The notes under the pieces are model-generated. The model was not told the origin of the DNA, ran no database searches, and saw only the letters and a program-made list of their open reading frames with translations. Below, in pieces: positions 1 to 42,087 of a stretch of DNA of 42,087 nt. The stretch comes from Ilumatobacteraceae bacterium (GTDB taxonomy: Bacteria; Actinomycetota; Acidimicrobiia; Acidimicrobiales; Ilumatobacteraceae), in the NCBI GenBank assembly GCA_030729045.1, contig JANQYF010000034.1, positions 13,831-55,917 of the forward strand, read 5' to 3'. The position numbers were made by a program, and so were the translations under genes. The stretch's first letter is position 1. Each line of letters opens with the position of its first letter.

Positions 1-270
1 GCATGGGCCCTTCGCAACATCTGCACTAATGATGAGACGTTCTGATTCTTCATGCAATGTGAACGACGCTGTGGTGCCGTCAACAGTGACCGAGGCAATA
101 TCAAGTTCGATTGCATTGACGACAATCTCAGATACCGCTTCTGTTGCTACAGCGGAGATAAAAACTGTGCCTGTAAATGAGGCAGCATCAAGATCTGGAG
201 TTAGGGACACCTCGTAGCGCGAAGGCAGAACGGTGCGGGGGAGGCGAAAGGGATTATTGAGGTGGCTCAC
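1..270 (-). CDS. M1-family aminopeptidase (PepN-like), N-terminal fragment cut by window edge
   Basis: Reading the minus strand from a GTG at 270 gives 90 residues open to the window edge. The start resembles M1 zinc aminopeptidases: a short leader, FRLPRTVLPSRYEVSLTPDL, then beta-strand segments FTGTVFISA and IVVNAIELDI typical of the N-terminal saddle domain. The catalytic HExxH lies beyond the window. The family removes N-terminal amino acids from peptides, usually in the cytosol. The gene is divergent from the kinase at 317, with 46 bases between starts. No strong ribosome-binding site is visible; an in-frame ATG at 318 is possible but overlaps the divergent gene. Family assignment rests on the N-terminal domain only. 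Confidence 0.72.
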   Translation of the reverse strand, partial: MSHLNNPFRLPRTVLPSRYEVSLTPDLDAASFTGTVFISAVATEAVSEIVVNAIELDIASVTVDGTTASFTLHEESERLIISADVAKGPC

Positions 271-316
271 CCAATAAAGGCTAGTGGGGTGCGGCCTGCG
301 ACTACCGTAGAGAACC

Positions 317-1357
317 ATGCCACGTAGTCATCCTTTCACCGCCCATGTTCCTTCTCTCACCAACAAAGAAGGAATTCTGTACGACGTTGTCGGGGTGGGT
401 AACGCCCTTGTGGACATGATTGCCATGGTGGACGACGCTTTCCTTGCCTCTAACGACATGGTGAAGGGTTCGATGGCACTGATTGAAACAGATCGGGCCG
501 TGCACTTGTCGACTGCAGTCGGAGCAAGCACGCGTACCAGTGGTGGTTCTGGCGCAAACACAATCGCTGGTATTGCAAGCCTTGGCGGAGACGTTGCGTT
601 CATTGGCAAGGTTGCTAACGACGAATTCGGTGATGTTTTTGCTGCTGACATGAAAACTGTTGGTGTCGATTTTCGCAGTGGCGCCCCCGATTCTTCTGTG
701 CCAACAGGACGATGCATCATTGCAGTTACACCTGATGCTCAACGCACAATGAATACATTCCTCGGCATCTCTACTCAGTTGTCGTTCTCGGATCTTGATT
801 CAGACATTATTTCTGCAGGCGCAGTGCTGTATCTCGAGGGGTACCTGTTTGACCGTGACGAAGCAAAAGATGCGTTCCGCAAGGCAGCAGCAGTTGCACA
901 CGCATATGGCCGAGTGGTGTCTTTGACATTGTCGGATTCGTTCTGCGTTGATCGCCACCGTGCGGATTTCCAATCATTGGTACGTAATGACATTGATGTC
1001 TTGTTTGCCAATGAGGATGAGTTGAAGTCTCTCTATGAGACAGCGGATTTTGACGAAGCGGTAGAACTCTTGCGCCGTGATTGCCATATTGCTGCCGTTA
1101 CTCGCAGCGAAAAAGGATCGGTTGTGGTCACACGCGACGATATTCACAGCGTTCCTGCAGCTCCTGTCGCAAGTGTTGTAGATACCACTGGTGCCGGAGA
1201 CTTGTTTGCCGCCGGATTCTTGCGCGGGTTGACGCAGGGCAAAGACCTCACCAGTTGTGCTCGCATTGGTGCCATTGCGGCCGCTGAAGTGATTTCACAC
1301 GTTGGCCCACGGCCGTTGGTGTCATTGTCCTCACTGTTGCCAGCTGATTTGCAGTAA
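317..1357 (+). CDS. PfkB-family carbohydrate/nucleoside kinase, adenosine kinase-like
   Basis: 346 residues, usual length for ribokinase/PfkB enzymes, which phosphorylate sugars or nucleosides with ATP in the cytosol. Visible motifs are GNALVD near residue 29, the substrate-site glycine stretch SGGSGANTIAGIASLGG (75-91), and the PfkB signature DTTGAGDLFAAG (289-300) with catalytic Asp295 and the anion-hole glycines. The middle part (GRCIIAVTPDAQRTMNTFLG) is typical of the adenosine kinase-like branch common in bacteria; the substrate cannot be fixed from sequence. The ATG at 317 is the first start; it leaves about 20 residues before the fold begins, so a later start is possible. queF follows 19 bases downstream, so the two may be co-transcribed. 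Confidence 0.85.
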   Translation: MPRSHPFTAHVPSLTNKEGILYDVVGVGNALVDMIAMVDDAFLASNDMVKGSMALIETDRAVHLSTAVGASTRTSGGSGANTIAGIASLGGDVAFIGKVANDEFGDVFAADMKTVGVDFRSGAPDSSVPTGRCIIAVTPDAQRTMNTFLGISTQLSFSDLDSDIISAGAVLYLEGYLFDRDEAKDAFRKAAAVAHAYGRVVSLTLSDSFCVDRHRADFQSLVRNDIDVLFANEDELKSLYETADFDEAVELLRRDCHIAAVTRSEKGSVVVTRDDIHSVPAAPVASVVDTTGAGDLFAAGFLRGLTQGKDLTSCARIGAIAAAEVISHVGPRPLVSLSSLLPADLQ

Positions 1358-1376
1358 CACCCGTAGCCTTTACGGC

Positions 1377-1769
1377 ATGAGCGATACCTCTGCACTCACC
1401 GTTCTCGGTCAAACAGTTCAACATGCAATTGCACACGTGGAAGTGTTCCCTGCACCTGCACATGTCTCTTCAGTCACGTTCACCACTGACGAGTTGTCAT
1501 CAATCTGCCCGGTGACACAGCAGCCAGATATTGCAACTGTTGTTATTGAGTACGAGCCAAACGAATTCTGCATCGAGTCAAAGAGCCTCAAGCTGTACTT
1601 GTGGGGTTTCCGTGATCGCGCAGTATTCGCCGAAGCATTAGCGGCTGAAATTGCAGCCGAAGTAATGGAAACTGCCAAGCCGTATGCAGTGCGAGTGCAC
1701 CTGACACAACGTCCACGTGGCGGTATTGAAGTAAGTGCTGTCGCTGAAATGTTCAGCGACGCCGACTAG
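1377..1769 (+). CDS. queF: NADPH-dependent 7-cyano-7-deazaguanine reductase QueF
   Basis: 130 residues, the size of the unimodular QueF type. QueF reduces preQ0 to preQ1 with NADPH in queuosine synthesis. The nucleophilic cysteine is in SSICPVTQQPD (Cys44, with Asp51 as proton donor), and the QueF NADPH motif is ESKSLKLYL (67-75). The ATG at 1377 is chosen because an upstream in-frame extension to 1302 would run deep into the kinase gene and has no homology. No other queuosine gene is in the window, so preQ0 must be made or imported elsewhere. The gene ends 3 bases before a convergent crotonase gene. No preQ1 riboswitch fits in the 19-base leader. Confidence 0.93.
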   Translation: MSDTSALTVLGQTVQHAIAHVEVFPAPAHVSSVTFTTDELSSICPVTQQPDIATVVIEYEPNEFCIESKSLKLYLWGFRDRAVFAEALAAEIAAEVMETAKPYAVRVHLTQRPRGGIEVSAVAEMFSDAD

Positions 1770-1772
1770 CAA

Positions 1773-2555
1773 TTATTGCTTGCGTCCGCGTTCCATAATC
1801 TTGGCGCGACGCTCTTCTACTTTTTTCGGATCAAACTGCGCTTTGCGCCATGCGCGACCATCTTCTGATTCGCGTTCCCATTTCTTCTTCTCAGCTGCAT
1901 GACCGGCATAGGTGGAACGAATCTGGCGCACGCCGTCTTGTTCATTACCGATGATGTCAAGAGCAATAGAGCGCGTAAATGGCATGAGATCAGCATGTGG
2001 CACCACATGATTAACAAGCCCAAACGCCAATGCTTCTTCGGCCAACATGAAGTTGCCTGTGAAACTCATTTCGCGAGCACGACGAACGCCAATTGCTTGA
2101 GGCAACAACACGGTGAGACCCCAACCAGGCATCACACCCACACGGGAATGTGTGTCGCCGAATTTTGCGTTCTCTGACGCAATAAGAAAGTCGCAGTTCA
2201 ACGCAAGTTCGAAACCGCCAGTGATGGCAACTCCGTTGACAGCGCCGATGAGTGGCTTCTTGACTTGAGGAAAGGGACCACGGGCTCCTGAGGCATTCTT
2301 TGAACCATCTGCACCGGTGCCGCGCAAGTTACCGCCAGTGTCACCAAGTTCTTTGAGGTCAAGGCCAGCACAAAACGCTGGGTCTGTGCCCGTGAGGATA
2401 ATGACATCAACAGAGTCGTCTTTGTCGGCTGTCTTCATGAGCGCCGGAAGCAACTTCAGCACTTCGCTGCTGAGGGCATTGCGGGCTGCAGGCCTATTCA
2501 TGGTGATTGTGGCGATGCGCTCGCTCACCTCGTATAAAACAACGTCTGTACTCAT
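1773..2555 (-). CDS. enoyl-CoA hydratase/isomerase family protein (crotonase fold)
   Basis: 260 residues. Crotonase enzymes act on acyl-CoA thioesters, holding the thioester carbonyl in an oxyanion hole. Visible are PAFCAGLDL (59-67, CoA/oxyanion segment) and GGFELALNCD (113-122) with Glu116 at the first catalytic glutamate. The second catalytic glutamate position of true hydratases appears to be His136 in KFGDTHSRVGV, so hydration is uncertain. A long charged C-terminal tail (about 215-260, many Lys, Arg and Glu) is helical in this family. ATG start at 2555. It stands alone on this strand, convergent with queF and divergent from the next crotonase, with 60 bases between their starts. Confidence 0.88.
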   Translation of the reverse strand: MSTDVVLYEVSERIATITMNRPAARNALSSEVLKLLPALMKTADKDDSVDVIILTGTDPAFCAGLDLKELGDTGGNLRGTGADGSKNASGARGPFPQVKKPLIGAVNGVAITGGFELALNCDFLIASENAKFGDTHSRVGVMPGWGLTVLLPQAIGVRRAREMSFTGNFMLAEEALAFGLVNHVVPHADLMPFTRSIALDIIGNEQDGVRQIRSTYAGHAAEKKKWERESEDGRAWRKAQFDPKKVEERRAKIMERGRKQ

Positions 2556-2615
2556 GCCTTCACCGTAGGCGACCGAAGGGGAAATTACCTAGGCCGGTGT
2601 GCGAAACTAGCAACC

Positions 2616-3371
2616 ATGAGCCTTGTATTACTGACCGTTACTGACGGCGTCGCAACCCTGACCTTGAACAACCCTGACGAGCGAAACACTTTGACAGCAC
2701 CGATGGTGGCTGAAATTCTCGTTGCGATGGACACCATAGAAGGCGACCCTTCCATTGGCGCCATCGTTGTCACCGGAACTGCGCCAGCATTTTGCGCTGG
2801 TGCGAACCTTGGCAACCTTGCAACAGCATCTGGGCAAAGTCTCGGCACGATTTACGAAGGGTTCTTGCGTATTGCTCGCAGCCCGTTACCAACAATCGCA
2901 GCAGTGAATGGTGCAGCTGTTGGTGCAGGAATGAACTTGGCACTTGGCTGTGACGTGCGCATTGCTGCGCGCCGTGCAAAGTTCGATACGCGCTTCTTGC
3001 AAATTGGTATTCATCCAGGTGGCGGACACACATGGATGTTGCGCCGTATCGCCGGACCACAAAATGCTTTTGCAACCGTGGTGTTTGGTGAAGTTCTCGA
3101 TGGTGCCGAAGCAGAACGTATTGGACTTGTTTGGAAATGCGTCGACGATGATCAATTGCTTATTGAAGCCCAGAAGATGGCTGCTCGCGCTGCGAGCGTG
3201 CCACGTCCGTTATTGGAGAGCGTGAAGAAAACTATTCAAGACATGGCAGACGTAGTGACTCACCCTGAGGCAGTCGAGCGTGAACTCATGCCTCAGTTAT
3301 GGAGCACTAAGCAGCCATGGTTTGCAGAGAAAATTGCCGCGATGCAGGCAAAGATCACTAAGAAAGCGTGA
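2616..3371 (+). CDS. enoyl-CoA hydratase/isomerase family protein lacking both usual catalytic Glu
   Basis: 251 residues with the crotonase core: PAFCAGANL (57-65), GAGMNLALGCD (103-113) and IGIHPGGGHTWML. At the two glutamate positions of rat-type enoyl-CoA hydratase I read Asn107 and Phe127 by eye alignment, so it may be a non-hydratase crotonase (isomerase, thioesterase, decarboxylase or inactive). It is divergent from the other crotonase gene, which suggests a shared control region at 2556-2615. Its last 14 bases overlap the end of the convergent secreted-protein gene. Fold is confident; reaction is not. Confidence 0.87.
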   Translation: MSLVLLTVTDGVATLTLNNPDERNTLTAPMVAEILVAMDTIEGDPSIGAIVVTGTAPAFCAGANLGNLATASGQSLGTIYEGFLRIARSPLPTIAAVNGAAVGAGMNLALGCDVRIAARRAKFDTRFLQIGIHPGGGHTWMLRRIAGPQNAFATVVFGEVLDGAEAERIGLVWKCVDDDQLLIEAQKMAARAASVPRPLLESVKKTIQDMADVVTHPEAVERELMPQLWSTKQPWFAEKIAAMQAKITKKA

Positions 3372-5223
3372 TGCGAATCTTCTGAGCGGAGTTTCCACCT
3401 GGGCCTGATGGCTCAACTTGGATATCAAAGTCGCTCGGAGCTGGCGCCCACGGAATGTTCTTTGGTGGCGCTCCATAACACTTGGTGCCGATTGCCCACT
3501 GCAAGGTCATCACAGGTGGGCTTGCAGCATTGATTGGTGTATCAGAGGTCATCTCGGTGTCTGTGCTTGTCAGCGCATCACACTTACCGACTGATGGAGT
3601 TCCGTTCGGGATATCAGGTGTGAACTTGAAACCACCGAGGTCATAGAAATCGCCCTTTTCACCGTCCATTGCCAAACGTTGTGGGCGATACACCTTGAGG
3701 TACAAGGTTTGTGATTGCGTGACGCTGATTGTTGGCTCGGTAATGCGTGCACCTTCAGGGCCGGTAGTTGCATTGGTGTAGTCAATATTCGTGTAGTTAG
3801 TACCGTCGTTGCTGTAGGCAATGAACATGGGGTGAGTAACAAATACGAAGCCAGGGCTTGAAGTGAATTCGTATTTCTTTCCGTCAGCTGTTTCTACCTT
3901 CATGGAGAAGGTGTCTTGACCGGTTGGAAGAGTGTCACCAAATGTGTAGGCAGATCCGAATGAAAATCCACTTGCATCAGTTCCGCACATTTTGCCGGCA
4001 CCAATGAGCCATTGGTAATCGCCTGTACCGCATGTCTTCGAGAGCTCTACATAATCAGTTGGGGCATATGGAACATCAATTCCTTTGAGGAATGAACGTG
4101 TCACTGGCGAACCACACACTTGAGTAATGGGGGAGAACACCATGCTCATTGTCTTTGTGATGGTTGACGCGATGTTTGTTTTGTCAGCCTTGAAACCGCC
4201 AACACCATATGCATTGATTGTTCCGGCAAATCCACCTTGGGTGGCTTTGTAGTTAGTGAAAATTCTGAAATCAACTGCACTGCAATCTTTGGTGCCGTCG
4301 TCTACAGCAACTTTTGGTGCAGGAGTTGAGGTGTCTGCTGAGTCAAGAACAGCATCTCCGTCGTCATTCACGTCGAATGCATTGGGAATTCCATCGTCGT
4401 CTTTGTCACCGCCGAGAGTGTCATCCTTGCTGATAACTGCACCTTGTTGTGTTGGTTGCCCAGCGTTTGGTTGCCCAGCGTTTGGCTGTCCTGTTGCTGG
4501 CTGTCCAGCGTTCGGTTGACCAGGCGTAGGAGGGGTAGGTGGATTAACCGGATTGCCGCTTGGTGGTCCGATTTCTTTACCGTCAGGACCGCATGTTGCA
4601 GTGTTTGGTGGTGAACATGGGTCACCAATCGCAGTTGCACTGACGCCGTACGACTTAATTGCAACACCGGCAGTTTTTCCGAATGTACCAACACCGAGTG
4701 GGCGTCCCTTTGAGGCTTTGACTTGTGCACCAACAGAAGTGTCAGCACTCTTCGAAGTGGCTGATGCAACTGCGTACCCTTGCTTGCCAGCGCCAACTTT
4801 TTTGATTGTGAGAGTTCCAAGTTTTACTGATCTAGAAATCGACTGCTTGAGTCGTGTGTATACACGCGACGCTTTAGTGGCACTTTTTCCCTTATGACCA
4901 ATTGTTACTGGACCGAAGTATGAACCTTTTGATTTGCCACCGCTGTTAACCAATTGAAGTGATGTGCCGCCAATTGATGCAGTTGCCGGCGACTTGAGAG
5001 TGATCTTCTGATTAGCTCTGGTGACTTTCTTTGAAGCAAGTAGGCGGCCGCTACCAGAGATAAGAAGAACAGTGAGATTCTTTCCGCCTTTTACAGTTGC
5101 AGTGACTGAGTAGGTCTTGCCGAAAGTTTGCACACCTGCAGACACTGGCGACGCAAGTGCCATGGTTGCGGTGATGGCTGTGACTGCGAGAACAGAGCTG
5201 AATTTACGAGAGAGAGCCTTCAT
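3358..5223 (-). CDS. large secreted protein with Pro/Gly repeat linker and Ca-binding (TSP3-like) loop
   Basis: 621 residues, not recognised as a named family. A signal peptide is clear: basic start, hydrophobic core at about 9-25, cleavage likely after SPVSA (29). Residues 30-200 are rich in Ser, Thr, Lys and Gly and look like beta-sheet. Residues 220-258 form a Pro-rich linker with five GQP units. DKDDDGIPNAFDVNDDGD (273-290) matches the Asp-rich calcium-binding loops of thrombospondin type 3 repeats. The C-terminal half (about 300-621) has scattered cysteines and beta-rich sequence suggesting an extracellular domain. The start is supported by an AAAGGAAA ribosome-binding site 5-6 bases upstream. 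It is divergent from a secreted protease, 63 bases away, so the two may share control. Confidence 0.8.
   Translation of the reverse strand: MKALSRKFSSVLAVTAITATMALASPVSAGVQTFGKTYSVTATVKGGKNLTVLLISGSGRLLASKKVTRANQKITLKSPATASIGGTSLQLVNSGGKSKGSYFGPVTIGHKGKSATKASRVYTRLKQSISRSVKLGTLTIKKVGAGKQGYAVASATSKSADTSVGAQVKASKGRPLGVGTFGKTAGVAIKSYGVSATAIGDPCSPPNTATCGPDGKEIGPPSGNPVNPPTPPTPGQPNAGQPATGQPNAGQPNAGQPTQQGAVISKDDTLGGDKDDDGIPNAFDVNDDGDAVLDSADTSTPAPKVAVDDGTKDCSAVDFRIFTNYKATQGGFAGTINAYGVGGFKADKTNIASTITKTMSMVFSPITQVCGSPVTRSFLKGIDVPYAPTDYVELSKTCGTGDYQWLIGAGKMCGTDASGFSFGSAYTFGDTLPTGQDTFSMKVETADGKKYEFTSSPGFVFVTHPMFIAYSNDGTNYTNIDYTNATTGPEGARITEPTISVTQSQTLYLKVYRPQRLAMDGEKGDFYDLGGFKFTPDIPNGTPSVGKCDALTSTDTEMTSDTPINAASPPVMTLQWAIGTKCYGAPPKNIPWAPAPSDFDIQVEPSGPGGNSAQKIRITLS
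4453..4522 (-). repeat. short tandem repeat encoding GQPNA units
   Basis: About five imperfect copies of a 15-base unit (such as cagcgtttggttgcc) lie in frame inside the secreted-protein gene and encode GQPNA/GQPAT. Unit length is a multiple of three, so copy-number change would preserve the frame. This is a coding repeat for a flexible linker, not a CRISPR. Confidence 0.8.
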
Positions 5224-5286
5224 TGCTATTTCCTTTTTCGGGGTTATTGAGACCTTGAAACTTATTCAACGATAGCATTTCATTTT
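5224..5286. promoter_or_regulatory. divergent intergenic control region with small inverted repeat
   Basis: These 63 bases separate the two divergent secreted-protein genes and must hold both leaders. An inverted repeat TTGAA-N5-TTCAA lies at 5255-5269. It is short enough to occur by chance. The ribosome-binding site of the minus-strand gene is at about 5229-5236. I see no convincing -35/-10 pair for either gene. Confidence 0.3.
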
Positions 5287-6771
5287 GTGAATGTGAAGCG
5301 ATTGATTGCTCTGTGCATGGTCGCAGCAGGACTAAGCCAAGTCCCTGCCTCACTGGCTCTCACAGCCCCTGTGGGCCCTTCCTGGCACCTTGACCGCATC
5401 AATCAGCCCAGGCTTCCACTGGACGGAAATAGCGTTTTTGGGCCTCTGACAGGGGCCGGAATCGATATCTACATTGTGGATACCGGAATCAGATCTACCC
5501 ATGAGCAGTTCGGTGGTCGGGTGCTGCCAGCAATCGATATTCCTACAGAGAACGGCACGTCGAAAGTGAACCCCGAGACGTCTGATTGTGATGGTCACGG
5601 AACGCATGTCGCCGCCCTAGCTGCAGGGTCAACAGTGGGAGTTGCAACACAGGCCCGCCTGATTGCTGTGCGAGTTCTTGACTGCAATGGCGACGGAGAA
5701 GTTGCAGATGTTGTGAATGCACTTAAGTGGGTGCGGGCACATCATCGCGCTGGTGTGGCTGCAGTTGTAAACTTAAGTTTTGGTGTTGACCTCGGAGATG
5801 ACGGAACATCTATCGATAGTGAAGTGCAAGCTCTGATTGATGAAGGAGTTGTAGTCACAGTTGCATCAGGTAATGGCGATGCTGCGGGGCGCCCAATTGA
5901 TGCGTGCAAGATTGCACCAGGTGATGTGCCCGATGCGTTGACAGTGGGCGCGATTGGCGTAGTTGATTTTGTCTCGTATTACTCAAACAATGGACCATGT
6001 GTTGACATATATGCACCGGGCGGAGACAGACTTCGCGGACTTGAGTCTGCGTGGAAAGATTCTGATACGGATTACGAGTTTGACGTTGGAACATCAATGG
6101 CATCGCCGTTAGTTGCCGGTTATGCAGCATTGCTCGCGCAACAGCAACCTGGCATGTGCGCAACAGCAATTTCGCAGGCCATTATTGATCGTTCGACTAA
6201 AGGTGTAATCCAAGGAATGACTGCGGATTCACTCAACAGGCTGTTGTTTATCGACACGACACCTATTGCTGTTACTGCGCCAGGTGAAGCGTCACATGTA
6301 TTGATTACTACGGACTCAACAGGAATAGTTGTTAGTTGGGACCCACCGTGTGATGGTGGTTCAGTAATAACGGGAACAAGAGTGTCATTGTTGCGCAAAG
6401 GAAAAGTTGTGCAACGAAAAGAAGTGCCTACTGGTACAAATGCTGTTCGATTCACGGGTCTAAAAGTTGGAAGCAAGTATCAAGTTGTCATTAAGGCAAC
6501 GAACGCAATAGGTGACGGAATAGCAACGTCACGAATTACCACAATGCCGGTGCGAAGAATATTGGTGGGTCAGTCCGTGAAACCTGAAGCGCTCGCTTCG
6601 CTGACAAGCGACCTGCCTCTTATCTTGTCAGTGTCTCAAACATCAAAAAAGATATGTCGCTTGCAAGCAGAACCGCTCCGTTTGGTGGCCCTACGAAAGG
6701 GAACCTGCCGTGTGGGGCTTCGAGGCGTCCTTGGCCAAGACCCTGTTATCCGAACCTTACGCATTAACTAG
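5287..6771 (+). CDS. secreted subtilisin-like serine protease (S8 family) with fibronectin type III domain
   Basis: 494 residues. A signal peptide covers about 1-25 (cleavage near SLALTA). The peptidase S8 domain (about 33-325) has all catalytic blocks: Asp65 in IYIVDTG, His104 in DGHGTHVA, oxyanion Asn196 in ASGNG and Ser270 in GTSMASP. Residues about 328-430 resemble a fibronectin type III domain (VVSWDPPCDGGSVITG, YQVVIKATNAIGDG). A basic tail of unknown fold follows (430-494). No inhibitor I9 propeptide is visible between the signal peptide and the catalytic domain, unlike many subtilases. The start is GTG at 5287 (an alternative GTG is at 5293); neither has a good ribosome-binding site. 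It likely degrades protein outside the cell or processes the divergent secreted protein; the latter is speculation. Confidence 0.93.
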   Translation: MNVKRLIALCMVAAGLSQVPASLALTAPVGPSWHLDRINQPRLPLDGNSVFGPLTGAGIDIYIVDTGIRSTHEQFGGRVLPAIDIPTENGTSKVNPETSDCDGHGTHVAALAAGSTVGVATQARLIAVRVLDCNGDGEVADVVNALKWVRAHHRAGVAAVVNLSFGVDLGDDGTSIDSEVQALIDEGVVVTVASGNGDAAGRPIDACKIAPGDVPDALTVGAIGVVDFVSYYSNNGPCVDIYAPGGDRLRGLESAWKDSDTDYEFDVGTSMASPLVAGYAALLAQQQPGMCATAISQAIIDRSTKGVIQGMTADSLNRLLFIDTTPIAVTAPGEASHVLITTDSTGIVVSWDPPCDGGSVITGTRVSLLRKGKVVQRKEVPTGTNAVRFTGLKVGSKYQVVIKATNAIGDGIATSRITTMPVRRILVGQSVKPEALASLTSDLPLILSVSQTSKKICRLQAEPLRLVALRKGTCRVGLRGVLGQDPVIRTLRIN

Positions 6772-6864
6772 TTCTCCCGTAGATAAATAGGGATGAAAGT
6801 GGTATTTCGCGAGTCTGGCGAGGTGTACATTGCGAGCAGGGAACCATAGTGATTCCCTCTTGGA

Positions 6865-6882
6865 CTCCTTAAGGAGGCAGCG
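6865..6882 (+). promoter_or_regulatory. palindrome overlapping a strong ribosome-binding site
   Basis: The perfect 12-base palindrome CTCCTTAAGGAG (6865-6876) overlaps the Shine-Dalgarno AAGGAGG (6871-6877), which is 5 bases before the GTG at 6883. The left arm is an anti-Shine-Dalgarno sequence, but with no loop bases a cis hairpin would lose its inner pairs, so any masking would be weak. Confidence 0.4.
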
Positions 6883-7191
6883 GTGAGTAATCGAAATCGC
6901 AACCAGGATCGTGCACCTGCACCGCGTGAAGAATTGCGGGCACATGCCCACAATGAACGTCACCGTGTGCATAGCGAACTTCACTTAGCGGAAGAAGCAT
7001 TACGGCACGGTCTCGAACCACTAGATGTGGAAGAGCCTGGACCTGAATGGAAACCAGTTCATCACCATGATCCGCTTATTGGCATTGAAAAAAGCCGTAA
7101 GCACGTGTTGAAGCACTGGAAGACAAAAGAATGGAAGCGACGAAAGACTGTTCGTCGACAGCGCGCTCAAGCGCTCAATTCTCCGCTCTAA
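6883..7191 (+). CDS. small basic His/Arg-rich protein, unknown function
   Basis: 102 residues, no recognised family. The start is GTG, supported by a near-perfect AAGGAGG 5 bases upstream. The protein is very basic and hydrophilic: the first 40 residues hold many Arg, His, Asn and Glu; a middle segment (about 46-66) has PLDVEEPGPEWKPVHHHD; the C-terminal third (about 68-102) is Lys/Arg-rich (KHWKTKEWKRRKTVRRQ). No signal peptide, membrane segment or cysteines. Composition suggests nucleic acid binding or a disordered partner protein, which is inference. It follows the protease by 111 bases and ends 4 bases over the convergent acetyltransferase gene. Confidence 0.72.
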   Translation: MSNRNRNQDRAPAPREELRAHAHNERHRVHSELHLAEEALRHGLEPLDVEEPGPEWKPVHHHDPLIGIEKSRKHVLKHWKTKEWKRRKTVRRQRAQALNSPL

Positions 7192-7817
7192 GGAGTAATC
7201 CAACCTTCAAGAAAGTCTTCACGGCGTTCGTTCCATTCTTCAACGGTGATGCCGTAACGCACATGGTCTTCCCATGTGCCGTTGATTTCAAGAAATCGTT
7301 CGGCAACACCTTCGGTGCGAATGTCTAGTTTTTCCATCACGCGACGTGAGTTGCTATTGCGCGGGATGATGCATATCTCAAGTCGGTGTAAGTGCAGATT
7401 TTCAAATGCGTATTGAGCGACCACAACTAAAGCTTCTGCCATGAGTGAACGACCAGCACGCGACTTGTCAATCCAGTAGCCGATGGTTGCAGATTGAAAT
7501 GCGCCGCGAACAACATTGTTCAAGTTGATTTCTCCGGCGAATGCACCGTCGACAAAAATACCGAAGGCGTACTGTGAGCCGGCAAGTCGTTCACGGTCTC
7601 GTGCGCCACAGCGTGCAGCAAACACATCACGGTTTTGTTCAGGGTCTGGGTGGTGCACCATTCGCATTGGTTCCCACACCGTGAGCCATTCACCATTACG
7701 GCGACGTACTTCGCTCCACCCTGTGAAATCTTGCGGAACAAGTGGGCGCAACACCACGCGCCGGCCATACAAACGAAGCCCAACGTTCGATGGTCGTGCT
7801 GGATGAACCGCGGTCAT
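7188..7817 (-). CDS. GNAT-family N-acetyltransferase, RimJ/RimL-like
   Basis: 209 residues. GNAT enzymes transfer acetyl from acetyl-CoA to amines; the RimJ/RimL branch modifies N-terminal amines of ribosomal proteins. Typical elements are LRPLVPQDFTGW near the start, the middle strand GYWIDKSRAGRSLMAEAL (acetyl-CoA loop region), HRLEICIIPRNSNSRRVMEKL, and the C-terminal NGTWEDHVRYGI. I chose the ATG at 7817, which overlaps the ppx stop codon by 4 bases (ATGA), over an upstream start at 7919 whose 34 extra residues have no family match. It is the last gene of the DUF501-ppx run. The exact substrate is not readable. Confidence 0.86.
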   Translation of the reverse strand: MTAVHPARPSNVGLRLYGRRVVLRPLVPQDFTGWSEVRRRNGEWLTVWEPMRMVHHPDPEQNRDVFAARCGARDRERLAGSQYAFGIFVDGAFAGEINLNNVVRGAFQSATIGYWIDKSRAGRSLMAEALVVVAQYAFENLHLHRLEICIIPRNSNSRRVMEKLDIRTEGVAERFLEINGTWEDHVRYGITVEEWNERREDFLEGWITP

Positions 7818-8722
7818 GAATTCAGTCTGGCACGGTGGGCGACCCCATCGAGAAGTCCGCGGGTTGACACGGTTATCTCTGAGAGGTGCAGGCGGCGCAT
7901 AGTGGCAACGAGAATGCAACAGCCGGCCACAATGATGTCTGCTCGGTCTGGGCCAAGGCCTGGGTTTTGCACACGTAGCGCCAATGGCTCGGTTGCTACC
8001 GTGCGAAATACATCTTCAACGGCCTCACGAGACAGTGTCATCCCGTGCAGTGCAGCATCGTCAAATTCGTGCAGCCCCAGTTCAACTGCAGCAATAGCGA
8101 CGATGGTGCCCGCAACGCCCACTGTGCGAATTGCGGTGGCAACAATGGGGTGATCGCGAGTGATGTCTTCTAGTTCATCAGACACTGCACCAATGAGGTT
8201 GGTGAGATCTTCAGGGCGCGGCAGGTCTGAGGAAATATGAGACTCAGTAGACGTCACTGCGCCGAACGGGATGCTGGCAAAGACATCAATTGATTGTGTT
8301 CCGACTGTGTATTCGGTGCTGCCTCCACCAATATCAATTACCAAGGTAGGTGCGTCGAGGACGGGGAGACCGATGAGCGCACCAGAAAATGTCAAGGCTG
8401 CTTCGTCGGATTCCGACAACACCTCAAGGGTTAACTGAGTTTTTGCTTGTAGTAATTCACTGAAGGCAGTGGCATTGCGGGCTCGCCGACATGCGGCGGT
8501 TCCGACGATGTGAATAGTGGAGGCGCCTAATGAGGTAGCGGTGGCTATGTATGCCGTAATGACTTCGATAGTGCGTGTCATTGCTTCAACGGAGAGTTCG
8601 CCAGTTGAGTGAAGCCCTTCTCCGAGTCGTGTTGAAGTGATTACACGTGTGAGTTCTTTGCCATGTTCATCAATGACAAGAAGATTCGCAGAATTAGTTC
8701 CTACGTCGATAGCTGCAATCAT
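7814..8722 (-). CDS. ppx: exopolyphosphatase / pppGpp phosphohydrolase (Ppx/GppA family)
   Basis: 302 residues, the usual length of the short two-domain actinobacterial Ppx. The enzyme removes terminal phosphate from polyphosphate and may hydrolyse pppGpp; the fold is actin-like ATPase. Motifs: AAIDVGTNSANLLV at the N-terminus (phosphate 1 loop), ESDEAALTFSGA around 104-114 with the catalytic Glu region, and DIGGGSTEY (130-138, phosphate 2 loop). The ATG at 8722 overlaps the DUF501 stop codon (TAATG) and begins right at the conserved fold; an in-frame ATG at 8731 is also possible. The DUF501-ppx pair is a standard actinobacterial neighbourhood. Confidence 0.9.
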   Translation of the reverse strand: MIAAIDVGTNSANLLVIDEHGKELTRVITSTRLGEGLHSTGELSVEAMTRTIEVITAYIATATSLGASTIHIVGTAACRRARNATAFSELLQAKTQLTLEVLSESDEAALTFSGALIGLPVLDAPTLVIDIGGGSTEYTVGTQSIDVFASIPFGAVTSTESHISSDLPRPEDLTNLIGAVSDELEDITRDHPIVATAIRTVGVAGTIVAIAAVELGLHEFDDAALHGMTLSREAVEDVFRTVATEPLALRVQNPGLGPDRADIIVAGCCILVATMRRLHLSEITVSTRGLLDGVAHRARLNS

Positions 8723-9216
8723 TACGGCCATATCGGCTGCGCGTACGTAACGCCACGTTCGTCGAGTTGTTGTGCAACCCATTTGCCAACAGAGTCATCG
8801 CCACCTGCAAGCCAATGTGCGAAATGTGCGTGCAAGCATTTAACACCACGTCGCGTGCCACCAACTCCGGCAGATGGGCGAGGCCCTTCATGAGTGGCAG
8901 GAATCATTGCGTCACGTCGTTCTTGGTAGCGCACATGAATTGCGTCAATTGCATCGAGACCAATGATGGCTTCAACAGTGTTAACGCCACCATCAGCTTC
9001 CAATGTGCTGACTGCATGTACCTCTGTGCCTCCGACAAGCCAGTACAGAGTTGGCATGGGTGTGCCGTCTTCCAAAAGTGGGGCATTCATCAGAACAACG
9101 GGAGAACTATCAGTAGCGCGAACAACCACGCGAAAATCGCCTTGTGGAATGCGACCAATTAGGGCAGTGACAGCGGCGAGATCTTCAGGTGAAGGGGAAG
9201 CACCGGGTAGTTGCAT
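8722..9216 (-). CDS. DUF501 family protein
   Basis: 164 residues. DUF501 is an actinobacterial family of unknown function, nearly always between ftsB/divIC and ppx. The family-typical C-terminal block GGTRRGVKCLHAHFAHWLAGG (119-139) has a Cys and several His that could bind metal; earlier blocks include PTLYWLVG. The start codon lies 3 bases after the coxG stop, and the stop overlaps the ppx start, so it is tightly coupled to both. The unusual point is its upstream neighbour: a cox accessory gene instead of ftsB. Confidence 0.9.
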   Translation of the reverse strand: MQLPGASPSPEDLAAVTALIGRIPQGDFRVVVRATDSSPVVLMNAPLLEDGTPMPTLYWLVGGTEVHAVSTLEADGGVNTVEAIIGLDAIDAIHVRYQERRDAMIPATHEGPRPSAGVGGTRRGVKCLHAHFAHWLAGGDDSVGKWVAQQLDERGVTYAQPIWP

Positions 9217-9219
9217 GAA

Positions 9220-9846
9220 TTAGCGAACGACAAGCCACACAAGAACAGCAACAACCACAACGACAACGGGGATGGCCCGCTTGAGAATTGGGCTGCCTGC
9301 TGCACTGAGAAGGTCGAGTGGTGCAACTTCTGCGCTTTCGATGGTGCGAACACCGTCGGTTGGTGCTGTTTCTGTAGCAACTGGCGCTGTTGTTGCAGGT
9401 TGTTCTGCAATAAGAGCATTCAAGTTGACAACAAACTGCGCCAACAATTTGTCGCTGATGTCTGCCATTGCGCCACGACCAAACTGTGCAACTTTTCCGG
9501 TGACAGATAGATCTGTGTTGACAGTGACAGCGGTGTTGTTTGCGTCAACTGCTGTCATCTCAGCGGTGATAACTGCTGCGGCGTTTCCTTTGCCTGTGGT
9601 GTCACGACCTTCGCCCTTGAGCACTACTTTGTGGGTAGTGTCGTCGCGTTCGATAAAACTTGCCTGACCTTTGAACTGTGCCTGAATGGGTCCGACTTTG
9701 ACTTTGACTACTCCGCGGTATGTTTCGCCTTCGATTTCTTGCAGTTGGGCACCAGGGAGGCAGGGTGCAATGCGCTCGACGTCAGTAAGGATGCGCCATG
9801 CATCTTCCACGGGAACTGCAACAGTGAATTGATGATTTAGGTCCAT
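9220..9846 (-). CDS. coxG: CoxG-like SRPBCC protein with C-terminal membrane anchor
   Basis: 208 residues. The first 150 residues match the CoxG (carbon monoxide dehydrogenase subunit G) SRPBCC fold: FTVAVPVEDAWRILTDVERI, CLPGAQL, YRGVVKVKVGPIQAQFKG and a final helix with FGRGAMADISDKLLAQFV. An Ala/Thr-rich linker (about 155-185) leads to a single C-terminal hydrophobic segment (AIPVVVVVVAVLVWLVV, about 191-207). In characterised CO oxidisers CoxG tethers the dehydrogenase to the membrane and helps pass electrons to quinone. It overlaps the mocA-like gene by 10 bases and is 3 bases from DUF501, so it may be transcribed with both. Confidence 0.9.
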   Translation of the reverse strand: MDLNHQFTVAVPVEDAWRILTDVERIAPCLPGAQLQEIEGETYRGVVKVKVGPIQAQFKGQASFIERDDTTHKVVLKGEGRDTTGKGNAAAVITAEMTAVDANNTAVTVNTDLSVTGKVAQFGRGAMADISDKLLAQFVVNLNALIAEQPATTAPVATETAPTDGVRTIESAEVAPLDLLSAAGSPILKRAIPVVVVVVAVLVWLVVR

Positions 9847-10415
9847 GTGTCGAGATCCTCTGTGGTGTCGATATCTGCTGAATTGCCTTCACAGGCTACT
9901 TCCCGAACGAGTTCAGGATGCAGGTGAATGAGACTTCGTGCCCCAGCATCTGGGTCTGATTCGAGGTCTTCAAATGTCTCCCACACGCTGGAATGAAGTC
10001 GAACGGGGTTGCCGCGTGTTCCGTTGTATGTGGCAATCGCAATGGGGGACATTGAGGATGCAACATTTGTCCACGCCTCCGATGTGAGAAATGGTTGGTC
10101 GGCTAGTCCGACAACAATGGCGTCGTAGCCGTGGTTGCGAGCAAAATTAATTGCTGTGATTACGGAACTGCGTTGACCTGTTTTCCAATCCGGATTATGA
10201 ACTTCCTCAATATCGCCGATCTGGCCATCGAGGTCGAGAGCACCGGAGACGACAATGAATCCATCTAGGTGCGAGCCGGCCATTGCGTTGAGTGAACGCG
10301 AGAAGATTGTTTGTCCATCAATGTGTGCCAACAATTTATGTTGAGAACCAAAAAAGCGAGTGCCAGAGCCAGCAGCCAAAAGGACCCCGAGGGCGGTGCT
10401 GTGACTTGGTTCCAT
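9837..10415 (-). CDS. mocA: MocA/MobA-like nucleotidyltransferase for molybdenum cofactor
   Basis: 192 residues. The N-terminal nucleotide-binding signature LLAAGSGTRFFGSQHKLL (12-29) is of the MobA-like NTP transferase fold. Other family positions are the TGQRSSVITAI block and VGLADQPFL. MocA makes molybdopterin cytosine dinucleotide, the cofactor form used by CO dehydrogenase and related hydroxylases; context beside cox genes supports this over guanylyl transfer. ATG start at 10415; it overlaps coxG by 10 bases and is divergent from the NlpC/P60 gene with only 19 bases between starts. The cytidylyl specificity is inferred from neighbours. Confidence 0.84.
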   Translation of the reverse strand: MEPSHSTALGVLLAAGSGTRFFGSQHKLLAHIDGQTIFSRSLNAMAGSHLDGFIVVSGALDLDGQIGDIEEVHNPDWKTGQRSSVITAINFARNHGYDAIVVGLADQPFLTSEAWTNVASSMSPIAIATYNGTRGNPVRLHSSVWETFEDLESDPDAGARSLIHLHPELVREVACEGNSADIDTTEDLDTWT

Positions 10416-10434
10416 TCGTAATAGCCTGCCCTAA

Positions 10435-11124
10435 ATGATTCGGGTTGGCACATTTCTGCGCGGGGTAGCCGCAATAGGCATTCTTAGTGCTTCTCTGCAT
10501 GTCGGGCCGGTCAGTGCGGCGGGAAATTCAGGCAAAGATGCTTCATCACGTCGATTGCAAATGCCTGGCGAACGTATCCGTCAACGCCCTCAGATTTCTA
10601 TTGATGCTATTCGAGCCTTAAGTCTCATAATGCGAACAGAGAATAAAGAAGACCCCTCATATTTGGAGTTGCGCCGTGTTGTCTCGAATGGTGTTGCTAA
10701 ACGTCTGGCACTAGACCTGAATGATTTGAACAGGGCATGGTCACGTGCGCCACGTGATCATCAGATAGCGGTGTTGTCGGCGCTCACACAACTAGGTGTT
10801 CGGTACGTCGAAGGCAAAGAAGACTCGTACGTGAAGATGGATTGTTCAGGGCTTCTGTGGTTTGCATGGCGAACGGCTGGCGTTGACATGCCTCGCCAAG
10901 CAGTGTCACAACTTGATCGTCGTATGCGTGTTGAACGCGAAGATGCGATAGCAGGAGATATCACCGGCGAGGGAACCCATGTACAGATGTATCTGGGTAC
11001 GGGGCTTGCAATGATTCATGCACCGTTTGGTGGTAAGTTTGTGAAATTCAAAATCATGTCTACTGAACAAGCAGCACGAGTTGTGTGGACCAACCCAAGC
11101 AATATTGCAACGTTCCGCCTATAG
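10435..11124 (+). CDS. secreted NlpC/P60-type cell-wall hydrolase-like protein
   Basis: 229 residues. A signal peptide is likely (hydrophobic core about 8-24, cleavage after VSA near 28). The C-terminal half carries an NlpC/P60 cysteine peptidase core: Cys137 in MDCSGLLWFAW, His182 in GTHVQMYLG and a third polar residue, His195, in MIHAPFGG. The family cuts peptidoglycan stem peptides. The usual glycine-rich YxWGG segment before the cysteine is altered (VRYVEGKEDSYVK). Residues 30-120 are helical and basic with no recognised domain. It is the only plus-strand gene within the cox accessory run and seems unrelated to it. It ends 3 bases before the convergent XdhC gene. Confidence 0.8.
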   Translation: MIRVGTFLRGVAAIGILSASLHVGPVSAAGNSGKDASSRRLQMPGERIRQRPQISIDAIRALSLIMRTENKEDPSYLELRRVVSNGVAKRLALDLNDLNRAWSRAPRDHQIAVLSALTQLGVRYVEGKEDSYVKMDCSGLLWFAWRTAGVDMPRQAVSQLDRRMRVEREDAIAGDITGEGTHVQMYLGTGLAMIHAPFGGKFVKFKIMSTEQAARVVWTNPSNIATFRL

Positions 11125-11127
11125 CGG

Positions 11128-11928
11128 TTAGTGAATTGCGCCATCGCTGGCGCCAAGAGGCGAAGCATTACGCCCTGTGCGAGTTGCGATAATTTCGCCC
11201 ACGATTGAAATAGCTGTTTCTTCAGGTGTACGGCCACCAAGGTCTAAGCCAATTGGTGAATGAATACGGGCTAGATCAGCTGCACTAGTGATTCCGACCT
11301 CAGCCATGCGTTCAAGACGCTTTGCGTGGGTTTTGCGGCTACCCATAACTCCGATGTATCCGGCAGATGTTGCAAGTGCCCCTTGAATTGCTGGCACATC
11401 AAACTTTGGGTCGTGCGTCAAAATACACACGGCATCACGAGACGAAAGGCGGTGCCCATTTTCTGTGAACATCGGTGTTGGCCATGTGACTTTGACTTCA
11501 TCGGCCATCGGAAAACGACGACGTGTTGCAAACACTTCGCGTGCATCACACACGGTGACGTGGTAGCCAAGAACTTTTGCAACGCGGGCGAGTGCAGCGG
11601 TGAAATCAACTGCACCGAAGATCCACATAAGTGGCGGTGGTGAAAAACTCTCGACGAAGATGCGCACTGTTTCAGTATCAATAAGGTCTTCTGGTGTTGA
11701 TTCACCGTGTGGTCCGTAATGACGAACCGACGTGCGTCCTGCTTCCAGTTCGCCAAGTGCATCACGTGCCACGATTCGGTCAATGTCTGCATTGCCGAGT
11801 GATCCACCAACTATTCCTGCTGGGGTAACAACCATTGTTGCGCCAACGTGAGGGCCTTCAATAACCGTGACTAACGCAACGGGTGAATTGTCACGAACAT
11901 GCGCAGAAAAAGTTTGGTATGAATTCAT
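11128..11928 (-). CDS. XdhC/CoxI family protein with Rossmann domain
   Basis: 266 residues. An N-terminal XdhC-type domain (about 1-85; IVGGSLGNADID replaces the usual Cys-containing GSxSGGCVE loop) precedes the XdhC C-terminal Rossmann domain (PPPLMWIFGAVDFTAALARVAKVLGYHVTVCDAR; AGYIGVMGSRKTHAKRL; GRTPEETAISIVGEI). XdhC proteins bind and help insert molybdenum cofactor, often adding the sulfido ligand. The ATG at 11928 lies 2 bases past the preceding gene's stop; an ATG at 11937 would overlap it. It works in the Mo-hydroxylase maturation set with the short XdhC protein, CoxE and CoxD. Confidence 0.88.
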   Translation of the reverse strand: MNSYQTFSAHVRDNSPVALVTVIEGPHVGATMVVTPAGIVGGSLGNADIDRIVARDALGELEAGRTSVRHYGPHGESTPEDLIDTETVRIFVESFSPPPLMWIFGAVDFTAALARVAKVLGYHVTVCDAREVFATRRRFPMADEVKVTWPTPMFTENGHRLSSRDAVCILTHDPKFDVPAIQGALATSAGYIGVMGSRKTHAKRLERMAEVGITSAADLARIHSPIGLDLGGRTPEETAISIVGEIIATRTGRNASPLGASDGAIH

Positions 11929-11930
11929 GG

Positions 11931-12248
11931 TCACCATTCGAGTGGCTGAATGAAGAGGTGGATGATGCCGCCGCATGTGAGGCCGACAGCGAATGCTTCG
12001 TCATCTGAATAGCCGAACGTAACAACACGGCTTGGCTGTTCACCAGACAGAATTGCCAACGCCTCTGAGACAACAGCGCTTTCCACGCATCCACCACTGA
12101 CAGAGCCACTAACTTCACCGTCTTGGTTGACAGCCATTGCTGCGCCTGCGCCACGTGGGCCAGAGCCTTCAATGTCAACAACACGTGCGATGGCCACTCT
12201 TTTGCCGTCTGTTTGCCAGCGATCAATGTCAGTAAGAAGTTCACGCAT
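11931..12248 (-). CDS. standalone XdhC/CoxI N-terminal domain protein
   Basis: 105 residues, only the XdhC_CoxI domain. Visible are RVAIARVVDIEGSGPRGAGAAM (a family match near the start), the loop GSVSGGCVES (48-57) with Cys54, and GLTCGGIIHLFIQPL at the C-terminus with a second conserved Cys. The ATG at 12248 overlaps the end of the VWA gene by 8 bases. Together with the next gene it supplies two XdhC-type polypeptides, one with the cysteine loop and one with the Rossmann domain. Likely cytosolic cofactor insertion for the CoxMSL-type enzyme. Confidence 0.85.
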   Translation of the reverse strand: MRELLTDIDRWQTDGKRVAIARVVDIEGSGPRGAGAAMAVNQDGEVSGSVSGGCVESAVVSEALAILSGEQPSRVVTFGYSDDEAFAVGLTCGGIIHLFIQPLEW

Positions 12249-13365
12249 GATTAATGACCTTAGTGAGTTGCTCGAGGGCATCAAGAGAATGTCCCTCCAC
12301 GAAGTCATCAACATACGGCAGAGCAGCAGCCATTCCTCTGGCAAGAGGGGCGTATCCCGGCGTTACCTTCAGAGGGTTCACCCACACCATGCGAAATGAC
12401 ACACGATGAAGCCGTTCCATCTGTTCTGCTAGCACGATGGGGTCTCCACGATCCCAACCATCTGACAAGACAACAACAATTGCGCCACGGGCCATGCCGC
12501 GAACGCCCCATTCATTATTGAACAAACGCAATGTCTCGCCGAGGCGCGTTCCGCCGCTCCAGTCACGAACATTCTCACCAGCTGCGCGCAGTGCACGATC
12601 AGGATCTTTTGAAGAAAGTTCTCGAGTAATGCGCGTAAGCCGAGTGCCTAATGTGAAGGCCTCAACACGCTGGCGGCCCGCGACGCCTGCATGTACGAAC
12701 CGAACAAGTGCACGCGCATATGGCTCCATCGAGCCACTGATGTCGAGAAGAAACACAATGCGTCGTGGCTTGTCGCCCTTTTCCACCCAATGGCGTCGCA
12801 TTGGCTCGCCACTTGCGGCAAGAGACGCCCGAACTGTTGCACGCATGTCAGGGCGCTTGCCCCGTGAGCGTGTTGGTTTCATGCGCAGTGATGGGCGAGG
12901 AGGACCAGCCATGCGCAGTGATTGCATGAATTGCTGTGCTTGGTTCATCTCGTCATTTGAATATTCAGCAAAGTCTTTGTCACGCAATGTCTCAACACCA
13001 GAAAATCGAAGCGTGATGGTGGGCTCATCTGATGCATCTGCATTTCCGTCTGCACTGCCTTCGTCTTCAGTGTCCAACGCAAGGGTGACCTTTAGCTGTT
13101 CGTCGTCGTCGGCTACTACAGATTCACGATGTTCCCAGAAAACGTTGAAAGCTTTGTCATACATTGCAATATCTTCAGGGCGTCGTACCAAAGTGGTGCG
13201 GCCAGCCCAGTACACAGAATTACGGTCTTCGATGCCGACTAACGACAATGCGTTGATGAACGTGAGAACAGAATCAAGTGGTGTTGCAATATCGAGACGG
13301 CGAAGAATGCGCGCGAATCCGACTGCGAGTCGGTCTGGGTTTGACTCAACCGTGAAGGAGGCCAC
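12241..13365 (-). CDS. coxE: VWA-domain protein, CoxE-like Mo-hydroxylase maturation factor
   Basis: About 374 residues from the GTG at 13365; a TTG at 13386 would add 7 residues. The VWA metal-ion site DISGS is about 40% of the way in (LLDISGSMEPYARALVRF), followed by GGTRLGETLRLF and VVLSDGWDRGDP, typical of the CoxE family (DUF58-like VWA). An acidic insert (about 95-125) precedes a basic stretch (PTRSRGKRPD). CoxE works with the AAA+ protein CoxD in assembling the Mo-Cu or Mo site of CO dehydrogenase. Its start overlaps the end of moxR/coxD by 20-41 bases, implying coupled translation. Confidence 0.88.
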   Translation of the reverse strand: MASFTVESNPDRLAVGFARILRRLDIATPLDSVLTFINALSLVGIEDRNSVYWAGRTTLVRRPEDIAMYDKAFNVFWEHRESVVADDDEQLKVTLALDTEDEGSADGNADASDEPTITLRFSGVETLRDKDFAEYSNDEMNQAQQFMQSLRMAGPPRPSLRMKPTRSRGKRPDMRATVRASLAASGEPMRRHWVEKGDKPRRIVFLLDISGSMEPYARALVRFVHAGVAGRQRVEAFTLGTRLTRITRELSSKDPDRALRAAGENVRDWSGGTRLGETLRLFNNEWGVRGMARGAIVVVLSDGWDRGDPIVLAEQMERLHRVSFRMVWVNPLKVTPGYAPLARGMAAALPYVDDFVEGHSLDALEQLTKVINHA

Positions 13366-14269
13366 GGTCGAATGCCTGTTGTACAACGCCAGCGATTCCG
13401 TGATCGCGCACGCGACTGTGATCTTCGCGATATTTCAGCACCGTGCCGAGAGTACGGTCGAGAACTGTTTCATCAATTTCCGTGATGCCAAGTCGGCCGA
13501 GTGCTGCTGCCCAGTCAATTGTTTCTGCCACCCCAGGTGGTTTGTACAAGTTGATAGCGCGCAATGCTTCGACTGCGCCAGCAACTTGACGTGCAAGAAC
13601 TTCGCTTGCTTCTGGAACACGCATACGTACAATTTCGACTTCGCGATCAAACGAAGGGTGTTCAACCCAGTGGTACAAACAACGGCGCTTCAGTGCGTCG
13701 TGAACATCGCGGGTGCGGTTTGATGTGAGAATCACGATGGGTGGGTTGTCTGTACGAAAGGTTCCGATTTCAGGAACTGTTACTTGAAAATCTGACAACA
13801 CTTCTAATAGGTATGCCTCGAACTCGTCATCGGCACGGTCGATTTCATCGATCAGCAATACAGGTGGAGTGGTGTGTCCGTAGTCAATTGCGCGAAGCAG
13901 TGCGCGCTTCAGTAAAAACCGTTCGTCATACAGTTGACCTTCTAGTTCTGCAGTTCCGGATTGTGCTGCTTCACCAGATGCTTCGGCTGCGCGTAGGTGC
14001 AACAACTGGCGCGAATAATCCCAGTCGTACACAGCTTGTGCTGCATCAATACCTTCGTAACATTGCAAACGAATCAGTTCAGCGTTCTGCCAACGAGCGA
14101 TGCTTTTTGCTAGTTCGGTTTTGCCAACGCCCGCTTCGCCCTCAAGAAAAAGGGGGCGGTGCAGTGTGAGAGCAAGAAAGACAGCAGTGACAAGACCTTC
14201 GTCAGCTAGGTATCCGTGTGCGGCAAGCCCATCAGCGACTTCTTGAGTGGTTTTCGGCTCGTATGACAC
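13346..14269 (-). CDS. coxD: MoxR-family AAA+ ATPase, CoxD-like
   Basis: 307 residues. Walker A is GEAGVGKT (44-51), Walker B VLLIDEID (137-144), then ADDEFEAYLLEVLSDFQVTVPE and the sensor region VILTSNRTRDVHDALKRRCLYHW, all standard for MoxR ATPases. CoxD is a chaperone-like ATPase needed to mature the active site of Mo-CO dehydrogenase and pairs with a VWA protein (CoxE), which is the next gene here. ATG start at 14269, 24 bases after the stop of the FAD oxidoreductase gene. Cytosolic. Confidence 0.93.
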   Translation of the reverse strand: MSYEPKTTQEVADGLAAHGYLADEGLVTAVFLALTLHRPLFLEGEAGVGKTELAKSIARWQNAELIRLQCYEGIDAAQAVYDWDYSRQLLHLRAAEASGEAAQSGTAELEGQLYDERFLLKRALLRAIDYGHTTPPVLLIDEIDRADDEFEAYLLEVLSDFQVTVPEIGTFRTDNPPIVILTSNRTRDVHDALKRRCLYHWVEHPSFDREVEIVRMRVPEASEVLARQVAGAVEALRAINLYKPPGVAETIDWAAALGRLGITEIDETVLDRTLGTVLKYREDHSRVRDHGIAGVVQQAFDRGLLHG

Positions 14270-14293
14270 GTATAGAGCGTAGGGGATAAAGCC

Positions 14294-15700
14294 CTATGAG
14301 TCCCATCCGAGACCGAATCGGTCAAGGGTGCGCAGCCATGTATTGCGTGTTCCGGTCTTGTCTTCATGATCAAGAGACCACCGAGTGGCTTGAATACCAA
14401 TGAATCGAAATGGCTCTGGAGGAAACGGCACAGGCTTTGTGCGTACGAATTCAGTTGCTGTTGCTCGAGTGCGACGACCATCAATGAGGTCAAGCATGAC
14501 TTCAGCGCCGAATCGAGACGCTGCAACGCCCAAGCCGGTGTAACCAAGCGCGTATGACACGCGACCGCCCATTGCTTTACCCCAGAACACGCAGTAACGA
14601 CTGCACGTGTCAATGACGCCACCCCACATATGAGAAAAGCGCACGCCTTCAAGTTGAGGAAATGTTTCAAAGAAATGCTGTGACAACATGGCCCATGATT
14701 CTGGACGTGATTCATTTTCTTGGCGCACTTTTCCTGCGAAGAAATACACCGCGTCGTATCCGCCCCACAAGATGCGATTGTCTTCAGTCAGTCGGTAGTA
14801 ATGAAACTGGTTTGGAATGTCACTCAGACCTTGACGGCCCTTCCATCCGATGGAGTCAAGCTGTGATTGCGTCAGTGGTTCTGTAACCATGCAGTAGTCA
14901 TAGACCGGTGCTACATAATTACTAAGACGCTTGAGTACCGGTTTGAATGCATTTGTGGCAAGTGCAACCTTGCCTGCACGAATACGACCAAGTGGAGTGG
15001 TGACAAGCACACCTACTCCGTCCTTTTCCATTGACAAAGCCTTTGAATCTTCGTAGATACGCACACCCAATGATTCGGCTGTTGCCTTTAAGCCCCACAC
15101 CAAACGTGCAGGGTCAATCAGTGCTGCGGTGTCATGTCGCCACAAGCCACCTGTGTACAGCGGTGAGTGGACTTGTTCTTGCATTGCGTCGCGATCTAGC
15201 CATGTAACTTTTTGCCCTAATTTGCGAAGTTGTGCGTAATCGTCGCGTAGTTCATCAAGATACGACGTTGGGTGAGTTGTCATCGCAACATCAATTGCAC
15301 CTGTGCGCTCCCAATCGCAATCAATGTTGTATTTCTTGACCGCAGCTTCAATGTCATTGAGATTCTTCAGGCCAAGTTCTTCAAGTACAGATACTTCATC
15401 TGGGAATCGTGCTTGCGCATTTGCAATGCCGTGCGTTAACGATGAATCAACAAAGCCACCGTTTCGTCCGCTGGCAGCAGAACCCACTTCATGCGCCTCA
15501 ATCAGAATGACATCACGTGATGGGTCGCGTTCTTTAGCCAGGATGGCAGTCCAGAGGCCTGTGTAGCCACCGCCAATAATGCAGAGGTCGCAGCTTTCGG
15601 TGCGGACCAGGGTTGGGTTCGAATCGGGTTCGTCTACGTCTTCATACCAGTAGGGATATGTATCTGCGTCGGCGATCGCGTCGAGATGACGCTCGTCCAT
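14294..15700 (-). CDS. FAD-dependent amine/amino-acid oxidoreductase (DAO family)
   Basis: 468 residues. An N-terminal FAD-binding Rossmann motif, LCIIGGGYTGLWTAI (39-53), is followed by IEAHEVGSAASGRNGGF, typical of the DAO/gamma-glutamylputrescine oxidase-like branch; the C-terminal ALGYTGLGVAASRFGAEVMLDL is the second FAD contact. Such enzymes oxidise amines, D-amino or N-methyl amino acids, giving an imine and H2O2 or reduced acceptor. The substrate is not determined. It lies between the coxD-E run and coxMSL but is a different chemistry. ATG at 15700, 56 bases from the divergent SDR gene. Confidence 0.88.
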   Translation of the reverse strand: MDERHLDAIADADTYPYWYEDVDEPDSNPTLVRTESCDLCIIGGGYTGLWTAILAKERDPSRDVILIEAHEVGSAASGRNGGFVDSSLTHGIANAQARFPDEVSVLEELGLKNLNDIEAAVKKYNIDCDWERTGAIDVAMTTHPTSYLDELRDDYAQLRKLGQKVTWLDRDAMQEQVHSPLYTGGLWRHDTAALIDPARLVWGLKATAESLGVRIYEDSKALSMEKDGVGVLVTTPLGRIRAGKVALATNAFKPVLKRLSNYVAPVYDYCMVTEPLTQSQLDSIGWKGRQGLSDIPNQFHYYRLTEDNRILWGGYDAVYFFAGKVRQENESRPESWAMLSQHFFETFPQLEGVRFSHMWGGVIDTCSRYCVFWGKAMGGRVSYALGYTGLGVAASRFGAEVMLDLIDGRRTRATATEFVRTKPVPFPPEPFRFIGIQATRWSLDHEDKTGTRNTWLRTLDRFGLGWDS

Positions 15701-15756
15701 GGTTTCACCACCTTGTGACAGTCAGGCTACCTGAGCTGCATGGTTACTGTGGGTGT

Positions 15757-16503
15757 ATGGATCTTGGACTAACTGGAAAAACAGCTGCGATTGCAGCTGG
15801 AACTGCTGGATTGGGCCTTGGCACCGCCAAGGCGCTCGCTGCGGACGGGGTTCGTGTCGTTGTATGTGGTCGTGACGAGAATCGCTTAGAAAAGGCTCTC
15901 AGTGAAATTGGACATGGTGCCATTGGTTTTGTGTGTGACGTTTCTACCGATGTTGGTGGACGTGAGTTTGCAGAACGCGCAATTGCAATGCTCGGATCAA
16001 TTGACATCCTTGTTGCGAATGGTGGGGGGCCGCCTCCTGGCGGCTTTGCCCAGACCGCTGAATCGCAGTATTTAGAGGCGCTGCAAAAGAACTTACTCAG
16101 TGTTGTTGCTATGTGTCAGGTGGCAGTGCCGCCGATGCGTGAACGCAAGTGGGGTCGCGTACTTGCAATTACATCGGTTGCAGTACGTCAGCCAATGAAC
16201 AACTTGATTTTGTCGAACACTGCTCGTGCCGGAGTAACAGGGTTCCTCAAGACTCTCGCTCGTGAAGTTGCAGGCGACGGAGTCACTGTTAATTCCATTC
16301 AGCCAGGTACTCATGCCACTGATCGCATCACGCATCTGTACGGAGCAAACCCAGATGCAAAAGTAATGGGTATTCCTGCTGGCTTTATAGGAGACGCTGA
16401 TGACTTTGGTCGCATTGGTGCTTTCATGTGCAGCGACTCAGCCAAGTTCATGACTGGTGTGCAGTTGCACGTTGATGGCGGTTCATACGCCGGATTGTTA
16501 TAG
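15757..16503 (+). CDS. SDR-like protein with degenerate catalytic tetrad
   Basis: 248 residues with the short-chain dehydrogenase fold: glycine loop AAGTAGLGLG (13-22), Asp61 in CDVS, and NGGGPPPGG (88-96) replacing the usual NAG motif. Ser140 sits at the active-site serine, but the Tyr-x-x-x-Lys positions 13 and 17 residues later read Ser153 and Arg157. This matches a known atypical FabG-like subgroup whose members lack the standard tetrad and often carry NGGGP. The start is ATG 15757; longer in-frame starts from 15613 overlap the divergent oxidoreductase and add no homology. Reaction unknown; it may be pseudoenzymatic or use other residues. The Dabb gene follows 9 bases later. Confidence 0.85.
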   Translation: MDLGLTGKTAAIAAGTAGLGLGTAKALAADGVRVVVCGRDENRLEKALSEIGHGAIGFVCDVSTDVGGREFAERAIAMLGSIDILVANGGGPPPGGFAQTAESQYLEALQKNLLSVVAMCQVAVPPMRERKWGRVLAITSVAVRQPMNNLILSNTARAGVTGFLKTLAREVAGDGVTVNSIQPGTHATDRITHLYGANPDAKVMGIPAGFIGDADDFGRIGAFMCSDSAKFMTGVQLHVDGGSYAGLL

Positions 16504-16512
16504 GTTCATTTC

Positions 16513-16806
16513 ATGCTTCATCACATCGTGTTATTCACATGGAACGACAAAGTTCCTGCCGGACACCCAGCAATTGCTGCTAACGAATTACGTAAGTACG
16601 CAGCAACTCTTGATGGTCTTATCTCATACAACTGCGGCCCGAATGCTGGGCACACATCAACTGCAGCCGACTTTGCAGTGTCAGCAGTATTTGAAGATGT
16701 TGCGGCATGGCATGCATATGACACCGCTGATGAACACAACAGAATTCGAGCTGAAATATTCGCGCCATATGTGGCCACTCGGGCCGTTATTCAGTTCGAG
16801 AGTTAG
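16513..16806 (+). CDS. Dabb (stress-responsive A/B barrel) domain protein
   Basis: 97 residues, one dimeric alpha-beta barrel domain. The hallmark N-terminal strand is MLHHIVLFTWND, with GPNAGHTSTAADFAVSAVFED and AWHAYDTADEHNRI in order, as in Dabb proteins. The dimer forms a cavity; some members are enzymes acting on aromatic or polyketide compounds, many have no assigned role. ATG at 16513, 9 bases after the SDR stop, so the two likely share an operon. Convergent with coxM. The two-gene plus-strand unit interrupts the cox gene set. Confidence 0.85.
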   Translation: MLHHIVLFTWNDKVPAGHPAIAANELRKYAATLDGLISYNCGPNAGHTSTAADFAVSAVFEDVAAWHAYDTADEHNRIRAEIFAPYVATRAVIQFES

Positions 16807-16813
16807 CACTCTC

Positions 16814-16828
16814 CACGGGTTATCCGTG
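16814..16828. terminator. possible weak bidirectional terminator hairpin
   Basis: CACGG-GTTAT-CCGTG makes a perfect 5-base-pair stem with a 5-base loop, in the 26-base gap between the convergent Dabb and coxM genes. No clear U-run follows on either strand, so termination strength is doubtful. Confidence 0.3.
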
Positions 16829-16832
16829 TGAA

Positions 16833-17657
16833 CTATTTGCTGGTTGACTCGAGTGCTCGGCGCACCAAAACCTCTGCGAGGTGAACGCGGTACTCCGCGC
16901 TTGCATTGAGGTCTGATTGCGGTTCTGCTTCTGCGCCCGCAAGTTTTGCTGCATCGCTGACGCTTGCTCCACCTGCAATTGCTTTCGCAACACTTGTTGC
17001 CAAAATGGGAACTGATCCCATGTTGACAAGGCCAACACCGGATTCTGTGCCGCGCTTCCATGCAGCTACACCGACAATTGCCCAGTCCTGAGCACGACGG
17101 TTGAACTTCTGAAATCCCCATGTTGCGCCGTTCATTTTTGGAACGCGAATCTCTGTGAGCATTTCGTCAGGAGCAAGTGCTGATTCAAGGAAACCAACAT
17201 AGAAATCTGCAGCTGCAATTTCACGTGTGCCGTTCGGGCCTTGCACAACATATGTGGCACCAAGTGCCAATGTTGTTGCAGGCAAGTCAGAAGCTGAGTC
17301 TGCGTGTGCAATGGAACCACCGATGGTGCCGCGATGGCGCACCTGCGGATCACCTACATGGCTTGCTGCAAATGCCAACAGGGGAACATGCTCGGCAAGG
17401 ATTGGTGATTTCTCAACATCCATGTGGCGAGTCATTGCGCCAATTGCGATGTGGTTGCCCGCATCACGGATGTATGACAAGTCTTCAATACGAGCAATGT
17501 CAATAAGCACTGCTGGTTGAGCGAGGCGTAACTTCATCAGTGGCAACAAGCTGTGGCCACCTGCGAGGAACTTTGCGTCTTCGCCGTACTCGCCGACAAG
17601 CGAGATTGCTTCAGCGGCAGATGATGCGCGCTTGTAATCGAATGGTGCAGGAATCAT
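16833..17657 (-). CDS. coxM: medium (FAD-binding) subunit of Mo-hydroxylase, CoxM-like
   Basis: 274 residues. The N-terminal MIPAPFDYKRASSAAEAISL starts a standard CoxM/CutM domain. FAD loops are FLAGGHSLLPLMKLRLAQP (about 30-48) and GTIGGSIAHADSASDLP (about 110-126); the C-terminal domain has LVNMGSVPI. It passes electrons from the [2Fe-2S] subunit to FAD and on to an acceptor. ATG at 17657, chosen because the 32 extra residues of the longer frame overlap coxS and lack homology. The next gene upstream (coxS) ends 13 bases away. Cytoplasmic side of the membrane. Confidence 0.92.
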   Translation of the reverse strand: MIPAPFDYKRASSAAEAISLVGEYGEDAKFLAGGHSLLPLMKLRLAQPAVLIDIARIEDLSYIRDAGNHIAIGAMTRHMDVEKSPILAEHVPLLAFAASHVGDPQVRHRGTIGGSIAHADSASDLPATTLALGATYVVQGPNGTREIAAADFYVGFLESALAPDEMLTEIRVPKMNGATWGFQKFNRRAQDWAIVGVAAWKRGTESGVGLVNMGSVPILATSVAKAIAGGASVSDAAKLAGAEAEPQSDLNASAEYRVHLAEVLVRRALESTSK

Positions 17658-17670
17658 GAGTGTCTCCGAC

Positions 17671-18129
17671 TTACTTGTTGTTGGCGCATGCGAGCACCGA
17701 CTTGACGATGTTGTGATAACCGGTGCAGCGGCACAGGTTGCCTTCAAGACCAATTCGAACTTGCTCTTCTGTCGGAGATGGATTCTCGTTCAAAAGGCCA
17801 ATCGCTGCCATGACCATGCCAGGTGTGCAATAACCGCACTGCAAACCATGGTTCTCCATGAATGCTTGCTGCATTGGGTGCATGACGCCGTCTTTGGCGA
17901 GTCCTTCAATGGTTGTGACTGAGCCACCGTCTGCCTGAACGGCAAGGACGGTGCAGCTCTTTACTGATTCGCCATTGAGGTGCAATGAGCAAGCGCCACA
18001 ACTAGAGGTGTCGCAACCAATGTTGGTGCCGGTAAGGCCAAGTGATTCGCGCACGTACTGAACGAGCAGGGTGCGTGGTTCAACATCACTTTCGTGTGTG
18101 GTTCCGTTGACGGTAATTGTGACCTTCAT
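17671..18129 (-). CDS. coxS: small [2Fe-2S] subunit of Mo-hydroxylase, CoxS-like
   Basis: 152 residues, the usual length. Two [2Fe-2S] clusters are supported: plant-type ferredoxin cysteines 39, 44, 47 and 59 ([20 protein letters not shown]), and the C-terminal four-helix cluster cysteines 98, 101, 133 and 135 ([25 protein letters not shown]). It relays electrons between the Mo site in CoxL and the FAD in CoxM. ATG at 18129, 42 bases after the coxL stop. Confidence 0.95.
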
Positions 18130-18171
18130 GTTGGCTTCCTTTGTGTGTAGTTCTGTGTGAGTAGTAGTTGG

Positions 18172-20457
18172 TTATCGTGCAGACTGAATTGCAGCCCACA
18201 CCTTTTCAGCGGTGGTTGGCATGTCGATGTGCTTGACACCGAAATGAGATACAGCATCAACAACTGCTGACTGCACTGCCGGCGTGGCACCGATGGTGCC
18301 GGATTCGCCGATTCCCTTTGCGCCAATCAAGTTGACAGGAGTTGGTGTTTCCATGTGTACAACAGTGACGCTTGGGAGTTCTGCAGCCGAGATGAATGCA
18401 TAATCCGCGAGGTTTGAAGTGATGGGGTTGCCATCTGGGTCATACGACACTTCTTCAAGAAGCGCTTGTGCGGCACCTTGTGCAACACCGCCGTGAATTT
18501 GACCTTCAAGCAACATTGGGTTCAGTACTTTTCCTGCATCGTCACATGCGGTGTGAGCAATGTGCGTAACTTTGCCTGTTTCAACATCAACTTCTACAAC
18601 TGCAACGTGTGCACCGAATGGGAACGTAGCGCCAGAAACATTGATGACATCAGAATGAACAAGTCCGCCTGATTGCTTTTCGGCAAGTGCAAGTTCTGCC
18701 CAAGTCTTTGCAACTGCTGGAGTACCTGCAACGTGGAAACTTCCGGAATCTTTGTCGAGAACGATGTCTTCTTCGCTTGCCTCAAGCAAACGAGCAGCAA
18801 CCGACTTTGCCTTGTTCACCAATTCGGCAGCTACTGCGAACACGGCGTTACCGCCCTGTTGCAATGAACGTGATCCCATGGTCCCGGTACCGATTGGTAC
18901 TAGGTCTGTGTCGCCCCATACCAATTCAATGTTTTCAATGGGGATACCAGTTTGTTCATTGGCAAGCATTGCCCAAGATGTTGCGTGACCTTGTCCGTGC
19001 GGCGAGGTACCGGTGTAAATAAGAGCGTGTCCGTTGTCTTGAATTTCGACTTTTGCAGATTCGCCATTGCCAACGCCACCGGTGATCTCAACATAGACAC
19101 TGACGCCGATGCCGATTTGCTTTGCTGCACCGCTATCGCGAGCTGCTTTCTGCTTTGCACGCCAACCCTTGTAATCAGCAGCTTCAAGGACCTTATTCAA
19201 TGAGGTCTCATAGTCGCCAACGTCGTAGGTCTGACCGATAACTGTTGTGTGCGGTGAGAGGAACTTCGGAATGAGGTTCTTGCGACGAACTTCAACTGCA
19301 TCCATGCCAACTTCAAGAGCGAAGATATCCATTGCGCGTTCGATAGCTGCTGTTGCCTCTGGTCGTCCGGCACCACGATACGCAACTGTCGGTGTTGTAT
19401 TTGTAACAACCGATGTTGTGCGGCATTCAATATTTGGAATGGCATACACACCAGACGACATTGGGCGCGTCATGAATGGAGCAAGGATGGTTCCCATGTC
19501 AACCCATGAGCCTGAGTCTTGAATTGCCCAGAATTGGTAGTGAGTAACTGTGCCGTCGCGCTTTCCACCAATGGTGACGTACTGCAATTGCGCACGGCCA
19601 TGACCAAGACCAACCATTGACTCACTGCGAGTTTCACGCCAACGAACTGGAGTGCCGACACGCTTTGCAATGACGCCCAGCAAGAGTTCTTCAGGGTATG
19701 CACCGATCTTTGCACCGAAACCGCCACCAACATCTGGAGTCTTGACATGAACCATGCTCGGATCAACGCCGTTAGTAGCTGCAAGTGGTGCAACTGCACC
19801 TTGTGCGTGCTGAGTAGAGAGCCATTGTGTGAGACGACCATCTTTGCCCCACGCTGCAGCAGCACCTCGAACTTCGAGTGGGCATGGCGCAACGCGCTGG
19901 TTAATGAAGCGACCTTTGGCTACAACTTCACAGTCAGCAAAGTACGCATCACCAGTGTTGTCTGGCAATCCGAGGACCATTGAGTCGAACACGACGTTGC
20001 TTCCGCATGCCTCGTACAACAAAGTTGTGCTGGCCATTGCTTCTTCAAGATCAATAAGCGCAGGAAGCACGTCGTAGTCAATGATGACTGCATCGATTGC
20101 GTCTTCGCCCTCTTCGCGGGTTTCGCTAACAATGGCTACAACTGGTTCACCAACAAAACGCACTTTGTCGGTTGCAAGAAGTGTGCGTGTAGCTGCGGGG
20201 TTGTATGCAGATGGCACGAATTCAAGCCCGAGGTCTTTGCCTGTGAACACCGCGACAATTCCTGGCATTGAAACTGCATCTGAAGTATCAATTGATGTGA
20301 TGTTGCCGTGTGCGACAGTGCTGCGAACATACGTGACATGCAGTGCACCGTGAAGCGCTGGTTCATCTAGTAAGTCATCGACGTACACGCCGCCTGTTGT
20401 AAGAAATTTTGGATCTTCTTTACGAAGAACCCGATTTCCAAGAATGCTTCCAGCCAT
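18172..20457 (-). CDS. coxL: large Mo-cofactor subunit, form II CoxL / aldehyde oxidase-like
   Basis: 761 residues. An aldehyde oxidase/xanthine dehydrogenase a/b hammerhead domain lies at about 15-130, with the Mo-cofactor binding domain following. TPDVGGGFGAK (240-250) and AYRGAGR (359-365) are the active-site loops; the C-terminal KGIGESGTIG holds the conserved catalytic Glu. AYRGAGR marks form II (BMS) CoxL, whereas proven CO dehydrogenases have AYxCSFR with the Cu-binding Cys. Thus a hydroxylase of unknown substrate; CO oxidation should not be assumed. ATG at 20457. The direction of transcription gives L-S-M. Confidence 0.93.
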   Translation of the reverse strand: MAGSILGNRVLRKEDPKFLTTGGVYVDDLLDEPALHGALHVTYVRSTVAHGNITSIDTSDAVSMPGIVAVFTGKDLGLEFVPSAYNPAATRTLLATDKVRFVGEPVVAIVSETREEGEDAIDAVIIDYDVLPALIDLEEAMASTTLLYEACGSNVVFDSMVLGLPDNTGDAYFADCEVVAKGRFINQRVAPCPLEVRGAAAAWGKDGRLTQWLSTQHAQGAVAPLAATNGVDPSMVHVKTPDVGGGFGAKIGAYPEELLLGVIAKRVGTPVRWRETRSESMVGLGHGRAQLQYVTIGGKRDGTVTHYQFWAIQDSGSWVDMGTILAPFMTRPMSSGVYAIPNIECRTTSVVTNTTPTVAYRGAGRPEATAAIERAMDIFALEVGMDAVEVRRKNLIPKFLSPHTTVIGQTYDVGDYETSLNKVLEAADYKGWRAKQKAARDSGAAKQIGIGVSVYVEITGGVGNGESAKVEIQDNGHALIYTGTSPHGQGHATSWAMLANEQTGIPIENIELVWGDTDLVPIGTGTMGSRSLQQGGNAVFAVAAELVNKAKSVAARLLEASEEDIVLDKDSGSFHVAGTPAVAKTWAELALAEKQSGGLVHSDVINVSGATFPFGAHVAVVEVDVETGKVTHIAHTACDDAGKVLNPMLLEGQIHGGVAQGAAQALLEEVSYDPDGNPITSNLADYAFISAAELPSVTVVHMETPTPVNLIGAKGIGESGTIGATPAVQSAVVDAVSHFGVKHIDMPTTAEKVWAAIQSAR

Positions 20458-20547
20458 TTCAAAACCCCCGTGGTCGTTAAGACAGTAAAAGGAACACTAC
20501 CTAGTGGAATTGGGTGGGCTCGCATGGAGCCGTTGCGATTCCGGCCC
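20458..20547 (-). promoter_or_regulatory. upstream region of coxL with inverted repeat
   Basis: This 90-base gap separates ftsB from coxL and is the likely site of the cox promoter. An inverted repeat CACTA-CC-TAGTG lies at 20495-20506, about 40 bases before the coxL start, and could be an operator. No clear -35/-10 pair is visible, so this is a suggestion. Confidence 0.35.
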
Positions 20548-21045
20548 TTACGGGGCTAGGGGCGCAAGAGGAGAAGACGGGGTACCGCTGTCGGCATTGC
20601 GTACGGCCAAGATGTCAGTAATCAATGTGTATGGCCATGTGGGTGGCAGGTCGGTTGGCAGTTTCGGCATCGGGACAAGGGAGAGGCGCTGCTCGCCTGG
20701 CAAGACATAACCCAACTGGGCTCGTGCAGCATTGCGGATGCCTTCTGGGGTTTGAAGTTCGTTGACTTCGGTCTGCAACTGCTCGTTTGCATCAGCAAGC
20801 GCAGCGAATTCTGAGTTCTTTTCAGCAATCGCTGAGCGTTGCGTCACGAAGTCCATTAACGGGAAGAAGAACAATGAGGTGCCACCAGCAACGACCACGG
20901 TTGCCAGAGCCAACCGGGCAATCCAGCGAGTAATTGGACTAGAGATGAGGCGCTGATCGAGTGGGGTAGGGCGTACGAGTGAACTTGTGACATCGCGCGT
21001 GCGTGATCGCAGGCGAGAGAGGGGGTTCAAGAATCGTGGAGCCAC
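20548..21045 (-). CDS. ftsB: septum formation initiator, FtsB/DivIC family
   Basis: 165 residues. A basic cytoplasmic N-terminus (1-40) precedes one membrane segment (about 42-64), a coiled coil (about 66-98) and the FtsB/DivIC block ARAQLGYVLPGE (107-118). Bitopic FtsB binds FtsL and FtsQ in the divisome and helps activate septal peptidoglycan synthesis. The start is GTG at 21045. A Pro/Ala-rich tail extends the C-terminus. Adjacent to enolase, as in many Actinobacteria, but the expected next gene (DUF501) is 11.3 kb away. Confidence 0.87.
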   Translation of the reverse strand: MAPRFLNPLSRLRSRTRDVTSSLVRPTPLDQRLISSPITRWIARLALATVVVAGGTSLFFFPLMDFVTQRSAIAEKNSEFAALADANEQLQTEVNELQTPEGIRNAARAQLGYVLPGEQRLSLVPMPKLPTDLPPTWPYTLITDILAVRNADSGTPSSPLAPLAP

Positions 21046-21065
21046 GTCTCTATTGTGGCGTGTAA

Positions 21066-21100
21066 CACGGGGCTAACCGTGGCACACGAACAGATGTTCG
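21066..21100 (-). terminator. tandem hairpins after enolase
   Basis: Directly past the enolase stop, on the minus strand, come CGAAC-ATCT-GTTCG (21100-21087) and CACGG-TTAGCC-CCGTG (21081-21066). No U-run follows; U-less hairpins are known to act as terminators in Actinobacteria. They could separate enolase from ftsB transcription. Confidence 0.38.
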
Positions 21101-23836
<2,736 letters not shown>

Positions 23837-23837
<1 letters not shown>

Positions 23838-24748
23838 TAGCTAATGGTGGCGGTTGCGCCGTTCCAAACTCCGTATGTGGAATTGACTTTGATGTCAGCT
23901 TGAGACATGTAGCCGGCAAGAAGAGTTGCGCCAGGATTCTCGGCAACAACAGTTGCGACAGAATCTTTCACCTCAGCAAATGGAGCACTCAGAATGATGT
24001 GGTATCCAAATGAACTCTTAATTGGCCCTGTGGCAACGCCTGGCTTTGCAGCAACTGCGCCAATCATGAAGTCTTTATCGAAAGAAGTTTGCAAGTTTGC
24101 GAGTGCTTGACATGGCTGATCGCCATTGGCCAATGAGCCACCTGATTTATCTGCACCTGGCTCGATGGATTTCTTTGCTGCTTCGTCTGCGAACTTGGTT
24201 CCGGCCTTCAAGTCTGCAAGGACTTCATTTGCTTCGGCTTCAGTTTTGACCAGAATGTGACTGAGGCAAAGTACTCCGGCAGATGCAGGAGAATCTGAAT
24301 ACAGTTTTTCAATCTTGTCGATTGCTGGCGGAGTCATTTTCCGCAAAGTGACATCAGCAATGTTGAAGTTGACTAATGCATCTTGAAGTTCTTTTGGATA
24401 CGTCGGGAACTTCTCGTCTGCATTGGCATTCTTCAGAACTTCAGTCTTGTCGGCCTCAAGAATTTTCACGTCGTTGTCAATTATGAATTGAAGAAATGCT
24501 TCGTAGCGGATGAGAGTGCGCAATACGACAATTGCGTCTTCGGCTTTGATTTTGCCGTTGATGGCAGTGAATTGTCCGGCTGACATCAGAACGTCTGACA
24601 ACTTGTTGAAGTCTTCTTCTGCGTACCCAGTGCCATTGACGCTGAATGCATCGGACGATGACGACACGCTGCCACAGGCAGTGAGGCCGAGAAGACAAGT
24701 GGCTGCAAGTGCAGCGGCGAAACGGGAAGTACGGGGGCTCTTAATCAC
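23837..24748 (-). CDS. PpiC/SurA-like peptidyl-prolyl isomerase lipoprotein
   Basis: 303 residues. A lipoprotein signal ends in the lipobox LTAC (Cys25). A SurA N-terminal-like helical region spans about 40-160. The parvulin (PpiC) domain lies at about 160-265, with LCLSHILVKTEAEANEVLADL, GGSLAN and FGYHIILSA as landmarks. Such proteins fold secreted proteins outside the membrane (PrsA-like). GTG start at 24748; 9 bases from the mfd stop. In Mycobacterium this slot holds a different lipoprotein (lpqU), so the position is lipoprotein-prone. Client proteins are unknown. Confidence 0.85.
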
Positions 24749-24757
24749 AGAGAAACC

Positions 24758-27700
24758 TTAGTCGTCTGAGGGGTCAAAAAGGCCTTGTAGTAGCGCGATG
24801 ACCGTCACGGCAGGGTTTGCCCCTCGAGAAATAGGCAGAGAAATGAAGCCAGGCTCGTCTTTGTAGACGGCAACGGATGCAAGGCGACGCAAAGTCATGG
24901 TCTGGCTGGCGCGCAGCTTTACAGGAGAAATACGGATGGTGTTTCCGTTGGTCACGATTTCTGTGATTCCGAGACGTAGGCACTCGACGCGCAGTGCCCC
25001 AACCGAAATGAGAGCTTGTGCTGGTTCTGGTAATAGTCCGAAACGGTCGCGCCATTCGGTTTCAATATCTGCCAATTCTTCAGAGGTGCGAACTGTTGCG
25101 AGGCGGCGGTACGCCTCAAGGCGCAGGTCTTGGCTGGGAACATAATCATCAGGAAGATGGGCGTCCATGGTGATGTCCACTTTGATTTCAACTTCGTCTG
25201 CGACTGATTCACCCTTCATTTCAGAAACTGCTTCTGTAACAAGTTGGCAGTACAAGTCATAACCCACAGCAGCGATATGTCCGCTTTGTGATTCTCCGAG
25301 AAGGTTGCCCGCACCACGAATCTCTAAGTCACGCATTGCGATTTTGAATCCGCTTCCCAAATCAGTTGATTCACCAATGGTGCGCAGGCGTTCATACGCC
25401 TCGTGCGAGAGCACTTTGTCTCGTGGATGAAAGAGATATGCGTACGCGCGATGCCCGCTGCGCCCAACACGTCCACGCAACTGGTGCATTTGGCCAAGAC
25501 CAAGGAGGTCTGCTCGTTCCACTACAAGAGTGTTAACGGTTGGCATGTCGATGCCGCTTTCAATAATGGTGGTGCAGACCAACACATCGAAGTTGCCTTC
25601 CCAGAAATCAAGAACAATTTGTTCAAGCGTGCCTTCGTCCATTTGTCCGTGCGCAACTGCAACGCGCGCTTCCGGAACCCATTCACGAATCTCTGCTGCA
25701 CGTTCTTCAATCGATTGCACTCGGTTATGAACCCAGAATACCTGGCCTTCGCGCAGCAGTTCACGACGAATTGCTTCGATTGCTACTTGCTCGCTTTGTT
25801 CTCCCACAAAAGTAAGAATCGGCTGACGGTCTGCAGGTGGTGTTTGCAGCAAAGACAAATCGCGAATTCCTACAAGGCTCATTTCGAGGGTGCGCGGAAT
25901 TGGGGTTGCAGACATTGACAGAACGTCCACGTTTGTTTTCATGCGTTTCATAGCTTCTTTGTGTTGAACACCGAAACGTTGTTCTTCGTCGACCACAAGA
26001 AGTCCGAGGTTCTTGAATTCAATGCTTTCCTGCAAAAGGCGGTGTGTTCCGATAACGCAATCGATGTCGCCAGACTTCAAACCGGCAATAACTTTCTTTG
26101 CTTCAGCATTTGTGAGGAAACGCGAGAGCACTTCAACCTTGATGGGGTAACCAGCAAATCGTTCTGAAAATGTGTTGCCGTGCTGTGTAGCAAGAAGAGT
26201 GGTTGGCACTAGTACTGCAACTTGTTTGCCGTCTTGAATTGCTTTGAATGTTGCACGTACAGCAACTTCTGTTTTTCCGAAGCCAACATCGCCGCACAGC
26301 AGGCGATCCATTGGTACTTCGCTTTCCATGTCTGTCTTTATTGCGGCAATGGCGTCTAACTGATCAGGTGTTTCAATGAAAGGGAAAGAATTTTCCATCT
26401 CTGATTGCCATGGTGTGTCAGGGGGAAATGCATGGCCGACCGCAGTAACGCGGCGCTGATACAGCAGCACCAATTCTTGTGCCACTTCACGAACAGCAGA
26501 GCGCACTCGAGACTTGGCACGAGCAAAGTCTGAACCGCCCATGCGGTGCAACGTTGGCGCTTCTCCGCCAACATATTGACGAATGACGCCTATCTGTTCT
26601 GTCGGCACGTACAGCTTGTCGCCGCCCTTGTACGCAATGAGCAAGTAGTCACGTTCGACACCACCAATTGAACGCTTGACCATGCCTTCGTACTTGCCGA
26701 CACCATGATGTGCATGCACCACGTAGCCGCCCGGCTGCAAGTCTTCAAACACGGTGCCAGATGATCGCGCTTTGGTGTGGCGCGATGAACGCGTGCGGCG
26801 ACGCCCACTGAGATCAGCTTCACAAATGATTGCGACACGAGAATTAGGAAGAGATGCACCGCGTGATTGCGGAGCAAATGTGACCCAAGCACCGGGAGTA
26901 GCGATCTTCTTCGCGTCGTTGGTGGCAGTGAAATCAATGCCGTGCCCACGCATCATGTCGACTAACCGCGGAATTGATTCTTGAGTCTCTGCCGTTATGA
27001 CAATGCTCCACTTTTCGCTAAGCATTTCGTTGATGCGGCGAACAAATGATGCCGGGTCATGAACGATGGGTCCCCAGCCAGAAGCGGGAACTGCCGGACC
27101 ATCAACTGATTCTGCTGTCGGAATAAGGGAGATAGTTGGGGTGCGGTTACTTGTTGAAAATATGCGCTCGGCTTCAACATGTAGTCGTGGGAAGGACACG
27201 TTCTCATCGCGCGCCCATGACGCAGCTAACGCTTTTGCAAGGTCGTCTTCTTCTGCAAGAAGGTCACGAGCTCGTTCACCCATTCGTCTCGGTTCCACCA
27301 TGATGACTAATGCGTCATCACCAAGATGGTCTGTCAGTAAATCATCAGTTTCTGTTAGCCATGGAAGCCAACTTTCCATGCCGTCAAAGATTTGTCCTTC
27401 TGACAAACGTTCCCATTGCTCACGACCCCACGGTTCTGTAGCGATCAGTTCGCGTGCCCGATCTTGTACACCGTCGACATACAGCAATTCACGCGCTGGG
27501 AAAACTTCTACTGAGGAAATTTCATCGGTGCTGCGCTGATCAGACACAGTGAAGTGTGTAAGTCGTTCAACATCGTCGCCCCACATGTCGACACGGATTG
27601 GTTCGTCATCTGTGCTTGGGAAAATGTCAACAATGGCACCACGACGGGCAAACTCACCGCGATGCTCCACAATTGTCTCTCGGCGGTATCCGCAATGAAC

Positions 27701-28189
27701 AAGTTGCTCGCACAAGGCGTCAATATTTATTGTGCTTCCAACAGAAATCTGAATTGGCTCAAGCGTTATTGATCCGGGCGCAAGCTTCTGCAGCAAGGCA
27801 CGTGTGCCTGCAACGATGACAGCCGGAGCATTCTTGCCCTGACGCATTCGCCACATGGTGCGCATGCGTGAACCCATGGTGAGAACCGCTGGACTTACGC
27901 GTTCGAAGGGGAGTGTTTCCCATGATGGGAAAAACTCGATTGCGTCGGAACCGAGAAATGCGGCGAGATCTTCTGCAATTGATTGCGCCATTGTCCCGGT
28001 GGGAGTTGCGATGACAATGGGGCGACGGGTCGTGTTGTTGATGAGAGCGGCAAGAACTGTTGCGCGCGCAACTTCCGGAACTGCAAGTACCGCATCGCGC
28101 TGACCTGCGATTGCATCTATGCCTGGCTCGTTAGCTACCTGAGTGGCGAGCGTGCCAAGTGGATGCGGAGAGGGAGAAGAAGCGCTCAC
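24758..28189 (-). CDS. mfd: transcription-repair coupling factor Mfd
   Basis: 1143 residues, full length. Mfd removes RNA polymerase stalled at DNA damage and recruits UvrA. In order: UvrB-like N-terminal module (about 30-330), RNAP-interacting CarD-like domain (about 480-550, PGGYVVHAHHGVGKYEG), RecG-like helicase core with Walker A GDVGFGKT (633-640) and Walker B VVDEEQRF (732-739), then the TRG region and C-terminal D7. GTG start at 28189 overlaps the pth stop by 4 bases. The substitution DEEQ (for DEEH) is standard for the family. Confidence 0.97.
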   Translation of the reverse strand: MSASSPSPHPLGTLATQVANEPGIDAIAGQRDAVLAVPEVARATVLAALINNTTRRPIVIATPTGTMAQSIAEDLAAFLGSDAIEFFPSWETLPFERVSPAVLTMGSRMRTMWRMRQGKNAPAVIVAGTRALLQKLAPGSITLEPIQISVGSTINIDALCEQLVHCGYRRETIVEHRGEFARRGAIVDIFPSTDDEPIRVDMWGDDVERLTHFTVSDQRSTDEISSVEVFPARELLYVDGVQDRARELIATEPWGREQWERLSEGQIFDGMESWLPWLTETDDLLTDHLGDDALVIMVEPRRMGERARDLLAEEDDLAKALAASWARDENVSFPRLHVEAERIFSTSNRTPTISLIPTAESVDGPAVPASGWGPIVHDPASFVRRINEMLSEKWSIVITAETQESIPRLVDMMRGHGIDFTATNDAKKIATPGAWVTFAPQSRGASLPNSRVAIICEADLSGRRRTRSSRHTKARSSGTVFEDLQPGGYVVHAHHGVGKYEGMVKRSIGGVERDYLLIAYKGGDKLYVPTEQIGVIRQYVGGEAPTLHRMGGSDFARAKSRVRSAVREVAQELVLLYQRRVTAVGHAFPPDTPWQSEMENSFPFIETPDQLDAIAAIKTDMESEVPMDRLLCGDVGFGKTEVAVRATFKAIQDGKQVAVLVPTTLLATQHGNTFSERFAGYPIKVEVLSRFLTNAEAKKVIAGLKSGDIDCVIGTHRLLQESIEFKNLGLLVVDEEQRFGVQHKEAMKRMKTNVDVLSMSATPIPRTLEMSLVGIRDLSLLQTPPADRQPILTFVGEQSEQVAIEAIRRELLREGQVFWVHNRVQSIEERAAEIREWVPEARVAVAHGQMDEGTLEQIVLDFWEGNFDVLVCTTIIESGIDMPTVNTLVVERADLLGLGQMHQLRGRVGRSGHRAYAYLFHPRDKVLSHEAYERLRTIGESTDLGSGFKIAMRDLEIRGAGNLLGESQSGHIAAVGYDLYCQLVTEAVSEMKGESVADEVEIKVDITMDAHLPDDYVPSQDLRLEAYRRLATVRTSEELADIETEWRDRFGLLPEPAQALISVGALRVECLRLGITEIVTNGNTIRISPVKLRASQTMTLRRLASVAVYKDEPGFISLPISRGANPAVTVIALLQGLFDPSDD

Positions 28190-28758
28190 CGTCCGTTGAA
28201 GTCCTGCATTGCAGCTGCAATTCCGCCAGAAACGATGCTTTCAATTGCATCAACAGAGACTTCAACTGCAACATCAAGAATGCGACGTTCTGCTGCGGGA
28301 ATAGAAGACAACACATGGTCGGCTCCGACATCTTTTGATGAAGGCTTACCCACTCCGATTCGAACTCGCACATAATCATCAGTGTGCAGATGTGCAGAAA
28401 TTGATTTCAGCCCGTTGTGCCCGGCTAGTCCGCCACCAACTTTGAGTCGAAGAACCCCTGGCTCAAGATCAAGTTCGTCGTGAACAACAATGATGTTTGC
28501 TGGGTCATCAATCTTGTAGCGACGTGCGAGTGGGCCAACCGCTTCGCCAGAATCATTCATGTATGTAGTGGGAATCGCGAGAACTACCGCTTTGCCACTA
28601 ATGCGCGTTTCAGCAATCTGTGCACGGTCGCGGCCTACTTTGAGTGAGACTCCGAGACGCTTTGCAAGAACTTCAATTGAGTCAGTGCCAACATTGTGAC
28701 GAGTACGCGCGTATTTCTTGCCAGGATTGCCAAGACCGACAATAAGCGTGCGTTCCAT
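28186..28758 (-). CDS. pth: peptidyl-tRNA hydrolase
   Basis: 190 residues. Releases tRNA from peptidyl-tRNA dropped off the ribosome. Conserved positions: LIVGLGNPGKKYARTRHNVG (Asn11 and catalytic His21) and VVHDELDLEPG; YMNDSGEAV supplies the substrate-binding Asn. The ATG at 28758 is used rather than an earlier in-frame start at 28791 because the extra 11 residues have no family match. Overlaps mfd by 4 bases (GTGA); lies 68 bases after rplY. Confidence 0.95.
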   Translation of the reverse strand: MERTLIVGLGNPGKKYARTRHNVGTDSIEVLAKRLGVSLKVGRDRAQIAETRISGKAVVLAIPTTYMNDSGEAVGPLARRYKIDDPANIIVVHDELDLEPGVLRLKVGGGLAGHNGLKSISAHLHTDDYVRVRIGVGKPSSKDVGADHVLSSIPAAERRILDVAVEVSVDAIESIVSGGIAAAMQDFNGR

Positions 28759-28807
28759 GTCGCCTTGTCGGGGAGCCGATCGGCGCAACATGATGTGACA
28801 GTAAGAA

Positions 28808-28823
28808 ACGACCCGAGAGTCGT
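28808..28823 (-). terminator. possible terminator between rplY and pth
   Basis: On the minus strand ACGAC-TCTCGG-GTCGT forms a 5-base-pair hairpin starting 3 bases past the rplY stop, followed by TTTCTTAC. The short stem and part U-run suggest a weak or partial terminator, letting some transcription reach pth. Confidence 0.4.
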
Positions 28824-28826
28824 GGC

Positions 28827-29465
28827 TTAGTTGCTGGTTTCGGCTGCTGCTTCGCCAGTTGCTGCGTCACCAGTGGCTGCTGCCGCTGCTGCATCAGCAG
28901 TGGAACCGCGTGACATCAGAACTGTTGCAATGAGCATGTCTGGATCGCCAACTGCTACAACTCCTGCAGGCAACTTGAGGTCTGCCAAGTGAATGACTGA
29001 TTCAGGTGTGAGGTCTGTGATGTCAATAACGATTTCGTTCGGAACATTTGCAGGAGTGGTACGAACTTCGATTGAGTCAACAGCTGCGTCTACGAGTCCA
29101 CCAGCAGCAACAACTTGCTTTGCAACACCAGAAAGGTGAACTGGAACGTGCATGACGATTTCTTCTGACAGGTTGATCTGTACGAAGTCGACGTGGCTGA
29201 CGTTGCGACGAACTGGGTGACGCTGCATCTCTTTTACAACTGCGTTGTATGACGAACCGTCAACAGAGAGAGTCAAGATTGTGTTTTGGCCAGCAGGGCC
29301 TGACAGTGCAACACGAAGGTCACGACGAGCAACAGACAAAACGACTGGTGTCATGCCATGGCCATAGAGGATGCCAGGAATGCGATCGGCGGCGCGCAGA
29401 CGACGCGATGCTGGGCTTCCGGTTACACGACCGGCTTCGGCTGAGAGAGTTGCTGTATTCGACAC
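28827..29465 (-). CDS. rplY: 50S ribosomal protein L25 / general stress protein Ctc
   Basis: 212 residues, the long Ctc (TL5) form: an N-terminal 5S rRNA-binding beta-barrel (GSPASRRLRAADRIPGILYG, VKEMQRHPVRRNVSHVDFVQI) and a C-terminal TL5 domain (MHVPVHLSGVAK, VPNEIVIDITDL, VIHLADLKLPAGV). It ends in a low-complexity Ala/Thr/Glu tail (about 188-212), common in Actinobacteria. GTG start at 29465. Between prs and pth, the usual actinobacterial place. Confidence 0.95.
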   Translation of the reverse strand: MSNTATLSAEAGRVTGSPASRRLRAADRIPGILYGHGMTPVVLSVARRDLRVALSGPAGQNTILTLSVDGSSYNAVVKEMQRHPVRRNVSHVDFVQINLSEEIVMHVPVHLSGVAKQVVAAGGLVDAAVDSIEVRTTPANVPNEIVIDITDLTPESVIHLADLKLPAGVVAVGDPDMLIATVLMSRGSTADAAAAAATGDAATGEAAAETSN

Positions 29466-29520
29466 GGCTTCTGAGTCTATGACCTGAACTGGCTACTGCC
29501 ACAGGGGCAAACCTGCTGAT

Positions 29521-29540
29521 GGCGGGGATTTCAGCCCACC
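29521..29540 (-). terminator. possible hairpin after prs
   Basis: On the minus strand GGTGGG (29540-29535) can pair with CCCGCC (29526-29521) with one G-U, 8 bases past the prs stop. No U-run follows. A weak candidate in the 83-base prs-rplY gap. Confidence 0.28.
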
Positions 29541-29548
29541 AGGGCCAA

Positions 29549-30541
29549 TTAGGACTGGTTTTCGCCGTCGAAGAGTTCTGACACGCTGGTCTCATCAAAG
29601 ACCGCTGCAAGGGCGTCAGCAATGATTTTTGCGACCGAGAGCACTTCCACCTTGTCAAACTGCTTCTCAGCAGGCAGGGGCAAAGTGTTCGTGAGGACGA
29701 CTCGCGAGATGGGAGATTTTGAGAGGCGTTCAACGGCTGGGTCTGAAAGGACGCCGTGAGTTGCCATTGCCCAGACTTCTTTTGCTCCGCGCTCGAGCAA
29801 CAATTCAGCTGCCGACACGATGGTGCCGCCAGTATCAATCATGTCGTCGGTAAGTATGCAGAGACGGCCATCAACATCACCAATAACTTCTTTTGCGATT
29901 GCAACGTTGGTTGTGCCTTTTGGCCGGCGCTTGTTAATGAAAGCGACGTCTGCATTGAGATCTGACAAGTGCTGTGCGAAACGCTCTGCAACTTTTACGC
30001 GACCAGCATCTGGCGACACGATGACGAGATCTTGTGGGGCATGTTCGCGCACGTAACGCTCGAGAACTGGAAGAGCCGTGAGGTGATCAACAGGGCCTGA
30101 GAAGAAACCCTGAATCTGACCGCTGTGAAGGTCAAGCGACACCATGCGTGATGCGCCTGCTGCTTTGAACAAATCCGCAATGAGGCGAGCAGTAATAGGT
30201 TCACGACCTTCTGCTTTGCGATCTTGTCGTGCATAACCGTAGAACGGGCACACTGCAGTAATGCGCTTTGCTGATGCGCGTTGTGCGGCATCAATCATGA
30301 TGAGCTGTTCCATGATGGAGTCGTTGATGGAACCTGCATCAGTTCCGAAATGCGACTGCATGATGAAAACATCGCCACCGCGAATGCTGTCGCTGAATCG
30401 CGGACGAAGTTCTCCGTTTGCAAACTGCACAACGTTTGCGTCGCCAAGTGTGATGCCGAGGTGTTCTGCGACCTCTTGTGCGAGCGTTGGATGGGTGCGA
30501 CCCGTAAATAGCGACAATCGCTTCGTAGTGACTTTTTCCAT
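29549..30541 (-). CDS. prs: ribose-phosphate pyrophosphokinase (PRPP synthase)
   Basis: 330 residues, usual length. Makes PRPP from ribose 5-phosphate and ATP for nucleotide, His and Trp synthesis. Motifs: LSLFTGRTHPTLAQEVAEHL, FANGELRPRFSDSIRGGDVF, PFYGYARQDRK (ATP loop), SLDLHSGQIQGFF and the PRPP-binding loop LTDDMIDTGGTIV. The start could be ATG at 30541 (MEKVTTKRL) or ATG at 30556; neither has a clear ribosome-binding site. glmU ends 70 bases upstream of the chosen start. Confidence 0.96.
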   Translation of the reverse strand: MEKVTTKRLSLFTGRTHPTLAQEVAEHLGITLGDANVVQFANGELRPRFSDSIRGGDVFIMQSHFGTDAGSINDSIMEQLIMIDAAQRASAKRITAVCPFYGYARQDRKAEGREPITARLIADLFKAAGASRMVSLDLHSGQIQGFFSGPVDHLTALPVLERYVREHAPQDLVIVSPDAGRVKVAERFAQHLSDLNADVAFINKRRPKGTTNVAIAKEVIGDVDGRLCILTDDMIDTGGTIVSAAELLLERGAKEVWAMATHGVLSDPAVERLSKSPISRVVLTNTLPLPAEKQFDKVEVLSVAKIIADALAAVFDETSVSELFDGENQS

Positions 30542-30611
30542 CGACCGCGCGTTCATATGTGCCAATGGTAGAACACACAGGCCGCTTGGGCATCTTCGCA
30601 ATCTGGGTGAA

Positions 30612-31388
30612 TCAGACGCCTGCGTTTCGGCGGAGCATTTCTTGCTCGGCCTCTGCCAATTGCTGAGGGTCATTGACCCCTGCGGTCTCTGAAGCTGGGG
30701 CAATTACCGACCCAACGGAGTGGCCAGCCGATGCCAGCACCGCTACGACATCTGTCAGGTAGTACTCGGCTTGGCTGTTATTGGTGCCGATTCCTTTGAG
30801 GGCTGGACCAAACAATGCGAAATCGAAAAGGTAGATGCCTGTGTTGATCTCACGGATGTTCAGTTCGTCTGGAGAAGCATCTCTGTGCTCAACAATGCCA
30901 ACAACGTTTGCACCTGAATCACGCACGATGCGGCCGTAACCGGTCGGGTCATCGAGAACCGCTGTCAGAACAGTGGCTGCGTTATTCGACGACGTGTGTT
31001 CCGCAATGAGTCGATTGATTGTGTGCGATGTGAGTAGCGGCGTATCACCAGGCATTACCAACACTGAAGAAGTATTTGAACTGATATCTGCAGACAAACC
31101 CGTTAGACCAGCTGCTGCGGCATCGCCTGTGCCGTTCTGTTCGTGTTGTGTTGCGAATTGAATGCGTGCCCAGTCGGGGGCATTTGCTCGCACATGTGCA
31201 GTTACTTCAGGCGCACGATGTCCGACAACAACAACAGTTGCGACAAGTGGAATTGCTTCAAGCGAATGCACAACATGCATGACCATTGACGTGCCACACA
31301 CTTCATGCAATGGCTTCGGCAAATCTGACTTCATGCGTGAGCCTTCGCCGGCAGCAAGGATGATGGCGCAGACCCCGCCCGTTGGCAT
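30612..31388 (-). CDS. glmU: GlmU-type uridylyltransferase domain protein without acetyltransferase half
   Basis: 258 residues. The N-acetylglucosamine-1-phosphate uridylyltransferase signature LAAGEGSRMKSDLPKPLHE (11-29) is clear, then QHEQNGTGDAAAAGL, MPGDTPLL, EINTGIYLF and SQAEYYLTDVV. This makes UDP-GlcNAc for peptidoglycan. Full GlmU is about 450 residues with a left-handed beta-helix that acetylates glucosamine-1-phosphate; here the protein stops just past the first domain, and the next gene begins too soon for a second half. So the acetyltransferase must be encoded elsewhere, or this is a paralog. Start taken as ATG 31388; longer frames run into the tRNA. Confidence 0.85.
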   Translation of the reverse strand: MPTGGVCAIILAAGEGSRMKSDLPKPLHEVCGTSMVMHVVHSLEAIPLVATVVVVGHRAPEVTAHVRANAPDWARIQFATQHEQNGTGDAAAAGLTGLSADISSNTSSVLVMPGDTPLLTSHTINRLIAEHTSSNNAATVLTAVLDDPTGYGRIVRDSGANVVGIVEHRDASPDELNIREINTGIYLFDFALFGPALKGIGTNNSQAEYYLTDVVAVLASAGHSVGSVIAPASETAGVNDPQQLAEAEQEMLRRNAGV

Positions 31389-31429
31389 TGGAGTTGCTGT
31401 CACTTCGTGGCTCGACTGCTTGTCATTTG

Positions 31430-31500
31430 TTCCGGGGAGAGGACTCGAACCCCTATTCACGGGATCAAAACCCGTTGTCCTGCCTTTGAACGACCCCGGA
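31430..31500 (-). tRNA. tRNA-Gln (anticodon TTG)
   Basis: The minus strand folds into a full cloverleaf: acceptor TCCGGGG/CCCCGGA, D-arm GTTC/GGAC, anticodon stem ACGGG/CCCGT with loop TTTTGAT (anticodon TTG, read CAA), variable loop GAAT and T-arm AGGGG-TTCGAGT-CCTCT with one G-U pair. Discriminator is A; the CCA end is not encoded. In Mycobacterium a tRNA-Gln gene also lies near glmU. Confidence 0.95.
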
Positions 31501-31563
31501 CCGTGCGCAATACGGTATCGGGATTTTTGTTTTCGTCATTGTCCCGATAGGTTCATATGCCTT

Positions 31564-31656
31564 ATGAGTTCGCTGATCAAGAAGCGCCGCAAGCGCATGC
31601 GCAAGAAGAAGCACAAAAAAATGCTTCGTCGCACACGCCACCAGCGTCGCAAATAG
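31564..31656 (+). CDS. bS22-type small ribosomal protein (AURKAIP1/COX24 domain)
   Basis: 30 residues: ATG at 31564, starting MSSLIKKRRKRMRKKKHKK and ending in RRTRHQRRK. This closely matches mycobacterial bS22 (as I recall: MGSVIKKRRKRMSKKKHRK...), a tiny basic protein at the decoding centre of the 30S subunit, with the Cox24/AURKAIP1 motif KKRRKRM...KH. Over half of the residues are Lys or Arg. It lies alone on the plus strand between a tRNA-Gln and ispE. The Shine-Dalgarno is poor, and a longer in-frame ORF from 31162 is a shadow. Confidence 0.85.
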   Translation: MSSLIKKRRKRMRKKKHKKMLRRTRHQRRK

Positions 31657-31668
31657 ACATTTCGATAA

Positions 31669-31685
31669 AGAAGTCCGTTACTTCT
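31669..31685. terminator. possible shared terminator of bS22 and ispE
   Basis: AGAAGT-CCGTT-ACTTCT is a perfect 6-base-pair stem with a 5-base loop in the 36-base gap between two convergent genes. On the minus strand TTATCGAAA follows; on the plus strand CTGTCCCT. Weak, mostly AT stem. Confidence 0.35.
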
Positions 31686-31692
31686 CTGTCCC

Positions 31693-32421
31693 TCAGGGGC
31701 GGGTTGTTGCGTAGACCACCTGAACATCAGGGATCTGATTTAACCCTTGGTGTACATGGCCGTCCGTAAACCAGGTACTGCCAGAGCCGGCTAGGTGAAG
31801 TGTTGCCCCTGTGGCTGATTCCACGCGATCGCGCCATAGCCCTAACTCGGGAAAAGCACTGACCGCTGCCGGCTCAAGATCGTTTCCCTTTGGTCCTTTT
31901 GGCCCTCCCATGGCATCCCATTCTCGGTATACGGCGGGTGTTGAAACCGAGATTGGCGGAAGAAACAAGGTGACGTTCCTTGCTTCGAAGGGCATTGGCG
32001 TGACAATTTCTCCGATTCCTGTGACAAGTGCCCGACCACCAACGAGGCAGAACGGAATGTCTGCACCCAATTGAGCTGTCGCTGGCACATCTGACCATTG
32101 CGCCCATTTCAGAACAGCAGCTGCATCGGTAGAGCCACCGCCGAGACCGCCACCGTGAGGAATGTTCTTTTCAATATGAACCTGCGCTGTGCGGCCTACA
32201 AGAACGAGTGCACGTGACACAAGGTTTGAAGCGTCAGTCGGAACTCCGTTTGCATACGGGCCAGACACAGTGAGTGTTGTTGTGTCTGCGTCGTTGATTT
32301 CAATGACATCTGCAATATCAAGCGACACCATTTCGGCTTCGATGAGATGAAAGCCATCGCTACGAACACCAGTAATCACGAGAGACAACGTCAGTTTGGC
32401 GGGAGCGATGATTTTGGTCAC
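31693..32421 (-). CDS. ispE: 4-diphosphocytidyl-2-C-methyl-D-erythritol kinase IspE
   Basis: 242 residues, short for IspE (commonly 280-310). Phosphorylates CDP-ME in the MEP isoprenoid pathway. GHMP motifs: APAKLTLSL near the start (Lys9 region), the ATP glycine loop IPHGGGLGGGSTDAA (87-101), and a C-terminal LAGSGSTWF block. The missing length is mainly in the C-terminal domain loops. GTG start at 32421 overlaps the ksgA stop by 4 bases. ksgA-ispE order is the actinobacterial norm. Length makes a quick check of activity worthwhile. Confidence 0.88.
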   Translation of the reverse strand: MTKIIAPAKLTLSLVITGVRSDGFHLIEAEMVSLDIADVIEINDADTTTLTVSGPYANGVPTDASNLVSRALVLVGRTAQVHIEKNIPHGGGLGGGSTDAAAVLKWAQWSDVPATAQLGADIPFCLVGGRALVTGIGEIVTPMPFEARNVTLFLPPISVSTPAVYREWDAMGGPKGPKGNDLEPAAVSAFPELGLWRDRVESATGATLHLAGSGSTWFTDGHVHQGLNQIPDVQVVYATTRP

Positions 32422-33248
32422 TTGTGACTGTCTTCCAGAATGTGTGCAAGTCGCAACCAGTCGTGAACAGATAGTTCTTCTGCACGTGCAGTTGGGGCAA
32501 TGTTTGCTGCCTCAAAGTGGTGTGCCTCCACACTGCCGGCAAGCGAGCCTCGTAGCATTTTGCGACGCTTTGCAAACCCCATTCGCACAAGTGCAAACAG
32601 TTTTGCTTTGTCAACTGATGCATCAAGCGGGGTAGTACGACGTGTGATCTCTACTAGAGAAGATTCAACATTTGGTCGTGGTAAGAACACAGATGCAGGA
32701 ACTTGGCCAACAACGCGTGCGGTCGCATGGAATGCAACTTTCACACTGAGTGCGCCATATGCGCTTGTGGAAGGTGATGCAGCAAATCGGTCTGCAACTT
32801 CTTTTTGCACCATCACCAGCATGCGCGACACTTGAGGAACAAAGTCAAGAACGTCAGCAATGAGTGGGGTAGCCACGTTGTACGGAAGGTTTGCAACCAA
32901 CACCCAATCGGTGTGTTCACCGAGTAGTGCTGGCCAGTCAAGTTGCATTGCATCGGCGTGAACCACAGTGACATTGGCAAGTTCTCCGACGTTCTCATTC
33001 AGAAGCGGCAACAGAGCTTCGTCAACTTCGATGGCTGTCACGCCCGTCGCTATTTCGGCAAGTGCAAGCGTGAGAGATCCGAGACCAGCACCGATTTCCA
33101 GAACGTGCGGGTGATCCTCAACATCAGCAAGACGCGCAATGCGTCGCACAGTATTTGCATCAACAACAAAGTTTTGGCCGAGTGCACGTTTCGCGCGTAA
33201 ACCTGCGCCGTCTAATTGGCTTGAAGCGTCAGTGCGTGAAAGCGTCAC
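32418..33248 (-). CDS. ksgA: 16S rRNA (adenine1518/1519-N6)-dimethyltransferase
   Basis: 276 residues. Dimethylates two adenines in helix 45 of 16S rRNA during 30S assembly. Signature blocks: LRAKRALGQNFVVD (17-30), SAM loop VLEIGAGLGSLTLAL, VTAIEVDEALLPLL, NLPYNVATPL (catalytic NLPY) and ASVFLPRPNVESSLV. GTG start at 33248 overlaps the preceding stop by 4 bases. The second half is an all-helical domain (about 200-276). Confidence 0.96.
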   Translation of the reverse strand: MTLSRTDASSQLDGAGLRAKRALGQNFVVDANTVRRIARLADVEDHPHVLEIGAGLGSLTLALAEIATGVTAIEVDEALLPLLNENVGELANVTVVHADAMQLDWPALLGEHTDWVLVANLPYNVATPLIADVLDFVPQVSRMLVMVQKEVADRFAASPSTSAYGALSVKVAFHATARVVGQVPASVFLPRPNVESSLVEITRRTTPLDASVDKAKLFALVRMGFAKRRKMLRGSLAGSVEAHHFEAANIAPTARAEELSVHDWLRLAHILEDSHK

Positions 33249-33751
33249 CAGGTCAGCTCCACCGGAAGTGGTGCGTCAACAAGTTCAGCAATGGCTTCGA
33301 ACACGGCAGTATTCAATGTGATGTCAAACGACCCCGACATCGGGCCGATATTGATATTGACGCAATCGGTTTTTCGTCCGTTGTTCAAATTCAAGACAGT
33401 GATGGTGGCCCCAAGCGGAACAAGAGTTGTTGAGCAACCTGTCTTCACTGAATCTGGCAGGCGTTTGTAGGTGGCGTTACCGCGCACCATGCGACCAGAG
33501 TTGTCGGCGGGATACGCAATTTGTCCTTGCCCATTTGGGTCTGCACTAACTGGGCCATCAAGGTTGGCAGGTGCATCGACGGTGGAATCAATACTGAGGC
33601 CAAGGTCATAGGTGGTGGTCGTTGAATTCAAAACCGTGGTGACTGTTTCGTTGCCCGAGTTTCCCGATGCCATGAATGCGATGGCAAGGAAAAGGGCAGA
33701 GACAACCAGGGCTACTGTCATGCGGTTTTTGTCAACGGGGGAGATATCCAT
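33245..33751 (-). CDS. small membrane-anchored protein with double-psi-barrel-like (RlpA/3D-type) domain in rpfB position
   Basis: 168 residues, no named family. N-terminal membrane segment about 11-29 (MTVALVVSALFLAIAFMAS), a Thr/Asp-rich linker (about 33-100), then residues 104-168 resemble the core of a double-psi beta-barrel as in RlpA or 3D domains: VPLGATITVLNLNNGRKTDC, INIGPMSGSFDITLNTAVFEAI. Cys106 and Cys130 may pair. The Asp in the RlpA NDRGP motif reads Asn here, so catalysis is doubtful. In Mycobacterium and others this slot (tatD-x-ksgA) holds rpfB. ATG at 33751, 4 bases from the tatD stop; the 38-residue upstream extension overlaps tatD. Confidence 0.68.
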   Translation of the reverse strand: MDISPVDKNRMTVALVVSALFLAIAFMASGNSGNETVTTVLNSTTTTYDLGLSIDSTVDAPANLDGPVSADPNGQGQIAYPADNSGRMVRGNATYKRLPDSVKTGCSTTLVPLGATITVLNLNNGRKTDCVNINIGPMSGSFDITLNTAVFEAIAELVDAPLPVELTW

Positions 33752-33755
33752 GTGC

Positions 33756-34532
33756 CTACGAATGTATGCGAGGAAATGCTGCAAGAGCATTCGCTGAGGT
33801 GATTGATGCAAAGTCGGCCACATCGAGGCCGCGAAGATCTGCAATGGCGGTACCAACGAGTCCAACGTGGGCTGGCTCGTTAGGGCGACCTCTGTGAGGA
33901 ATCGGCGCCAAGAACGGGCTATCAGTTTCGATGAGAAGTTTGTCGAGGGGGCACAACATGGCTGCTTCTCGCAGTTCGTTTGCGGTTTTGAAAGTCACGA
34001 TGCCACTGAATGACAAATAGGCACCGCGGTTAAGACACTCCTGTGCTTCGTTCGGGCCACCAGAAAAGCAGTGAATGATGGTGTTCTTAGGCATTCCCTC
34101 TGCATCAAGCACTGCATAGGTGTCTTCCCACGCATCGCGTGTGTGAATAACAAGTGTGAGGTCATGTTGTTTTGCCAACGCGATTTGTTCCGCAAAGACT
34201 CGCATCTGTACGTCGCGCGGAGAATGTTCGTAGTAGTAATCAAGCCCGCATTCACCAATAGCAACAACGCGTGGTTGCGTGACGTACAGAAGTATTGAAT
34301 CTGTCCCTTGTGTTGCATCGTGTGGGTGTAGTCCCACTGTTGCCCACACATCTGAGTGTTGTGATGCAATAGAGATTGCTTGCTCACATGTCGGCGCATC
34401 AGTACCAATAACTACGAAGCGTTCAACGCCAGCATCGCGAGCTCGTTGCAAACTTTCGGCCGGCAGTGAAGTCATTTTGTCGTCGTGGATATGACAGTGA
34501 GTATCTGTCCATCCGGTGATGGCGGTGCTCAT
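33756..34532 (-). CDS. tatD: TatD family metal-dependent DNase/hydrolase
   Basis: 258 residues. TIM-barrel hydrolase with metal ligands: WTDTHCHIHD near the N-terminus, VAIGECGLDYYYE (Glu), VIHTRDAWEDT, IIHCFSGGPNEA and IETDSPFLAP (Asp). Family members are 3'-5' exonucleases acting in DNA repair or cell death, cytosolic. The ATG at 34532 overlaps the metG stop (ATGA), so the metG-tatD pair is coupled. Order is as in most Actinobacteria. Confidence 0.95.
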   Translation of the reverse strand: MSTAITGWTDTHCHIHDDKMTSLPAESLQRARDAGVERFVVIGTDAPTCEQAISIASQHSDVWATVGLHPHDATQGTDSILLYVTQPRVVAIGECGLDYYYEHSPRDVQMRVFAEQIALAKQHDLTLVIHTRDAWEDTYAVLDAEGMPKNTIIHCFSGGPNEAQECLNRGAYLSFSGIVTFKTANELREAAMLCPLDKLLIETDSPFLAPIPHRGRPNEPAHVGLVGTAIADLRGLDVADFASITSANALAAFPRIHS

Positions 34533-36037
34533 GCGACAGTGCGTCGAGGAAAGAGCGGTGTTCCTTTTTCAACAGGAGAACCGGCGCGGTACAAGCCCCA
34601 CTCAGTGTCGGCAGGAATGCGACATTGTTCAATGTCTGTTGTCATTCCGATGCGACGCCAAATTTCACGAGCAGTATCAGGAATTGCAGGGAATGCGAGC
34701 AGTGTCACGATGCGTAATGCCTCAAGTGCGTCACCCATCACAGTGTTCAACAGATCACTAGGTTCTGCTTTCCATGGTTCATGATTCTCTAGGTGAGCGT
34801 TGGTGGCACGAATAAGAGACCACGTTGCTTCTAAGGCACGACTTGGTTGAACCAGTTGCCAACAGGCAGACGTTTCTGCAACTGCATCTTTGGCAAATGC
34901 TGCTAACGGACTATCTGGGTTTGGCGCTGTACCAAGACCTGCACACTTCTTGTCAACTACAGATGCAATGCGGGCTGCAAGGTTGCCAAGGTTGTTTGCA
35001 AGGTCAGAGTTGTAGCGCGACACAAGGCCTTCATACGTGAAGTCGCCATCGTTGCCGTATGACGTGTCGCTAAGTACGTAGTAACGGAAACCATCAACGC
35101 CGAATTCATCAACGAGGTCAAGCGGGTTCACCACATTGCCAGATGTCTTTGACATCTTTTCGCCGCCGACAAGTAGCCAACCACCGACTGCGTAACCGGT
35201 TGGTGGTTCAATGCCGGCTGACATCAGCATGGCTGGCCAGTACACATTGTGGAATCGGATGATGTCTTTACCAATGAGATGGTGATCTACTGGCCACCAT
35301 TTGTTGAACTTTTCGTCGTCAGAGCCGTAACCAATTGCGGTGATGTAGTTGGCAAGTGCGTCGAACCACACATAGGCAACGTGCGAAGGGTCAAAAGGAA
35401 GTGGAATACCCCAAGTCAGAGTCTTACGACTGACAGAAAAATCTTGCAAACCTTGTTTGATGAATCCGAGTACTTCATTCACTCGGTGTTCTGGAACTAC
35501 TGCACTTGGGTGAAGTGAGTACCAATCAATAAGGCGCTGTTCAAAGCGTGACAATCGGAAGAAGTAGTTCTCTTCTTCAACATGCTGCACAGGACGCTTG
35601 TGAATTGGGCAATTCTCGCCGTCAAGGTCGTCTTCTGTGTAATACGCCTCGCAGGGGACGCAATACAAACCGCTGTATTTGTCGAGTTCAATGTCTCCAG
35701 CATCAAAACATGCCTGCAGCAACTTCTGTACGCCGACCTTATGGCGAGCTTCCGTGGTGCGAATGAAATCATCATTCGAGATGTTCAGGCGCTTCCATGC
35801 TTGTTGAAACAGTGGTGCGATGGAATCCGTGAATTCTTGTGGGGAAGTACCAGCAGCTTCTGCAGCTTGCTGAATCTTGAGACCGTGCTCGTCTGTTCCG
35901 GTGAGGAAATGCACATCGTCACCGAGAAGGCGATGCCACCTCGCTAATGCGTCAGCGACAATGGTCGTGTACGCGTGACCAAGATGTGGCTGCGCGTTGA
36001 CGTAATAGATCGGAGTGGTGAGGTAGTACTTTGCCAC
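34529..36037 (-). CDS. metG: methionyl-tRNA synthetase
   Basis: 502 residues, short form without the C-terminal tRNA-binding dimerisation domain. Charges tRNA-Met and tRNA-fMet. Motifs: PHLGH (17-21, HIGH-like), a zinc site with Cys126, Cys129, Cys143 and His146 (CVPC...CPIH), and KMSKT (294-298). The anticodon-binding helices fill about 360-500. The start is GTG at 36037, 74 bases from the divergent thioesterase. Head of the metG-tatD-x-ksgA-ispE coupled run. Confidence 0.97.
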   Translation of the reverse strand: MAKYYLTTPIYYVNAQPHLGHAYTTIVADALARWHRLLGDDVHFLTGTDEHGLKIQQAAEAAGTSPQEFTDSIAPLFQQAWKRLNISNDDFIRTTEARHKVGVQKLLQACFDAGDIELDKYSGLYCVPCEAYYTEDDLDGENCPIHKRPVQHVEEENYFFRLSRFEQRLIDWYSLHPSAVVPEHRVNEVLGFIKQGLQDFSVSRKTLTWGIPLPFDPSHVAYVWFDALANYITAIGYGSDDEKFNKWWPVDHHLIGKDIIRFHNVYWPAMLMSAGIEPPTGYAVGGWLLVGGEKMSKTSGNVVNPLDLVDEFGVDGFRYYVLSDTSYGNDGDFTYEGLVSRYNSDLANNLGNLAARIASVVDKKCAGLGTAPNPDSPLAAFAKDAVAETSACWQLVQPSRALEATWSLIRATNAHLENHEPWKAEPSDLLNTVMGDALEALRIVTLLAFPAIPDTAREIWRRIGMTTDIEQCRIPADTEWGLYRAGSPVEKGTPLFPRRTVA

Positions 36038-36111
36038 CTAGACAGGCTACGCCACCACGCTTCTTGTCGTCGGTTCGTTTATTGCAACATTTACTTCGTA
36101 ACCTCGTACGA

Positions 36112-36915
36112 ATGCCTTTCGAGTTCGATAACGCCACACGACCCACCCCGCTTGGCAATGGCGTGTACGACACCCCAGTTGAAGATCGATGGGACATCAA
36201 CGGAAATGCAAATGGCGGATACTTGTTGGCATTAGTTGGCAATGCCATGCGTGCCGAGAGCGGCCGTGCTCACCCCGTTTCTATTTCGATGCACTATTTG
36301 TCGCCAGCACCTGCTGGTCCAGCCACAACAACATGTGAAGTGGTGAAAGCGGGCAGGCGGTTATCAACAGTTGTTGCCTCAATGTCTCGTGATGGTCGTG
36401 ATGTAGTTCGTTCAATCGGAACATTCGGCGATGTTGATGCATCTATTGGTGCACAGTCAAACACATTGGTGATGCCAGACATGGTGGCGTTTGAAGATTG
36501 CCCAACACGCCCGGCAAACCCGGATATGCCGCCAGGTCTCAGTTCGCGTCTCGATATGCGTCTTCACCCTGATGACATCAGTTTCACAACAAATGAGCCT
36601 GCTGGTATTGCGCGCGTGCGTGGGTATTTCACCTTTAAAGATGGTCGCCCCGTTGACACGCTTTCACTTCTCTTGGCAGCGGACGCATTCCCGCCCGTAA
36701 CCTTCAACTTGTTCGGCATGAAGGGGTGGGTGCCCACTATTGAATTCACTGTTCACGTGCGCGGAGTACCCGCACCCGGCCCGATTCTGTGCGAGTTCAC
36801 AAGTGCTCTCACCCAAGGTGGGTACTGGGAAGAAGATGGCGTGATGTGGGACTCTGCTGGCAATGTTGTTGCCATGAGCCGTCAATTGGCGCTGGCACCG
36901 TTGGGTGCAGATTAA
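36112..36915 (+). CDS. acyl-CoA thioesterase-like double hotdog protein
   Basis: 267 residues. Reads as a tandem hotdog (TesB-like 4HBT_3): WDINGNANGGYLLALVGNAM (first hotdog helix), HPVSISMHYLSPAPAGPATTTCEVVKAGRRLSTVVA (beta sheet), and a second unit with TIEFTVHVRGVPAPGPILCEFTS, where GGYWEEDGVMWDSAGNVVAMSRQLAL ends the fold. Such enzymes hydrolyse acyl-CoA; substrate unknown. ATG at 36112; an upstream extension from 36031 overlaps metG. Last 4 bases overlap the convergent HAD gene. Confidence 0.82.
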   Translation: MPFEFDNATRPTPLGNGVYDTPVEDRWDINGNANGGYLLALVGNAMRAESGRAHPVSISMHYLSPAPAGPATTTCEVVKAGRRLSTVVASMSRDGRDVVRSIGTFGDVDASIGAQSNTLVMPDMVAFEDCPTRPANPDMPPGLSSRLDMRLHPDDISFTTNEPAGIARVRGYFTFKDGRPVDTLSLLLAADAFPPVTFNLFGMKGWVPTIEFTVHVRGVPAPGPILCEFTSALTQGGYWEEDGVMWDSAGNVVAMSRQLALAPLGAD

Positions 36916-37682
36916 TAACGTTTGCTGCGTGCGCCCAGTGAGTACGTAATTGCCATACCAATAAGAGCAGCCGTAACTGTCGTTGTGCGTCGAACCAACA
37001 TCTTCGATCGTTGAGCAAACACAACAATCGGCCACCCGCGTGAACGTGCAAGTGCAGACAATTGTGCATCGGGGTTCACCGCAACTGCATTGCCAACAAG
37101 TTCCATCATCGGAACATCGCTCATGGAGTCTGAATACGACCACGAATCTGCCAAGTTGATATTGCGCTCTGCCGCAATGGCAACAATTGCTTCTGCTTTT
37201 CCGGGCCCGTAACAAAAAGGCCCAGCAAGTCGTCCGGTGTAGACACCGTCTTCAACTTCGCCGCGTGTGCCAATGCCGCCAGTCATTTCAAGTGCGATTG
37301 CAAGCGGTTCAACAATTTCAATGGGGGAGGCGGAAACAATCCATGTTTCACGACCAGCATTGCGATGTTGTTCAATTAGCGCCCGCGCTTCAGGACGAAT
37401 CAGACCTAACAGTTCGGGCAACACCACTTCGTTCAACGCCAATAGATCTGACTGTGTAGAACCACCAGCTGCTTCCAAGATGCGCTCACGAACATTTCTG
37501 CTCGATGTGTCACTTGAACCAATGAGACGAAATTTCAAAGCAGCAAATGCATCTGTTGCAAAGTCGCGTGGTCGAATAAGGCCCGCATCGTATGCAGCAC
37601 GACCAAATACAAATGCAGACGAACCGGCAATAAGAGTGCGGTCAAGATCAAAAAATGCTGCTGTCTTGTCAGAGGTGCTCAT
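36912..37682 (-). CDS. HAD-superfamily phosphatase (HAD-IB, SerB-like)
   Basis: 256 residues. HAD motif I FFDLDRTLI (Asp12, Asp14), motif II VSASP, and motif III with the Lys in GKAEAI plus motif IV SDSMSDVPMM. The IB subfamily includes phosphoserine phosphatase and phosphatases acting on lysophospholipid precursors. The C-terminal segment has a weak hydrophobic stretch (TTTVTAALIGMAITYSLGA, about 232-250) that could touch the membrane. ATG at 37682 overlaps the rsmI stop by 4 bases. Substrate not readable. Confidence 0.87.
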   Translation of the reverse strand: MSTSDKTAAFFDLDRTLIAGSSAFVFGRAAYDAGLIRPRDFATDAFAALKFRLIGSSDTSSRNVRERILEAAGGSTQSDLLALNEVVLPELLGLIRPEARALIEQHRNAGRETWIVSASPIEIVEPLAIALEMTGGIGTRGEVEDGVYTGRLAGPFCYGPGKAEAIVAIAAERNINLADSWSYSDSMSDVPMMELVGNAVAVNPDAQLSALARSRGWPIVVFAQRSKMLVRRTTTVTAALIGMAITYSLGARSKRY

Positions 37683-38539
37683 ACTGTCACCGAAATCGCA
37701 TAGACACGTTTGCGTGAAACGCCAAGAGCTGCAGTGACTTCATCAACCGCGCTGCGTTTTGAGATGCCCGCAGATGTACGCGATGCCAATTCGGTACGAA
37801 TGTCGTCATCTGTCACATCAACTGATTCTGCAGTTACTGGTGCAATCACCAATGCATATTCACCGCGGGGTTCAACTGTGCGCGAGTGAATAACAGCATC
37901 ACCAAGCGTGCCACGCCACATGTCTTCATGAAGTTTGGTTAGTTCACGTGCAAGGACCACAAGGCGATCATTGCCGCACACGTCTGCCAAGTCAACCAAA
38001 GTTTTCTCTAAGCGATGAGGAGCCTCATACAAAACAGTTGTGCGGCGTTCACGAGCAACTTCTGTCAGTCGCTCACGGCGTTCACTGCCACTGCGCGGCA
38101 AGAAGCCGTCGAAGGCAATGCGCGCTGTTGGTAATCCGCTCATAGCTATAGCCATAACAAAGGCAGCTGGCCCTGGGGTTGAATGCACGGTGTACCCGGC
38201 ATTAATTGTTGCCCGAACAAGACGTTCACCTGGGTCGCTGATGGCTGGAGTTCCCGCGTCGGAGATCAATGCAACTACTGCACCAGTAGACAAATACGAC
38301 AACACAGATTCGATGGCGTCGTGCTCTGTGTGTTCGTTAGCAACAATCAGTCGTTCGGGTGAAGCGCCAATGCGCTTCAACAACGAGCCACTATGTCGAG
38401 TGTCTTCACAGCAAATGACTTTCGCAGCGCGCAACACTGCCGCACCACGTGGCGACAAGTCTTCAAGGTTTCCAATGGGAGTTGCAACTAACCACAAGCC
38501 CGCGTGAATTGCTGAGGTGACAATGTCATCTTTCGACAC
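37679..38539 (-). CDS. rsmI: 16S rRNA (cytidine1402-2'-O)-methyltransferase RsmI
   Basis: 286 residues from GTG at 38539, usual length. Tetrapyrrole-methylase fold with GLWLVATPIGNLEDLSPR, VICCEDTRHSGSLL, VALISDAGTPAISDPGERLV and TPGPAAFVMAIAMSGLP, which are diagnostic. It 2'-O-methylates C1402 in the ribosomal P site with SAM. The GTG is preceded by GAGGTG at a good spacing; the ATG at 38638 would overlap DUF192 by 113 bases. The C-terminus (about 240-286) is the winged-helix-like tail. Confidence 0.93.
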   Translation of the reverse strand: MSKDDIVTSAIHAGLWLVATPIGNLEDLSPRGAAVLRAAKVICCEDTRHSGSLLKRIGASPERLIVANEHTEHDAIESVLSYLSTGAVVALISDAGTPAISDPGERLVRATINAGYTVHSTPGPAAFVMAIAMSGLPTARIAFDGFLPRSGSERRERLTEVARERRTTVLYEAPHRLEKTLVDLADVCGNDRLVVLARELTKLHEDMWRGTLGDAVIHSRTVEPRGEYALVIAPVTAESVDVTDDDIRTELASRTSAGISKRSAVDEVTAALGVSRKRVYAISVTV

Positions 38540-38888
38540 GGCGCACCTCGACTTCGTCACCAACACGCAAGTTCCAGCGTTCAAATGAACCAGCGGCAGC
38601 TTCAATAATGAGTGCTGAAGAAGGAATGCGAGGACCAACTCGCCACGGTTTCATGGTTGCAGTCTGTATCACGATGTTGTTCGAAGCAACGTAAGCAACA
38701 TCAATTGTTGCTTTCATGCCAATGGTGTGCACCCAATTGCATGGTTCAAGCACAAGTGGTTGTTCAATAACAGCAACACCCGTTAGGCCACGACGTCGTT
38801 GAGAGCGTGTAACGGTACGAACGCCAGCTGCTAACACATTGCCTTTGCTGACAAGCCAGATGGGCTCGAGTTCTTGTGGTGCACTCAT
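38526..38888 (-). CDS. DUF192 family protein
   Basis: 120 residues. DUF192 proteins are small beta-rich, often secreted, with unknown role. The match is the block CNWVHTIGMKATIDVAYVA with a conserved Met-Lys, followed by KPWRVGPRIPSSALIIEAAAG and a final valine-rich strand. No signal peptide is visible here, so it is probably cytosolic. A strong GGAGGT ribosome-binding site lies 4 bases before the ATG. It overlaps rsmI by 14 bases. Confidence 0.88.
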   Translation of the reverse strand: MSAPQELEPIWLVSKGNVLAAGVRTVTRSQRRRGLTGVAVIEQPLVLEPCNWVHTIGMKATIDVAYVASNNIVIQTATMKPWRVGPRIPSSALIIEAAAGSFERWNLRVGDEVEVRRVER

Positions 38889-38908
38889 GGTGACCTCCGT
38901 GTCGCTAC

Positions 38909-40006
38909 CTATACGTTAAAGCGGAACTCGGTGACGTCGCCGTCAACAAACTCGTATTCTTTGCCTTCAGAACGGATCTTGCCGACATCTTTGGCTGCAT
39001 TCCATGATCCGAGCTCGATGAGTTCATCCCAGTGGATGACTTCGGCACGAATAAACCCGCGCTGAATATCTGAGTGAATCTTGCTTGCACAAACAGGGGC
39101 TTTGTCACCTGCGTGGAATGTCCATGCACGTGTCTCTTTTTCGCCAGTAGTGAAATAGGTGCGCAAGCCGAGCAAATGAAATGCCGAGCGAACCATCTTT
39201 GTCAGCGCGCCTTCACCAAGGCCGAGCGCCTCGAGCATCTCGGCACGGTCTGCTGGCTCAAGTTGAGCTGCTTCTGCTTCAATTTGCACGCTCATGCCGA
39301 GCACTTCAATTTCGTGCTCCTGAACTGAACCTGGAGGGCACAGTTCTGCACGAACACGAGCTTCCATTGCCGGAATCGTGTCGAGTTCGTTTTCGCCAAC
39401 GTTGACTACAGCAAGTACGCGACGATTAGTAAGCAAGAAGTGAGGCGCAAGTGCTTCGCGGTCATCTGCTGACATTCCTGCTCGGTACAGCGGCAAGCCT
39501 TCAGCCAATGCGTCGTACGCACGTTGCAACAATGCAGCTTCTTCTTGGTTGCCCTTATCAACGCGTGCAGTTTTACTGACTCGCTTGAGGCGTGTTTCCA
39601 CTGTCTCTAAGTCAGCAAGTGCAAGTTCAAGTTCAACAATGCGCAAATGTTCAAGCGGATCATCAGGGCCCATGACGTCTGGGTCTTTGAATGCGCGCAA
39701 GACGTACACAATTGCGTCAACTTCACGAATGTTGGCCAGGAACTTGTTGCCAAGACCTTCGCCCTTGCTTGCGCCCTCTACAAGGCCACCAATGTCGACC
39801 ACTTGAACCGCTGCATGCACAATGCTTTTTGTCTTCGACATTTCTGACAAAGCAAGCAGGCGGTTGTCTGGCACTTTGGCGATTCCGATGTTCGGATCCT
39901 TCGTGGCAAAGGGGTAGGGAGCAGCCAAGGCCCCGCCACCCGTGAGTGCGTTATAAAGCGAGGACTTGCCCGCATTGGGGAGACCGACGAGACCGAAACA
40001 TTCCAT
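38909..40006 (-). CDS. ychF: redox/ribosome-associated GTPase-ATPase YchF (OLA1)
   Basis: 365 residues. P-loop GLPNAGKSSLYNALTGGG (8-25), switch region YPFATKDPNIGIAKVPD, VDIGGLVEGASKGEGLGNKFL, the altered G4 motif (NVGEN) that favours ATP, and a C-terminal TGS domain (FFTTGEKETRAWTF, GFIRAEVI). Universal; binds ribosomes and affects stress response. ATG at 40006. It is divergent from the suf operon, 108 bases away. Confidence 0.97.
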   Translation of the reverse strand: MECFGLVGLPNAGKSSLYNALTGGGALAAPYPFATKDPNIGIAKVPDNRLLALSEMSKTKSIVHAAVQVVDIGGLVEGASKGEGLGNKFLANIREVDAIVYVLRAFKDPDVMGPDDPLEHLRIVELELALADLETVETRLKRVSKTARVDKGNQEEAALLQRAYDALAEGLPLYRAGMSADDREALAPHFLLTNRRVLAVVNVGENELDTIPAMEARVRAELCPPGSVQEHEIEVLGMSVQIEAEAAQLEPADRAEMLEALGLGEGALTKMVRSAFHLLGLRTYFTTGEKETRAWTFHAGDKAPVCASKIHSDIQRGFIRAEVIHWDELIELGSWNAAKDVGKIRSEGKEYEFVDGDVTEFRFNV

Positions 40007-40114
40007 GAGGGGATTGACGCTATCTGTGTGGGTTACCGCCTGGGGATTGTTACTATGGCCGTAGTGTTAATAGCCCCTGGGGAATCCGGTGGTTAGGAAG
40101 CGAAGGAATCCCAT
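40007..40114 (+). promoter_or_regulatory. divergent ychF/suf intergenic region
   Basis: 108 bases between divergent starts, the likely site of the suf promoter. A nearly palindromic CCCCTGGGG lies at 40074-40082. An AAGGA ribosome-binding site (40103-40107) precedes sufB by 7 bases. I see no convincing promoter boxes or Rrf2/SufR-type operator. Confidence 0.3.
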
Positions 40115-41515
40115 ATGACCTCATTTGATCTTGATCTCAGTAAGTACAGCCTCGGTTGGAGCGACGAGATCGAATATGCCTTCGAACCTGTCAAAGGCCT
40201 TAACCAGCGCGTCGTAGAGCAGATCTCATGGTGGAAGGGCGAGCCGAAGTGGATGACACAGTTGCGTCTTCGCAGCCTCGGAATTTTTGATCGCAAGCCA
40301 ATGGCTCCGTGGTTTGCCACAAACATGCCCGATATCGATTTCCAAGACATCTTTTATTATTTGAAGCCAGCAACGGAACAAGTTGATGAGTGGGATGACT
40401 TGCCAGAGCAAATGAAGCTCACATATGAGAAGTTGGGAATTCCTGAAGCTGAGCGCAAATACCTCGCTGGTGTTACTGCTCAATATGAATCTGAAGTGGT
40501 GTTCCACAGAAACCGTGATGAATTGTCAGAACAAGGAATTTTGTTCTGCGACATGGATACCGCATTGCGCGAATACCCAGACCTTGTGAAGCAGTACTTC
40601 GGCACTGTTATTCCTCCCGGCGACAACAAGTTCTCTGCACTGAACACATCTGTATGGTCCGGCGGATCATTCATTTACGTTCCGCCAGGCGTCGAATGTG
40701 AAATGCCATTGCAGGCGTACTTCCGCATTAACTCAGAGAGCGCTGGTCAATTCGAGCGCACACTGATCATTGCGGACGAAGGTTCGAAAGTGCATTACAT
40801 CGAAGGCTGCTCAGCCCCAGTATGGACAAAAGACTCGTTGCACTCTGCTGTTGTTGAGATTGTCGTAAAGCCAAGCGCACACGTGACCTACACAACTATT
40901 CAGAACTGGTCTCCAAACGTGTACAACCTTGTTACCAAGCGCGCTCGCGTTGAAGCAGAAGGCCACATGGAGTGGATTGATGGAAACATCGGTTCAAAGC
41001 TCACCATGAAGTACCCAAGCGTGTACTTGATGGGACCAAAGGCCACTGGTGAAGTCTTGTCTGTTGCGTATGCAGGTGCTGGTCAGCATCAAGATGCAGG
41101 CGCAAAGATGGTGCACGCAGCTCCAGAGACCACATCAAAGATCGTGTCGAAATCAATCAGCAAAGACGGTGGCATCACTGCATACCGCGGCCTTGTTCGT
41201 ATTGACGAAGGTGCATACGGCTGCAAGAGCCACGTTCAGTGTGATGCATTGATTCTTGACGACCAAAGCGAAAGCCGCACATTCCCATACATGGAAGTGG
41301 GCGCAAAAGACGCAGAGATCGGTCACGAAGCAACAGTGTCAAAGATTGCCGACGAGCAGTTGTTCTATCTCATGAGTCGTGGACTCACTCAAGAAGCAGC
41401 CATGAGCATGGTGGTGAACGGATTCATCGAACCCGTTACCCGCACATTGCCAATGGAATATGCAGTTGAGTGGAGCCGCCTCATTGAATTGCAGATGGAA
41501 GGTTCCATCGGCTGA
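40115..41515 (+). CDS. sufB: Fe-S cluster assembly scaffold protein SufB
   Basis: 466 residues, full length. SufB with SufC and SufD builds Fe-S clusters on the SufBCD scaffold. Landmarks: SLGWSDEIEYAFEPVKGL start, FIYVPPGVECEMPLQAYFRINSESAGQFERTLIIADEGS, YIEGCSAP (Cys region), TIQNWSPNVYNLVTKRA, and the C-terminal GHEATVSKIADEQLFYLMSRGL with GFIEPV. ATG at 40115 with a good ribosome-binding site. It heads a plus-strand operon continuing to sufD. Confidence 0.97.
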   Translation: MTSFDLDLSKYSLGWSDEIEYAFEPVKGLNQRVVEQISWWKGEPKWMTQLRLRSLGIFDRKPMAPWFATNMPDIDFQDIFYYLKPATEQVDEWDDLPEQMKLTYEKLGIPEAERKYLAGVTAQYESEVVFHRNRDELSEQGILFCDMDTALREYPDLVKQYFGTVIPPGDNKFSALNTSVWSGGSFIYVPPGVECEMPLQAYFRINSESAGQFERTLIIADEGSKVHYIEGCSAPVWTKDSLHSAVVEIVVKPSAHVTYTTIQNWSPNVYNLVTKRARVEAEGHMEWIDGNIGSKLTMKYPSVYLMGPKATGEVLSVAYAGAGQHQDAGAKMVHAAPETTSKIVSKSISKDGGITAYRGLVRIDEGAYGCKSHVQCDALILDDQSESRTFPYMEVGAKDAEIGHEATVSKIADEQLFYLMSRGLTQEAAMSMVVNGFIEPVTRTLPMEYAVEWSRLIELQMEGSIG

Positions 41516-41533
41516 TTACGCCGTGGGTCCATC

Positions 41534-41872
41534 ATGTCAATGCGCACAGAATGCAAGCACTTTGAAAGTCGCACGTATGCGACCGGAGATGCTGTACGAA
41601 AGTGCAACCTTGACAAGGCTCCTGATGCGCCATGGCGTTGTCCGGAACCATGTGATGGGTTCGAACGTCGCCTAGCTGATGTTGCGTGGGCACACGGAAG
41701 TGTTGTTCCGCCACCAACACCACGCGAAGTTCCTGGCCTAGACGATGGGTCAGCAGCAGCTGTTCTTGACGCAGCAGAAGAGATCATCAACGCCATGGGT
41801 GCTTCGATCTTGGAACAAGTAGAAAAAGAAAAAAACGCTAAGCCCCGCTGGTGGCGACGCAAGAAGTCCTAA
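41534..41872 (+). CDS. small four-cysteine protein in the suf operon
   Basis: 112 residues, not recognised. Cys7, Cys24, Cys36 and Cys40 (TECKHF, VRKCNL, WRCPEPC) suggest zinc or Fe-S binding. The rest holds a Pro-rich link (VVPPPTPREVPG), a short helix (SAAAVLDAAEEIINAMG) and a basic Lys/Trp tail (KPRWWRRKKS). It lies 18 bases after sufB and 12 before sufD, so it is co-transcribed. No Shine-Dalgarno is strong; an in-frame ATG 6 bases later is possible. A role in cluster assembly is a guess from position and cysteines. Confidence 0.72.
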   Translation: MSMRTECKHFESRTYATGDAVRKCNLDKAPDAPWRCPEPCDGFERRLADVAWAHGSVVPPPTPREVPGLDDGSAAAVLDAAEEIINAMGASILEQVEKEKNAKPRWWRRKKS

Positions 41873-41884
41873 GAGAAAAATCAC

Positions 41885-42087
41885 ATGAACGCAACCCCCG
41901 CAATAGTCATGCCAAGCACTGACGAAGAAATCTGGCGCTACAGCCGCATCGCCGAACTTGATATGTCTGCATACAAGCACGGACATCTGCGCACCGAAAC
42001 TGTTGGTGCCGATTCCGTTCGCGTCACCGAGTCATTGGCTGGCATCGCCATGACTTCAAACCCAGACATTTTCGCTGAACTCAACGG
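41885..42087 (+). CDS. sufD: SufD (FeS assembly protein), N-terminal fragment cut by window edge
   Basis: 67 codons are visible. The N-terminus reads PSTDEEIWRYSRIAELDM, matching the SufD start (PS...EEWRY...); the conserved beta-helix core lies outside the window. SufD pairs with SufB and SufC in the scaffold complex. ATG at 41885, 12 bases past the small cysteine protein. Assignment relies on the N-terminal motif and operon position. Confidence 0.86.
   Translation, partial: MNATPAIVMPSTDEEIWRYSRIAELDMSAYKHGHLRTETVGADSVRVTESLAGIAMTSNPDIFAELN

Follow-up and report, generated by a model that had tools for sequence, protein, structure and literature searches.

The window, a stretch of 42,087 nucleotides analysed here at its full length, carries a housekeeping run on its minus strand that is composed of mfd (24758-28189), a gene for a PpiC-type protein with a signal peptide (23837-24748), mazG (22392-23837), eno (21101-22381), ftsB/DivIC (20548-21045; PF04977, 2.2e-10), DUF501 (8722-9216; PF04417, 1.2e-22) and ppx of the Ppx/GppA type (7814-8782; PF02541, 1.3e-49). 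Gene identities were derived from Pfam and NCBIfam profile matches, which bore out the gene names of the first-pass annotation. In Rv1020-Rv1026, mfd, mazG, a lipoprotein gene, eno, ftsB, DUF501 and ppx are presumably contiguous. As compared to this actinobacterial mfd-mazG-eno-ftsB-DUF501-ppx run, the window retains all of the genes on one strand, but the run is split by 11.3 kb and the lipoprotein-like gene precedes mazG. The order given earlier thus stands for the genes and the strand, except that the supposed lipoprotein gene does not follow mazG, but lies between mfd and mazG and encodes the PPIase-type (PpiC) protein.

The 11.3 kb block that parts ftsB from DUF501-ppx contains nine Mo-hydroxylase (cox) genes, and the profile matches confirm its earlier description as a cox block of about this length. 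On the minus strand, it begins with a coxL-type large (Mo) subunit of 761 amino acids (18172-20457), with MoCoBD_1/2 and hammerhead domains and a VAYRGAGR loop, followed by a coxS-type [2Fe-2S] subunit (17671-18129; Fer2_2, 2e-33) and a coxM-type FAD subunit (16833-17657; FAD_binding_5, 6.5e-51), the predicted start of which is at MIPAPF, while the listed open reading frame (ORF) reaches 17753. A gene for an SDR oxidoreductase lies on the plus strand, opposite to the block (15757-16503, predicted start, with the listed ORF from 15613; PF13561, 9.3e-44), and is followed on the minus strand by one for a DAO-type FAD oxidase (14294-15700; PF01266, 1.9e-58). The next minus-strand genes encode a CoxD/MadB-like AAA+ ATPase (13346-14269; AAA_5, 1.5e-11; NF047784, 274.8 bits, below the cut-off of 475), the VWA protein CoxE, whose gene overlaps coxD (12241-13386; VWA_CoxE, 2e-57), an XdhC protein with only the N-terminal domain (XdhC_CoxI, 11931-12344; PF02625, 8e-22), whose real start is probably further downstream in the gene, and an XdhC with a Rossmann domain (11128-11976; PF13478, 2.6e-43, and PF02625, 1.4e-9). 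An NlpC/P60 gene, again opposite to the block on the plus strand (10435-11124; PF00877, 4.5e-9), precedes the minus-strand genes for a MobA/MocA-like nucleotidyltransferase (9837-10415; NTP_transf_3, 3.4e-23; nearest NCBIfam model MocA, 80.7 bits, below the cut-off of 186) and CoxG (9220-9846; COXG, 3e-20). The ORF coordinates confirm the reported spacing of 3 bases: the coxG ORF ends with its stop at 9220, and DUF501 starts at 9216. A misassembly at the block edges is very unlikely, since identical junctions occur in the genus assemblies G247 and G258 (best-hit identities of 80-99%), and many named MAGs also carry the junction on the coxG-DUF501 side.

Every NCBIfam enzyme model scores below its cut-off on the window proteins. 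The best NCBIfam models for the large, medium and small subunits are those of glyceraldehyde dehydrogenase, NF041018 (glyceraldDH_alpha), NF041019 and NF041020, all below their curated cut-offs (609.4 of 790, 259 of 350 and 238 of 290 bits, respectively). The best PDB chain for the large subunit is CoxL (8uem_A). The large subunit aligns with form I CO dehydrogenase (8uem, 1n5w and 1ffu) over residues 8-759 and shares the conserved GES segment, and the locus has a CoxG related to 8uds_D. The CoxL match and the coxG-, coxD- and coxE-type genes of the locus would fit an aerobic CO dehydrogenase encoded by a form I cox locus, but we regard this assignment as very improbable. The form I loop is AYXCSFR with a Cys (PMC13203968, in the portion available), whereas the AYRGAGR loop of the window has a Gly aligned at the Cys of the CSFR motif of 8uem, 1ffu and 1n5w, and the cysteine at the copper site of CO dehydrogenase is missing from the window enzyme. 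Moreover, the gene order is L-S-M rather than the M-S-L of form I, and the CO dehydrogenase model TIGR02416 gives 502.7 bits, far below the family cut-off of 991.

The window large subunit has the AYRGAGR loop that marks form II, as do most of the large-subunit ORFs of the relatives, although this loop is not confined to form II according to the accessible part of PMC13240472. Form II 'cox' clusters consist of L, S and M subunits and their substrate is unresolved, as far as the available sections of PMC13203968 and PMC13240472 go. In contrast to the S-L-M order of form II, the window has L-S-M; the L1-S-L2-M arrangement of some relatives includes S-L-M. The window locus further differs from form II clusters in its fixed position between ftsB and DUF501. 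It may therefore serve as a handle on form II enzymes.

Knowledge of these families suggests how the genes may work, with the substrate class, the electron route and co-transcription as the parts that we infer. L, S and M would form a Cu-free Mo/FeS/FAD dehydrogenase of the aldehyde or heterocycle type. The MobA-like protein would produce the nucleotide form of the cofactor, and XdhC, CoxD and CoxE would complete and insert it. CoxG would tether the enzyme to the membrane and might also link it to the quinone pool. DUF501-ppx would most likely share one transcript with mobA-coxG. The window CoxG matches the CoxG family protein 8uds_D over residues 3-149 (2.7e-41), has no NCBIfam match, and bears a C-terminal tail judged by eye to be hydrophobic, consistent with a membrane partner. 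Published views on CoxG differ: PMC13240472 cites quinone transfer, while PMC11962113 describes anchoring with no role in electron transfer for the Sulfolobus CoxG.

To place the arrangement among relatives, we compared the distance between eno and DUF501. Genomes with the two genes on different contigs or strands were dropped before counting (43/140 in the order sample, 65/110 in the family sample, 4/111 class rows and 12/82 outside-class genomes of the phylum sample), and the class sample comprised only genomes absent from the family and order samples. In the class outside the order, the old junction is present in 96 of the 99 same-contig genomes, and cox genes were found at the junction in none of the 24 genomes read. 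In the wider phylum, the junction is within 3.5 kb in 63/70 genomes and within 1.5 kb in 36/70. The old junction is thus usual outside the order, in agreement with the earlier comparison with other actinobacteria, and the cox block is an addition to this junction. Within the order (Acidimicrobiales by nearest names), eno and DUF501 lie within 1.5 kb of each other in 25/97 genomes. In its families other than that of the window, at least five of the nine cox genes are at the locus in 49 of the 93 genomes read, and cox genes occupy 48/67 long gaps as compared to 0/25 short gaps. In the window's own family, by contrast with the class, a gap below 5 kb occurs in 0/44 measured genomes, and all 42 loci read across contain coxD and coxE. 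G212 was excluded from the 44, as its eno lies about 150 kb off on the other side, and the gaps of G019, G165 and G198 were too long to be among the loci read; with eno and DUF501 150 kb apart in G212 and 75 kb apart in G165, the linkage can be broken.

The order and single strand of coxD-coxE-xdhC-xdhC-mobA-(coxG)-DUF501 are preserved in all 87 loci that carry both coxD and coxE, with the coxG match missing in six of them. This count was obtained from match positions; by ORF ends, 19/87 loci fail, which we took as an artefact of the way ORF ends were assigned where a match extends beyond a stop. The same ORF coordinates feed the tree proteins and the coxG-DUF501 spacing, so that single values may be off. 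The closeness of these two genes in the window is general: excluding two of the 87 genomes without a recognised DUF501 core motif, the coxG stop is within 100 bp of this motif in 78/85 genomes. The other genes vary between families. An nlpC match was found in 40/42 loci of the window's family (absent in G168 and G192) and in 0/45 of the other families, an SDR match in 32/42 (including three weak matches, at 28-32%, that lie on the other strand) and 4/45, and a DAO match in 32/42 and 0/45, respectively.

The proposed coupling of the new genes to the old operon can hold only in part. Because the SDR and NlpC/P60 genes are on the plus strand, the block is not one operon in the window; there, judging from the gene layout, mobA-coxG could plausibly be coupled to DUF501-ppx, but not the rest of the block. 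In the loci of other families, which have no nlpC match, the run can be continuous up to DUF501. Promoter and terminator scans were uninformative: promoter-like sites were fewer than in shuffled sequences (2 versus a mean of 8.6), and no excess of terminators was found (12 versus 13.4 in shuffles).

The first-pass annotation had described the block as inserted, and had named a lack of ftsB-DUF501 adjacency among relatives as the observation that would speak against this. The sampled family shows just that, with no old junction among its 44 genomes, and the block is present in 29 of the order's family codes, the window's own and 28 others. The arrangement therefore appears to be old and inherited, not a new or local insertion. 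The alternative that the window's lineage acquired the block by recent horizontal insertion would be in keeping with the ftsB-DUF501 adjacency of other actinobacteria, but with coxD and coxE throughout the family loci, and a G+C content per 1 kb in the block (0.51-0.55) that is the same as in its flanks (0.49-0.54 elsewhere in the window), it was rejected as having next to no probability. A permissive ftsB-DUF501 site, which frequently takes up inserts and received the cox genes several times independently, deserves more weight, yet we consider it unlikely. Long gaps that do not hold the block exist: in two genomes of f64 and one of f75 in the class, and in 19/67 long gaps of the order's other families (G002, G101, G011, G041 and G071, for example). 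The junction can take up other inserts, as in G266 and G271, whose inserts of 14-16 kb gave no cox match by tblastn. Gaps longer than 5 kb, known by size only, occur in 7/70 genomes of the wider phylum, and cox presence on the flank tree takes 19 changes, although such counts cannot separate gain from loss. Against repeated insertion stand the uniform order and strand of the maturation genes up to DUF501, the agreement between the cox and flank trees far beyond permutations, and partial remnants, which point to loss.

In the comparison of the trees (50 genomes, with the window's genome alone representing its family), the distance correlation was 0.74, whereas the maximum of 2000 permutations was 0.49. 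The trees have 23/47 splits in common, and 6/28 strong flank splits are contradicted by strong cox splits. The flank tree was built from three proteins with FastTree, and its deep nodes are weak: the order is not one clade in it, as 12 genomes from outside the order and G282 are nested inside, and a cox genome groups with G270 and G324 at a support of 0.54. Well-supported absences beside presences are G030 with G080 (0.989) and G050 with G092 (0.982), and G072 and G140, in which the cox block is absent, group with four cox genomes (0.988). Remnants remain at the site in G140 (mobA and SDR), G081 (mobA), G061 (coxG) and G005 (coxS, coxM, mobA and SDR). Some losses may be moves, given that a CoxE-type gene occurs at another place in 7/44 genomes of the order that lack the complete block at the junction; such genes were called at 180 bits or more, a line set by us, with six positive controls at 197-216 bits and G029 borderline (177.7). 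A second VWA paralogue, at about 112-178 bits, was observed in most of 59 genomes, and is absent in G036, G135 and G270, for example.

Taken together, these data make one early gain at the ftsB-DUF501 junction within the order, with mostly vertical inheritance in place and repeated loss, the probable history. The trees are no proof of the number of gains, and the single gain is our reading of the sequence comparisons. A form II-type molybdenum hydroxylase locus would have entered the junction once, early in the order, with an ancestral arrangement on one strand of ftsB - large subunit 1 - S - large subunit 2 - M - coxD - coxE - xdhC - xdhC - mobA - coxG - DUF501 - ppx. Total or partial loss in several families would have brought ftsB and DUF501 near each other again, while large subunit 2 would have been lost in the window's lineage. 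DAO and the inverted nlpC, seen only in the window's family, would be additions. We found no description of an ftsB-cox-DUF501 junction in the accessible parts of the open-access literature, which is weak evidence of absence. A Mo-enzyme locus in a division/phosphate run across 29 family codes offers a stable marker for the order, and the fixed coxG-DUF501 pairing provides a genomic context for DUF501, a family of unknown function in Pfam.

The large subunit is the variable part of the locus. The 87 coxD-coxE loci contain no large-subunit ORF in 29 cases, one in 42, two in 15 and three in one; tandem arrays of large subunits, suggested by merged tblastn matches, were dismissed on these ORF counts. 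Among the loci with coxD, coxE, S and M, 21/77 are without a large subunit in the fetched interval. A second lineage of large subunits forms one clade of 17 ORFs (support 0.999) from the window's and other families, and in G261 and G152 the second large subunit lies between S and M. A stand-alone large subunit, 53-54% identical and with AYRGAGR, occurs in all four genus genomes examined. No S or M was found beside these by tblastn in the fetched flanks, one of which is on a 4.9 kb contig, nor by a Pfam scan of seven ORFs around one of them. The other Mo-hydroxylase places fetched in the four genomes have their own S, but no coxD, coxE or coxG match; likewise, the second MoCoBD_2 match in the window's assembly (80% complete) has its own S and is not the stand-alone paralogue. 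As a speculative and less likely reading, one S-M pair, a single set of maturation factors and CoxG, fixed within a run of division and polyphosphate genes, might serve several large subunits, some encoded elsewhere, so that the substrate range could change through gain or loss of large subunits alone. If true, this would change genome counts of such enzymes, since a large subunit encoded away from any partner genes could still be functional. In one locus, L037, coxL and coxS are separated by genes for an ABC-2 exporter.

The minus-strand housekeeping run of the window (mfd, a PpiC-type protein gene, mazG, eno and ftsB) resumes as DUF501 and ppx 11.3 kb further on. In the block between them, the minus strand encodes coxL, coxS, coxM, DAO, coxD, coxE, two XdhC proteins, a MobA-like protein and coxG, and the plus strand has genes for an SDR and an NlpC/P60 protein. 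The same contig also has a MoeA gene for cofactor synthesis, which lies outside the window, some 11 kb past its start. The genome assembly comprises 1.13 Mb in 41 contigs and is 80% complete; its closest named relatives by DUF501 are MAGs labelled Ilumatobacteraceae, acIV, Acidimicrobiaceae and Acidimicrobiales, although some of these labels look wrong. A small basic protein encoded on the plus strand at 6883-7191, beside a GNAT gene, has matches in many near relatives.

To date the split, we measured the gap from eno to DUF501 in each genome having both genes on one contig and strand. Outside the order, the two genes are usually close: the gap was at most 1.5 kb in 96 of 99 genomes of the class and in 36 of 70 of the wider phylum outside the class (at most 3.5 kb in 63 of 70). 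Within the order, 97 of 148 sampled genomes were usable and 25 of these had gaps of at most 1.5 kb. In the window's own family (121 genomes, 45 usable, n = 44 after G212 was left out), no gap was below 5 kb, and the range was 6.3 to 75 kb. Outside the order, the old junction therefore prevails, and none of the measured family genomes shows it. The first-pass annotation was right that the cox block splits ftsB from DUF501, but the split is not new: a recent insertion is rejected by the family counts and by the presence of the block in 28 other family codes of the order. This is a genuine and old arrangement, conserved across much of the order.

We then searched gaps and controls from 160 genomes with the window's proteins; this set was non-random, comprising long gaps of no more than about 35 kb, the order's 25 short ones and chosen class genomes. 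At least five of the nine cox genes were found in 91 of the 160, and in none of the 24 from outside the order. This number was reached by 42 of 43 own-family genomes, all with coxD and coxE; for the exception, G212, only the DUF501 side was read. The other families of the order contributed 49 of 93 genomes (48 of 67 long gaps, 0 of 25 short gaps, plus G380), which span the 28 further family codes. All 87 loci having coxD and coxE preserve the order coxD-coxE-xdhC-xdhC-mobA-(coxG)-DUF501 on one strand, with no coxG match in six. In 63 of 83 loci, no more than 1.5 kb separates eno from the first cox gene. In a second, named sample of the best 80 loci, hence biased to near relatives, 63 of the 71 with at least 1.2 kb of upstream DNA were cox-positive (at least two cox genes, or a coxG adjoining DUF501), six had eno/ftsB adjacent and two were other, the remaining nine having too little upstream DNA. 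Four loci labelled Bifidobacterium breve (L211, L226, L229, L241) have genes closest to the own family, and the labels seem wrong. Four reduced loci (L251, L271, L280, L284) carry eno, two xdhC, mobA and coxG ahead of DUF501, with no match to coxL, coxS, coxM, coxD or coxE. In two class genomes outside the order (G266 and G271; loci L172 and L173), 14-16 kb of other genes, cox-free by tblastn, separate eno from DUF501; the junction therefore accepts other inserts too.

The coupling of the cox genes to the old operon, as first claimed, is plausible for the downstream end of the block. The coxG stop lies within 100 bp of the DUF501 core motif in 78 of 85 genomes, with start codons overlapping or nearly touching in many, and in G089 the intergenic steps from coxD to DUF501 are -10, -3, 3, 5, -9 and 12 bases. 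The best match of every cox gene is on the DUF501 strand in 84 of the 87 coxD-coxE loci, the exceptions being reversed coxS and coxM in G053, G127 and G380; reversed genes also occur in G095 and G139, whose loci lack coxD and coxE. In the window, however, the claim would not extend to the rest of the block, owing to the plus-strand nlpC and SDR genes. Gene orientation predicts five transcription units there: coxL-S-M; SDR; DAO-coxD-coxE-xdhC-xdhC; nlpC; and mobA-coxG-DUF501-ppx. Simple read-through to DUF501 would therefore be expected from mobA-coxG only. An nlpC match was obtained in 40 of 42 own-family loci but in 0 of 45 elsewhere, and sits between xdhC and mobA on mapped loci.

The cox tree (seven cox proteins) and the flank tree (eno, DUF501 and ppx) agree well, with a distance correlation of 0.74 over 50 genomes (permutation maximum 0.49) and 23 of 47 splits in common; six of 28 strong flank splits are contradicted by a strong cox split. 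The flank tree fails to group the order as a clade and needs 19 changes for cox presence, which makes it too poor to resolve the root or to count the gains. Loss is favoured by partial cox remnants at the site in G140, G081, G061 and G005, and by cox-less genomes pairing with cox-bearing ones at high support. We searched 44 order genomes lacking the full block at the site for CoxE-type genes: 37 assemblies gave no match of at least 180 bits, and seven had one elsewhere. A CoxE-type gene elsewhere was also present in six of nine tested class genomes outside the order, which would allow for a donor cluster native to the class. We consider a single early gain, followed by inheritance in place with losses, quite probable, tempered slightly by the number of outside-order genomes that the flank tree places within the order.

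As to the enzyme, we take the loop Cys of CO dehydrogenase to bind Cu and the Glu of the GES segment to be catalytic. The window's large subunit keeps the GES segment, but a Gly takes the place of the loop Cys found in the CO dehydrogenases 8uem, 1ffu and 1n5w. Among curated models, glyceraldehyde dehydrogenase subunits come closest, with scores below cut-off, and CoxG, of 208 residues, matches a solved CoxG over residues 3-149. The AYRGAGR loop is given as the mark of form II, whose activity is described as unresolved (PMC13203968, PMC13240472), and is also common to other Mo-hydroxylases (PMC13240472). The arrangement is of moderate interest as a fact of genome organisation, and the locus offers a way into a class of enzymes whose substrate is not known.

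Two large-subunit lineages occur at these loci. Large subunit 1, the only one in the window, comes after ftsB; large subunit 2, which some own-family members and several other families have, lies mostly between coxS and coxM and is monophyletic (17 ORFs, support 0.999). Neither is present at 21 of 77 loci having coxD, coxE, coxS and coxM. Four genus genomes (G213, G247, G236 and G225; loci L293, L296, L299 and L302) carry, beside an SDR gene, a stand-alone coxL-type gene that shares 53-54% identity with the window's coxL and has no coxS or coxM found near it. Because of these absences and stand-alone genes, the locus might conceivably be a hub whose S-M pair, maturation genes and CoxG would serve several large subunits, some encoded elsewhere, although we regard this as rather unlikely. 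In G168, a three-gene ABC-2 type exporter (DrrA/DrrB-like) lies between coxL and coxS (L037:4944-7650), and a coxL-coxS gap of similar size, absent from the window, occurs in other family members.
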